From Bryoerythrophyllum caledonicum (lineage: Eukaryota; Streptophyta; Bryopsida; Pottiales; Pottiaceae): a stretch of DNA of 64,000 nucleotides. Of the stretch, positions 1-64,000 are shown piece by piece; the first letter of the stretch is position 1, and the number at the start of each line of letters is the position of its first letter. The translations under genes and the position numbers were made by a program. The notes below the pieces were generated by a model. It saw nothing but the letters and a program-made list of their open reading frames with translations. It was not told where the DNA came from and did not search any database. The DNA is taken from positions 15,612,593-15,676,592 of the forward strand of contig OZ020516.1 in the NCBI GenBank assembly GCA_963971425.1, written 5' to 3'.

Positions 1-149
1 CACTTGGATTATGCAATGAATGCTACAAATGTGACATGTGCAAGTGGTTTTCTAGGTCTGATTTTTTGGATGGGCATGTTCCTGGCCTTCACATTTATAA
101 TTGTGTGCCTATTCAGTGCACGTCATGTATGTAGATTGAGCAAAATGGT

Positions 150-892
150 CTCATTGAGGTCTTTCTATTGTTGATAGAAAGCAGATAGAAGAAGCTACTT
201 TAGAGAAGTTGAGGAGGGGTGAAAGTACTAGAGACTTACAAGTATTCCAAAGTTTGGTTGCACAGTTTTGTAAGCAACATTTAAGTGAGTTTAGTGATGT
301 GAATTGCAGTTTTGGTGGCAGGCCACTAGTGTACAATAGAGTTGATTGCAGGGCTTGTGTGAGAGAAATCACTGTAGGTGACTTAGAAACTGCACACAAA
401 GTTGGAAATTACTTGAGAGAATAGCTTCATGTTGGTATGAGTGATAGTACTGTGAGGAGAGTGTTACGGAAGAATTGAGGGAAGAATGGATGACTCCGAG
501 TTGCCCTGGTATGAGGGAAGAATGGATCAGTACATGTACAGAGAAATTTTAGGGTGAGAATTGATTCATACATTGCATGCATACAATTTAGATCCTGCCA
601 ATTTGAACTTTCAATAGGATAATGACCCGAAACATACATCCAAGAGCTTCGTTGGTTGAATTTGCAAGAATTCACTCTTCTGAAGTGGCCAGCGCAATCT
701 CCAGACTTGAATCCGATCGAACACTTGTAGGCAACTTTAAAATGTCGGCTAAACCAATATGAGAGACCTCCCAAAGGAATGTTAGAATTGTGGGAGCATG
801 TTGAAGATTGTTGGGCTTTAATTACTCCCAATGAGTGTAAGAACTTGTATAGAAGCATGCCTAAGCGCATTGCACCTGTTATAGCTGCCTAG
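150..892 (+). pseudogene. Tc1-like (DD34E) transposase, decayed copy 1
   Basis: This is a broken DDE transposase of the Tc1/mariner superfamily, which would cut and paste its own element in the nucleus. Around 209-424 an N-terminal piece is open. At 606-640 the sequence reads FQ-stop-DNDPKHTSK, the second catalytic Asp block. At 686-735 it reads WPAQSPDLNPIEHL-stop, the block with the last catalytic Glu. The tail ends KRIAPVIAA at a TAG near 890. Two in-frame TAG codons (615-617 and 728-730) fall where Gln or His and Trp are usual. At least one frameshift lies between the catalytic blocks, near 645. No terminal inverted repeats were identified. It is certainly non-functional. Family assignment is firm from the motifs, but the exact ends are approximate. 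Confidence 0.8.
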
Positions 893-1742
893 GGTGGCTG
901 AACAAATTTTAGCTTTGTTCCAACTAGTGTTAAAAAAATTAAGTTTTGGACTAAACTTCATTTAACTTTTTTTCTGTTCATGCATACTTGTGTGTAATAG
1001 ACCTCAATCCCCATGGAAGTATGACAGATTGCAATGGTAATCCTATGGAATTTATGGTTTCAATTTTGGCGCATCCAATTTCCTTACATTGTTTGTTGAA
1101 TTTCAATATGTTGTGTTCGTACTCAGTTTTGGCAGTCACTGAACATCTTCGAGAAATCAAATCTTGTTTTGCTGTGCTTTTGCTATGGGCAGCAAACCCT
1201 ATAATTTTTTCACTTAGTAAAAAATTGTTATCAATCTCGCCTACGTGTGTTCATCTGTCCTACTGAAAGATAGGTCTATTTTAATTACTATGAGTTCTTG
1301 TGTATCTTGTTGTCAATTTGTAACATTTCTACGCCTTCAATTCTTTCCTTAGCAAGAAGAGAAGAAAAGGAAAAAGACTTTTCATTTCCATCTTCAACCA
1401 AAAGTTTTGAATTTAGAGTACCAAAAGAACATTCTAAAAAAAATGTTGATTTTATCCATAGATTTGAAGTAGAATAGATCAAATGCCAGAATTCAACTTC
1501 ACTTTGTGTCAAAATTTTACACTTGATCAAAGATTATTAACATGTTCACATGATGTTTGTTCTTTCTACACCAATTTTATGAGTTAGAAAGGGATGTAAT
1601 ATTTAAAGGCAATTGTGCAAGGAATGGAAGTTAAGAAATTGCCAAAGACACATATTAAAATTTTATTAACTTAATTTGTTATAGAATGTGAATCCACACA
1701 ATCAAAGCAAAGGTTTATGTCACATCTTGCAACATGAAAATA
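893..1742. other. No gene seen; AT-rich sequence
   Basis: No supported coding region. From about 1560 onward the sequence belongs to the AT-rich repeat family that resumes after the insertion at 1747-2877. Shared landmarks are a 'ttctacaccaatttt' block and a block ending in 'cacatctt' or 'cacatctc'. Confidence 0.5.
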
Positions 1743-1746
1743 TTAA

Positions 1747-2877
1747 CCCCTAAAGGACCATTTTCCTTTGGAGGACGTTTTTTTAATATTTTGGGCAGGT
1801 ACCTAAAATTCAAAAAAATTCAAAAATTATTGAAAGTTAGAAACTAGATAGTCCCTAATAAGAGCTTTGTAGAGATATTTTTATATATTTTTTGGATTCA
1901 TGGTTTTAAAGTTAATACCTCCCAAAGTCAAATTTGGGGACGATGGGCAGCCTGGGCAGCCTTGTCAACCATTGAAATACAAGTGTTAAAGAGGGGCAAT
2001 AAATAGAGGCACAAATGGTGGAGGAAGGGTGGGGCAGCCCAAATCACGGGTGGAAAGAAGACCTACAAAGATACCCTTCATTGGTCTACAAAATCCTTTT
2101 TTTAAAATATAAAAGGCTCCATGTAGACTGGGCCCACGAGCTGGCCGCAAGATCCCTGAGGCGACATGTGCGGTCCTACCACTTTTTCTTTTTTTTGGTG
2201 TGAACAAAAGTTTGAGTACCCTGACTTTTAGAGGGAGTGGGTGAGATGACGTGGCCCAACTTTTGATGAACAATCCCCATTTTCAAAGACTGGCCTACGA
2301 AAAATTCCTTGAATGATTCAATAAATTGTGTAAAATTAGATATTTTACTATTTTTACACAATCTTTTTGGTAAATTAGTGAAAAAAGAATGGCAAGTTTG
2401 AATCGTTGGGATTCTCAATTATGTAAAGTTTTATGCAACAAAAATTTCTACTCCATTTTTGTAGTCATTGTCACGTTTTTGTACCCCCATGCACATTACT
2501 ACTTATTTCAAGGTGTTTCACTCCTCGTTTTGACCTAAAATTTTGCAAACATATAGCTAACACAATGTGGATCATAATGGTAAAGGATTTGAGTTAGTTA
2601 GTGTAAAAATTCCAATATATGCTAAGTCAAAGTGGGTTGACCTTGCCAGGCAAGAGGGAAAAAAACTTTTTCTCCCACTTCAAATGCTATTATTAATCTT
2701 CATATCCGTACGGTGGATTGCAACCAAAAAAATATGGCATATGCGTATAGAAGTCTAGTTTAAGAACTTATGGTTGGAAGTCCAAAACTTTACTTCAAAT
2801 TTTGATTTTCTTGCTTCTTTTTGACAGTGGTAGTCTTGGATTGTTTTTGGATAAAAAATGTCTTGGCCCTTTAGGGG
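1747..2877. mobile_element. piggyBac-like non-autonomous element A, TTAA target duplication
   Basis: The 1,131-bp segment is flanked by TTAA on both sides (1743-1746 and 2878-2881). It begins CCCCTAAAGGACCA and ends TGGCCCTTTAGGGG, an inverted terminal repeat with one mismatch over 14 bp. TTAA target sites with ends beginning CCC are the signature of the piggyBac superfamily. No transposase ORF is present, so it would need one in trans. The interior is AT-rich. It resembles element F (38089-39190) in inverted order: both carry a run close to 'cactaattt', a word like 'gagaatccca', and a block with 'gggtacaaaa' or its complement. The flanks look like one repeat interrupted by the insertion. Confidence 0.75.
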
Positions 2878-2881
2878 TTAA

Positions 2882-4121
2882 ACAAGAAAAAAAGACATAA
2901 AATCTCAAATGTGTATGTGGAGACAAAAAATGTTTCTTGGTTCCTTCTTAAGGTAGTTGTAAATATCTTTGACTTACAATATTTTTTCATTTATTTATAT
3001 TTCTATACAACATATTTATTCATTTATTTATATTTCTATACAAAATAAGATCAGTTGCTTGTATTGAAAATTGCTATGGTAATAGAAGAGTGTAGCAAAA
3101 CTTTTGGACCTACTTAGAGTTGAGTAAAATGCATTTAAAATAATATAATATGTTTTAGAAGTCTACAGGATTGGAATTTGTTATAGTTTCACAAACCTAT
3201 TAGCACGGTGTATCTTCAGAAATATTTTACTAATTTGTCATCAAAATTGAAATCATAGTAATCTACTAGAATTGTGGAAGATCACTTAAAGCAAATAACA
3301 GTTCAAAACTGTTGATTCTAGTATAAAGAGTAGAGAAAAAATTTTAATTTTATTTCTAATTTTAATAAGACTTTCTCAAATAACATGCTCACAAAATCCC
3401 ATAAACTTGCCTCGATTGAAAGATTATAGTGTTTGAAGTAGAGGAAAATTTCATTTTCTTCACTTGATATCAAATTTTTGCACTACACAATGTCTAAATT
3501 TTATTCTATCATGTTGACCATGATATTACTTTCTTGGACACCAATTTTCAGAGGTAGAAAATGGGTGTAGCATATTCAAAGAACTATGCAATGAGTGGAG
3601 CTTCAAAATTTACCAATACCCATTTTTTTCTTTTGTAAACTAAATATGTTTTAGAATTGGAATCCAAACGGTCAATAAGAATGTCTTTGCCACATCTCGT
3701 AGTAGGAAGATTAAAAAGTAAAAATAAATAAGATCTCTAATTTTTATGTGGAAAAGAAGAAGGTTTTTTGGTGCCTTGCCTCACAATGTGTGAAAATGTT
3801 TGACTTGAGTTAAGATGTTTTTTACACTGAAGACAATTTATTTTTTTGACAATATCAAAGAAAATAATATCATGTGAATAAAAAATCTTAGTGTCTATAG
3901 AAACTTGTAGGAAAAAATCTGGAGCTATCCACAATCTCCACTTTTTCATTAAAAGTAGTATAATTTTTTCAATGTAGAGGTTCAATTTGGAAAATAATTA
4001 TCCTAAAGAAGCTACTATGCTGCATCTATATAAGAAAATTCAGAAAATCATCATTGAATTTGAGAACGCAGAACGTGTCCAAAATGGAAAATGTCCTCCC
4101 TGGAGAAATGGTCCTTTAGGG
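2882..4121. repeat. AT-rich dispersed repeat ending in a TTAA-type terminus
   Basis: This AT-rich block contains the complement of words seen at 26.6-27.3, 29.7-30.4 and 31.0-31.7 kb, for example 'aatgtgtgaaaatgtttgac' near 3786 and 'gaaggttttttggtgcc' near 3759. It ends CCTTTAGGG followed by TTAA at 4122-4125. The inverse of that end resembles the left end of element A. Its opposite terminus was not found, so it is probably an old, eroded piggyBac-like copy in minus orientation. No coding potential is seen. Confidence 0.5.
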
Positions 4122-4125
4122 TTAA

Positions 4126-5214
4126 ATTCTCAAACGTCAGAAGGTGCCATTGATGGCCACTACGACGTATCCTCGGCTATACAGGCCGTATTGCCGGTAT
4201 CGGAGGCCAAATTGGATGCATCTATTTATTCTTTGGCGCAACATCAACCTCACGACATTCTTCTTTGGTGAAATAAGAATTTTGAAATAAGCTTGCCATC
4301 ATTGACTCATAAAATCATGCCTTATCAAATTCCATACCAACCAATCCATGAAAAACGCTCTGAAGCAACTTTTTTTTGGAATTAAAATATCCTTTTATAA
4401 GATGCAATATTTGCAACACTATAGAACTAGACACGTGGCTACACATCCTACTTAAATCTCAACAACATATATATTTCCTATTTGTTAAAAGACACAAACA
4501 ATGCGATTTGAAAATCAAAAGACTACTTGTATGCAAATCTTGATGCTAGTATGCTAGTATGCTTCAATCACATAAATGCTAGTATCTTCATCAATAATCT
4601 ATAAGAAAACATAGTCCCAACTTGTTTATTACCTTGTAAAGAGGGGTGACACCCAAATTGGCGCCTTGTGCAATTCCAGGGATAGTGTCCACACTGTTGC
4701 AAACTTTGACACCTTCCGAGGGATGAAAAGTTGTTATTTTACCAGTAGATTTTAGTCAAAAAATCATCTTCATGTTGAGAACATGTGTACCAAATTTCCA
4801 GGCAAAGGAAATTTATACGAAAAAAGGTACTCAAGATTTACCAATAAGGTGTAGTTGTAAGAAAAGTTTCATAGCTGCCAATTTGGACACCCTCCCAAGG
4901 ATTAAAGATTTTTTTTTTCTTATGGAATTTTTGGAGTGGAAAGTTAGAAATACCTTTATATTAATTACACGTGTGAAAAAATTCAAGTCCAAAAGACCCA
5001 CAAAAAAATGATATTCCAAATCTACCATCAGGTGCAATTGTGAGAAACAAAGGGGAAAATTGTTTCACAACTTCCAACTTTGACAGCCTCTGTAGGGTTG
5101 AGAATTTGTTATTTCAACATGAAAGTTTTGTCACAAGATTGTTGTTATGTCGATAAAATGTGTGAAAATTCTCAAGGCCAAAAGCTACCACAAAAATAGT
5201 TATTCAAAATCTAC
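4126..5214. other. No gene seen; terminus-like word shared with 10.5 kb
   Basis: No supported coding region. Just after the TTAA at 4122, a ~28-bp stretch reading 'aaacgtcagaaggtgccatt' and onward recurs at 10508 with one or two differences, also next to a TTAA. It is probably another element end. The small open frames here are AT-rich noise. Confidence 0.4.
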
Positions 5215-6310
5215 CAACGTGTATGTCCTCCATTAGCGTCAATCACTGCTTGTAACTTAGAGGCCATAGAATGACATCATTGAAGGAGCTTTGTATCACT
5301 AACTTACTTCCACTCTCTTTCAAGAACTTTCTTTAATGCATCTATGTTTCTAGGACATGCCTTGCGACGTTGTATTGCATCTTTTAGAATCTTCCACATG
5401 TTCTTAATTGGATTGAGATTGGGAGAGTTTAAAGGCCAACTGGGTTTCTCAAGAGGACGCATTTGTCTCCATTCTTCACATATATTGTTGCGATGGACGG
5501 ATGCGCCATCTTCCATGAGCACTGCATGTGGAACTTTATCCATGAAATGAGATAATTCCCCTTAACACCATATTCATTATATTGGGAGATTTCCATGATT
5601 TTGATCTAGTGCACATTCAGCTCTACTCGAGCTGAATGTGCATAGTGGGTACATTTTAGAGCTCAAGAGCAACATACATATTAAATTGGGAGGCTCACAA
5701 TCTCCCAATATAATGAATATGGTGTTCCTTCGTAAACCACTTCCACGAAATCCTTTGCAGAACGTCATTTTTAAAGCATAAAAACAAGTTTTGACTCTTT
5801 CCCTCCGACAAATGCGCCCCAAATCATCAAAGAAGTCCGTCCTCTTTTAAAAATAGAAACTATACAATTTGATGAATAACACTCATATGCAGTTCTCCAA
5901 ACATAAATTTGTCTTGAATTTTTTCCAATTTCAAAGGTAGATTAATCTGTCTAAAAAATACGCTCTCAATCTTCTGCGCTCCATCTACTGTACTTCTGAG
6001 CAAAAGCTAGCCTTTTAATATGATATATGTGACGAGGTGTCAAAAAAGGTTTTTTAGCTTCAATTCGATTGAAAATGCAACTTCTATGTAAGAGCCTTTG
6101 AATGGTACGTCCGCATACTGGAGTATGGTATATACTGGCAATCTCTAATATTGACGCGTAACAATTATTTTTGGAGTAATGCAAAACACCATGCACATTT
6201 CTATCACTAAGTTTTGTAGTGTGACTTCCACCACAAGGTTCATGCTTGTAAGTTCCATCTTCTCTAAATTTTTCACCAACTTCTAAATTGTTCTAATGGA
6301 ATCACTGATA
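5215..6310 (-). pseudogene. Tc1-like transposase, decayed copy 2
   Basis: A minus-strand Tc1-like transposase relic. The N-terminal helix-turn-helix part lies at about 6196-5966 and includes the words GRTIQRLLHRS and KKPFLTPRHI. The C-terminal catalytic part lies at 5543-5304 and includes LMEDGASVHRN (second Asp) and SPNLNPIKNMWKILK, where Asn-Pro-Ile-Lys replaces the usual NPIE. Loss of that Glu would kill catalysis. The middle (5564-5726) is replaced or disrupted by an inverted repeat. Frames change several times. It belongs to a different subfamily from copies 1 and 3, judging by the divergent motif sequences. The element ends are unknown. Confidence 0.75.
5564..5726. repeat. Nested inverted repeat inside the Tc1-like relic
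   Basis: A perfect 28-bp inverted repeat (5564-5591 against 5699-5726) flanks a spacer. The spacer itself carries a perfect 13-bp hairpin (5611-5623 against 5629-5641, 5-nt loop TACTC). The right arm reads as part of the transposase, so the left arm is probably a local inverted copy made during repair or replication slippage. Confidence 0.85.
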
Positions 6311-7300
6311 GTAAATGCAATTTGAACTTGAGTGCTCCCTTTCTCACTCACACCTATTATATGTCACAAATTTCATTTGAAATCGCCATCTAAAATATGT
6401 GGGACTTTCTTTTATTAGATTAAAAAAACCTTAAACTCTCATTAACAACTTTAACGATCTGATTCAGAATTAGTCACTCAACAATAGTCACTCAATCACA
6501 TCACTTAGTCCATTACGTCGTGTAAAGAAAGATTGATAACCACAACAGATTGAAAGTCCTAACCAACATCAAGTAAATCTAAAACATACATTAAAACAAG
6601 TATACGTAGTACACCCTCAAGGAATAAGTAGCGAATCACTTGGGTAGTCAAGCGTCTTGCAGGTCCAATAGCTCCTAGGTTGGGCCTACCCATGCAAGCT
6701 AAAGCTCCTCCATAGTACCCTAAGTTCTCAATCTATATCTACAGTGATCTACAAATACTACAAGTTTTTACGCTTGATAAATATTTTTATCAACAATATT
6801 GTACTTTCAAATTATTGTACGCCGTGGTCACTTTTAGACACTAGGCACCAAATTAAGTATTTTTCTAAATCGTAGTGATTTGGACATAATGAGTATCACC
6901 TAGGTATAACAAGGGTATCAGGTTGGCATGGCATGGGTATCATCTAAACAAATCTCTTGAAATTTCCAATCTTTTGGACATTCTCCATTTTGAAATAATT
7001 ATGTACAAAAATGACCACTGCGTAGGGTATATAGTACCACTACACTAAACATAAATTTTGATGTAGTGTTCATAAGTTTCTACGTGTTAGTGTGCATGAA
7101 GTTTGAGAGGGTTTCCGGTCGAGGGTTTCAAATTGTGGGCTTGAGGACTTCAAGGATTTAGGTATATGTGGATTAAGGGCTTAGATCAAAATGTGGTCAA
7201 TGTATGTATCCTTGAAATGCCTTGCAATTGCTCAACCCAAACACATCATACACAATGTCTTTGTCAACGGGGGCCATATACATGCTCAAAGCTATTGCAC
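6311..7300. other. No gene seen
   Basis: No supported coding sequence. Around 6895-6955 there are three 'gtatca' words ('gtatcacc', 'gggtatcagg', 'gggtatcatc'), a motif that recurs in clusters at 27.7, 43.6 and 48.0 kb. Confidence 0.4.
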
Positions 7301-7303
7301 TTT

Positions 7304-7703
7304 CTTGCACCGTCCATAGCCGTCCATACCTTCTTATCTTATCTTATCTCTAAACACTAGTCTACAAGCGGGTCCATATCAGCAAAATTCTTGCATCGTC
7401 CATAGCCGTCCATACCACTTATCTTGTCTTCACTCTAATCACTAGTCTACAAGCGGGTCCATATCAGCAAAATTCTTGCACCGTCCATAGCCGTCCATAC
7501 TACTTATCTTGTCTTCACTCTAAACACTAGTGTACAAGCGGCTCCATATCAGCAAAATTCTTGCACCGTCCATAGCCGTCCATACCACTTATCTTGTCTT
7601 CACTCTAAACACTAGTCTACAAGTGGCTCCATATCAGCAAAATTCTCGCACCGTCCATAGCCGTCCATACCACTTATCTTGTCTCCATATCAGCAAAATT
7701 CAA
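7304..7703. repeat. 85-bp tandem repeat array
   Basis: A unit of 85 bp recurs with exact spacing. The word 'ctacaagcg' or a close variant falls at 7362, 7447, 7532 and 7617, with partial units on both sides. Each unit contains 'caccgtccatagccgtccat', itself a doubled 'ccgtccat'. Units differ by only a few bases, so the array is fairly young. Open frames over it are products of the repeat, not genes. The function is unknown. Confidence 0.9.
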
Positions 7704-8430
7704 CGTTTTATCAAGTAATGTCACATCAATTTGTCCTTGGAATTGCAGTATCTATGGCATGGTCTCTCACGAGCTCCAAATGTATGCTTTGGTCTCCGGA
7801 TGTACATGAATGATGATACAATTTCATGATATCCTCGACTTCTCATCCTCATTCTCCTAGTTCATACAGATGTTGTCCAACCGTAAATTCTCCCACCCAT
7901 TAATATCACCAATGCTCAAGAGGCGTTGCATCTTCTCGGGGTTGCTTATCTTGATCCGATTAGATGCACCTTGCACATTTTCTACCTTGTATTGCACATT
8001 TTCTACCTTGTATTGCACGTTGCCCCACAAATGCAAGACTGCCACTTTGATGCCAATAGCCACACCAATAGAACCCACTTTGTACACATACTAAGGCTGG
8101 CATACACGTTGCCCCATGGCTGTTTCTAGAAATCTACAGTGGTAAGCAGAAACAGTTGTATACAATTGTATAAGATAAGCTTTTTTAGAAAATCAGCTAC
8201 CAAATCTACTCGAAAAATAGCAAGAACACGACCACAAGAGCGTATAGTTGCAACAAGCATAAATAACATAGTTTTCAATGAAAATATGAACTAGAAAAAC
8301 ACAATAATTTAAGTGTGCAACAAGCCTATACGATTCTTTAACTCAAACTGATTTTTATTGCATATCAACCATAGAAAACAAGAACTGTAGATTACATAAC
8401 ACCTTTACAACTCATTGATTCAACTCATAA
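7704..8430. other. No gene seen; short tandem repeat near 7970
   Basis: A ~20-bp unit ('cattttctaccttgtattgc') occurs twice in tandem at about 7976-8015. Small open frames on both strands cover it, but none has a recognisable protein feature. Confidence 0.4.
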
Positions 8431-8433
8431 GCA

Positions 8434-9480
8434 CTCACAAACACTACCACCATGTGTAGCCACCTCCTGCTTGGTAGACATCAAAAGCTCTTTGAGGCAT
8501 AGAGCGTATTGACTTCTTAACAACATTATGCTCTATGTTGTACCAAATTTCTTGTATCTTCTCCCATAAGTCACTTTTACTAGTGGGTTTCTTCTAAAAC
8601 CCTCTCAGACAATAATCTATTTCATTTTGAAGGTATTCTATTGGATTGAGGTCAAGTGATTGTGGAGGGTGCCCAATAAGCTGAAATTTTTTAGCTCGCA
8701 ACCAATTTACAACATAATGTGCAGTATGCTTTGGGTCATTATCATGTTGGAAAATAACATAATCATCTTTTAAATCTTGCATTTGTATAGTGCCCGTTAG
8801 TTTCGTCTCTAAAATGTTGCGATATATATTTATCCATCTTCCCTTGAAACAGATGAAGCTTGCCAATTCCTTCCCAACTCATACAACCCCATATTATTAT
8901 GCTTCCTCCTCCATGTTTGACGGTAGATTGCACATGTTGATCTAAAAGACCTGTTCCACCCTCTCTCCAATGATATTGACGCCCATCTAAGCCAAAAAGA
9001 TTGAATTTGGGCTCATAAGATAAATGACATGAGCCCAAAACTCCCAAAGAATGCTTGCACTTCTTTGCCCATTGCAAACGACATCCTCAATGAATCTTTG
9101 TCACAAGTGGCTTCTTTGTCTTTACAAATGCTCTTAATCCTTGCCTACAAAGACTCTTTTTAACCGTATCATCACTCAATTGTATGCCCTCAAATCATAA
9201 CGCTGGTCCTATAGTTGTTGTTGTACTAGTTTATTGATCATAAAACCTTCTTATTGTCATTGTCACCACCTTTATTAAGAATTTTAGGTCTACCGGGTGA
9301 AGTTTTGTCTGTCAGGCTCCCTCTCTCACAAAACCTTCGTACCATGTCATAACAAGTGCTTCAAGGAATGCCCAAAATGCTAAAATCTTGCCATAGAAGT
9401 TGCCTCGCTTATACATCTCAAGAACTACCCTCAGCTGATTCTCGGACTTTCTAAGAGCCTTAGCAAATCACCAAAGGCTT
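8434..9480 (-). pseudogene. Tc1-like transposase, decayed copy 3
   Basis: A minus-strand Tc1-like relic and the best preserved of the three. Reading from high to low coordinates: a helix-turn-helix region with SPGRPKI near 9290, the 'GRPR-like' linker word; then [14 protein letters not shown] near 9000; [19 protein letters not shown] near 8890; FQHDNDPKHTAHYV near 8740 (second Asp); and QSLDLNPIEYL near 8660 (final Glu). A frameshift lies between 8763 and 8866, where two frames overlap. Further changes are present near both ends. It would have been an ordinary cut-and-paste transposase of about 340 aa. Confidence 0.85.
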
Positions 9481-9548
9481 CTCCAAATCTTACAAAAAAA
9501 ATCCAATACAGTAAGCCTCACAAGTGCATTTGTATTTGAGAAGATTGT

Positions 9549-9585
9549 GATGTGCACAACTTATATGCATTTTAAGTTGTACACA
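9549..9585. repeat. Short inverted repeat (hairpin)
   Basis: TGTGCACAACTTA and TAAGTTGTACACA form an almost perfect 13-bp stem with one mismatch around an 11-nt loop. It could be a small hairpin element or a chance remnant. Confidence 0.6.
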
Positions 9586-9977
9586 TCTCTTCATGTATAA
9601 TTCTCTACAAGTAGCAAATTTTGAGGGTGTCAATGTTAAGTAGGTGCCATGTGGTGTACTAATTAAAACTGGCCCAAAAATCTCTTACCAACCCACCAAC
9701 TACGCTATAGTCTATAGAAATTGGAGAGATGCTTCACTATCCAAAAACTTATCTTTGCTACTATACTTGCAAGAACTTTAACATCTTGTAGCCTAACCCT
9801 AATTGATAGATTATCAAATTCAAACTTTAAAAGCTAGTATCCATCTTGGTTTTAGAAGATAACTATAAGTTTTAAAAGATGACTATAAGTTTTAAAAGGA
9901 TGAGAAGATAGAAGATTTGAGCATCACCCTCATTACGCCAATAACATCATTTGAAAGATAACATCATTTTTAGATAA

Positions 9978-10205
9978 GACCTAACAATTGGCAATGATAA
10001 CAATCTACACATTGAGATATAAAGCTTACACTTAGACTTTGGTTGAAATCTAAGACTATCAATGTGTTGAGGGACTCCTTCAACACAAGGTCATTTGAAG
10101 GTTTGAACATCACCCACACGGTGCCAGATTCTCTTAGACTTCAGCCAAAGTCTAAGTCTAAGCTTCATATCCCCATGTGTATCTGATTGTTAAGCCATCT
10201 ACAAT
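9978..10205. mobile_element. Hairpin (foldback) element, MITE-like
   Basis: Two arms of about 70-80 bp face each other. The best-matched core, 10022-10055 against 10132-10165, differs at only a few of 34 positions and begins AAGCTTA. There is no ORF. The long arms relative to the total length suggest a foldback-type MITE. A target duplication was not identified. Confidence 0.6.
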
Positions 10206-10272
10206 CTTAAGGATTGTTAAGATTGTGATTCGTGCAGTCTTCAAGTCATGTTTCATCATGTACTATTAAATT

Positions 10273-10388
10273 TTAGGCACCACTCCTTCCGAGATTATAC
10301 AAATAAATCTAGTTGTCAAATTAATGTACTCGTCAACTAGATTTATTTGCATAATCTACATGACTAATAGACTTTAACATTGCCTAAA
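10273..10388. mobile_element. Small inverted-repeat element
   Basis: Outer ends TTTAGGCA and TGCCTAAA enclose a perfect 16-bp inverted repeat (10300-10315 against 10334-10349). The interior is about 116 bp with no coding potential. It is a MITE-sized hairpin. Confidence 0.6.
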
Positions 10389-11155
10389 GTGGGCCTGAGA
10401 ACTTGCAAGTTTTTCATGGTATGGTAAGGTAGAGGACACTATTTCCGTTAGTTTAGGTCATGCAACATACTTGTGATGATGATCTTCACAAACCAAAATT
10501 AACCCTTAAACGTCAGAAGGTGCCATTGGTGGCCACAGTATTCTACTTGTATAATGTCATATGTGGACATGACAAGGTTAAAATATTGAAGTGACCTCCA
10601 AATGAAAGATGTTAGTTGAAGAATTTTCATTCCAAAGGTGTTAACCACACCTTTTAAACCGTGTGACTTCATTGACACACATCTATTTAGTCCAATTTGG
10701 TTTTCAGCTCATCTAGAAACTATCCCTCTCAAAGATTAGTATTAAATGAAATGCCACACATTGATTCTAGAATGTTATTACAATAATCCTCTACATGTAT
10801 TTATACAGTCTATGAAGAACACAAGGACTTTTGCCAAATCAGGAAAGCATCAGAAAGTGATAACATATTTCAATGTCCAAATCGGGACTACTCAGTCAAA
10901 AAAGGGCATGTATATTACAATAAACATACATAGAACAAGCTTGTAAAAATCTATGACCTCACATAATGTACACTCTCAGTCCAAATATGTAGTATATGTC
11001 ACAAACAGTCTCTAAACCTCTGATTTGTGGACGTATCTGCCAGTTCAAAAATGCAGAGGCTTGGACGTGATCCTTGCTTATCACGGTTCCAACACTCGAG
11101 ATAAGGCAAAAAAAAATATGTATGTATGTATTCCCCCCAAAAAATGAAAGCCAAC
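10389..11155. other. No gene seen; probable 3' flank of the next gene
   Basis: Position 10499-10502 is a TTAA followed by CCCTTAAACGTCAGAAGG, a piggyBac-like left end with no right end found. The rest is AT-rich. Part of it may be the 3' UTR of the minus-strand gene that ends at 11156. Confidence 0.35.
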
Positions 11156-12733
11156 CTAGATCTCTACACCACTATTGAGCTGGACAGTGAAGGAGGTGCG
11201 ACCGAGGTTGGATATTGGGGACTCTACCTGCACCGTGAGTCCGCAGCTGCCGACGTGCTCTCCGTTTCGTTTCGACCGCCCCACGGACACCGAAGCGAAG
11301 GCTTTCGAGTCTACAGATTGCACACAGCCGCATCCCCAGCTGAACTTCTCCATAGGCGAGTGGAGGAGCTCCACTTTGGTGCCTGGGTGCCTGCCGCCAA
11401 CGCTGGGGGTGACGCTGAGCTCCACTGTGGGCCGAACTAGGACGCCCAGGGGCTGCCATGCCAGCGGCTGCACCACCTCGAATGAGGCTGATTTCTCAGG
11501 CAGGAGCACGGCGGGGGTGAACCGCGTCCCCCACTTGTTTTTGTATGAGTAACTGATCTTTGTGTCCCCGGGGTAGCGCCCTTGTACCTGAAGGAGCCCG
11601 CCCAGGGTGGTAGTGAAGGCGCTGCCTGTGAGGCCGTCGCCGGCGACGTAGGTCATCTGGCCGTTGGGAAACTGCAGGTCTAAGAAGGAGCAGGACATGG
11701 GGTTGAGGGAGAGCATGGCCATGGCCAACCATCGGCGATGCTTTGACCATATTGCTGGACAGAGAGAGTGCAGCCCCTCCTTTCGATCAAAGCCGTACCA
11801 CAGGCAGTGTCGCTTTGAGAGGTGGATTGGTAACAAGAGAGTCGAAGCGCGGACGAAGAGGATGGGACCCAGTTGCAGAAGAAAGAGGGGTGTCGATGAT
11901 CCGCCCTGTGTTGCTTCCACACGCCACAGATCACCACGAGCAACCACGGATGTCTCGATGTCTTGTGTGCGGCTCGAGAAGGTTGTGCTCACGAAAGCGC
12001 TGCTGCGATTCTCGGACGAACCCGCGTTCTTGGCGAGCATTGACATGACCTCCTTGTCGGCAACGTCTTCCAAGTCCTGATCATTCTGAAATGTCAACAA
12101 ATCGTCATAGAAACCGTCTTCCTTGGCATCTTTCCTGCATGCAGCTCTTGCATTGGCACCTTCCGGACACGCATCCTGTCGCTTGCCCTCAGGAGGGACA
12201 CGCACAAAACCAGAGTGGACATTTGAAGGTGGCATCAACGACGATGCTCCAAAAGAATGCAGCTCTGCCTTGTCGGAGGGACCGGGAAACCGTTGCATTA
12301 GACCCCCCGCCAGATCAGACAAATAGGCCCCGATGGAAGCTCCGGCTTGTCCAACATGCGTGCTCACATCTTGACCGAGATGCTGAATTGATAACGAGTC
12401 CGGAAACCCTGCACCAATGCTCAATGGTTGTGCGAGTTTCATATCTGAACCAAATCCAGAGCCAGCGAAGTGTGTGAGACTGTCGATTGAAGAGGACCAT
12501 GGCCATTCACTCGGAAAAGATGAAAGTTGTATCTGAGGGGAGGGTATGGGAATCGATGGGAAAGACAAATCAGAGGGGAAAGGAAACGCAGGCAAAGGGG
12601 GAATATGCTGAGGTATGTGACTTTGGAGAATGCCTCCCAGACCTTGAGCCACTGATGAGAAGCATTCTAAAACGCCTTGCCCTTGCCTCTGTACACCATC
12701 CCACGCTCCGATGTAATGCCGCTCAATCTCCAT
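11156..12733 (-). CDS. Conserved-looking 525-aa protein of unknown function
   Basis: A single uninterrupted frame of 525 codons plus TAG, starting MEIERHYIGAWDGV. The GC content and CpG content are higher than in the flanks, as in the other host genes here. Residues 40-230 are low complexity (Pro/Ser/Gly-rich) and probably disordered. Residues 255-525 look folded and rich in short alternating hydrophobic strands: DLWRVEATQGGSS, LWYGFDRKEGLHSLCP, SYSYKNKWGTRFTPA and FTVQLNSGVEI at the C-terminus. No signal peptide or clear transmembrane helix is evident. The strand pattern could suit a beta-barrel of an organelle envelope, but that is only inference. I cannot name the family. The first Met is chosen because no in-frame Met lies upstream. 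An upstream intron cannot be excluded. Confidence 0.75.
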   Translation of the reverse strand: MEIERHYIGAWDGVQRQGQGVLECFSSVAQGLGGILQSHIPQHIPPLPAFPFPSDLSFPSIPIPSPQIQLSSFPSEWPWSSSIDSLTHFAGSGFGSDMKLAQPLSIGAGFPDSLSIQHLGQDVSTHVGQAGASIGAYLSDLAGGLMQRFPGPSDKAELHSFGASSLMPPSNVHSGFVRVPPEGKRQDACPEGANARAACRKDAKEDGFYDDLLTFQNDQDLEDVADKEVMSMLAKNAGSSENRSSAFVSTTFSSRTQDIETSVVARGDLWRVEATQGGSSTPLFLLQLGPILFVRASTLLLPIHLSKRHCLWYGFDRKEGLHSLCPAIWSKHRRWLAMAMLSLNPMSCSFLDLQFPNGQMTYVAGDGLTGSAFTTTLGGLLQVQGRYPGDTKISYSYKNKWGTRFTPAVLLPEKSASFEVVQPLAWQPLGVLVRPTVELSVTPSVGGRHPGTKVELLHSPMEKFSWGCGCVQSVDSKAFASVSVGRSKRNGEHVGSCGLTVQVESPISNLGRTSFTVQLNSGVEI

Positions 12734-13460
12734 CTTAGCTGCTACTGTTACATGCTCTTGCGGTTCGGTTCACCACTTCTTAAAACTGGTAAACGGAGTC
12801 TCCTTCCACAAACTGCCAATCTTGCTTCACGCTTGGAAGTCTTCACGCTTCACGCTTTTAAACGATGTATCATCTCCATAACACTCTCACGAATCCATGC
12901 GGCTGAAGACACAACGTCCTCCCAGCTCCACCTGCGACGATATTCTAAACACTCCTCAGACCGGAACCCCCATCACACCGACCCATCTTGGCGCCGCAAC
13001 GGTAAGCAGATCGTTCTCTGGGCCGAATTTGCAGCTGAGATCAACATTATCCCAGACAATTTTTGGTGCCTGCAACATAAGCTAACGAGCCATGCTAGAG
13101 TAAGAGACGAAATAGAAAACACGATGAGAACGACAAACGAAAAAGAAACCAAGTAAATATGGATTCACTGTGCTGGGAAATCAAGCTGGCAATCGTTCGC
13201 GCACTTGCAAAATTTAATATTCACATGATATTCTACAAGCAATCGTGAGATCTTTTTATGTACAAGCATATACATGAAATATATGTGGATATACGTTGCA
13301 TTAAGATGAAGTATGTGCATGCATATGACAACACTGCAATTCTTTCTTAATCCCAAACATCTTCACCGATCCACTGTTAATTCCGCACATGCGTTAATTT
13401 CACGCAGACCTAACACCGTCCTCAATTCCACACCTAGCGCCAGAGGACTGACCCCTCGCA
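12734..13460. other. 5' flank of the 525-aa gene; no further gene seen
   Basis: GC-moderate sequence directly upstream of the minus-strand start. Open frames on the plus strand are antisense or compositional. It probably contains the promoter and 5' UTR, with no TATA box that I could place confidently. Confidence 0.35.
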
Positions 13461-13467
13461 CCAACGC

Positions 13468-14250
13468 GAAACCCCAACTCAATCATAACGACAGCGAGAG
13501 CAACAAACCGCCAGAGCTCCAAACGGAGCATTGAGAAACACTTCCACACCACAAATACCCCTCGAACCAGAGCCTCACCTCCGATTTCACCTCACACAAT
13601 GACGAAACCGCAACTCAATCACAACAACAGAGAGAAGGACACACCCGAGACACGCTCCAAATCAAGAATTCTGAATTCTCTCCCCCCCCCCTCCACGAAT
13701 ACCGCTACCACCAGAGCCTAAACCCCTCACAAGAACCGATTTCACCTCACCGCCGCGAAACCTCACGACAACAGAGAACGCAACAACTTCAAGAGGGAAA
13801 TTCAGAATCCTCTCCACTCCACTAACACTCCAATCCCTCACATGCACCGATTCCGCCAAACAACAACGCGAAACCTCAGCTCATTCACATGCCGAAACTC
13901 AATCACGACGACAGAGATAAACCACCGGAGCTCCAAATACAGACTCACATCCCACTCCACTAATACCCCTACCACCAGGCGCCTAACCACCAATTTTCAC
14001 GTCACAACAACCCCATCTCAATCACAACCACAGAGCGAGCCGCCAAACCGCGCGCGCTTCAAACGAAAAGAAAGCAGAATCACCTCCACTCCACTGTTAC
14101 CCCAGCGACAGAGCCCAACCCTCACAAAAATCGCTCACCGCAACAAACCTGCAACAAAAACCGCCAGCGAGCTCCAAACGACGAGCCGAGAATCGCCTCC
14201 AGTCCAGACCTCCCCGAGCCGCCCAGTCCACCATGAGCGCAAGTCGCCGA
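13468..14250. repeat. Degenerate ~135-bp tandem array, CpG-containing
   Basis: The block 'gaaacc(c/g)caactcaatca...acagagag' recurs at about 13468, 13604, 13757, 13894, 14007 and 14141. Each is followed by related words ('gagctccaaa', 'ccactccact', 'ccaccagagcc', 'accgatttcacc'). Units have diverged by substitutions and indels, so the period drifts between about 113 and 153 bp. Long open frames across it result from the C/A-rich, stop-poor composition and are not genes. Confidence 0.75.
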
Positions 14251-14284
14251 GCGCAAACCTACGACCCACGAAAGCAAGCAACAC

Positions 14285-14353
14285 CAAACCCTAGAAGGCG
14301 GTGCAATGCGGTTCTCTCCTTTTCCCGGACCGCCACTCTCCCAAAACCCTAAA
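14285..14353. promoter_or_regulatory. Paired telobox motifs
   Basis: AAACCCTAGAAGG near 14285 and AAAACCCTAAACCGG near 14342 match the AAACCCTA telobox of plant promoters of translation and cell-cycle genes. No gene start was found beside them, so they may be remnants of a promoter or mark an unseen 5' UTR. Confidence 0.35.
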
Positions 14354-14847
14354 CCGGCATCCCCCTGAGGTAGATTTCAAGGACGTGGATGTCTGCGCTC
14401 AGTTCATGACGACGGCTTTCCGGTTGTGGGGCGGGTTTAGGGAGGGGTTTGTGAATGGGGCAAGTGGGTTGAGGAGCGTGGGACTGATAAGGGTGTTGAC
14501 GTGGGCGGGCGGTGAGGTGGGTGCTCGTCGCGCGACGCGCAGGCTGCTTCTGTGGCGCGGTGTCTGTGGCGCGGTGTCTGTGGCCGTGCGATGAAGTTGC
14601 CGTCTCCCAATAATCAGCGGGGTGTGATGCAGTGGGCCCATCGTAGGTGACACTGCAACGGTTTATGGCTTTAGCTCTGTGGTGCTTTTTCTGGTGAGAA
14701 ATAGTTTATGTCTTTCCTGAGTAAGAATAGAAAGAACGAATCAGTATTTAGGCTCATCATTGATGTGCTGTAGCCATAGGAGCTCAAATGCATACTCAAG
14801 CATATGTGTGGTGCTTGCAAACCTTTCAGTAGATTTTCACATTCTGA

Positions 14848-14918
14848 GGCCCCATAGTCCGGTGGTTACGACTCCGGACTTTGAATCCAAAAACTCGACT
14901 TCTGATCTCGGTGGGACG
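14848..14918 (+). tRNA. tRNA-Gln (TTG) relic, probable pseudogene
   Basis: A 71-nt stretch follows the order of a cytosolic tRNA-Gln: acceptor GGCCCCA, D-arm with TAGTCCGGTGGTTA, anticodon loop CTTTGAA with anticodon TTG, then a T-arm ending CTCGG. Pairing is damaged. The acceptor has G:G and C:A mismatches, two anticodon-stem pairs are C:A, and the T-stem has a C:C. The T-loop lacks the usual TTCRA. It is most likely a dead copy or a tRNA-derived SINE head. Confidence 0.5.
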
Positions 14919-15513
14919 TGCAAAACACTCTCTCTCACAAAGCGAGGTTTTTTCGCCTCTGGATCAGTGAAGAAATTGATGAGATATTCCATCTAGGTGC
15001 GATGTTTGATACCTCTTTACTGCAGCGAGAGCCTACATAACTTCGCAAGGTTCATTGTTGTACTGAATGACCGAGACGTCAGCGGATTGTTTAGGAAGTT
15101 GAGATACGAAGGAAGGAAACCTAGGACAAAACATCCTTTCTAACACTCAGTGCAAGAAACCGTTATCAGGTGGCTGTGAAATATCATCCCAGCTCAGAAA
15201 TAAAAGAATGACACTAACAATCAAGAGAGTAACTGAACACCGCATGCGATAGGCAGAGAGAGTCATTCACAAGTGACTTATAAATACCTAAATAATTTAT
15301 TAAGGACTTGGCTTTGCGCTGTCCACAACAGTGCCTTCAGGAGGGCTGTCAAACTGAACTATCCAACCTTCATTCGTCTCCGTTTACAAATTCATGATCT
15401 AGCAACTCTTCGTACCTTATTGGATATGTAAGCCAAGTGACCCTTATGCTGAAATTGAACTAGCTTAAGTAAATGAGACAAGTGGTGCAGCCGAGGGAAC
15501 AATAATGCTTACT

Positions 15514-16372
15514 TTACAAGGCTTGAAATGACCTCCTTGATTTGCCGAGTCCTGGAAGGTCGTCCAAGTCGTCATCCAAGCTGCCCATCTCTTGAGAGGG
15601 AATCTGCAGGTCGGATTGACAAAGTATGAGGTTACTACAAATAGTGGATTATCTTGCATGACCCTTCTCTTCATCCAGAGAATGGAGCGGCCATCTTTCT
15701 CCGGGTCTCAGTAGAGATGACTTCTTTTCATCAGAGGAAATTGTTACACACCTGGTATACAGCTTCAGGCTTCTCTGCGAAGGTTCCCAGTGGAAGATTG
15801 AAAACGCGTGGGTATGGAATCTTGTAATGCCACGCAATCTGGTATCTCTTCTCCCCCTCATCTATCTGCAAAAAATCAAGTCACATGGTTGGCACATCGA
15901 CTTGGACTGCGCACAGGAGGCGACATTTGTGAAGTAAATGCGTCGCAAAAATGCACAAGATCATGTAAGGTCTCAAAGGTGCGCATCCAGTCATTGCAAG
16001 GAGAAATTGTTAGAAGGGGTGCTTTTGATTCGCGAGATACCTTCTTAGCTATTTCTTCAGGGTCACTGAGATGGCGGTCTTTACTAAAAAGAACAGAGGC
16101 CTCCTCCTGCAGTTGCAAACAATTTCTGTGTAAGTAAACCTCTAGGCAGAACATGAAAAGCAGACCAAAAAAATAAGATAACTCTGTGACTCGAAATAGT
16201 GAAGGTTCGCAGATGCAAATGTAGCACTCTCTGTGAAGTACGGCACTTAAGAATAGAAAGGACTCACGTATATGTACTGCTTTTCCTTCGGTGGTCCTGG
16301 CCATGTGCGACATGACCTCATCAGCGACCGATACAATGAAAGAGCCCTCATCCTCAATGCTGGATCTGCCAT
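15514..16372 (-). CDS. LYRM1-like LYR-motif protein, four exons
   Basis: A spliced gene of 124 aa. The coding exons are 16268-16372, 16041-16106, 15752-15865 and 15514-15603, all in phase 0 with GT-AG borders. It starts MADPALRMRALSLYRSL. The Leu-Tyr-Arg motif with downstream Arg marks the LYR (Complex1_LYR) family, small mitochondrial proteins that bind the acyl carrier protein and assist assembly of respiratory or Fe-S complexes. The words PPKEKQYIYEEASVLF and KRYQIAWHYKIPYPR fit the LYRM1 subfamily, and animal LYRM1 is about the same length. The acidic tail SLDDDLDDLPG sits in the last exon, which ends TAA. If the final intron is retained the protein would end soon after VYQ. AG precedes the ATG at 16372, so a 5' UTR intron is likely. 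Confidence 0.85.
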
Positions 16373-17839
16373 CCTGTTTTTTGCCACCAAACAGAGCTCA
16401 ATACATAACTCGAGGCCGGCATCCGCGCAGTGAACAAAGCTCAGATAGCTCACAAAAATCTCAAAGCCTTCTTGAAAGCTCAGATAGCGCACAGAATCTC
16501 TCAACAAGCCCTTTGAAGTACACAAGCGTCCCTAGCTTTTGACCTAATTACCCATATTCCGACACATAAAAAACCAAACAGCAAATCTCTCACTGATCAA
16601 ATGAACACGAGAAGCACCGTAAAAGGAAATAGCTGAAGCATACGTTTTTCCAACACATTAGACGAGGGGAAGAGATGCATCTGCAGACCAAATTCGAACC
16701 TGAAGAGATGAACCCAATTTTTATCACACAGCAACGACCCGGGAAAAGCCACTCACAACCTTGCGACGACTGTAATCGCCAACGCTGCTCACCTCCGAGG
16801 CTGTGAATGCGAGACCACGACCATAAACCCTGAACCTTGCACCCTCATGACTACCTTTCCACGACGAAGTTCCCGTCCGCGTCCTCGACGTTCTCGTCTT
16901 AAGAAGTGCGACATAGGAAACGACTCTCACAATTTTGGCTGCAGAAATTTGCTCAATTTTGTTTTCTTCTTTAACGTTTTTCTTCTTCAGAATATCATTC
17001 AAGCTCTTTTAAGAGATTGTTTTTGAGATTTTGAAATGCTAAAGAAGGTGGAGAATGATCCACATTATCATGCTAAATGACAACACATGTCATCAAAGAG
17101 GAAGAAAGTTCAGGAAACGACCTTAAAGAGAATTGAGGCCTGGTTTGAACGCATGCGTATATGAAACAGGTGGAAAGTGCAAGTTCGAACAGGCTGCTAT
17201 TAAAATAAATAACCGTTTACACTTGTTCGTAACGTACTGCTATGTTTTTTAGTGTAACTATCAGCATGCAAATTGAACTAAACCAGAACCATCTAAACAT
17301 GTGCATGAAGACGAATCCTTTCGCCAATTATTCACGTCAGAGAACAATTCAACAACTTGTCTGCACAGAAAGAAGTGAATCGAACATTAAGGAGGCAAGC
17401 TGAACGATACAATTTTTTTAATGAAATGAGAGAAAAATTAAATTAAAACTAAAATACAAAGTGGATACCTGATTACATGCCTTCACTATACACGGTGAAC
17501 ATAGTTACAATCCGGAAGCAGTACACATGCAGGGTTGGTCCTCCGCACATTCCTGTTCCCGATCTGTATACATGGTTCTTTACATAGAGTTACATCTCAT
17601 TGATATGGCTCTGAGCCAACATGCTCAGAAAATATGGCTAAAGCTAGCTTTTCAAGAACGCCTTCAGTGTAAACGTTGGGGGTCCATCCTGCACAAAGAG
17701 TACATGGTTTAGTATGACAAGATTACAAAACGTCTACTGATTATATCCCCGGATGGAAATTAGTGCTAAGTTTATTAAAGATTTCAAACGTTCTCCGAGA
17801 GAAGGAAAGGAAAGGAAAGGTTCTCGTGCAATCGCTAGA
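16373..17839. other. Probable 5' UTR/intron of the LYRM1-like gene and 3' flank of the LisH gene
   Basis: No separate coding region is supported. A CpG-containing stretch at about 16740-16990 may hold the first noncoding exon of the LYRM1-like gene. The segment 17460-17839 is a plausible 3' UTR of the LisH/CTLH gene. Confidence 0.35.
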
Positions 17840-19333
17840 TCACGGTTCAAGTACCACCTTGCCAAGTTCTTGATGAAGCCTTTGCCTAACAACAGTTGTG
17901 TGTTGCAGCAATCTCTCCATTGATGTGTAGCTTGGCAAATTGGCGTGAGCTGCTTCCAAGTTAAAATTAAGCATGTGAGTTGTGCAATCCTAGTCTAAAT
18001 AGAAAACAAGGAGATCCAAGAATACACGAACTGAAGCGATAATTCATTGCAGCTATCTTTGACAGACTTTCGACTGAAGTGCCTGAAAGCAAACCTAGAA
18101 CAGCAGAGTTCAACGCATCTGCAATGCGCTGGCGATAATCATCGGTCAGGTAATCAAACAACGGTGACTTCTCAGGCTCCTCATACGCTAGCAACGCCAT
18201 GCAATCCTGTAAACAACATCAAAAAGTAACTCAACACTTGGATCTGACTCACTGCGTTGGTCCACATCCGCAACTGATGCGGGACAGCCTGAAGCAGCCA
18301 ATTAGAGTTCATGACCTCCAAATGGATCTCGGACATCATTGCACAAGACATAATCAAGCAGTATCGAACTAACAGTAAACATCAGTATATACACCACAAT
18401 GGTTTGAGAATGCAAATATGAAAGACACATGGTCACTATTAAGAGGAACTGACCTGGAGCTTCTCGAGATATCTACTTTGTTGGTTGCCAAATGGTCGGA
18501 GTTCTCTCTGTGCAAACTCCAATGCACTCGCACTGCAATGAAAAAACCCTCTGAGAAATTGTTTCTAACCGCACTTTCATCACTAACAAAGACGCACATA
18601 CATGCAAAAACAAATCATTCTCTTGGCGTATACATGCAACAACATATATCATTGATACTTCCAAAGAGAATGCTGAATCCGACAGCACTCCTGCATGATG
18701 CGAGCTCATACCAATCCTTGGCTCGAACAAGCTCCACGAAGTGAAGCGTCAGAAGGTCGAAATGCACATCCGGATTGGAGGTCAGAAGATCCACAGCAAG
18801 CTGATTCGTGAGCTCAATGGCCTTCAAAACATTGCCGTCCCGCACATGGTTGTAGATTGCTGCAGCACACGCCACAATAACAGTTCCATACATTTACTAC
18901 ACCAAAAATAAAAAGCTGGAGACCGAGGGCGTTCACTTTCAACTAGAGAGATTACAGAAAGGGAAGCCACTCGGACAACCCAAATACACCACACACAAAA
19001 AAAAACACACACACACACACACACACGAAAAAAACGCACGTTTCCTCTTGTCAATGTCGACGGAGCAATCGGCGGTGCGCTTCATCCCGGAGCAGGCGAT
19101 GAACGTCTCCGCCGTCTCTTTGAAGCAGTTGTGCACGAGGTACGACAACACGATCTTGCGCACCTCGCTGTCGCTCACCTGCTGCCCAGTCCCACACCAC
19201 ACATAATAAGCATCCAACTCCAACGCACGCTCCCTCCAATAGCGAACAACGCAACCCTTCTCCACATACACACAACCCCCACCAAAACCTGCAAGCATAC
19301 CACATTCTCAAAGAGGCGAGGATCCACATCCAT
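17840..19333 (-). CDS. LisH/CTLH/CRA-domain protein (GID8/RanBPM family), six exons
   Basis: A spliced gene of 207 aa. The exons are 19301-19333, 19040-19181, 18712-18859, 18454-18532, 18095-18206 and 17840-17949, ending TGA. All borders are GT-AG and the phases agree. The start is MDVDPRLFENV. LisH lies at about residues 14-45 (VRKIVLSYLVHNCFKETAE), CTLH at about 60-110 (VRDGNVLKAIELTNQLAVD and HFVELVRAKD), and a CRA-like part follows (ALEFAQRELRPFG, MALLAYEEPEKSPLFDYL, then PSYTSMERLLQHTTVVRQRL). This order is typical of small CTLH-complex subunits related to yeast Gid8. The product most resembles the plant group typified, from memory, by Arabidopsis At1g06060. It probably works in a ubiquitin-ligase complex in nucleus or cytosol. 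An acceptor 3 nt further in exon 2 is also possible. Confidence 0.88.
18993..19026. repeat. (CA)n microsatellite in intron 2 of the LisH gene
   Basis: An uninterrupted CA run lies directly beside an A8 run and just inside the 5' end of intron 2 (donor at 19039 on the minus strand). Length variation here could affect splicing. Confidence 0.85.
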
Positions 19334-19427
19334 CCCTCTCGGGCTCTTGCGCTTCCTCCGCCTCCGAAACCCGATACGCTCAATCGCGCTGCCGTCCGTT
19401 CCCCCGCCACAAACCTCCCCAAAAAAA

Positions 19428-19640
19428 AAACACTCTTTCCCTCTCTCACTCCGCCTCTCGCTCTCTCTTCCTCTGTCTCCCTCTCTTTCTCTCCTCTCTC
19501 GCCCTCTCTCTCTCTCTTCTCCTCTGTCTCCCTCTCTTTCTCTCCTCTCTCGCCCTCTCTCTCTCTCTCGCTTTCTCTTCCTCTCTCGCCCGCCCTCTCT
19601 CTTCCTCGCTCTCACGACTTCGTCATGGAGTGAAACCCTA
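19428..19640. repeat. CT-rich microsatellite and telobox in the 5' leader of the LisH gene
   Basis: A C8-A9 tract is followed by about 180 bp of CT-repeat ('ctctctctctcttcctctgtctcc' twice in tandem). Near 19632 an AAACCCTAA telobox follows. In the minus-strand transcript this would be a GA-rich leader, a form common in plant housekeeping promoters. Ser/Leu- and Arg/Glu-rich open frames here are translations of the repeat. Confidence 0.7.
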
Positions 19641-20050
19641 AGGTCGGCAGGAATTGGACACCGACAGAGAAGGGACAAAGGTGACGAGCGCTCGGGCTTT
19701 GTTGTCGTTTGTTTTGGAGGCCTCGGGGATCCGAACCCTAGTTACTAGTTACAACATTGGCTAACCAAAAGCGCGAGGATCCAAGTTACTAGTAAGTTAA
19801 TGGTGAGTTCAAAGATACGGTGAGTGTTGGACTCTTTTATTTCACGGATGTCACGGATGGTGGGCCTCCTTTTTCTGGATTTTTTTTTAATTTCGGGAAA
19901 AAAATGTGTTAAATTTGGGACCTGTGGATCCAATTTACGACTAAAGAGGGGCCCCTCCAACATAAAAATAGTGGTCAGGTTTTGTCCACACCTCCCTTTC
20001 GTCTGTATGGTTTAAGGAATTCCATGAGTGTTGACCTTGTTTTCCATTTA

Positions 20051-20188
20051 GGGGCGGTTTACACTACGGACCAAGAACTCGTCCCATGCACCTCTAAAAT
20101 CTGTGATTGGCTCCATCAACTCGATTGGCCAATCACAGATTTTAGAGGTGCATGGGACGAGCTCGTGGTCTGTAGTGTAAACCGCCCC
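20051..20188. mobile_element. Harbinger-like hairpin MITE with TTA target duplication
   Basis: A 138-bp element is flanked by TTA (20048-20050 and 20189-20191). It begins GGGGCGGTTTACACTAC and ends with the inverse. The arms are nearly perfect over about 60 bp around a 16-nt loop (20112-20127). The differences are a few bases, such as ACGGACCA against TGGTCTGT. TTA duplications and G-rich ends fit PIF/Harbinger MITEs. The intact arms suggest recent insertion. Confidence 0.85.
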
Positions 20189-20466
20189 TTAGAATTTCTT
20201 TGATTGGCTCTAGGAGAAGAAGGTTGGCTAAGATTTAGGCAAGTGTTTCTTTCAAGGGACAATTTTTTTCACTTTGATTGTAATTATCTTTTTATGCTTA
20301 CGGTCAAAGGTTTTACCACATCATCATACTACTAACATCATAATCTACATGGTGAACCACGCAGTCACCCATGCAGTGAACTATAGAAATGCTGCAATTA
20401 ATTGCAGAGACAACCGCGCAGTTAATTGCCCAGTCATCTATGCAGTGAATCATGTTACCTTTATTT

Positions 20467-20645
20467 AATATAGTTTGTAACATAAAAACTACATTAAAAT
20501 GGAGGATGAGGCTTAGAATCGTCATTGCCATCGACGAAGACCTCATGTTACATTTTTTATATAGTTTGTAACATAAAAACTACATTAAAATGGAGGATGA
20601 GGCTCAGAATTGTCATTGTCATAGACAAAGACCTCCACCAGAGCT
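20467..20645. repeat. Tandem duplication of ~91 bp
   Basis: The segment starting 'tagtttgtaacataaaaac' at 20471 repeats at 20562, a 91-bp spacing, with a handful of differences, nearly all transitions. Just upstream (20345-20460) there are degenerate words 'gcagtgaa' and 'gcagttaattg'. A small open frame downstream reads PKPYCDICNFFNLD. It might be a fragment of a coding exon but is too short to assign. Confidence 0.7.
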
Positions 20646-20799
20646 CCCACTGCATCGCCCCAAACTCAAGATCCCAGACCCGAAACCCTACTGCGACATT
20701 TGTAATTTCTTCAATTTAGATCTTGCTCCCCCTCTCCTCTCACGTCAAGAGCACCACTGTAGAGTTCAAACCAGGGAAGAACCGCCACAGTAGTCTATA

Positions 20800-22533
20800 G
20801 ACATAGCAATGGATACTACAACATTCATGAGGGGCTTGGATGTTATTCGAACTAAAATTATGAAACGAATCAGGACATGGCTATGGAAGTGATATGTAAG
20901 ACAGTATTTTAGGCAACTAAAAATCAAAGAATCATCATGGCTTGCAAGTGTTTTAGTACTTACCTTTGCCTTGAATTAACAAGAGAAATTTGAGGTAGTC
21001 TCCAAGAGAATGGAGGTCTTTCTGCTCTGGACAAGGCTCCTATCTGAGACTAACTATTTGTGAACTCCTCACACTGGTGGAAAGATGCGACGAGCCATAA
21101 GTGAGTGCACCAACCAATAAGTTTCATATTGGGTGTACTCACTTGTGCACCCGTGTCATCTTTCCACTAGCATAAATGACTAAGTAGATTGAACATGTTT
21201 TGCAACTAGCAGAGTAACTATGTAGGACTGGTGCACCCATGTTTGTGGGTAGAGGATGGCCAAGAGTGTCCTATTTATACAAACTTGCCATGTCTTCTAA
21301 TTCCATGTCTCAAACCATAGTTTGGACATCTTTTTGACACTTCAGATTTGGACCTCAGATCTACACATGAACCTTATGTGATTGATTCATTGAATCAGGC
21401 AACTGACAATGTCCTTACTAGTCAAATTTAATAATTGTGAAAGATGTACAAGTTGTAGACAGGCACCGACCATCTTGCCAGCCACTACTAATAATTAGAG
21501 AAGTCAAAATCACTCATGTCAATCACATGGTAAAGTGGACCATGTAACTGCTGTTGACATGACATTGAAGCATAATAATTTCAAGATGTCAAATCAAATC
21601 GACATCAAAGATTTTTTAGTCTGTAAATTACCTTATGTACCTTTGTGTAGGCATCGACATTTTTTGCCAATGGTGTGAAGACTTGGTGCACCTTTGTGTA
21701 AGCACCGACATTCTTGCCGACCACAGTTAGTAATTATGGAATTTAAAATCACTAGTAGCATCATAAATGTACATAGGACCGTGCAAGTGGCCAACCATTT
21801 GGATGGCTAATTTGCTAGATAAACAATATTCTAGAAGGTAAACTCAAACCTACATGAAAAGAAATGTGATGGTATGTTTTGAAAATCCAAGATTCATTTA
21901 TGTAGGCACCAATTCTTTTGCAACCATTGTCAATAAACACGCAATTAAGCAATTATGCACTTAGCCAAGTGCACTGCTTGCTGGTAGAAAGCCGCAAGTT
22001 ATTTGCTCATAACTTTTTTTAAAATCAAAATTTGGCAAAAGTTTAGTATGTTTTTTGTCAAATTTTTTTGGTGTTTGTTGTGTCATACCTTGGCATCTTC
22101 ATGTTCATATCAGTAATATAATTTTTACATTTGCTACCTTTTTTTAGAAAATATATGATTTCTAATCTAGTTTACAAATCCTGCTACAAAATTATAATCA
22201 TGTGCCCAAAGAGATTATAAATTTGTTATGAGTTATTATAGGATTTTAGAGTAGTGCACTACAAATACAATGTGTAAGAGATACAAAAATATATATGCAA
22301 TTTCCTAAGACAGTGTAAAGTACCTCACTGTATTTTATAATGCAAAAACATACATAATCAAACAATTCCACACTATTGCCGAGGAATTCTAAAATCAAAC
22401 ATATCATATAGACCACCCAATATATAAATATATACCATCCACCGAACGATAGACACATCTCAAACTACATTATACTAACGTACTTGTCACCTAAACTGCG
22501 TGCATGCTCTACAATAGTATATAGCTCCACGAC
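20800..22533. other. No gene seen; hairpin at 21073-21171 and degenerate direct repeats
   Basis: An imperfect inverted repeat of about 45 bp per arm lies at 21073-21171 (CTGGTGGAAAGATG against CATCTTTCCACTAG). Between 21460 and 21960 a block around 'gcaccgac(c/a)ttcttgcc...aaaatcact' recurs roughly every 240 bp. No open frame looks like a protein. Confidence 0.5.
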
Positions 22534-25500
22534 TCACAGCTCATCTTCTGGCGGAACGACTCCCTCCACGTGTCCAATGGCGCTACCTACCATAGCGGAC
22601 AGTTCATGATCTTGCACTGGACGATCTCCCACACCTTCGATGCCAATGGACGCACACTCAACATATCGGTAATTGCCAGGAACACCCTCCCGCGTATGCC
22701 TTACCCTATCATCATTGTAGAAAAAGCCATCCTCTGGATTGAAGGACATCTCTCGCTCTAACGAGAAGGCCCCCTGAAATGCAATGATGTCCTCGGATAC
22801 GCTAGATCTTGGAACGGAAGGCAAACCTAGTCCGGTATCACTCTGAGTACCTCCGAACGTCTCTTGTGTCTCCGATATAGGCTCTGATTGAAAAGCCATC
22901 AAAGGCTGTCGAATCCTCCTCTGCACCGAAAAAAATTCCAAAGAATCCAATTCTTCTTCCTCCATCTCCAGCCTAGGACCATCAAATGTACGCCCCCCTC
23001 CTGTCCCTGCCGCCAAACCAACATCCACTACACCGGTATCTTGCATCCTCTCTGTAGGTGTTGCAGATGTCTACCCTGAAGTATTTCCCACCGCCCGCTG
23101 CGTTGATGGAATCCTATCTCTTAGAGGAGACAGGTTCACTCCATCTTCATCGGCATCTGAACCACTACGAGATGAGAAATCTTCAGTGGTACTTGAACGT
23201 GGCAATCTCTCATTTAAACCACCTCCATCCTCATTGTCATCTTCATTCCCCACTCCACCAACCGCCTCTTCGGTCTCAGGTACGATGTTGCAACCAGTAC
23301 TTGTTCCACCAGTCCTGACCAACAGTTGTCCTTGGAAATTGTCGGACAACTCGTTGTACAAAAATGAAACTCTGTCTGTACAATCGTCAACGATGAAAAC
23401 CTCAGATCCCTGGAAATCTCCTTCAAGGATCGTGGGAATGGCCGTAGATATGTTACACGCCACTAAACCCCAACCACGGGGCAAGTATGAGCCCACTAGT
23501 CTTGCCAGCTCTGATGGAGATCTCTCAAGTGAATCAACTTCAGAGGGTTGGCGTGCCTCACTCCAGTGATCCAAGAAAACAAGTGGAAGTGGAACGTCTC
23601 CAGAAATATAGTTCGGGCCAGGAGATGTACCCAGCGGGTGCTGCATACAAATCACAACATCGCCAATCGGTTGTACTACTTGCTCCAGACGTCCATTCTC
23701 TGTAAAATCGAGAGCATAGGGATTAACCGAGTTGGGATCAAATGCCCAGCATCCACGTCGCATAGTACATCCCTCTGGAAGCTACACCTTCGTGAAAAAG
23801 TCTTCGTTGGCATACACGGCCGCTGGTAACAAGAAGATGACGTTCCATCGTTCAATATTTGCCATCCATAATGCCAGCTGTGCAAAAACTGCGGATAACT
23901 AGGCGTCTCCCCAATGACCATCTCCATGCCTCCCACCGCCACGTCGACATTCAATCATCCATAAACATGGTTTCCCCAACTCTATGTAGTCGGTGCGGAA
24001 TAACCCTCTTCCACACCGAACCGAAAGAAGATTCTCTGTGTCGCTCTGGCCTCGCCTCTTCACTTCCATCTGCCATTCCCAATTAGCAGTAGCATGTCCT
24101 CCCACATCCACGGACAGTCCAATGTATCCACGCCCCCCTGCTGCAATGTCACCATAATGAAACCTGATGGAAGGAGGGATGAGGTAGCTTATGTCTTCCA
24201 GTTTAGACACCTTCCCCCGCACAGGAGCCGTCCAAGCTTTTTTCGTGGCAGCATTCAAAAGCTTCCCAAACGTATCAAGTTGTGCGTTACTCCTCGGAAA
24301 ATACTTCCCTACACGGATACGAAAGAAATCCTCCATGGAATCAAGTGTACTTTCCTTGTTCTCCACCATCAACCAACGGATGGAATTCATCACAGCTTCT
24401 CGTCTCTGATATCGGTCAACCACACCGGCAATAGTACGAGGATGTGGATTCTTGTCTTTTACACCGTCGAAGTAATATGCTTGACGTGGTCTTACTCCAT
24501 CCTCCCCCACCGGCTTCGCTGCAGCAGACTTAGCCAACCGAAGATAATATGGATTCGGAACCCTACCTAACCGCCTCAACCAATTCTGCGTCATCTCCTT
24601 TCTTGTTGGTCGTACGTCCACATTTGGATCCAGCTCTTTCTTCCTCGCCATGTCCTTCCACTTGTCCTCTTTCTCCTTGCTGTAAAAGAAAATGCCGTCT
24701 TCGTAGTCCTTGCATACTTGAATGATAGCTTCGAAGCAGTCATTGCTCGGATTTCATGCATGATTGGTCAGATCCTCCATGTTTTTGGCCAATCTCTTCA
24801 CCGTGACAACTCCATCCCCCTTGGGCAACTTATGTACTGCACTTGCCGCACTCACCAAAGCAACAGCCCTGCGTGCATCGTCCGCACGTAGTGTGCTATC
24901 AGGCCTCCCATATAGATCCCAAATCTGACGGATCTTCCTCAAATCCTCCTCCATGGTAGAATATGACTGTTTCTGGAACTCTGCCACGTTGATCCGCGCA
25001 GACTTCTCAATGTAAAAGCGACGATCATCATACATTACAAAAGAGGCCTCCCGCCGCTCGAACGTGTCCAGGTACTCATTTAAAGGCATAGTACCATCTC
25101 TCCACTGCTGCTGTGCAAACTTACAAGCTGCTACTATGTGTTGGCCATCCACTGGTTCCCAAATGATATGATCTTGAAGCCAAGAATACTGGGATCCCAT
25201 CGCACCATGTGCAGAAGCACTCCCGTGTGCAATGAACATGTGCTCAAACTCTCGTCCGGTTCCTACCAACGAAAATGGCAGCTCCTCCTTCTCAATGACA
25301 CCATCATCGGTGGTAGTACGTACGATGTATCTGATCGGTCGAAGTACCAATCTACTCACCCGACTCGCAGATTTTGGGTCTCTTAAGCAGTTAAATACTT
25401 CTCTGACCCTCTTCTGTGATAAAACCCGGTGGTTCGTTTCCGGGTTCTCCACACAGACAATGCGGTCTATGTGTGCCTTAAACACAAAATTCCCCCACAC

Positions 25501-26498
25501 TGATCCTTTCGCAATCTCCTCCGTTGTAGGCACTGGTGCTTTTAAATTCATAGGAGTTGGAACATCTTGTGGTATCTCCGCATTGTCTTCAAAATCCTCT
25601 GGTATACTATCTGGAAGGTTGTGAAAATCTTCTTCCTCCGGCGCCACGGCTGACAAATCAGCTACATCTCCCGGTGTAGATGTAGGGGCCCTACGATGAC
25701 CATCAGACGTCCTGGGCTCCGACCTAGGAATCCTGCCACCCGATCTTGCACTTCTCCCAATCAACCTCCTCCCGCTTGGATCCAAACTTGATGGGCTTTC
25801 TCTTGAACCAGAAGATACATCACTGTCAACACGCCGTGGCCTCTTCGTAGGACGTCTACTCGTTAATGGAGGATTCGGTAATGTCTGTACCTCAGAAGTT
25901 GTGCTGGGATGTTGGCCTCCACTTCCCCTCCCCCCTCCAGTGGTCGCCAATCCAGTTGCAACGGCTCAGCAAGAACTCGATAAACTTCTGTTTCTTCTGG
26001 TTCTGCTGGTGGGGCTTGAGTTGTCGCACGTGATGGGTCCTTCTCCCGAAATGCCTCATATCTAATATGTTCCTCCATAATCTTCTTAGCCTTCAACACC
26101 ATCTCCGGTGATAACGCTAAACATGATAAGACGTTGTTGTGTCTAGCAGTACGTACCGCAAGAGAGATGTTTAACCAAAACGTCTGCAATGATTTGAGGA
26201 ATTTCACCTGACCTGGATTTTGAAGAAGATTCAATGGTACAGGTGCCAAAAGCAACTTCTTCGAAAGAGAAGTCTTCACTTCCGATTGACCTGGACCCAC
26301 TGCGCAAGTAACGTATACCATATCATCACGTCGAAGAGTGATTGCTTGGATTTTGCCAAAACTCTTCCCCAACGCCGATGTACGCTTTCCCAGCTCAAAG
26401 GGATAATCCGTCACCCATAAGAAGGCGCTCGACTCATCCACTTCTGCAATCCACCAGCCGTGGCTCTCCCAGATTCTATCAATATTTGGTGGTGCCAT
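22534..26498 (-). pseudogene. ParB-like mobile protein gene, one long decayed frame (copy I)
   Basis: Four adjacent minus-strand open pieces join into one former frame of about 1,320 codons. From 25950 down to 22534 they share a single reading frame, broken only by TGA at 24754-24756 and TAG at 23899-23901, 23782-23784 and 23071-23073. The N-terminal piece, from MAPPNIDRIWESHGWW at 26498, joins through a frameshift in a G-rich run near 25925-25936. Domains, in order: an unrecognised N-terminal domain; a basic, Ser/Arg-rich linker (KRPRR near 25840); a ParB/sulfiredoxin-like region with ENPETNHRVLSQKRVREV and the box EPVDGQHIVAACKFA; a strand-rich region (HYGDIAAGGRGYIG); then GDVPLPLVFLDHW...LPRGWGLVAC, faintly like a Rossmann methyltransferase core; and an acidic tail. 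ParB-like is moderately sure. The methyltransferase reading is weak. No host-gene homology is evident. Confidence 0.6.
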
Positions 26499-26561
26499 AA
26501 CGCAACACTCAAAAAACCTGTATATCGTTACAAAACAATAGTCACTATTAGTATGGAATAA

Positions 26562-27320
26562 GAATTTTTGAACCACCACTCATTGCACAATATTTTTGAA
26601 CATGCAACACCCCTTGTCTACCTCTAAAAACTTTTGCACTACACAAGATCTAAATCCAATACCATCGTGTTAACCATGTTGTTAGTTCTTTGGTGAAATA
26701 GCATATTCATCCAAGTCAATTATTTTCACACATTGTCACACATTTTCGGGGAGAATACCAGAAAACTTCTACCTTTCCACATAAAACTACGAGAACTTCG
26801 TACGATTCACTTTTGATTATGCCTACAGCATTATGCGATGTAAAACTTCTTATTTACCATTTGGATTCTCATTTAAAACAATATCGAGTTCACTAAAAAA
26901 ACATAACGTTAATTGTGAATTTTTGAACCTCCACTCATTGCACATTTAAAAAAAATATGCTACACCCCTTGTCTACCCCTAAAAATTGTTGCACTACACG
27001 AGATCTAAATCCAATACCATCGTGTTAACCATGTTGTTAGTTCTTTGGTGAAAAAGCATAGTAATCCAAGTCAATTATTTTCACACATTGTCACACATTT
27101 TCGAGGAGAGTACGAAAAAACTTCTACCTTTCCACATAAAACTTTGAGATCTTTGTATGATTCACTTTTGATTTTTTCTACGGCATTATGTGATGTAAAC
27201 CTTCGTATTGACCATTTGGATTCTCATTTCAAACGATATCAAGTTCACAAAAAAACATAACGTGAATGGTGAATTTTTGAACCCCCACTCATTGCACAAT
27301 TTTTTTGAATATGCTACACC
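26562..27320. repeat. ~355-bp tandem repeat of the dispersed AT-rich family
   Basis: The words 'gaatttttgaacc' and 'cactcattgcaca' occur at about 26562, 26917 and 27270, giving a unit near 355 bp in slightly over two copies. The same family appears at 29.7-30.4 and 31.0-31.7 kb in plus orientation and at 3.1-4.0 kb in minus orientation. The unit is non-coding. Confidence 0.8.
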
Positions 27321-27685
27321 CCTTTTCTAACTCTAAAAATCGGTATCTAGCAAACTAACATCATGCTTAACATTATGGTAATTAATTGAGACCTTTTATA
27401 GTGCAAAAATGTGACACCAATTGAAATCAAAGACTGCTGATCCAGAAAACGCAGGGAAGAAAATGAGCATTTTCACTACTTCAAACATTATAATCTTTCA
27501 ATCCGTGCGGTGAAACTTTATGAAAATTTTTGAGCATATTACTTAATAAGTCATCATTCAGATCCTACGGTTAAAACTTAAAAAAAACATTAATTGTAGA
27601 GGCTTTCTAATTGCACAAAAACAAGCAATTTTAACGATATTTGGGTTAGATATTCTCTACATTATTTATGGACCAAGGTACTACG
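27321..27685. other. No gene seen; AT-rich continuation of the repeat
   Basis: It contains 'ctgctgatccagaaaacgcagggaagaaaatga', a block that recurs in elements at 30270 and 31500. It is therefore the distal part of the same repeat family. Confidence 0.5.
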
Positions 27686-27862
27686 GGTATCAATATCCAG
27701 GGTATCACGACCAGGGTATGAGCTCCTTGGTATCACAACCGGTTATCAACCGGTGTACCAAATTAGGGTTTGGGTTAGGGTTTGGATTTCCGGGTATCAA
27801 TAAGGATATCAATCCTTTGCTCAAGTGGGTAGTCCTAGGAGGGGTGTGCGAGCGCACACCCC
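27686..27862. repeat. GGTATC words, telomere-like repeats and a perfect palindrome
   Basis: Four '(g)ggtatca' words fall at 27687-27800. They are interrupted by 'ttagggtttgggttagggttt' near 27765, degenerate plant telomere-type repeats. At 27841-27862 GGGGTGTGCG-AG-CGCACACCCC forms a perfect 10-bp hairpin. Purine/GT-rich sequence follows up to the gap. It is more likely interstitial than a real telomere because the repeats are few and impure. Confidence 0.6.
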
Positions 27863-27889
27863 TGGTAGAAGTTGTGATGAGGCTGTGGG

Positions 27890-28162
27890 TGAGAGGGTAG
27901 GGTTAGGAGGAGAGAGACAATGTGTGGGAGGTGTGAGGAGATGTGTGGGAGATGTGTGGGAGAGATGGTGTGCGGGGAAGGTGTGAGGGAGGGGAGGGAA
28001 GTTGAAGGAGGTGTGAGGGAAGTTGTGGGAGGTGTGAGGGGGTTGTGGGCGGCTAGGGTTTAGGAGAAAGAAGGAGAGAGTGGGTGAGGGAAATTTTGTG
28101 TGGGAAGTGTGTGGGTGAGTTGGGAAGAGGATAGAAAAAAAAAATTTGGACTCCCGCTGCCG
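27890..28162. repeat. Purine/GT-rich degenerate repeat
   Basis: Repeated 'ggtgtgagg' and 'tgtgtgggag' words dominate. Together with the G-rich flank beyond the gap this probably explains the failed assembly. Confidence 0.6.
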
Positions 28163-28362
28163 NNNNNNNNNNNNNNNNNNNNNNNNNNNNNNNNNNNNNN
28201 NNNNNNNNNNNNNNNNNNNNNNNNNNNNNNNNNNNNNNNNNNNNNNNNNNNNNNNNNNNNNNNNNNNNNNNNNNNNNNNNNNNNNNNNNNNNNNNNNNNN
28301 NNNNNNNNNNNNNNNNNNNNNNNNNNNNNNNNNNNNNNNNNNNNNNNNNNNNNNNNNNNNNN
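28163..28362. other. Assembly gap of 200 N
   Basis: Exactly 200 unknown bases, a round number typical of a scaffold gap of unknown true size. No feature should be called across it. Confidence 0.99.
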
Positions 28363-28504
28363 CGGGGGAGGAAGCTCTTGTTTTGATTTTCGCCTCGATG
28401 TGTTTGGGTTTGCTTGGTGGAGGAGCACCAGCAGTAGGGGGTGTGCGCGCGCACAGCTCTAGCTCAAGGTTACTTGGGAGGCGTCACGCGACTTCCACGT
28501 CACG

Positions 28505-28660
28505 CGAATATGTTGACTAGGGTTTGGATTCGTGGTTGTGGCGGCTAGGGTTTGATGGCGGCAGCTAGGATTTGGCGGCGGTGGCTAGGGTTTGGTGACG
28601 GCTGCTAGGTTTTGTTGCTAGGGTTTGGGTTCTTGTGTGTAGAGGCTAGGGTTTCAAGTA
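28505..28660. repeat. Minisatellite built on CTAGGGTTT
   Basis: The word '(g)gctagggttt' or a one-base variant recurs about seven times at 22-32 bp spacing, with 'ggcggcggtg'-type spacers. AGGGTTT is the telobox complement. It may be a telobox-rich promoter remnant or a degenerate interstitial telomere-derived repeat. Confidence 0.7.
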
Positions 28661-29459
28661 GTGCGCTGATGTGCCATATTGAGGATTTTCTGCAATACTA
28701 CGAGCTCTCTTTATACTCACTTTATGAGATTTTGGTGTCATTTTTCCAGTATAACAATGCCTGCACTCTCTAGTTGTTGACTGCTATCATGTTTTCTTCT
28801 TGAAATTGCAATTTTGAATATACTCTAGTTGGTGTTTCTATTTGTGTATTCAAATATTGGTACTCAGCTAACACTAACGTAATTCTGTCTGAACTTCAAT
28901 CATCATGAAAAGTGTCCTGGAGTTCCTCGTATTCAGAATTGAAACAAAGTTAGAAGCTTACCAAGTTTGCAAAAATCTCCTCGATGTGCAAATTTCCTCC
29001 AATCTACACAGTTTACAAATTTGACAGAAATTAGTGAATGAAGTAAAAATGCACATAGCCTTGAGGTTTTGATTGCAAGAGTGCCCACCTTAGAAACTGC
29101 GAAGAGAAATGACCTCTAGGTTTGCATAGAAACCTTTTATCCATGTTGGAACCTTGTGCCTCAAGTTTACTAGTAAAAATTTGACTTTAAGAACTTTGGA
29201 CCTCCATATGTTAATTTTTTCAATATATTATATTAAAATATCAAGCTATAAAAATACGAAGATACATATAGGATTTTTTATCACATAGTTTACCATATAA
29301 ACTTTATGCATGTGTTGCAGGTAAAGTGGGAAGGGTTGAGAAACATGTCCAACAACAACGACGGAATGGTGATATAATGTTGAACGCCATCAAGCATCAG
29401 TGCGTGTACCGCTAACACCTGCAACGTATCTTGAGGTAAACATTTATTTTTATACAAGT
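28661..29459. other. No certain gene; possible short exon near 29321-29436
   Basis: At 29311-29321 'tgtgttgcag' is a good splice acceptor. At 29435 'gaggtaaac' is a possible donor. The enclosed sequence could be an upstream exon of the DUF7869 gene at 31942, but both reading frames tested end early, so support is weak. Confidence 0.25.
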
Positions 29460-29463
29460 TTAA

Positions 29464-30507
29464 CCCCTAAGGTACCAAGTGTCCAAAAAGGGCTTTTTGA
29501 AAGTTCGGTCAGGTTCCTATGGTGTCAATTTCCAACATTCTTATTTGAAATTTTTACTATAAAAAGGCATTACCAAGACCTTAGTGGGAAAACAATTTTT
29601 ACCCAAATTGGACATTTGATGAAAAAGTCATAGGGTTTTGAATTTTAAATGGGGAGGGCGGGCACCTCAGGCACCTCCAAAAACTTTTGATAGGACACTC
29701 TATTGAAAGTGAGATTTACAGTACTTACAAGTAATATTATTCCCCTTCATATTGTCAAAAAAGAGTTCTTGTCTTTAGTGATACCAACCCAAGTCAAACA
29801 TTTTCACACATTGTCACCCATTGTCGGGCAAGGTACCAAAAAAACTTCTTGTTTTCCAAATAAGACCTAGATATCTTCATATTTTTCACTTCTTATTTTC
29901 TCCACATCAATATGTAATGTAAACCTTCATAAAGAAGAATAACTCCGGCCCCTGAAGGGGGCGGCGTGAGTAAAGTGTCTGTTCGTTCCACTTACTAAGA
30001 CCATGTCCACTGGACAAGGAAAAGTTGTGAACCTTCATATTAACCATTCGGATTATCAATCAAAAACATATTAAGTTAAAAAAAAATTAAACTCTGAATT
30101 AACGAATTTTGAGCCTCCACTCCTTGCACACTTGTTTTGAATATGCTACACCTGGTCTCTACCTGTAAAAATTGGTGTTTAAGGAGCTAACATCATGTTT
30201 AACAAGATGGTAATAGATTTAGACCTTTTGTACTGAAAACTTTTGACACCAACTGAAGTCAAGGTCTGTTGATCCACTAAACGCAGGGAAGAAAATGAAC
30301 CATTTGCTTGACTTCAAACACTATAATCTTTTAATCCGTAGGGTCAAAGTTTATGAAATTTTGTACATGTATTACTAAATAAGCCTTTATTGAGATCCTA
30401 CGCTCAGAACTAAAAATCAAAGTTTTTTTTTCCTTCTTTATTCGTTGCACTAGAATCCATTTTGTTTGAAGTGTTTTTGGTGTAAAACTGTCACGATACC
30501 TTAGGCG
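29464..30507. mobile_element. piggyBac-like non-autonomous element D1
   Basis: The 1,044-bp segment is flanked by TTAA (29460-29463 and 30508-30511). It starts CCCCTAAGGTACC and ends GATACCTTAGGCG, inverted ends with two mismatches in 13 bp. There is no transposase frame. Interior words ('tcacacattgtcaccc', 'cgcagggaagaaaatgaacc') are shared with D2 and with the 355-bp tandem repeat. A 97-bp foreign motif is embedded at 29934-30030. Confidence 0.7.
29934..30030 (-). ncRNA. Conserved structured motif, copy 1 (possible RNA element or SINE)
   Basis: This block matches 55740-55860 in inverted orientation. Shared words are 'taaagtgtctgttcgttcca', 'aagaccatg(t/c)ccac(t/c)gg' and 'gacaagga'. The hairpin at 29945-29964 (loop TGAA) has a stem sequence different from the partner copy, yet both stems pair, with one G:G mismatch here. 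Pairing is symmetric, so the strand assigned is a guess from the orientation of the LINE that carries the other copy. There is no known RNA family I can assign. Confidence 0.45.
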
Positions 30508-30511
30508 TTAA

Positions 30512-30801
30512 GATTGATTCTTGATTGATCTTTTGTACAATGTTGTTTGTAGAATAACCTTTATGTGGATGTACAAACCCATTATTTAATTAGCAATTGT
30601 AACAAGTTCCAATGGTGTCAATAATAGCAAGTAGACAACATGGTTCATTTTCTTCCCTAGGTTCAGTGAATTCCCTTTGTTTCAGTTCACTTGGATTCAA
30701 CAGATTGCATCACACATGATCTAGGTTCATTATCATCATGTGAAGAATGATTAGTTCCATTATTCACCAATGTTTAGGAATGCAAAAGAGGTGTAGCATA
30801 T
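30512..30801. other. No gene seen between two TTAA elements
   Basis: AT-rich. Near 30781 'tgcaaaagaggtgtagcata' is the complement of a word of the dispersed repeat, so the spacer belongs to the same repeat family in opposite orientation. Confidence 0.4.
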
Positions 30802-30805
30802 TTAA

Positions 30806-31745
30806 CCCCTAATGGATCAAGTGTCAAAAATTGGCTTGTTGAATGTTCGGTCTGGTTTCTATGGTGTCAATTTCCAACATTCCTCTTTGAAAATCTTACT
30901 ATAGAAAGGCTTTACCAAAACCTTAGTGGGAATAACAATTTTTACCTAGATTGGACATTTGATCAAAAAGTTATAGGGTTTTAAATTTATAATGGGGAGA
31001 GCGGGCAAGTTGGGCACCTCCAAAAACTTTTGCTAGGACACTCTGTTGATTGTGAGATTTTTGGTACTCAAAAGTAATATTACTTCCCTTGTTGGTGTCA
31101 AAATAAGTTCTTGTCTTTAATGAAAAATAGCATGCCAACACAAATCAAACATTTTCAGACATTGTCAGTCAGTGATGGACAAGGTACCAAAAAAACTTCT
31201 TGTTTTCAAATAAAATTTAGATATCTTTTTATTTTTCACTTTATTGTTCCACAACAATATGTGGTGTAAACCTTCTTATTGACAATTTGGATTACCAATC
31301 TAAAATATATTAAGTTCACAAAAAATTACAATGTGAATTGACAAATTCCGAACTTCCACTCTTTGCACATTTGTTTTGAATATGCTACACCTTTTTTCTC
31401 CCTCTAAAAATTGGTATACAAGGAACTAACATCATGCTTAACAAGATGGTTAAGGATTTAGACCTTCTGTAAAAAAAAAATTGACACGAAGTGAAGTCAA
31501 ACTCTGCTGATCCACTACACGTGGGGAAATAAATGAACCATAAGCTTCACTTCAAACACTATAATCTTTCAATCCGTCCGGTCAAAGTTTATGAATGTTT
31601 TTTTAATTATTACTTAATAAGTCATAATTGAGAACCTACGGTCAAAACTAGAAATAAAAGTTTTTGTTTCATTATTTGTTCGTTGCACTGGAATCCAACA
31701 ATTTAGAAGTGTTTTTGGTGTAACACTATCATTGTATCTTCAGGG
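30806..31745. mobile_element. piggyBac-like non-autonomous element D2
   Basis: The 940-bp segment lies between TTAA sites (30802-30805 and 31746-31749). It begins CCCCTAATGGATCAAGTGTC and ends GTATCTTCAGGG, a weaker terminal match. Over most of its length it aligns collinearly with D1, for example 'tgttcggtctggtttctatggtgtcaattt' against the same block at 29500. It lacks the 97-bp motif present in D1. Confidence 0.6.
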
Positions 31746-31941
31746 TTAAAGACTCCGTGCAAGGAGTTCATGTTCTAAAAATTCTTAATTTTCTCATTTC
31801 AAAGCAGTTTTATCAAAAGATCCAATATCATCATCATATTTTGAACAGTAAATTTGTGTTTAAAAACATACATTTTATCAGATGAATGGTGTTTTGAAGG
31901 TTAACAATTAGTACATGTATTTTGACTAATTTGCAGCCATA

Positions 31942-34900
31942 ATGTTCCTATTTTTTTTAACAATGATAATGGAGAGCCGCACGATTCAGACTCCTTTGAT
32001 ACGGCCACACATCGAAAGGGACAATATGCCTTGTAATAGCTCTGTGGGGGCCCGATTAGTACGAGCAGCACGTGCAAGGCAAATTCAACAGAGATCTGTT
32101 GGGATCATGACTTCTGAATTGGAAAGGGCAGTAGAATTGCTTTCAAAAACAGGAGATGTGGTGGGCTTAGCAACGAGGGAGCATGCATTCAAAAGTGGCA
32201 TGGAATTGAATGGGTCGAAGTTGTTCCCATTCGAGGTGGCGGTGCGTATCACTAGGGTAGATGATGCATTGCATTGGACCGGAGAGATTGTAGGAGAACG
32301 CCTTGGCATGTGTGTGGGCTTGATCATTCGTTGGCATCGATCTTTGCTACGTGTAGTGGCTGTAGAACTTGATATCATAGGTGTCCATGGTGACATTGGA
32401 TCACAGATAGCGCCTGCAGTAGTGATGGCCTCAGAATTTGATTTTCCTGAGTTCATCAACACACTAGGATCCACCCAGAGGTCTCGACGCAGTAGTCATG
32501 CTTCAAACGCCATAGATGAAAATTCGCCGTTTTCCCAATCTACTCCCTCAAATATCCAAGATTTGCCCCATGTAGATGGATTTGCTTATGTTAGACCAGC
32601 ATGTCGTCCATATTCTATGCAAAATAGGAGAAGGAGAGATACAAGGGAGCCATCATTGACAGAAGCTGCACCATCTAAGGTATCGCTTAGAAGCGTGCAA
32701 ATTGCAATGGCACAAGGAGGATGCAAACATAATTGTTTGAGGGACATTCCAGCAAGGTATCTATTGGACATGCGATATAATGCATGGGGTAGTGAGTTTT
32801 CAGTTCGAAGTACGTGGATGAGACAGATGCTGGTTTATTTTTACACAAGGATGGAAGGAACTCGTCGAGACAAGTTTGTAACAAAGTTAGATGGGAAACA
32901 AGCTTGCAATGCTTGCTACGCTCTTGGGGTTGGATATTTAGAGAGGCGCTTTAAGCAATTGAAGAAGGACTGTCTAATATATGGAAGAGTGACATCGATT
33001 CACGGCAATACCCTTTCAGATCCGATAAGAGAGAGTACTAGAATGTCTGCAGCAGAGGCTTGCTTTAAATCATTTGTGGATGAAGCTGGTTGTCGTCAAC
33101 CTCATCGTTGTATTCGCCGTAAGAGTGACAACGAAGTGGTGCCTCTCATTCTCCTTCCTATGAATACAGCCAAATTTGATGTATTTAATTACGTGAACGA
33201 GGAGGTCAAGAGAATTTGTAATGGAGAAACCATTTCTATGAGTTCGTTCCGGAGGATGTGGCGCATCAAGTATCCCCATGTTCAGGTACCTCCGTTCTCG
33301 AGATTCTCAAAGTCTTATCATTGTTGGGAGTATAAATGTGCCATGGAGGAAACCACCAATGCGGATGCAAGGATAAAGATAAAGGAGTTGTTTATGTTGC
33401 ATCTGCGCAACCAGATGGAAGAACGTAGGCATTATTGGATATTCAAGAGGTCGTGTTATATTAGCCCTGAGTTGTATATGTGCATCATAGTGGATGGCAT
33501 GGACCAAAACACGACCATGGTACCGAGGATGCGTCAGACTGTGAAGAACATTGAACATCGGTTTGTGAAGACCCATCTGTGTGGTGCTCTTGTACATGGG
33601 ATTGGTTTATATTGCAACGTGTGGTTTGGGGCTCACCACAAACACGATAGCAATCAAGTCGTGAGTACATTGTTGTACGTGATTGGAGATGTGCTGGGGA
33701 AGAGGGGCTTTTTGCCACCAACACTGCGAATTCAGGCCGACAACTGCACGTGTGAGAACAAAAACATTTATATGTTTGCTCTATGTGCTACATTGGTGGG
33801 ATTGGGGTTTTTTCAGGAGGTGGAACTATCTTTTCTTATAGTGGACCATACCCACAAAGATATTGATCAACGCTTCAGTTGTATATCAAATACGTTGAAG
33901 AGGTCGGACGTCGACTCGTTGAAGGAAATGATTAGTCTTATAGAACGAGGAACATCTCCCACGGAAGCATTTGTTAGTGCCCGGTTGCTAGAGAATGTAT
34001 GGGATTGGAAATTGTTCATAACTCCTCACTTACTGACAGGTCAGGATTCATTGGTGGGTATAACATTTCCGCACCACATGCGATTCTATATGGACAATCG
34101 AGCAGGGGCTCGTGAGGTTCGAGTACAACACAAACATTATTGCAAGGATCCATGGGGACCGGAGGCAGGGACGAAAACTTTGAGGTCGTTGCCAAATAGA
34201 GATGAACGACCATCGTTTGCGGAAGTATTTGCAGCGGACGAACGGGAGTTGAAGGCGTTGGATGACTTCATTGCATATAAACAAAGGTGCATTCAAAGGT
34301 TGCAGCATGAGGACAAGAATCGTGAGGCAAAAGTAGAGGCTGAAAGATTGAAACTCTATTTAGCTGAATTTCCACACAAAGATCGTAGCAATGAGCATCG
34401 TACCTCACCGTTTTGGCCTTCAGAGTTCTCCAACACCGGACCTACAGGGAGCGCATCTTTGGATGTAATGGATGGTGCAAGTGAAGAAAATCGCGAGGTA
34501 GATGTCGTAGTGCAGACAGTGGTCATGCTTCCAAATGCCAAGGCTCGAGGATACTTTGGTCCTCGTAGAGGAAGACCCTCTAATCAAGCAGTGCGTAGGG
34601 CACAACAAACAGAGCGCAACTATGTTGAGGAATGCGCCGAAGAAGGAGCAATGTATGAAGGTAATCACGACCCATTTCCACCATTTAATCCACAATCTGA
34701 TATCCGTTGTGGACAGTTTGTAGCCTTGAGTGTTGATCGAGCAGAGATAGAAGGCGGTGTTCCATTCTATGTGGGGAAAGTGATTGAGGAAGGAAAAAAC
34801 CGACGGAGACTTAAGATTAAGGTTTGTTGGTATTGACCCATGATCCAAAGGGGGGTTGCTGATGGACATGGGTCTTCTGCACAACGGTATGCAAATTGCA

Positions 34901-35160
34901 TGGATTCATTCTGGGAGCCATCTGGGGAGAGCTATAGTTGGGTAGACAAAGATGCATGCATTTTTTCATGTGTAGACACACTGGAAAGAACCATGTCCGG
35001 GGCCAGCGGGTGGAGAAAGCGCAATGTATTTGGAGTGCAGGTTGAAAGCAGAATTCGCATTCTTCAATCGGCAAAGGCTCACATCCTACAATATATTGCA
35101 ATGCAAACCGAAGCTATCGATGACGACCGTTTGCAAGCAGCCCTAAATTCTATGGAGTAG
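31942..35160 (+). pseudogene. DUF7869-type transposase-like gene, broken by one TGA
   Basis: A 964-codon frame runs from 31942 to TGA at 34834-34836. It then continues in the same frame for another 107 codons to TAG at 35158-35160. Key blocks: IIVDGMDQNTTMVP at about residue 515; KTHLCGALVHGIG at about 540; LRIQADNCTCENKN at about 594; and FLIVDHTHKDIDQRFSCIS at about 630. These are the hallmark of DUF7869, an RNase H-like transposase-type domain of eukaryotic mobile elements. Candidate acidic residues are the Asp of DGMD, the Asp/Glu of DNCxxENKN and the Asp of HKDID. A Cys-rich N-terminal zone, an AT-hook-like RRGRPSNQ (about 875) and a C-terminal BAH/chromo-like part (FVALSVD...FYVGKV...VCWY) follow. 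The TGA lies inside that last part, so C-to-T change of an Arg CGA is likely. TTTGCAG just upstream suggests an earlier exon. Confidence 0.75.
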
Positions 35161-37564
35161 ATAGTGTGCCTTTTTTAGGGTGTACTAGTTGTGTATGGTA
35201 ATTGATATATAGTGTGTGTGTAAGAGTAGTATATTCTAAGGGTGATCTAAGACGTTATGTCATTAATCCTTTAGAATAAAATTGTGTTTAATATTGGTGC
35301 TAAGTCCAATTGTTGAAGCATCTATATTTAGTTTTCACCATTGTATGCATTATGTAGTACGTAGAATATCTTTTAATCAATTGCCAACCCTTGCATAAAG
35401 TATGGTTTTTTGGATTACTCCTGTTTATATACTACAATCCTTCAAATCTATCATTTATCTAGTATTAACGAGGGGCCACCACAAATTAGTTGAAAATGCC
35501 AAAAAATCGCTTCCAATATGAACAACCATGATTGTACGTAATATTGTTGCAGAAGCTCAATTTTTTTTTCTTTGGAAAACATTTTTTTTGTTTGATTTTT
35601 TTTTTTTTTTCAATTTTGCCACTTTTGTTCGCAATGGCCGCCGTTGTACCCAAGTGCACTTTTAAATGGCCAAGTGCATAATTGCTTAATTGATTATTAT
35701 AATCATGTAAAGGAATTATAAAATTTATTTTATTTTATTTCATCCATTTTAATTTTATTTTTGGAACATTGCTATAATTTGTAAGATTTAAAATTGATAA
35801 AGGATTTTATTAAAATAGAATCTTGATAAATACCACAAATATATTCTTAAGCTAATACATGTTTGAAGGTCGCCGGTGAAATGGTTGACAGGTTGAAAAA
35901 GGACGTATATGCGAATCCGATACTATTATATGTTGAAAGGTCTCCGATGTAATGGTTGACACGTTGAAAAGGGACATTTATGTGCGAATCTGATACTATT
36001 ATACGTTCGCTAATGTAATGATTGAAAGGCTAGTGTTGAAAGGACAAAGGTGAAAGGACAAAGCTTGACAACCTTAAAACTAATTGTATCATTTACAAAG
36101 TTATATAGATTAGAAAAGAGGTCAAACCCGTGGTATCTTTCATCTTTGCCGTACTTGGAATGGCTTTTTTTTGGCTAAATTGTCATATGATGTGAGTTGT
36201 TTTGATTATTTATTAAGGTAGTGATGTTATTTTTCATGTGAGACATGTGGAAATCTCTGATAAATGCATTTGTGTGTGACTTCTATTATCAATCTTAAAA
36301 CCTCGAACTTGAACATATAGACCCCAATATTATCAAGTACGTACTTATCAATAATATTTGTCATGAGTACGTGCTGGATGATGAGTCCAAGAATGGAGTA
36401 TTCTACTTGCATTTATTGGGGTCTACAAGGATTCACTTCAATAGTTCATAAGAAAATTATAAGAAGCCATTTTATATATTAAAAAATGGATCACACAAAA
36501 TGCTAGGTGTAGATATTTTAGTTTTGTGGAGGTCATTGTTACATGTATGTTACTTTGCTTGAAGTTGCTTCACACTACGGTGGAGAAGATCCATCACTCA
36601 AGAATTCAAGAGAAATTTGAAACACTCTGAGCTTGATAATATTTCACCCTTTGTTTCACTAAAAAGGTAATATAAAAAAGGTGCGACATATTTCATGATA
36701 TCACATTTGGAAGGTTTATGCAGAATGTGATATTATGTAAAAAAAAAGTAGAAAACAAAAAGTAACAAAATAAATAACAAAATAACAAATTCTCACCCTG
36801 AGTTGCCTCCATCCCAAACTTAAACATCCTAAAAAGGCAAGATATTGGGGAGGCCATTATTGTCTATTATTGTTGAGGAGGGTGAATTCCTTTTTTTAAG
36901 AGGAGAAATCCCTTGCAAGCAAACTACAAAGTTTCTGCATCAACTCAAACGAGCAAATTTAAAATATGGACTACCCTACACAGTGGTCAATTTTGTACAT
37001 GATTTATTCAAAATGGAATGTCCAAAATTTATAGAAATTTCTGGATGATACTTGTGTAATACCTAGGTGATGTTCATTGATACCCATTTGCGTCCTAACC
37101 ACTACAACCCAAAAAAATAATAGATTTGGCATGTGGTGTACAAAAGTGACCACTTTCTATAGTACCTAGAGTCATTCTTTGAGTTATTTGTGCAAAGAAA
37201 ACCATACAAACACACAAGAATTTGTTATGCAAGACCTATCCTAATTGTTGTTATTTGAGATGTAGATTTCTTTCAATACAACCTATAAAATTGGAAACAA
37301 ATCAAGATGATATCATAATATTGAAAGACTAATATTCTAAAGCATAAAAAATAAGTAAGCACAATTATAAAAACTAACCATCAAAAAGAAGAAATAGAAC
37401 TCTGGTCTCCAAAGGATAACCAACAAAATAATTGACGTCACCAATGTAAAACATGACTTTTGGTCATGCCTTTTGTAAATATGACTTTTGTGGTGGTAAC
37501 TTTTGTAAACTTTGTGGTGACTTATTTCATGTGGCTCCGTGGTGCACCTAGTACTGTTACACAC
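35161..37564. other. No gene seen; short tandem repeat at 35859-36010
   Basis: A ~72-bp unit around 'gaaggtc(g/t)ccg(g/a)tg...gcgaatc(c/t)gatactattata' occurs twice, plus a fragment, at 35859-36010. The remaining open frames, including one at 36845-37048, have no recognisable protein features. Confidence 0.5.
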
Positions 37565-37568
37565 TTAA

Positions 37569-37836
37569 CCCTTTTAGAACAAGCAACAATTTTTGGGTCG
37601 TTCCGGCATGATAATCTCAATAGCAAACGCTATAGACCACCTCCATGAAAGACTTTAATTATGATAAAGAGGTGGAGGAAGATGGGCATCTACTGAGACC
37701 GGCACCACAAAAATTGATGCAAGTATTAGCAAGCTACAATGATTTCCGTCAAGTGGGGTCGCAATGAAATGTACCTTGTGCATAGATGTTGTTCTGCATG
37801 ATCTAGAACACTTGTAGATTCTCACAGGCTAAAGGG
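37569..37836. mobile_element. Short TTAA-flanked element E
   Basis: A 268-bp segment is bounded by TTAA (37565-37568 and 37837-37840). It starts CCCTTTTAG and its end reads CTAAAGGG, so the terminal repeats are inverted. It has the size of a MITE and the target of piggyBac. There is no ORF. Confidence 0.6.
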
Positions 37837-38088
37837 TTAACTAGTACAACTGCTATTATATGTACCATCTCTATCATCCATCCAATCACTTATTCATCTA
37901 TTCATCTTTTATTTGTCACACTTACGCTACACTTTTTGAAATTTTTTTTGGATCTAATCAAGGGTGATGTAAACAAGGGATAATACAAGGGATAATACAA
38001 GGGAGTTTTGAAATAGGGAAATCGGTCTCAAGGCTAGATTGAGTATGATTAGCCAAGAACAGGACATTTTCATTGAACATGCCCTTAA

Positions 38089-38723
38089 CCCCTAAAAGCC
38101 CAGGCATTTTCCCTCATGAAACACTCCAAAATTGCCATCATCAACAAGTGGCAACGAAATCTAACATTACAGTCTAATTTTAGATTTTTAACCGTACAAT
38201 CTTAAAATAGACACGTATATGAACTTACAATAAAAATTTGGTTGCAATCCACCGCACGGATGTGAAGATTATAGTGTTTGAAATGCAAAGAAAAGTATTT
38301 TTCCCCCCTTGCCCGGCAAGGTCAGCCTACTTTGACTAGGTATATCTTCTAGTTTTTACATTGAAATGTGATAAAATCTTTTACCAATATGACTTATATG
38401 TTGTTAGCTATTTGTGTGCAAAATTTGAGGTCAATTCGAGGGGTAATAGATGTAGAAATATACACTTTAGTGAAAGGGGGTACAAAATGTTGACAATTAC
38501 TACGTAAGTGATATGAAATTGTTTGATTCATACAAGTTGTTGCATTTGAGAATCCCAATGGTGGAAACTTTCAATTTATTTTTTCACTAATTTTAGAAAA
38601 AGAAACGAATAGAAATAGTAAAATCCATAATTTTCATGAGTATATGGAATAAATAAAGCATTATGGGAAAGGGCAGTGCTTGAAATTGGGTGGCCTATTT
38701 GTCCCGCCCTCGTAGCTGGACGG

Positions 38724-38755
<32 letters not shown>

Positions 38756-39190
38756 TTTTTTTTTTGGCGGGCCCGCTTCTGGCGCGGGATGCTAGCAGGC
38801 CAGCTGACTGCTGATTGATTGCTGTTTTTAAAAAAATTATTTTAACAACTCTTTTAATAATTTCCAATGCTTTTTCTACTTGGACTTCGTGCATAGAAGT
38901 CTGGATTCCTTTCCTCGCACTTTCTGTCCCAAAATTTTGCCCCTTTTTCCTCCTCAAATTGCATTGGTTGACATGGCTGCCCCAATAGTCCAGAGTCCCC
39001 ATTTTGACCTTTGAAGGCTAATAACTTTTGAACCAAGAGTCCAAAATCATATTTGAAAAATTCCCCATATAGATTTCTTAAAGGACAATGCAGTGTAAAA
39101 TTTTCATAGGAATCGGAGTATTTTTTCCACTCAAAGATACATGCTCAAAATCCAAAACGTACTTCCCAAGTACACTTGGGCTCTTAGGGG
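38089..39190. mobile_element. piggyBac-like non-autonomous element F
   Basis: The 1,102-bp segment is bounded by TTAA (38085-38088 and 39191-39194). It begins CCCCTAAAAGCCCAGG and ends CTTGGGCTCTTAGGGG, inverted ends with a few mismatches. The interior is related to element A in the opposite orientation. An A28-T14 run at 38724-38765 followed by GGCGGGCCCGC marks a low-complexity core. There is no transposase. Confidence 0.75.
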
Positions 39191-39599
39191 TTAAACGAAC
39201 AGAAACGAGTATACTTCATCTTATTATATATTTGTCACTATTTGGTATGTTTTGAAGTTGCTTCACGCTTTTCCAGAAATATGTCGTGGCCTTGTACACT
39301 TGGCCCGAGTCAAGTCCTCGAGCTAAAATTAGAGGTGGTGCTCCTTCAAAACCTCCACACTACACCACTCATCCCATTAGTCCGAGATGCACTTTAGTAG
39401 TAGAAAAAAGTTTTTTTTTCCCCTTTTCGAGACGTGCTTTTGGAATTATTTTTCGCCGAAACGGACCTTTGGGGTACGGTATGATTTTCCTGACCTGCCC
39501 CGGCTTCAGCATTGACCCGCATGAAGGCCGCTGCAGTCTCCTTGATTCAAAGATTCCAAGGTGCACACCTCTTGTAATACGGTACTCTCTTCCAACTAT

Positions 39600-39970
39600 C
39601 ACAACACATTATAAGCATGTGAATAAAATGAAGTCTGAATTCGTGCACATGAAGTGAAGAATGCCAGAATGAAACTCTCTAACCGAGGGCAGTTCTCCAT
39701 CTCTCGAGAATGCGTCATTTATCCCGGGAACAATGAGCACAAGCATCTCAACATCTGAAAACGTTTAACAAAAACTTTTAGCAGTTCGATTTACTGAACA
39801 TCTTTTTAGAAATTTATGGCAGTTTAGAATAGGATGTAATTGATGGCGAGGTGACTCGAATCTTCAAGTACCTGGTAGAAGAGCTGGGCAACAGCACCAT
39901 TGGTGGGATCCAACAGCATCACAGAGTCTATCACCACATAGGAAAGTCCACCTGCATTATCACGGGACAG
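39600..39970 (-). other. Possible exons of an unrecognised gene (minus strand)
   Basis: Two stretches look coding and have splice-like borders. 39872-39951 (AG before, GT after) reads GLSYVVIDSVMLLDPTNGAV and onward. About 39660-39755, preceded by TTTTCAG, reads VEMLVLIVPGINDAFSRDG. Their phases do not join directly, so a further exon, another splice site or pseudogene decay is needed. They lie downstream of CWF19L2 on the same strand. I do not recognise the protein. Confidence 0.3.
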
Positions 39971-40128
39971 TCCTCAAGCACAGAAAATCCGAGGGATTAT
40001 AGTGACGAAGTGAGGCAAGCTTCCCATAAACTTAAATCTTGAGCGAAATATGGACTACAATGAGATTTCTATTAGGTAAAAATACAAAAATTAGATCTTC
40101 TGAGAGACTTCGAGTGTACTTATTTCCA

Positions 40129-43100
40129 TCACTCCAGCATTTTGGTCCAGTCATGAGGCTCCCACATCTTGGCGAAATCCTTCGCGTACTTATCTTGGTC
40201 CCTCCTTGACAAAGCCTGCATGTGAAAGTCCTCTTCTTCGATTTCCAACATCCCTTCCAGTACCGCCCTGCCAAACTCCGGCTTGAATTTTGTCTCGTCA
40301 TCAATCACATGAGCGTAGCCACCATTCATGCCGAACTCCACATGGAAATAGGGGAAGTTTTTGGGCACAGAGGCACGTAAGCCTTTAATCCTGGTGTCAA
40401 TGAGCCTCTTTGCGTTATGTTGACTCCATTCGCTCTCTGCTTCATCAATAGCCTGCATCACGTTGGCACCATCAGGTTCAGTTTAAACGGGCAAGAGAAT
40501 ATTACCTTTTTGTAAAATGCTTTCCAAAGGCAAGACGATACAGGTTAAAAGCTGACCTTTTTGAAATACAGAGGAGCATCCTTTGAGAAGGAGCTTGGAA
40601 TGGGTATACATTCCACCACACAGTGGCGCTTTTGACGTGAAAGGTGCATGGCGGTCTCCAGAAATATGGCTTCCTTGTTCTGCTCATCGAACATGCGCAC
40701 CAGACACTTCTTGAAGTTACGAAGCTCCTCCCATGTGTCGTCGTCAACGTTGCGAGTAGCTCCCTCGTGTTGCATTGGGACTATGTAGCAATGGCCATTC
40801 ACAAGAGGCTTTCTTGGAGGTAACGTGAGATACGAGAAGTTCGCAATCGCCATCGTGAGGTGCTTGGGCCTGTTTTCGTTGCCGAAACATAATTGACACC
40901 GCTCCGTTTGCGTTTGAATGCGGTTGTAATTTTGTACAGTAGGGCGTTGGTTTGAACCCTGTGGAGGTTTCTTCTTCTTCTTCTCTGCACGAGGACCCAG
41001 ATCATCATACTCGTCATCTGCTTTATACAACTTGTTTTGACCTATCAGTCCTGCCATAGATTTGTCTGCGCTCTCCCTCCGAGACTCTAAAGTCTTCTTC
41101 CCTAAAGCCTCAAGCCTGGCGAGGATTTGCGATGGTCCAGGTGAGGACTGCTTTTCCTCTTCATCGGCAGGTCGCTCCCTCGCCATACTTGCAGCAGCTT
41201 CGCCTTGCTTCTGTCAAATCATAAAAGAAGCAGTTCAGCGGAAGAATACAGCATTTCAAAAGGGTAGATCCTCATATCAACCTAAAATGAGGATTTTCCT
41301 TTCAAACACCTCGAAAGGGTTCACTCGCTGAGATGCAACAAAACATCTGATACTGCATTCCAGAACGAGATTGAATTCATCTATATTTGCTAGCAGAATA
41401 CATTGCAAAAAGAATTGCTAACATACCTGGAGCTCGTCTGCTTCTTTATGTTTGCCTCGTAGCCGCAACTGCATCACTTTCGCTGCAATTTGATTACTAC
41501 TCAAGTTTTGTACCTGAACGCCACTAGTTTCAACCTTCCGCCCTGTATCAACCACCCTCGAAGATGGTGCTTCCACATCATTGTTCCTAGCCGTCTGATG
41601 CGAATCCACTATTGCAGCAGGCTCAGAAATTGCAACCCTTTTGACCTCATATGAAGATTTAATACTACTTGCGCTAGCATCCTTGGTTACGCTGTGAGGT
41701 TCCACTCTTGAGACTAGCTTCGATACAGTAGCCACATGAGCACCAGTGTCGGACTTGACATCATGAGAGTCGGATTCCTTCACCGTCCTAGTGGTTTCTA
41801 CCCTAGTAGTAGTAGTAGTGGTTCTCGTCACAGTAGAGACACGGGTTGAAGTGTTTGGCTCCTCTTGAGGCTTAGACGACCCAAAGTTCTTCAAAAAATC
41901 TCCATCGTCACTGAACTTGTTGTAAGTTTGAGCAGCAGCCCTTAATACAGCAGCGTCTTCAGGTCTGATGCTCCCTTTGTTTCTCCAAGACAATTTTTTA
42001 TCTATCTGAGGTGCTCTCATGCGATTATCCTTTGCTTTAACGTCTTTCAAATAATCCCTACTCGCTGTTCTCATTCTCCTATCATCTTCGTCCTCTGGTG
42101 CGTTGGCCTCCTCTCCTTTCCTGCCTTCCCCAGCTTGAGGTGCATCAGTGACTCTGTCGTCAGCTTTTCTCGTCCTGTCTCTTTTGGCATGCATGTGTGC
42201 ATTCGCATGCGCTGCCCTTTGGACTGCAACGCTGTCGGTCAGTGACGCCAAGGACCCCCACCGCTCCTCAACAACCTGAACATCATATCAATCCATGTCC
42301 AGAAAACGTCAAAAACAACCACCACGAACAGTAGACCTCACACCTCGTCATCACAAAAATCCACGCCAATTACATCTCACATCTCAAAAGCTAAAACACA
42401 AACCTCATCCAGTTTCTTTCCTTCTCGTGCAGCTTGCTCTTGTGCCCTTTTCAGTGCTTTCATCCGCCAACTTGCACCTCCATCACCAACACCCGGAGGC
42501 GGCGGCAAACGACCACGACCTCCTCCAGTCAAACCACCTTTATCTGCTTCCGAAGGCAGTCCTATACCATCGTTTTTCCAGTATGGATTGAGTTCCTTAA
42601 CATTGCTAACTGGTTTCTGAAGAAAACACAGATGTCTCAGAAACTACGCCGCAGAAAAACTCATGCCGATGCCACATACCTCAGAACTTCAAACTAGCAG
42701 AGTATAAATCGACAGCATACCTCGGGTTCAAGACGTAGAGCATCATCTTGTACAGGAGCAGGCGGCCGTTCCGGTGCAAGGTTCATCCATTCCAAACCTG
42801 CTTCTTTTCTCTTATTCTCCTGCAATCCACGGTTTACCTTCCGGCTGGCGAGACCGTCTGCATTACGATATCAACGGAGTCGCATGAACTCAGTTATTTC
42901 CCTCTAGAAATCTCCACAGAAACCTAGAAATACAAACTCAAAACCTAAACCTCGATTTAACTTGAAATTACCTGAATCGTCTGACGCCTCGTCGCTACTA
43001 TACTCCTTGTCCTCCTCCTCCTCATCACTATATTTCCGCTTCGACTTCCTCTCGTGCTTCCGCTTCTCGTCTCCACGCTTCGACTTCCCCTTCCGATCCT

Positions 43101-43296
43101 CCTTCGACCCGTGCTTCCTCTTCTTCGACGACTTCCCCTGCGCAACAAACGCAAACCGTAAACCCTAACTCCAAGGAAACTGATACTAAGAAAAACAGAA
43201 CCTCCGATCACGCACGCGGAATTGTGAGCGTAGAAATACCTCAACGTCAGCGGCAGGCAACTCGTCCCGCGGAACGAAGCGCACTGCGCCTAACAT
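40129..43296 (-). CDS. CWF19L2: CWF19-like protein 2 (CwfJ domain), seven exons
   Basis: A complete spliced gene of 799 aa. The exons are 43240-43296, 42972-43137, 42721-42857, 42404-42616, 41427-42275, 40557-41210 and 40129-40452. All borders are GT-AG with consistent phases, ending TGA. It starts MLGAVRFVPRDELPA. Then come a Lys/Ser-rich nuclear-type region, AGLEWMNLAPERP, KELNPYWKNDG and VVEERWGSL. The CwfJ N-terminal domain begins with the zinc-binding CQLCFG and holds the HIT-like RHCVVECIPIP near residues 670-680. The last exon carries the second CwfJ domain (AIDEAESEWSQHN, FPYFHVEFG, WEPHDWTKMLE). The family acts with debranching enzyme in lariat-intron turnover and is spliceosome-associated, in the nucleus. 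Length matches plant and animal relatives. A telobox-like AAACCCTAA lies in intron 1 near 43159. Confidence 0.93.
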
Positions 43297-43509
43297 GGTG
43301 GTGAACACTGCGCCTAGGGTTTCGCCGTTGATTTTCCTTTGAGGCGGAGCTCCACCTGCAATGAAATGGTGTCCCTGGAAGTAAGAGTCCCTGCTGCGCA
43401 CAAGGTCAGAAGCTTTGCTCGCTCTCGCCACGAACCTGCAACCAGCTCCTTCTCCCGAAAACAGGAAGCTCACGCAACGTCATCGTCGTCTACTGTGTTT
43501 TCCCACGAG

Positions 43510-43750
43510 AGAGACGAGGTATCACAGGGGCATCGGGGGGTTTTCGTGCCGGTATCGACTAGAACCCGGTGGAGGGAAGGCTTCGAACGGGTATCGGATG
43601 GTTATCGTGACTGCATGTCGCTGGTATCTAAGGGTATCGTAGGGTTTATGGGAGTATCGGAGGGTATCGTATGAGGAGCAGGGCGTCGTAAGGGTATTGG
43701 AAGGTTCTCGTAGGAGCATCTTACTGGTATTGGAAGAGGTATCAGCTTAG
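43510..43750. repeat. GTATC-word cluster upstream of CWF19L2
   Basis: At least eight GTATC words, mostly 'gggtatcg(t/g)a', fall within about 230 bp, starting 215 bp upstream of the minus-strand start codon. Spacing is irregular. Similar words lie just upstream of the gene start at 47942. It could be a promoter element array or a degenerate minisatellite. Confidence 0.55.
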
Positions 43751-44139
43751 AGCATCTCCACCCGAGAGACGCCAACTCGGCCACTTTTGGCCAGGTACGG
43801 TCCCCCTTTTTCCGCTCTAGAACTTGGCTGGAGGGTTTTCTTTGCATCGCTGCCGAAAGCCAACGGGAGGCCACCAATGGTTTCCAATTCCCACCCGAGT
43901 TTTACAATTGGCAATGAGCTTCCAAGGCACGGGTCCCCCTGTTTTTGCAGAGAATGTCAGTGGTTACAGTCCATTCATAGTTATGCAAATTGACGACCAC
44001 CCCTACGCTTCCACGTAACGGCACCGGAGTGGTGGAAGTGCTTGCCAAAATATGGCGCTCATATGCCATAATCCTAGCGTTTTCTGCGCCAGCGCTAGTC
44101 CGGAGTTGTTATCCTAGCCGGGATGGCCGGCCTCGAACC

Positions 44140-44300
44140 AGCCGGGGGGGGTAGGTGGAAGAGAAGGAGGAAGAAGAAGAAGAAGGATGAAGAGGAGAAG
44201 AAGAAGGTGGAGGAGAAGGAGGAGGAAGAAGAAGGTGGTGGAGGGAGATGGAGGAAGAAGAAGGAGGACGAAGATGGCCATCACGAAGAGGAGGGTTTGT
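44140..44300. repeat. Purine (GAA/GAG) microsatellite-like tract
   Basis: Almost pure A/G sequence on the plus strand. A Lys/Glu-only open frame over it is a by-product. Two AGGGTTT words follow at 44328-44360. Confidence 0.75.
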
Positions 44301-45114
44301 GGTGAAGGTAGAAGGAGATTTGCAACCTAGGGTTTGAATTTTGCAAACTAGGGTTTGTGGAAGATTGTGGCGGAGGGAGTTTTAGACACAACGAAGGTGG
44401 CGATTACTCGACGTGGAGGCGGTGCAAGGAGATTCACAACCGCGGCCAGAAGATTCAGAGACTAAACCACGATTGCAAGAAGCTTGCAGGTGCAACATGG
44501 AGGTGGCAAGAATCGTGAACAAGGTGATTCTTGTCAATTGATGGTTTTTTCTTGTTTGTACAACTTCCTTGTTTGAAAGATCTCTTATCATTTTCCTTTC
44601 GCCGGGGTGAATTCCGGTTGCCTTCTTTCCGGTCTAGAAAAAAGTCTTCCGGTAGACCCTACTTAGACCTCGTAAGTCCTAGAATCTTTGAATTTTTGGT
44701 ACTCATGCGTCTATTCTTTGTCCCATCATTTATTTTCCATTGTCACGGCCTTGTGGCAAGTCTTCTTTTGTGTTCTTCCTATTCTTCTCCTTTTCCTAGT
44801 CTTGCCTAAATTTTCTGTTTTTTTCCGGGTCTCTCTGGTCTTCTGGAAAAACCCCTTCAAAGATTCTTATCCTCCTAGCATAGTCATCTCTTTCGCTGAA
44901 AGTGGTTAATTGTTATTTTGTTTTGTTTAGTTATGTTACTAGATATGTGAGATGCCTACATCCCTGACATTAATCTAGAAAAGTGTTCTAGAGAACAATA
45001 CACCGGTTGCCTGGTATACTTGAGTTTTCCGGGCCGGACCGATAATTGTGATAAGTTGATAGAGTGATTGGTGGAAGTACAGACACATCCCGGAGATAGT
45101 TCATCCCGGACAAC
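44301..45114. other. No gene seen; probable 5' leader of the gag-like copy
   Basis: No supported coding region apart from the leader of the gag-like ORF. Near 45085-45114 'tcccgga' words appear, and the sequence directly before the ATG (CCCGGACAAC) matches that before the intact copy at 62678. Confidence 0.4.
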
Positions 45115-45934
45115 ATGACTCCATCGATGACATTGAAGCTTTTCAAGATTGATCCTATCAAGTGGGAGGGGACTAAAAAAAGGACAGTTGGAGGAAGATC
45201 TCACCCGGATAGGTTGCATGGGGTTATACGAGAAACCTTGGATCTTCTAGAAGGGATATGCAACTGCAGAGTTGCTACCTCCCGGGACACCCTGGGGAGC
45301 CTATCCGGCTAATCCTCCGACATGGACTAGAGAAGTATGGCGTAATGGGTATTTTTTTATAGAAGAAGAGGGATAGACACTTGAGGTCAACTAGAAATTG
45401 CTGGAGAAGCACCTAACAAGCTCCAACGACGTATCGGAGTGCTACTGGAGTGATCAATTGACAAACAACCGGTTGAGGAGGGTAATTGAGTTTTTAAACC
45501 CAATTTTCCATCCCAACCAACATGAAAGAATCACAGTGCGGATGTCCACAACCTACATACAAGCATTCTTCCAGGATTCCTTCCCGGACTGGGGATTTTT
45601 GTTGGAAGAAGCGTTTTTGCTACAGCTCCGAGCAATTCAACTAGGTGGGTGTTCCAAGACTTTCTTATCTCCATACCTTATGCATTTGTATGAGTATTGT
45701 CGTTGTCTGGAACCGGAAGAAAAGAGGATTTGGAGGCAAGGGATGGTTCCCCAGGATCATTCTCCCCGGGCCTTTTCCCAACTTACTGAAGGAAGGTTGG
45801 CGCTACCAGTAAACCAACAGGAGGCATCATCATCCCATTCACTCTGGAATGATGGTAGGTCATCCCGGTCTCACCGGGAAAATCCACCTTCACCACCTCG
45901 GCTATCTAAGAATCTTACACTACGTAGAAAATAG
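45115..45934 (+). pseudogene. Gag-like mobile-element ORF, decayed copy 1
   Basis: This is a relative of the intact ORF at 62043-62678. The start MTPSMTLKLFKIDPIKWEG matches MALPATFKLLKVDPNKREG. A frameshift near 45180 then moves to the frame reading IGCMGLYEKPW, GAYPANPPTWTREVWRNGY, LRRVIEFLNPIFHPN and FLSPYLMHLYEYCRCLEPEE. In-frame TAG codons interrupt at 45248-45250, 45374-45376 and 45392-45394. The one at 45374 falls where the intact copy has Trp. The function is unknown. It is helical, has no zinc knuckle and resembles a gag or coat-type ORF only by context. Confidence 0.6.
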
Positions 45935-46244
45935 CTAAGTTCTACCGGGATGTGACCCGAGACGTCCAACTGATGGAGATGGGAGCTTTTGGAGGCAATG
46001 AGTACGAGGGAAGGATGAATGAGTAGCGTCAATTAGTACCTCAATTTTCTCGTATGCTCATCTACCGTGGCGTTTGAGTTCTATCGCACAAAAATTTAGC
46101 CGCTAAATTAGTTGTAAAAATACAATATAGTTGTTCCGAAATTTTGCAAAGAATTTACCAGTCCATCAATGAGGTTACTTTAATGACCGAATATTTCCTC
46201 CAAGAAGATTATCTTCATCGAATCAAAGGTCATTGTTGCAGTAA

Positions 46245-47942
46245 ACAAATCGAATGAGCTAGCATTGCTTCGCTGACATTGGCATAAAACTCAAGCAATT
46301 TATACCTGCGTGTCCTACGACGAGCTCCATCATCATATCCCCAACCAACGTCTTGTCTTGTATTTGAAGTAGAGGCGTGTTTTCAGACTCCACAAAGCTG
46401 ACATCACATGGAAGCACATACAAAAATTAGAATTAGATTCCGTGTCAATTTTCAACTATTATTTCCCATTACCGTCCTATAGAATAAGTGCTTCTGCAAT
46501 CGAATGAACATTGAATCTCTAAGTTTGAGAAGAAATATAAGACAAATAATGCAATAATTGCTATATTCACTCGCAGATTAATTACTTGAAATAGACGTCA
46601 TTAAAAGCAGTATTCTCATCCTCTGAGGTCATAGTGACCAGAATGTAACACGTTTGAAATATAGTTCCCAGTCGAGCCACACTGCATTTTCGTTGGTACA
46701 AATTAAATCACATGTTAGACCTTAAGTCTTCTATGGCTACATTTACGTCATTGAAAATCACGTCACTTGGCTAATTCTAGAGCTTAACGAGGGAGAGCAC
46801 ATTATGGAACATCATCAAGTGTAGAAATTAGAAACAAGATTAGGAGAATGTCTCCACCGTTTCCAAAGGTTTGATGACGATAGATAGGCTGCATTCGTGA
46901 CAACGATGAAGGCAACTGTAGACCCCGAGGCGATTGTCGCGATGAAGTCCTGCACCTTCAACCTCACGTACTGAGCAGCAAATCTATTTCTAAAAAAACA
47001 TGTCACAATCCGTTGGACTAAAGCGTGCAACGTGTTGAGGATCAATTGCAATTGCCGATGTCGCTTATTACATACAGACTCCAAAATTTTCATCATCATG
47101 ATCGTATTGTACACTGAGATGCAGTTTGTTTAAGTCAATACAGACTTGAACGCAAGATACAAACCTCTCTAATTTTGACCAGAACGCAATAGGAGTCAAT
47201 ATAAACACACTGCTAACTACTTGTCAAGGAATGCAACAAAAGATCCTAATGTAATCTCAGGAAATAGTTGTCAGCAGCAGATATATCTCTATGAATTTGT
47301 ATTGCATTCCATTGAACATAAGCGTGCGGCCATTTCCGACATCGCCAATTCAATTCTCAAACAAGAACGCTTGTCAACTTCTAAAATTCGCAACATCATT
47401 AATATGAAGATATAATCAGTGCAAGCAGACTTTTGGTAAAAACTCTCTCCGCAGCGTCCATTCACACACTACAACATACTTGTGAAGACACACAATACAA
47501 GCACCTAAGAATATTCTCTCTCGACCTGCACCTCCAACCTTCCATTGAAAATTTAAAAATCTATCTCTAAAACCTCGCATGCGGCCAATGCCGACAATAC
47601 CGTCCATTCCAGCGTCACTTGTTCTATTCTTGATCAGCACAAACGCTTATCGGCTCCAAAATCTCAGCAACAACATCAGAGATTTTGAGACGAAATTAGA
47701 CGCATTACAGGCAGTATTCCCGCAACAATTCTCTCTAAGCAGTGCGAAATAGTTCCTGAGACGCGCATAGCAAAGAATAAGTTTTAAGAGATTAGAGAAG
47801 CGGAGTAACTTACCGGCGTGGTGAAGGAGCTCGGGATGAACTCGAGGTTGAAGTTGGAAGCGCGTAGCAACGACTCTAGGCCTAGAACAAGGTCGAGGTG
47901 CGCGTCTCGCCATGGCACGCTGCACAGCCACACTCCCACCAT
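46245..47942 (-). CDS. Probable spliced gene, unrecognised (partial model)
   Basis: A first exon at 47814-47942 encodes 43 codons, MVGVWLCSVPWRDAHLDLV to FIPSSFTTP, followed by a strong donor GTAAGT. Later coding-looking stretches on the same strand are about 46929-46970 (YVRLKVQDFIATIASG, after an AG), about 46586-46640 (VTMTSEDENTAFNDVYFK) and 46316-46397 (FVESENTPLLQIQDKTLVGD and on, between AG and GT). A possible stop lies near 46245 if the last intron is retained. Phases between the inner exons are unverified. GC and CpG are gene-like, and a GTATC cluster sits just upstream as for CWF19L2. I cannot name the family. Confidence 0.4.
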
Positions 47943-50360
47943 AGCCACCAACACAGACTACGAGCCTCACCGCTCACAGCCTTCACATCCTTGTGATCTG
48001 AGAACCGTCTGAGTATCACTTGGGTATTGTACAATATCACCATGTTGTCACGCTAGTATCAACCCCGGATATCACTCTGGAGGACTGTAGAAGAAGCTCA
48101 GTATAGGAGCTCAATTAGAGCTTGCTTCTCAAGATATTAGACTACGACGACGACTCATGCACTATTTTGTAGTTTAGACTGTAGACTGAGAAGCTCTTTA
48201 GCATTGAGCTTCACCTGCAGAGGCAACTGATGCGAATTTGCACTTGGATTGCCATTCAAGATTGATGTAACATGATTGTTAGGCATTTTGATTTAGGCTA
48301 GAGTTCAATTTGGAAGCTCAGGTGGAGAGGTATGGATATTGTTTGAATTTGAAGAAGGAGAGGGAGAGGGAGATAAAATTTAGATTGTTGAATACAGCTG
48401 AAGCTGTCTGAGTTTGTGTAGAGAAAAGCATCCAATTCTCTGAGCATTGATTGAAGAGGTTAGGATGTAGAATTTGTAAATATGATTTAGTTTCATGTAC
48501 AAATAGTTGCGAGTGAAAATGCACTCTGAATTTTAAGGCGATTTCATGTTTGGTGTAACTAGATTAGGATTACGGTGCAATCATGTAACTAGATTAGGGC
48601 ATATGCCAGCTGACACGCTATCTAATGTGGTGAAGGTGGGCGGTGTTGCCGAACCAACAGGAAGATAAGAACACCAATGGCGCATATGGAAAATCACTTG
48701 TGAATTGCTTGATTGTAACGAGACTGATGAGTGTGTTGTGTCCCTACTCCCTGCCCCTGTCTTGTGCCTCCGCGCCATGATAGTTTGAGTCTCAGATTTG
48801 GGGTTCGGATCAACTCCCTGTCACTCGTCACTAAAATTTTGCAGCTAGTTTCGTTGGATTACTGAAAGTTGGACAATCGCATGACCTCAACTTCAGCGCT
48901 CTCTTCTGTTCTCTCAGTACCCTTGCGTACCTCCCACCGATAAGTTACTGTCTTTGTTGCGCCCTTTAGTCGTCCACAAGCATCTCATTGTTGTCCAGTT
49001 TTTTTCCCCCCCTCGCAATCTTGTCCGGTTCATGTTCATGGGCGAGGGTGCAGTTCATGGTTATGGAATTAGGGTTGGCGTAGGGGAAGCACCTCCTACA
49101 GGTATGGTTCTCCTCCTTATCTTGGTAGCTTAATTCATGCCTCAAGTCTTGAAGCATGCATTTCTTACAGGCTCCTTACCTTGGTATGTTCTGTTTGAGT
49201 AGTATATTTAGGATATTTGTGATGGCTCGTTCGATGCTTTATTCCAAGACTGAAAGAGGTATGTCATTTTCGGAGTCTCTGAATGTTGTTCTTGGTCTCA
49301 CTGTATTCGCTCTCTAGGGTTCTTTAGTTTTCACTCGATTGCCAGCGGTTATTGTTCCCCACCCCCTGTTCTCTTCTTCTTCTAGTGCTTCTTGGTCATG
49401 TGGGTTATGCAAGTACACATGGAAGTACACGTCCCAATTTTATTTGGTGTTTGTCATTCGGAGACACTTGCATGTATTTGAATTGAAAGATGATATGTTT
49501 TAATTTTTCCTCCAGTGAACCTATCAAGGGTAGTACATGTGTGTGCATGGCACTTATCAACTAGTTCTCGAAGTCATGGTTGTCAATTTAGAACTTTTGT
49601 TTCCCGTTCCTTGTGCCTTGTTCTTTAACCCGGCTAACACAAGCAACAATCTCAAACCGTGAATAACCCTAAAGTGGCTGTGTGTAATTCATTTACGAAA
49701 TAACATCATTCTAGTTCCTTGTTCCGCTGATTTTTTCTTGATTATTGTTTCTTGCTAGTCAATATTGATTGTTATTGTTATGTAATTTAGGAAATTGCCT
49801 TGAGCGATGGAAGCAACAACTGATGAGGAGTATTTTGCAAATGCGCAATGGCTTAAACCATTGGATTTCTTTGGATTTTCTAGTTTCAATACGATTTGCA
49901 CTGATTTTCCATGCTAATAGTAAAGAATGTAGCATACATTACAATGAATATGCAACGATTTGAAGCAAAGTACCATCAAACGTCTGCATCTAATCCACGT
50001 CTTTGCACCTAATTCACAATTAGATCAGGGGTTTAGTGGAAATTTGATAAGGCATGCGATTAGAAAAACAAACCTGTACGGCTAGATGATTACAGAGTAC
50101 GGATTAATTGTTAGAATTCAGTGGTAAGTGACTCGGGGTTAGGAACTAGGATTAGAGTTTAGTGACTCAATTGAACTCTATTGAGGATCCCTCAATTGGG
50201 ACTCTGTCAAAGGATCCCTCCTCAAGGATCCTTCTTCCGTGACTCGGTCGGAGGATCCTTTGTTGGGCACCGCACCAGTCCATCCGTCGATGTTTTTTTT
50301 ATTTCAACTCCGTCCGAGTGCCTTTTGTCATGTATTGTGAGATCCTCAGTTGTGCACACT
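47943..50360. other. No gene seen; GTATC words and GGATCC-type repeats
   Basis: 48012-48075 holds several 'gtatcac' or 'atatcac' words directly upstream of the gene start at 47942. At 50190-50270 'ggatcc(c/t)tc' recurs five times, near the start of the next element. No coding frame is convincing. Confidence 0.4.
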
Positions 50361-50390
50361 TGAATGTACAGGTCCTCCCATATGGTCATG

Positions 50391-53300
50391 GAATCTGTCA
50401 ACAAGGATTGGCTACCAGTAAAGTTGCGCCCCGTTGTTGAATCCCAAGTACACGACCTTCCATACACTCCTAGAGATCACAAGCCTGGAGTGCACTTCCT
50501 TGCTACCCATGTGTATGAGTGGGAATTAGGATGGGAGTGCGACCCGAGTGGAGAAACGCGAATTCCAATTCTTCTATTCATCCCAGACGAAGACGAGTCT
50601 GCTGGTGAGCCAAGAGCACTTCCAACCAAAGGCATTGATGTTCTGGACTTGATAAAGCTCGACACCAATATCGTTCTTGCCATCGTGAGTGAGTTCGTAG
50701 CTCGTGACCGTTGTAAGAGAGTATACGGGCTCGTGCTGAGCACTAGCATATTGCACCCCAAGCGATGCACGAAGGTGTCGAAGTTGATTCATTTTTTCAA
50801 GAAGAGGACCGTCAGCTGATATTATCTAGGACTTGTGGCCTGAACTCGTGGCTGAGCGGAACTTTGCAAACAACAGGATTGTTGAACCAACACCGCCGAT
50901 GTCATCTAAGATGATGAAGAGGAGCCTAACGACGAGAGGGCCGGGAGATGAGTCAAAGGATAATACTAGCAAGAAGGGCAAGGAGAAAGAGTCAGCCTTG
51001 AGGTCGGCTAAAAAGTCGATTGAGATGATTTTAGCTAAGGCTGTCACTCTTTCACACAACACAGTGTCAAGGTACACTTCGAAAGAGCTCCAGGAGGTTA
51101 AGAGGCTATATGAAAATGAATTTCACGGGCTGCATATATTTGGGAGACGGCCTTACAAAGACAAAGATTGCCAATCAGAGATGATAGTTGACATCAAGTT
51201 TCTACACTGAGCACCGCCAGGTGTCATTGTCTATCGGCCCCTTTATCCAATTAGAGTACATCAACTTGTAGACCAAAAGAGAACCATGCCCTCCTTTGAG
51301 GCATCGTTGCAACACCTATTTGTCATGCCTTTGAAAGGCCCTGCCGTTTAGACATATAATTGCAAGATGCCGACTTCCCACCTGTGGAGTATTTCACAAC
51401 GCCTCCAGCCCGAGCCGAGATCACTACAAACATCCACTACTACATCAGTGGGGGGCAACATTGCGTAGCTACACATCAGACCCTGATCGACGAGGGAACT
51501 TTGAGCTCTAAAGATGTCAAAGACGCTCAGAGTTTTATTGTTACGTTGGTTTGGGCTCCTCCAATAGAATTCCAAAAGTCAACATATTGTTCTAGAGTTT
51601 TAAATCAAGATTTGGCTGGAAATCGCCTCAAGGGCAATTTTTTAATTCAACTTGCCACTGCGCGGAAAAGCTAGAATGATGCCGGACAACCAGTTCTGGC
51701 AAGGCATGGCGCGCATCATGCTCCAGCTTTCAAGGTGAGTACCATTTTTGCTTTCCATCTATTGTTTGATCCATTTGATTGCTCACTATTGAGGGATCCC
51801 TTGATATTATTTTTCTTGGCTTTGAACTATCCCGACATAATAGTTTTGTTTTGTCTATTCTATCGACGGATTCCCAAACGTAGGCTTTTCGGGATTTTTA
51901 TTCTTTGCATGTTCTTTCACAGTTGGGTGGAAAAGCTTACTGCCATCTTTGCTGGGGCCGACATAAAAATTGAGACTGAAGACTCCGGGGCTCCAAAGAT
52001 ACCAATGCTCTATGTGTCCAATGCATCATTTGGGAAGTGGGTGGCAATTCAAGAGAGTTGGTTCGCCGGAATCCTTCTTGATCCTTTTGGAAAATACCTA
52101 AACTATAACGGAGATGAAGAAGCAAACTCTAACGATGAGGAGGGGGAGCCGTCAGCAAAGAAGAAGAGGCCTAGCGTGAAGAGGAATACCTCTAGAGCAT
52201 TGAAGCAACGTAATCTTCAGTTACTCTATGGGCTGAGGGATGGAGAGATTGATAAGATGGCCAACCTGGTGATCAGTAAAAAGATCTCAGTGAAAACAAC
52301 CAAGTCTATGACGAAGGAGCGAGTTTAAAGTGGAGTGCAAGATCTGTGGGGGGACGAGAAGAAGTTGCGAATCATTAAGAACAAGATGGTGTTTGTTTTT
52401 CAAGGCCATCCCCTCCCCTCCCAAAGCGACACCTACTTCCCATACTCAGATGTAGCGTATGATGCCTTGGCCCGGCAGATGAATGTTACTGACAGCACGC
52501 TTCAGAACTTGGCTGGACAGACTGTTGAAAGACGCCTGGGGCAGGGATTTTTTCAACAAGCACGGCAGCAACTTCAACAAATCAACCAAGAAAGAAGACA
52601 TTGCGCCGCTTCTGGATTCGATATGGAAGCTGCATGCCCTTGCACAAAACAATGGTTTTGCTTTGCCAAGGAGGGGCCAACGCAGTGAGTTCAGCTTGCG
52701 GTACCTTTTGCAATACATGAATAGAACTCATGGTGTAATTGGGGATATCCTCGCTGACGACGGCGTGCGCGATTAGAGAACCACGGACAAGAAGCTAATC
52801 TTCGTCGATTTGTTTCTTGATAGAGATGCAAGAGTCGGATATTCGGGTTTGAAAGAGCAGATTTTGGGGTTGCTTCGAGCCATGGAAATGGAGAACCGGC
52901 AGGGCTTCCAAATCGCCCGTAGCTCTAGAGTTTTTATCACATATCGTCCTGGGTTGATAGAGCTCAGTTCTACCATTTTTGAGCGAACTAGAGCGGTCAT
53001 GCAGACCCAGGTTTGGAACCACATCTCAACCTTGTACATCACTGCGCCGAGTGAAGGATTCAAGATTCCCCCCGCATCAATGCCATCCATGCCTCTATAC
53101 TTCACCTTCCTATTTGGTAAAGAGCCCAACATTGCTGCGGATATTAGCTTCTAGACATTTTTAAGGAACAACTTCACTTTCCAGCAAGTGGTGTTTGCAA
53201 GTGAGTACAAGGATGCCAGTCGCCAGTGGGCAAAAGATGGTAAAGTGATCTTCAATGTGGATGCTATTCATGCCATACTTGGTACACTCAGCAAGTCTGG

Positions 53301-53570
53301 AAATGTGATTGTCAACATTGGCTGTGGCTCTATCTTCACTCATCTTGGCTTGGTAAGTGCATCGGGGGATCCCTCGATATAGAGCTTGTTTACTTTGTTC
53401 ACCATCCCTGACACTCAAGTCACTAAATCTTTGATTTTGTCTTGTTTGAATCTTAGACACACAATGCATCTGTGCTGGAGATTGTTCACAAGGAGTTTGA
53501 TCTTGAGGGAGCTATAGAGAGGGCTAAGGAAATTTGGGCAAGTCGAGTTGTTCTTGTTGTTGCACCCTAG
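50391..53570 (+). pseudogene. ParB-like mobile protein gene, decayed copy II with introns
   Basis: A chain of plus-strand coding pieces in changing frames. In order: MVMESVNKDWLPVKLRPVV (50391); a basic linker with KKGKEKESALRSAKKS (about 50965); PGVIVYRPLYPIRVHQL and the ParB-like box HYYISGGQHCVATHQTLID (about 51446); VEKLTAIFAGADIKIE; KYLNYNGDEEANSNDEEGE with KKKRPSVKR; LLDSIWKLHALAQNNGF; then KVIFNVDAIHAILGTL and NVIVNIGCGSIFTHLG, which could be a Rossmann core. Two clear introns remain: 51735-51922 (GTGAGT...TTTCACAG) and 53353-53456 (GTAAGT...AATCTTAG). Across these, reading frames join exactly. Interrupting stops include TAG at 52774, 53152 and 53568, TGA, and one TAA at 52326. It is more decayed than copy I and shares its domain order, but sequence similarity is low. 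The call is by architecture. Confidence 0.5.
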
Positions 53571-53599
53571 GTTATCTTTTGGGATGGGGTTGAGTATTC

Positions 53600-55965
53600 G
53601 TATGTGTTATTGTTTGTGATTATGGGAGTGTGGCTAATTAGTGTGTTGTTTGGGATGTGGAGTTGTATATAGGTGAGTGATCTGAGTTGAGGCCAATGTC
53701 CTTATTTGTTGTTGAGGTGTATTGTGTATTATTATTTGTTTTTATATAAAATTTGTCAATTAAACTCCAATCACTATAGTTATAGCCGCCTTGTCGGGAG
53801 TATTGTGTATTGGTGTTTATGTATGTGAGGTTCAAGTTATCAGTGAAGAGGCGCCAGAGATAGTCTGAGGTATGAGGGGGGTGTTATGGTTTCCATTCTG
53901 TCTCCCAATTAATGCTATGTCTCTATTAAAGTCACCGCATAGCATAGTTGTAGTTAGGGTTGTCGTTAATTTGTAATGTAATGGTGTTTTGTATGTGTAC
54001 TATAAATCTAGTGTCTTTAGGGTGGGTTGGCATATACATGTGAAGGATTAGCCATGGTTGTAGTGGTTGATTAGTGATTTTGATTATTTGAAGGTATGGT
54101 GATATGTGCATAGGTGTGGGGATTTTTTTTATGTTGCCTGGGAAGGCAAATTTTTTGTGAACCAATGTGAAGAGGCCTCCCCAGCTTGGTGTGTATGGTC
54201 TATGTAGTTGTATGCATCTAGTTAGTGTATGTGTGTTGTTAAAAATGAGTTTGTAATCTTTGAAGATGTTTTGCATATATTTTGTGGATTTTGTGGCAGA
54301 AATTTTTGTTTCTTGTATGGCGATAAGGGCTGGAGGAGTGTTTGAGTGTGATCAGGTTTTGTAAGCTGGGAAGTGTAGTATTTAGGGAAGCAGCGTTCCA
54401 TATAATAATGTGGGTATTGTTGCTATCTGTATTTCTGTTTTGTATTTGTGGAGGAGGTTAAGGAGTGGGGGAGGGGGGTGTGTGTATTCCGGAATTGGGT
54501 TTAAACATTTTAAGGAATTGTTTATTAGTGTGTCGAGGAGGTAAGGGAATTTTTGTTTTACTATGTCATGAGTGGGGGATAGGCTTTGTGTGTGTATAAA
54601 GTCATATATAGTGTTGTGTATTGATGGTTCAATTTTTATTATGTTCTGATTTTCTTCTAGGAATGTGGTATAGGGGTGTGGGGTGTTAATATGTCTTTTA
54701 GGGGGATTCTGTAATTGGCAAGGGTACTTGATAATGTGTCGGTCCATTGAGTAATATTCGGATTTTGTGGATCTAGAAGGCGGTTACAGTCATTTATGTT
54801 AGGGTGTATAGTGTTTATTAGGGCATATAGAATAGGTGATGGGGGGTGCGAGTAATGTTGATGGATGTATCGGGCAATGTGTGGATATATGATTTTTTGT
54901 AATTGGTGTTGAGTATGTGTATTATTTAGGAGAGGTCAGAATGTTTGGGCAATGTCTTTATATTCTGGGTGTAGTTTAATGGAGTTTGGTATGAATTATG
55001 TTTTGGCATTTTTCTTGTGTGTTGTCGGATGTCTTTTTAGTACGTTTGGCATGGGTCCGGGGTTAGTTTCTATGTCTCCGCTTAGTAGTAATAATTTCTT
55101 TTTATAGTGTGTGTTAGTATTTTAGTGTGTTGTTTTTGGTTTATTGGTCCATGTGGGTATTTTTGGTGTTTGATTTTATTTTTGTTTCTTTCTTTATGTT
55201 TTTGCGCATCTATATTTTTTCTTGTGTCTATGTGTTTAATTAGGAAAGTTTTATTTATTATTTTGTCGTGGGTGGTGTTTTTCGATGTTGGTGTTGTTAT
55301 TGTTTTTGTTTGTATTTTTCTGTGTTTATATTTTAGATTTTTGTATGTTATGTGTGTATGAACTTTATTTGTGTTGTGTTTGTGTGTGGTTTTGTACATG
55401 TATTTTTGTGTAAATGTGTGTATGTTTGTGAGTATATTGATGGTGTACTTGTATGTGTCGTTATGTGTGTTTGTATTTGTGTGTTTTGTGTGTGTATTTG
55501 TATGTGTGTGAGTGTTTACGTGTGTGTTTTTGTAGGTATATGTGGTTTTGGAGTATGTTTTTATGTTAGTGTGTGTGATGGGATGTTTTTGATGTGTAGA
55601 TGTATGTGTGGTTTGATGTTCATATGGTTTTACGTGAGTTTTATTTTTTTTATTTTTTGGGTGTGTTTGTGTGTTTGTATGTTTCTTGTGGTTGTACGGT
55701 TGTTGGTTGGTTTCTGGCTACTCGTTACATAGTGTCTACCCTCGAAAGGGGGAAGTAGTTCCAGTTCGCTAATTCCTTGTCCGGTGGGCATGGTCTTTGC
55801 AATGGAACGAACAGACACTTTATTCACGCCGGTTCCCTGCGGGAACCGACGTTCTTTCTTCTTCTTCTGTGGTTGTACGTATGTATTCTTGGAGGTGGTT
55901 TTTGTATTGAGTATAGTATGAAGTATTGTTTTTGTTTTTGTTTTTGGAATAGTGTATGTATTCAA
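53600..55965 (-). pseudogene. LINE retrotransposon fragment with AP-type endonuclease
   Basis: A minus-strand, AC-rich LINE relic. The endonuclease (exonuclease-endonuclease-phosphatase fold) spans about 54350-53640. It shows PALIAIQETKIS (catalytic Glu of QET), GGLFTLVHKKFAF, CGDFNRDIA (Asp-Asn pair) and, after a frameshift near 53850, GGYNYSDWSLIDKFYI and NSDHSPIY (catalytic SDH). Upstream, 54747-54382 and 55399-55082 are open pieces rich in Thr, Asn, Ile and Lys that may be an ORF1 or linker. No reverse transcriptase follows; the fragment stops beside the ParB-like element. It is thus truncated on its 3' side, which is the reverse of the usual LINE pattern. Confidence 0.75.
55740..55860 (-). 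ncRNA. Conserved structured motif, copy 2 (5' part of the LINE)
   Basis: It is the inverted partner of 29934-30030. A perfect 8-bp hairpin with loop TGC spans 55830-55848 (GGTTCCC paired with GGGAACC plus one closing pair). The minus strand also holds AGTGTCT and AGACACT, which could pair across the motif. Its position near the 5' end of a LINE suggests a leader RNA structure or a SINE/LINE shared module. It is unassigned to any known family. Confidence 0.45.
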
Positions 55966-56815
55966 TGTAGTACTTCATACATTTTTTGATTTTTGTGGAT
56001 TTGTACTCGTATTCTACTATGTGTCTAAGTACTTGTATTCTAAGATATATATCGTAGTCTTTACTATACCAAGTATTGTACTTATGGTCTATAGTATGGT
56101 AACTAATGATTACCGTGTGGTCTTGTCTCTTCACATGTTTGATGGGTCTTTGTCTTCAAGTGATAAGTTTTTATTTCCGGTTATGACGGACATGCTTTTG
56201 AGTATCCCAAGCAATGCATCTTGTAGGTTTTCCATCTCCCCTTGAGTTCTTTGTGCATTTTGTCGGTATATTCTCGGGTTTCCTTTCTAATCTTTTTGTT
56301 GTTGTTCTCCAAGAGTTCCACCATGTCTTCCTTGGTGATAGTCTCGTTCTTGTCTTGCAAAGTGTAGGTGGAGATGGTGTTGACAATTGGGGTGTCGATA
56401 TCATCAAAGCCAAAGCTCTGCACTTCTTCTTCGATGGGACGGTTGATGCCTTCCAAGCTCCTTCTATGTGGTGCAAAATCCACATAGTTGCCATTCATAA
56501 CAAAGGTTTTGTGTACAAAGGTCCTATACACAATGGAATTAGCACAAAGAACATTGGAGTTACCGTTGTGACAATTTCTATATTTTTTTATGGAACTAAA
56601 TGTTTCTTACGTCAGCTCCTCCCATAATTTTATAAATTTCATGTGAGGTATTCATAACATCAAGATGAATAGGGAGAGGGGAGAGGGTTAGGGTAAAGGC
56701 TTCTTTCCTTGCTTTGGTCTCTACCACACCGTTGGCACCTCTGTTGTCTTGTACTTGTTTTGCTTGCACCACCTCTCCTCTCACGGCAAAGTGGTGTGCT
56801 AGCATTTTCTTTGTC
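55966..56815 (-). other. Unassigned open pieces, possibly a decayed element ORF
   Basis: Two minus-strand pieces: 56805-56596, starting MLAHHFAVRGEVVQAKQVQ, and 56531-56181, with TKEDMVELLENNNKKIRKE, a likely amphipathic or coiled-coil helix. They lie in different frames. They might be an ORF1-like part of the neighbouring retroelement. No family is recognised. Confidence 0.3.
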
Positions 56816-57394
56816 TAGTGCGGTGTTGTGGCAATGATAAATGCATGTGCATCTCCATTGCCTTTTTGCACACTCTGGGACTCCATTCCCACATGGTACC
56901 GGAAGTTACCCTTATATTCCGGCCAAAACAAAAAAATTAGTTAAGTAGTTACGCTAGCTCGGTTTAAGGAACAACACATAGTCTTGATAAAAGAATAAAG
57001 TAGGAGGAGACAGTCTGCAAACCCTAATTAAGCCTAAAACTGTCAAATACGGAACCGGAGCAGTTACCGGGATTCCGGGTCAGGTAGTTATCCGGAACTG
57101 TCGACCGGAACTGTCACCGTCAACCGTCATCATGATACCGTACTAACGGTCCGACTACTTAAAGCTAGGGTTTGGAAGGATACTCTTTCTTCTCACTTTG
57201 TCTTCCCGTGCCTCGGCTTGTTCTTTCTTTTGCTCTCGCTTTCTCTCTCGCTCTTACGGTTTTCCGAACCGCTTGCCGTTAGGGTTTGGAGAATCAGACA
57301 GTTAGAACGGACGTGTGTCCGTTAGGGAGGGCTTTTGTGAGGACGGTGCGTGCAGGGACAACCTCGAGAGATAGTGAGGTGATAATCTGATTCC
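56816..57394. other. No gene seen; probable leader of gag-like copy 2
   Basis: From about 57050 the sequence becomes rich in CCGG-containing words ('ccggagcagttaccgggatt'). A pyrimidine tract at 57180-57260 precedes the gag-like ORF. Confidence 0.35.
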
Positions 57395-59461
57395 ATGAAG
57401 TCTGTGCGGATGGCCAAGAAGAAGAGAACGGACAGAGACGGGCGCGGCCGGAGAGACGAGGAGCCGGCAGTTGCATTGCCTCCCTTAACCCGCATTCTTC
57501 CGGAAATCCCAGAAGACCCGGAGGAACTCGGTATGCTGAAGAACAACCTGAAGTATATGGGTTGTGAGGGTTTGCTCGAGGTTCCGTGGGGCATCCGGGA
57601 CGAGGACTACGTCCGGGAGCTTGTCGGATCGCCGGACAAGAAATACAAGGGGCTGATGAGAGCCCATCCGGAAGTCTGGGGAGTCCCGGAGTGGTCTCAG
57701 GCCTACGATTTCCAGGCTGGCCACACCAAGGTGGTGGAACGGCGGGACGAGTTTTTTGCGGAGGAGTTCGGAGGACCAGCAGACCCGACGGATGGCTACA
57801 ACCTCCAAGACCTTCAGCACCAGGATGCCCTGCTCGTGCTAGGGTTTTTAAACCCTGTCTTCCATCCGGAAAAGCCGAAACGGGTGGTGGCGAAGTGGGC
57901 CTGCACTTTCCTCGGAGCACTCCGGGGAAAGATCGTCGTCGACTAGGGAACGTTGATGACCGACCTAATCAATCGGTTGGTCGCCAATCTCCAGAAGGTG
58001 AAGAAATCGGCAACACTGCTGGCCTCGTACGTGGTGCACCTTTATGCGCACCACCAGCAACTCACTCAGGTGGAAGTCCGGCACTATGAAGAAGTGCTTA
58101 ACTTCCAGAGATATGGAGCGGACGAGTCGGAAGAAGAGGAGCCCGGAGGAAAGGAGACTACACCGGGAGCAGCAACCACGAGTACTCCGGAAGGCCGGAA
58201 GACTTCTAAGAGACCTTGGGGGAAGGAGCCCGAGGCGGAGAGTCTGGGCATCGACAGCTCCTCGGCATCCTCCGGAGAAGATGAGTCCAGACCATCAGAA
58301 GGAACCAGCCGGAAGAGGAGGAAGGTGGACAAGGATGACTCCAAGGGACAGCTCAAGCAAATAGACGAGCTCACCCGAGAGATCGGCTGGAGGGTTGGTC
58401 TCCTTAAGGAGACCAACTTTGTCATCACCACCAGCGTGGAGCAGATCTTCCGGAGCCTTGACTTTGACCGGCTGGAGGACGACATCAACCGGGTGGAGGA
58501 ACTCCGGAACCGGGAGACGGACTCGAAGGCACTGCATACGCAAATCTCCACCATGTACAAAGCCAGCAATGACATGGAGAAGAAGATGAAGCGGTACCTC
58601 GCTTAGGCGGCCCTGGCAGTGACGGCCCGGAAACTGGCCGAGGAGAAGGCTAATGCTTCTGCATCCGCCTTGACGGAGGTCCGGGAAGCCCTGGAATTCC
58701 TGGTGGACACGATCAGCCGGAGCCGACTCTTCACCGAACTGGTGGAGAAGAAGGAGAAGGTCAGCAGGGCCAACATCATCCGGTTCCTACTAGACCAGGC
58801 GGAGAAGATGGGTCGGACATGGGAACAGATGCGGCTGCTCGTTGACAACGTCACCCATAGACTTCCGGAGGGCCCCGCAGCGCCGACACCAGGGAGAACC
58901 CCAACCCCAGGACGGACTGCCGCCCCTCCGGAACCCCCACCGCCTGCGACCACGGTCCACTCCAACTCTGGGGACCTCCGCGAATCCGGAGACCTTGGAC
59001 TCTCCGTCGCCACGGACACCAACGGAAGGTATCGTACTCCCCAATCCGAGTATGAGTGAGATTCTGAAGAAGCTTCCGGATCTCCTGTCACCACCCAACA
59101 TGCGGCTGCCGGATCCTCCGGCGGAAGGCGACCCTCCAACTGCTCCAAGGTCCGTGTCCCGCAGACTGGCGGACGGACCTAGAAGTCCATCCGGAAGCTA
59201 CCGAGACCTGGTCTAGGAGGCCGGAACGGCTTCCGCAGCGGGAATACCAGCTCCTCCGATTCTGGAAGGATCGCCGCAACAACCCTCTCCACCGCCGGAT
59301 GCCAGGACTCCGGTGGCAGTTGTTCCTCCAGCTGCCGAACCATCGACCCGGAGGACCACCCTTTTGCCGACAACGTCAAAGAAGGCAAAGGGCAAGGCAC
59401 GCGTTCCGGTAGAGATCTCCCCCTCCCACCGAAGTGGGAGAAACCGGGGCCTAGGAGCTCC
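57395..59461 (+). pseudogene. Gag-like mobile-element ORF, long decayed copy 2
   Basis: A GC-rich frame of roughly 690 codons from MKSVRMAKKKRTDRDGRGR. It is broken by in-frame TAG at 57944-57946 and 58604-58606, by a frameshift near 58950, and by TAG at 59214-59216 in the new frame. It ends near 59459. Related to the intact ORF: MGCEGLLEVPWG (compare MGCGGLYEKPW), LGFLNPVFHPEKPKRVV (compare IEFLNSIFHPNRKERI) and YVVHLYAHHQQL. It also has a long helical C-terminal half (LTREIGWRVGLLKETN, FLLDQAEKMGRTWEQM) and a Pro-rich tail (TPGRTPTPGRTAAPPEPP) with a basic end (TTSKKAKGKARV). No protease, integrase or reverse transcriptase is seen nearby. Structurally it resembles a gag-type assembly protein, by inference only. 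Confidence 0.6.
58394..58417. repeat. Perfect 24-bp palindrome inside the gag-like frame
   Basis: GTTGGTCTCC-TTAA-GGAGACCAAC is self-complementary with no spacer. It encodes VGLLKETN in the frame, so coding and symmetry coincide. Confidence 0.85.
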
Positions 59462-61441
59462 AACTTAGGATTAGATAGGTTTTAAATTTCTTTGTCTTCT
59501 TTTCTCAAGGTTAGAGTCCGGATCAGCAGCGACTAAGGATGGGGCCCCAAGCGCACCCGGCTGCTGCCAGAATCAATAGCCAATTTTGTAGATTAAGTAG
59601 GAATTCCAGAGACGGACCTGTTCCGTGATTTATGGATCTGAGATCCGATCTGGAACTTTTTCGGATTTCTCGGATCTTTTAGATAAGATCTAGCGGACTT
59701 CCCGTAGATAGGTAGGAGGAAAGACTAAGTTTAGTCAGGACTTAGTTAGTACTTAGTAGTAGGGTTTTGGGCAAAACCCTTTTATCTTGTTCTTCTCACT
59801 CGGAAATATACGCTATCATTTACACTAGAGTTGCTACCTTGTGTTGTTTGTGGTGCATGGAACCTGTGAGTGACGGATCCATTCTTGAGGGTAGGGTTGT
59901 GTGAGTAATTTTTCCAGAATAGGATAAGTCCACTGTTTTGTTAGAGGGGGAAGCTGTTAAGGTCGGTATCAGGAGATCACCTGGGAGAGCTGGAGAGAAC
60001 TATTGCAGAGGTGTTCCTGATAGTCTCCAGGGTTCAGAAGTAGCCAGTGCTGGAGGAGATGAACTGCAGAGGTGTTCCTGGTAATCTCTAGTTCACGGAA
60101 GTAACCGTGCTAAATTGAATTCCGGCCACGGCCGGAGTTCTTCCCTAAGATAGGAAAAAGCCTGATACCCATATCTAGACGGAATAACCATAGTGAATAG
60201 TGAGTCTCTCTACTGAAAAATTGCAACCATACCCGCCGGAATGCCGTTGTAGTCCGAATTTGTCTTTGTGTGACCGCATCCGGAAGGCCTTCCGGATGTC
60301 GTGAGAGCCATACTCCTATATACTTCAAGATACATTCATCATCATCAACAATAGCATCACCCCAAGAAATATCCCCCCACCAATCAATCCTCCTAACCCC
60401 CTGTCGTAGTCCAGTAGTTCGTATTTCTTAAAATTAACCAAAATTAACCTTAAGAAAGCCCCACCTAACCGGATTAGTTCCAGGGATTTCTATCGTGCGT
60501 TAAACAATTTACTTCTAAACACAAAGCCATTTCAAAATACCTTAGCACATCCCGGAGAATGGCTTCCCGGGCATTTTCATGACCAACAAATAGCAACCGA
60601 CTTGTTTAGTTTAAACTCCGTTGAGCGTCGGAGTAGATTTCCGGTGAGTTTTTATAGTGCCCGGAAAATCACTACCCTCCGTTCTCGCAGTCCAGAGGCC
60701 ATCAAAAATCCACAAGCTAAACTACCCTTCAATTTAGACAAAAGGTTGTAGTTAGTTTCGCCGGGTTTCACAATCTCCCGGAAGGCTACCCCGGGGAGGT
60801 TTTCCCGGAAAAGCCTTCCCGGTGAATAGGTCACGCAAACCCGGGTTTCCCACCACAACCACACCTAATGAATCAAAGCAAAAATAATGTAAGAATCATA
60901 ACAAGCTAGTGTCATACAAACAAAATGAGCAAGACTTCCTCCTACGGGGATTATGGAGCCTCATCCGCCGCAAGGGTAGAAACCTTATAATACTCTAAGA
61001 TAAGGCTTAACCGGCACCTCTACCGGCGTACCAAGAGTGGGGATATCACCCCTCCTCTCCTACCAATCCAAGCACTTCCCACTTAAGGAACGCTATCATT
61101 AATAGCGGTGGGTTTTCCCGGATCCCGGATCCGGTGAAAACAACCCTTCCCGGTCCCGGACCGGTCTCTAGGGTTTGAAGTAGGTCCCGGACCTCCCTTC
61201 ACCTATTCTAACTTGGATGCCCTACACCCTCCAAAAGCCTCGGGCTCACAACACACACTAGCAAGTCACAACTTCACATCACCTAGGCAAAGACACACTA
61301 GGAGGACTCACCTCTTTCTATCTTCACTTGCAACAAACTCTACAAAAGTCAAGACAACATATCAATGAAGACACAAAGAAAAGAAAGAAGACACAAGGAT
61401 ACATATAAGGACACCAAAGACATGAGCAAAGACATAAACAT
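59462..61441. other. No gene seen; CCGG-rich noncoding tract with small repeats
   Basis: A ~61-bp repeat, 'tgcagaggtgttcctg(a/g)ta', occurs at 60004 and 60065. At 60277-60298 CATCCGGAAGG/CCTTCCGGATG is a perfect 22-bp palindrome. Numerous CCCGG, TCCGG and CCGGA words occur (60550-61200). It probably includes 3' and internal noncoding parts of the gag-like elements. Confidence 0.5.
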
Positions 61442-61650
61442 AAGCAAAGACACAAAGAGGGAGAGTGAAGATACAAAGAAGGAGTGTAAAGACACAAAAA
61501 CACAAGCAAAGACACAAAGAGGGAATGAAGATACAAAGAAGGAGTGTAAAGACACAAAAACACAAGCAAAGACACAAAGAGGGAATGAAGATACAAAGAA
61601 GGAGTGTAAAGACACAAAAACACAAGCAAAGACACAAAGAGGGAATGAAT
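61442..61650. repeat. 60-bp tandem repeat, about 3.5 copies
   Basis: Exact 60-bp period: the bases 61501-61560 and 61561-61620 are identical, and flanking partial units differ slightly. The unit is made of 'gacacaaag'-like words. Because 60 is a multiple of three, several frames on both strands stay open (for example KTQKHKQRHKEG on plus). These are not evidence of genes. Confidence 0.95.
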
Positions 61651-62042
61651 TAAAAGGAGCACCAAGCCCCCCTTAAGTACACCAAGGCCACTCACTAAAC
61701 TACGAAAACCTAGATCCACAAATCATGGAAAAAAAAATCTAGATCCTATAATCTAGGGTGGCCTAGTCACCGGGACACCGGGAAATCCCGGTTTCCCTTC
61801 CCGGTAACCATATCCTCAACAATAAGAGGAAAATGGAAGAATTCACTTAAGTGGCAATGACCGGGTGCACAATAGGGCCCCATCGACATCATTACTCTCA
61901 CTTAGTTCAATCAACCACCTTCCAAAATCTTCCCACCAATGGTAGGAAAATTACATAACAAAACATAACATTTAACAAAAAAAACATAACGAAACATAAC
62001 ATGACATAACCAGTAGCATTGAAACATAGACTTCCGGTAAGT
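61651..62042. other. No gene seen; 3' flank of the intact gag-like ORF
   Basis: AT-rich sequence with several 'ccggga' words at 61770-61800. It is presumably the 3' untranslated part of the minus-strand ORF that ends at 62043. Confidence 0.4.
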
Positions 62043-62678
62043 CTAGTCGGAGAAATAATAAACATCCTCCTCTTCCTCCTCTAAGCATTCAAAATGCTCG
62101 TAAAGGTGAAATAGGTATGGCGTGAGGAAAACTTTCGTATTCTCACCTTCTTGAATGGCACGAATTTGAGGTGTTAACACTTCTTGAAGAAGAAGTGCCC
62201 AATCCGGAGAGGAGACGTCGAAATAAGCTTGCACATAAGCCGTTGCCAACCTCACCGGGATTCGCTCCTTCCGGTTGGGATGGAAAATCGAGTTTAAAAA
62301 CTCAATCACCCTTCTCAACCTTAAATCGATGAAGCATGAGCTATGATATCCCTCGGAGGAATCATAGCTCCGAGAGGTGTGAGAATCTAGCAATACCTTG
62401 TTATTTCTCGGCTTCCAACCCTCCCGGTTTTCGAATGAGTAGACCTTCCTCCATTTCCTTCGAGTCCATACCCGAGGCTTGGCCCGGTAAGCTCCCCGGG
62501 AAGTCCCGGGTGATGCCAATTCTTCCACTACTCCACCTCCCGCCAACTTCCAAGGCTTCTCGTATAATCCTCCACACCCCATCCGAATGAGATCCTCTTC
62601 AAGTTGCCTTCCTTCTTCCGTCCCTTCCCGCTTGTTGGGATCCACTTTCAACAACTTGAAAGTAGCCGGTAGAGCCAT
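62043..62678 (-). CDS. Gag-like mobile-element ORF, intact copy 3
   Basis: An uninterrupted 211-aa frame, MALPATFKLLKVDPNKREG to EEEEEDVYYFSD, ending TAG. Blocks shared with the decayed copies are LIRMGCGGLYEKPWKL, RAKPRVWTRRKWRKVYSFE, LRRVIEFLNSIFHPNRKERI, SPDWALLLQEVLTPQIRAIQ and FLTPYLFHLYEHFECLEEEE. The start is supported by a conserved ATG context (CCCGGGACAAC before ATG) also seen at 45115. It is shorter than copy 2, lacking the helical C-terminal half, so it may be a first exon or a distinct short form. There is no zinc knuckle, nuclease or polymerase motif. It is probably the youngest family member in the window. The role in the element is unknown. Confidence 0.6.
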   Translation of the reverse strand: MALPATFKLLKVDPNKREGTEEGRQLEEDLIRMGCGGLYEKPWKLAGGGVVEELASPGTSRGAYRAKPRVWTRRKWRKVYSFENREGWKPRNNKVLLDSHTSRSYDSSEGYHSSCFIDLRLRRVIEFLNSIFHPNRKERIPVRLATAYVQAYFDVSSPDWALLLQEVLTPQIRAIQEGENTKVFLTPYLFHLYEHFECLEEEEEDVYYFSD

Positions 62679-63500
62679 GTTGTCCCGGGAAATTCACCGG
62701 GACACCTATGTCTCAAAAATGCTACTTGACTTACACAAAAACAACACTTAAGTACAACACCCCTTTTGAAGTAAAGAGGTTTCTCAAGGGTTTACCGGTG
62801 ACCACCGGGAGACCGGGACGAACTTAGAATTTGTGCAAGACAAAGTTATGCAAAATTTGCATAACTCTTCTCACAAATCCAAACAATCACAAGCCTTCTT
62901 ACAAAAGAAGAGAAACAACAATAGAAGTGAGAGTAGGAGTTTTTATGACAAACAAGGAGATTTTACAAACAAGCAATTGTACAACTAGAAGTTGCACATA
63001 CACAAAAGATGAAATTTACAAGGTGGAGGCACTTTGCTTACAAAGATTCAAGTGCCTTGGAGTTGCTTCCGCCACTCCTAGTCTCTTTGCGCTTCTCGCA
63101 CTCTTACAACCTTCAAACCCCAAAAATCCTAATCTAAAATAGATTTAGGTTTTTGGGTTTTCTTCCGTCTTCTTCTTCCTTCAAGCTCCAAGCTCCACCA
63201 AGGTTTTTAAGATTCAAACCCTAACTCTAAATCTCTCAAAACTTAGTTTCCTCACTTCTAAAATTTAAAGACACAAAAGAGGAAATCCTTCCTCTTGTAA
63301 TTGTGCAAGCCTCTTTACTCACAAACCCACCAATTGTATCTACCCTAGACACTCCTCGGTCTCTTACTTCCTTGCATCAAAGAGGACAAGAAAAAGGAGA
63401 GACAACCCAAGAAGAACAACAAAAAAAAACAAACAACCTCTCCTCCCCTTGGTGTCTTCGCGGCCCTCCTCTTCTTCCTCCTCTATTAAAATAAAAGCTA
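62679..63500. other. No gene seen; probable leader of copy 3
   Basis: CCGG words continue to about 62820 and are then replaced by AT-rich sequence with several 'caaaccc' words. Open frames on the plus strand are antisense and lack protein-like features. Confidence 0.4.
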
Positions 63501-63760
63501 CTGTCCGGGCCGGGGGATAGGGTCCCGGTCCCGGTCCTTTTTTTTTTTTTTTTTTTTTTTTGACACAAAGTCCTGTCCGGGCCGGGGGATCGGGTCCCGG
63601 TCCCGGCTGGTGGTCGGGCCGGGGGTTGTGACCCGGTCCCGGCCACCACAGGGTCGGGGTTGGGATCACGGCCCTGGGCCATTTATTTATTTATTTATTT
63701 ATTTATATATATATTTTTTTTTTATATTTAAAAAAAATCTAATTTATTTTATTCTTTTCT
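63501..63760. repeat. GC-rich CCGGG repeat, poly-T and (ATTT)n tracts
   Basis: A ~38-bp block beginning 'ctgtccgggccgggggat' occurs at 63501 and 63572. The two are separated by a poly-T run of about 23 bases (63538-63560). More 'cccggtcccgg' follows up to 63640. Then ATTT repeats start near 63682. Open frames here come from the repeat. Confidence 0.8.
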
Positions 63761-64000
63761 AATTAAATAAAAATCTAATTCATTTACAAAACAAAACATA
63801 AAGACTAACTAACTGACTAAAAGAATTTGAAAAAAAAACTACAATTACTAATATAACTAATCTATCTTCTTACTAATCTAGTTAAATAAGGTATTAACTA
63901 ATATGTGAAAACCTTAACTATAAAAATTTGATTAGAATGGTGGTTCCACATAAAGAAGTACCGGGAAGGTTTTCGGACTATCCCGGGAAAGGTTTTCCCG
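63761..64000. other. No gene seen; AT-rich end of window
   Basis: AT-rich until 63950, then 'ccgggaaggttttcggactatcccgggaaagg' resumes the CCGG style, suggesting another element begins at the window edge. Confidence 0.4.

Follow-up and report, generated by a model that had tools for sequence, protein, structure and literature searches.

The window analyzed here, a stretch of 64,000 nucleotides (positions 15612593-15676592 of contig OZ020516.1), comes from a 437-Mb Bryoerythrophyllum caledonicum assembly of 894 contigs, which served as the searched genome. It contains a copy of a two-gene DNA transposon of ~13.8 kb (21936-35698, outer end ~35698; the length counts a 200-N gap at 28163-28362), bounded by the positions at which homology with three further copies ends. 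On the minus strand, the element carries an accessory gene for a protein with predicted ParB and methyltransferase folds (22534-26498) and, on the plus strand, a DUF7869 gene that probably encodes a transposase (31930-34836). Neither gene is intact in the window, which makes this a dead copy.

The accessory gene has decayed to a pseudogene, interrupted by four stops and a single frame break. The first-pass annotation had recognized one former frame of ~1,320 codons from its unchanged phase across four stops, and all four were confirmed in the minus-strand frame over 22534-25965 (TGA 24754-24756 and TAG 23899-23901, 23782-23784 and 23071-23073). Over 22534-26600, the three minus-strand frames contain 20, 45 and 74 stops. 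In the 20-stop frame, 15 lie at or above 25968 and, thus, outside the open part, one is the final stop and four are internal. The N-terminal piece (25863-26579, ATG at 26498) lies in a different frame and is joined to the rest within a G-rich run near 25930; this join, also proposed earlier, is bridged by a relative of 503 aa (P0001) that extends from the N-terminal piece to the ParB-like region. Another relative, P0005 (584 aa), spans the first three stops of the window frame, and 79-100% of read-through residues 155-900 is covered by each of eleven predicted proteins, which measure 816-1,488 aa and in eight cases exceed 1,200 aa. A single open frame of 1,341-1,371 codons from stop to stop was present in all 20 same-genome copies fetched, which were picked for long-looking frames, and 19 of these measure 1,314 or 1,321 codons from a MAPP start, showing the annotated length to be accurate. 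Because relatives and intact copies bridge the breaks, the case for one former gene goes beyond shared phase. The window itself displays separate frames, but the reading that these are separate small genes is refuted by the 20 single-frame copies and the long predicted relatives and can practically be dismissed.

Structure prediction indicates that the protein would contain a ParB/sulfiredoxin fold followed by a beta-class amino-methyltransferase fold. With coordinates transferred by alignment and, therefore, approximate, the ParB/sulfiredoxin domain and the helical region that follows it map to 24415-25488 and the amino-methyltransferase fold to 23296-24071, both on the minus strand. The structural match of the methyltransferase fold to active enzymes was strong. 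Profile databases, suggested in the first-pass annotation as a check for ParB and methylase domains, matched neither: no ParB profile in Pfam, PHROGs or NCBIfam hit the protein, the methyltransferase fold was likewise found by no sequence profile and searches of profile libraries and PDB sequences returned nothing credible for the pieces or their relatives. The ParB-like region noted earlier, thus, stands as a predicted fold but not as a sequence-profile match. The G-E-R-R box, which we take to mark ParB partition proteins (CTP clamps), is absent, with D-G-Q-H-I/V in the 34 alignment rows shown; among the genome copies, the same box reads D-G-Q-H in 19 of 20 and D-G-Q-Y in one.

The DUF7869 gene was assigned by a Pfam match (PF25273, E 3.9e-47, residues 544-725). 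As the sole other gene recognized in the element, it likely encodes the transposase; the word DUF7869 itself was not found in the literature searched. In the window, its frame comprises 968 codons and is C-terminally truncated. From 3,846 first-look candidates in the genome, 47 DUF7869 matches were scored. A stop-free match within an open frame of 1,071-1,077 codons was obtained for 25 of the 47, one or two stops fell within the match in 20, and the shorter frames were those of the window and one other copy (969 codons). Of the three copies spanning both ends, one (L031) has an intact gene and two (L029 and L030) have a broken one. A scored match to the ParB-gene piece lies within 15 kb of 32 of the 47 scored matches, window included, and all 32 pairs are divergent. 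The other 15 have no neighbor among 103 scored ParB matches, which is not proof of its absence.

At the element ends, inverted repeats of ~30 bases were located. In the window, the right terminal inverted repeat, on the ParB-gene side, occupies 21936-21970 (minus strand; its reverse complement starts AACACGCAATTAAGCAATTATGCACTT) and the left one, on the DUF7869 side, 35662-35698 (minus strand), with its outermost bases degraded. The 3' end is identical in all 20 copies and the window, apart from single-base variants in a few, and the flanks beyond it differ. Three copies that were read further upstream showed that the unit reaches ~35698 and includes the second gene on the opposite strand. For 16 of the 20 copies, the left stretch was fetched, and the left repeat was located in ten; in the remaining six, it may lie beyond the short fetched stretch or be lost. 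Intact copies and their termini, which had been proposed as a further check, are available as 20 long-frame copies with a mapped 3' end, ten of them with the left repeat located as well. All ten copies with both ends located are flanked by 4-bp target-site duplications (AGTT, TACA, CCTA, ATAG, ACAT, TATT, TTAA, TAAC, CTAA and GTTT), which were read by eye first and counted afterwards, while 0 of 90 crossed pairs match. None of these copies has its own flanks matching at 3, 5 or 6 bases, and in the window copy a target duplication could not be clearly made out. Terminal inverted repeats and 4-bp duplications are, thus, present as in Sola-type DNA transposons.

The region between the two divergent genes (26540-31749, including an upstream part of the ParB-gene start) contains several direct-repeat families. 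With at most one mismatch, a short motif shared by these repeats, GAATATGCTACACC, occurs five times within them and once outside. It was rejected as a binding site because whole repeats are alike throughout and similar repeats occur outside the element, at window positions 3378-3888, where the intergenic repeats of the element recur on the other strand with ~70-75% identity. Assembly gaps of 200 N lie at 28163-28362 and at the matching place in L009, L010 and L015, the three copies spanning both ends, near a GC-rich stretch; this mid-element stretch seems hard to assemble. Elsewhere in the window, three ORFs (45395-45934 and 57386-57946 on the plus strand, 62043-62693 on the minus strand) resemble, by eye, a single protein family of ~200 aa with a shared LNPxFHPxx stretch. 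A Pfam scan of the first two gave no match, and the three likely represent another repeat family. Further observations were a strong strand asymmetry at 54001-56000 (GC skew 0.58, AT skew -0.42) and a CwfJ_C_1 domain (PF04677) at 40548-41213 on the minus strand, which seems to belong to an ordinary splicing-factor gene of the host.

The element is abundant in its genome. A ParB-region piece gave 1,141 first-look candidates, of which the best 103 were scored, all with at least 90% identity, and a P0018 query gave 1,597 unscored candidates. A repeat 27-mer with up to two mismatches was found at 941 + 970 sites (1,911), compared to 0 for the backwards pattern. From these unscored candidates and repeat sites, we infer roughly a thousand copies. 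Among 100 repeat sites listed on two contigs (C1 and C2), 27 neighboring pairs face each other at <40 kb: ten are 12.3-13.6 kb apart, eleven are 2.2-7.1 kb apart and six fall elsewhere. The 2.2-7.1-kb pairs may be non-autonomous or deleted versions. The 20 ORFs differ by a median of 4.5% and a maximum of 5.0%. Those of L015 and L016 are identical, with L017 differing by 0.05%, yet the flanks and target duplications of L015 differ from those of L016, so the element moved very recently. Relative P0018 is absent from this genome (best match 47%); the family, therefore, occurs in more than one genome. Pooling 190 pairs of the 20 ORFs yielded dN/dS values of 0.25 for the N-terminal part, 0.18 for the ParB plus helical part, 0.17 for the methyltransferase fold and 0.56 for the C-terminal tail. 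The methyltransferase-fold domain is under purifying selection.

The active-site region of this domain, as placed by the model, appears to depart from the beta-class pattern. In beta-class amino-methyltransferases, motif IV reads (D/N/S)PP(Y/F/W) and motif I has a glycine pattern of the F-x-G-x-G type. In the P0018 model, a strand ending in D-C-R-R (residues 573-576) sits at the beta-class motif IV place. Structural alignments start at model residue 547 for both METTL3 (residue 368) and CcrM (residue 3), and these start points, together with the motif positions that we assume for the two enzymes, put motif IV at about residues 574-576. D-C-R-R rather than D-P-P-Y was found in all 14 rows of one alignment (A6), in the 15 rows shown of another (A4, which has 40 rows; those consisting mostly of gaps were left out) and in all 20 genome copies. 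The corresponding place in the window, as placed by the model, is 23941-23952 (minus strand), where the dead copy reads E-C-R-R. In 12 rows, the strand assigned to motif I lacks the glycine pattern and reads W-G-L-V in 11 and W-A-L-I in P0031; motif I, thus, seems altered in the model as well. The methyltransferase-like core of the first-pass annotation is, hence, borne out as a predicted fold but not with the usual motifs. With dN/dS close to that of the ParB part, the domain has been kept, but the replaced motif IV and seemingly altered motif I cast doubt on an ordinary methylase. On the basis of the model, the fold is probably that of a pseudo-enzyme, retained in some other capacity.

Transposons with a comparable architecture are known from algae, where ParB-methyltransferase accessory proteins occur, for example, in Sola1-1_Ec32 of Ectocarpus and have been suggested to form a potentially new class of proteins that attach to and mark the DNA of their own element (PMC12477816). 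Taking the DUF7869 gene of the present element as its transposase gene, Sola1-1_Ec32 resembles it in being a DNA transposon of >10 kb, in having accessory and transposase genes on opposite strands and in the order of a ParB-like and an N4/N6-methyltransferase domain (PMC12477816). The published element is 21.5 kb long and its 1,104-aa protein was interpreted as a methylase (PMC12477816), as opposed to 13.8 kb and 1,314-1,321 aa here; comparing by description only, the present family further differs in its replaced motif IV and in its inferred number of some thousand copies. Because algal transposons with such accessory proteins have already been reported, the element, likened by architecture, is a high-copy variant of this known kind and not a new class. 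Its distinguishing mark would be the replaced catalytic motif placed by the model. Sola2 elements share AT-rich 4-bp duplications and short inverted repeats, with a transposase of 888 aa compared to 1,071-1,077 codons for the DUF7869 gene here, but carry Fanzor rather than ParB (PMC3627910); duplication lengths of other superfamilies are tabulated, in the portion available, in PMC10045372. In fungi, DNA transposons have likewise taken up DNA-modification proteins, TET/JBP dioxygenases, probably as a way to evade silencing, although the enzyme class and the transposase families differ (PMC12730594). Bacterial Bce_0392 also has a ParB domain fused to an amino-methyltransferase, as outlined in the accessible section of PMC5512222, but no sequence similarity to prokaryote or phage records was found here. 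No publication on this very family was found in the literature searched, which leaves out most subscription journals.

The explanation that best covers these data, and in which we have reasonably good confidence, is that the gene is an accessory gene of a two-gene, ~13.8-kb DNA transposon with terminal inverted repeats and with functions as follows. The DUF7869 protein would be a transposase of the DDE type, cleaving at the inverted repeats and inserting the element with a stagger of 4 bp, a duplication length that would make it Sola-like. With less certainty, the second protein might bind the DNA of its own element through the ParB-type domains, most likely at the terminal or intergenic repeats, and could, thus, act as a self-recognition factor that either prevents silencing or aids assembly of the transposition complex. 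Its methyltransferase fold would no longer transfer methyl groups and instead hold DNA or a partner, for which the inactive partner in METTL3-type pairs offers an analog; METTL3/METTL14 and MTA1/MTA9 pairs are cellular enzymes that methylate RNA or DNA and have no ParB domain. A more far-reaching possibility, less likely than not, is a captured ParB-methylase turned pseudo-enzyme, in which a new, strictly conserved D-C-R-R center might recognize the DNA of the element, or a modified base in it, and protect it from silencing or assemble its ends, helping the family to reach its roughly one thousand copies.

A less probable alternative is that the second protein belongs to the transposition machinery, as a DNA-binding subunit joining the ends rather than an anti-silencing or marking factor. 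The pairing of the ParB gene with the DUF7869 gene in 32 resolved pairs fits this role, as does the ability of bacterial ParB to bind and bridge DNA, but no binding site was identified and the protein could equally serve regulation. It appears unlikely that the methyltransferase domain is instead active, as an N6-adenine or N4-cytosine enzyme with an unusual D-C-R-R center that would mark the element's own DNA. Its strong fold match to active enzymes and the strict D-C-R-R in the rows examined, combined with low dN/dS as an active site would show, speak for activity, and the similar Ectocarpus protein was read that way in the available text of PMC12477816; however, both hallmarks are changed in the structure-based assignment, with P-P-Y of motif IV replaced by C-R-R and the motif I pattern missing. 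Derivation from an integrated virus or phage is very improbable. ParB-plus-methylase fusions do occur in prokaryotes and phages, as the accessible part of PMC5512222 indicates, and structural matches included phage proteins, one named ParB/Sulfiredoxin (rmsd 25.7, domain by domain at best), but the element has transposon ends and duplications, and DUF7869 is the only gene recognized beside the ParB gene, neither being a known virus gene. Short patterns occurred at 12 and 10 places in two scans of viral contigs and at 53 places in GTDB genome contigs, and phage records gave one match (E 0.8); at the sensitivity of these scans, no viral, phage or prokaryote relative was confirmed. From the earlier suggestion of an undescribed mobile or virus-derived class, mobility, thus, stands in the form of a DNA transposon, while a viral origin is disfavored and the class is not a new one.

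The family bears on how such accessory proteins work in general. If the domain is inactive, self-marking would not be the general function, and self-binding would be the better model. Abundant, recently active and under selection, yet seemingly without the canonical catalytic motif, this family provides a natural test of the self-marking idea.
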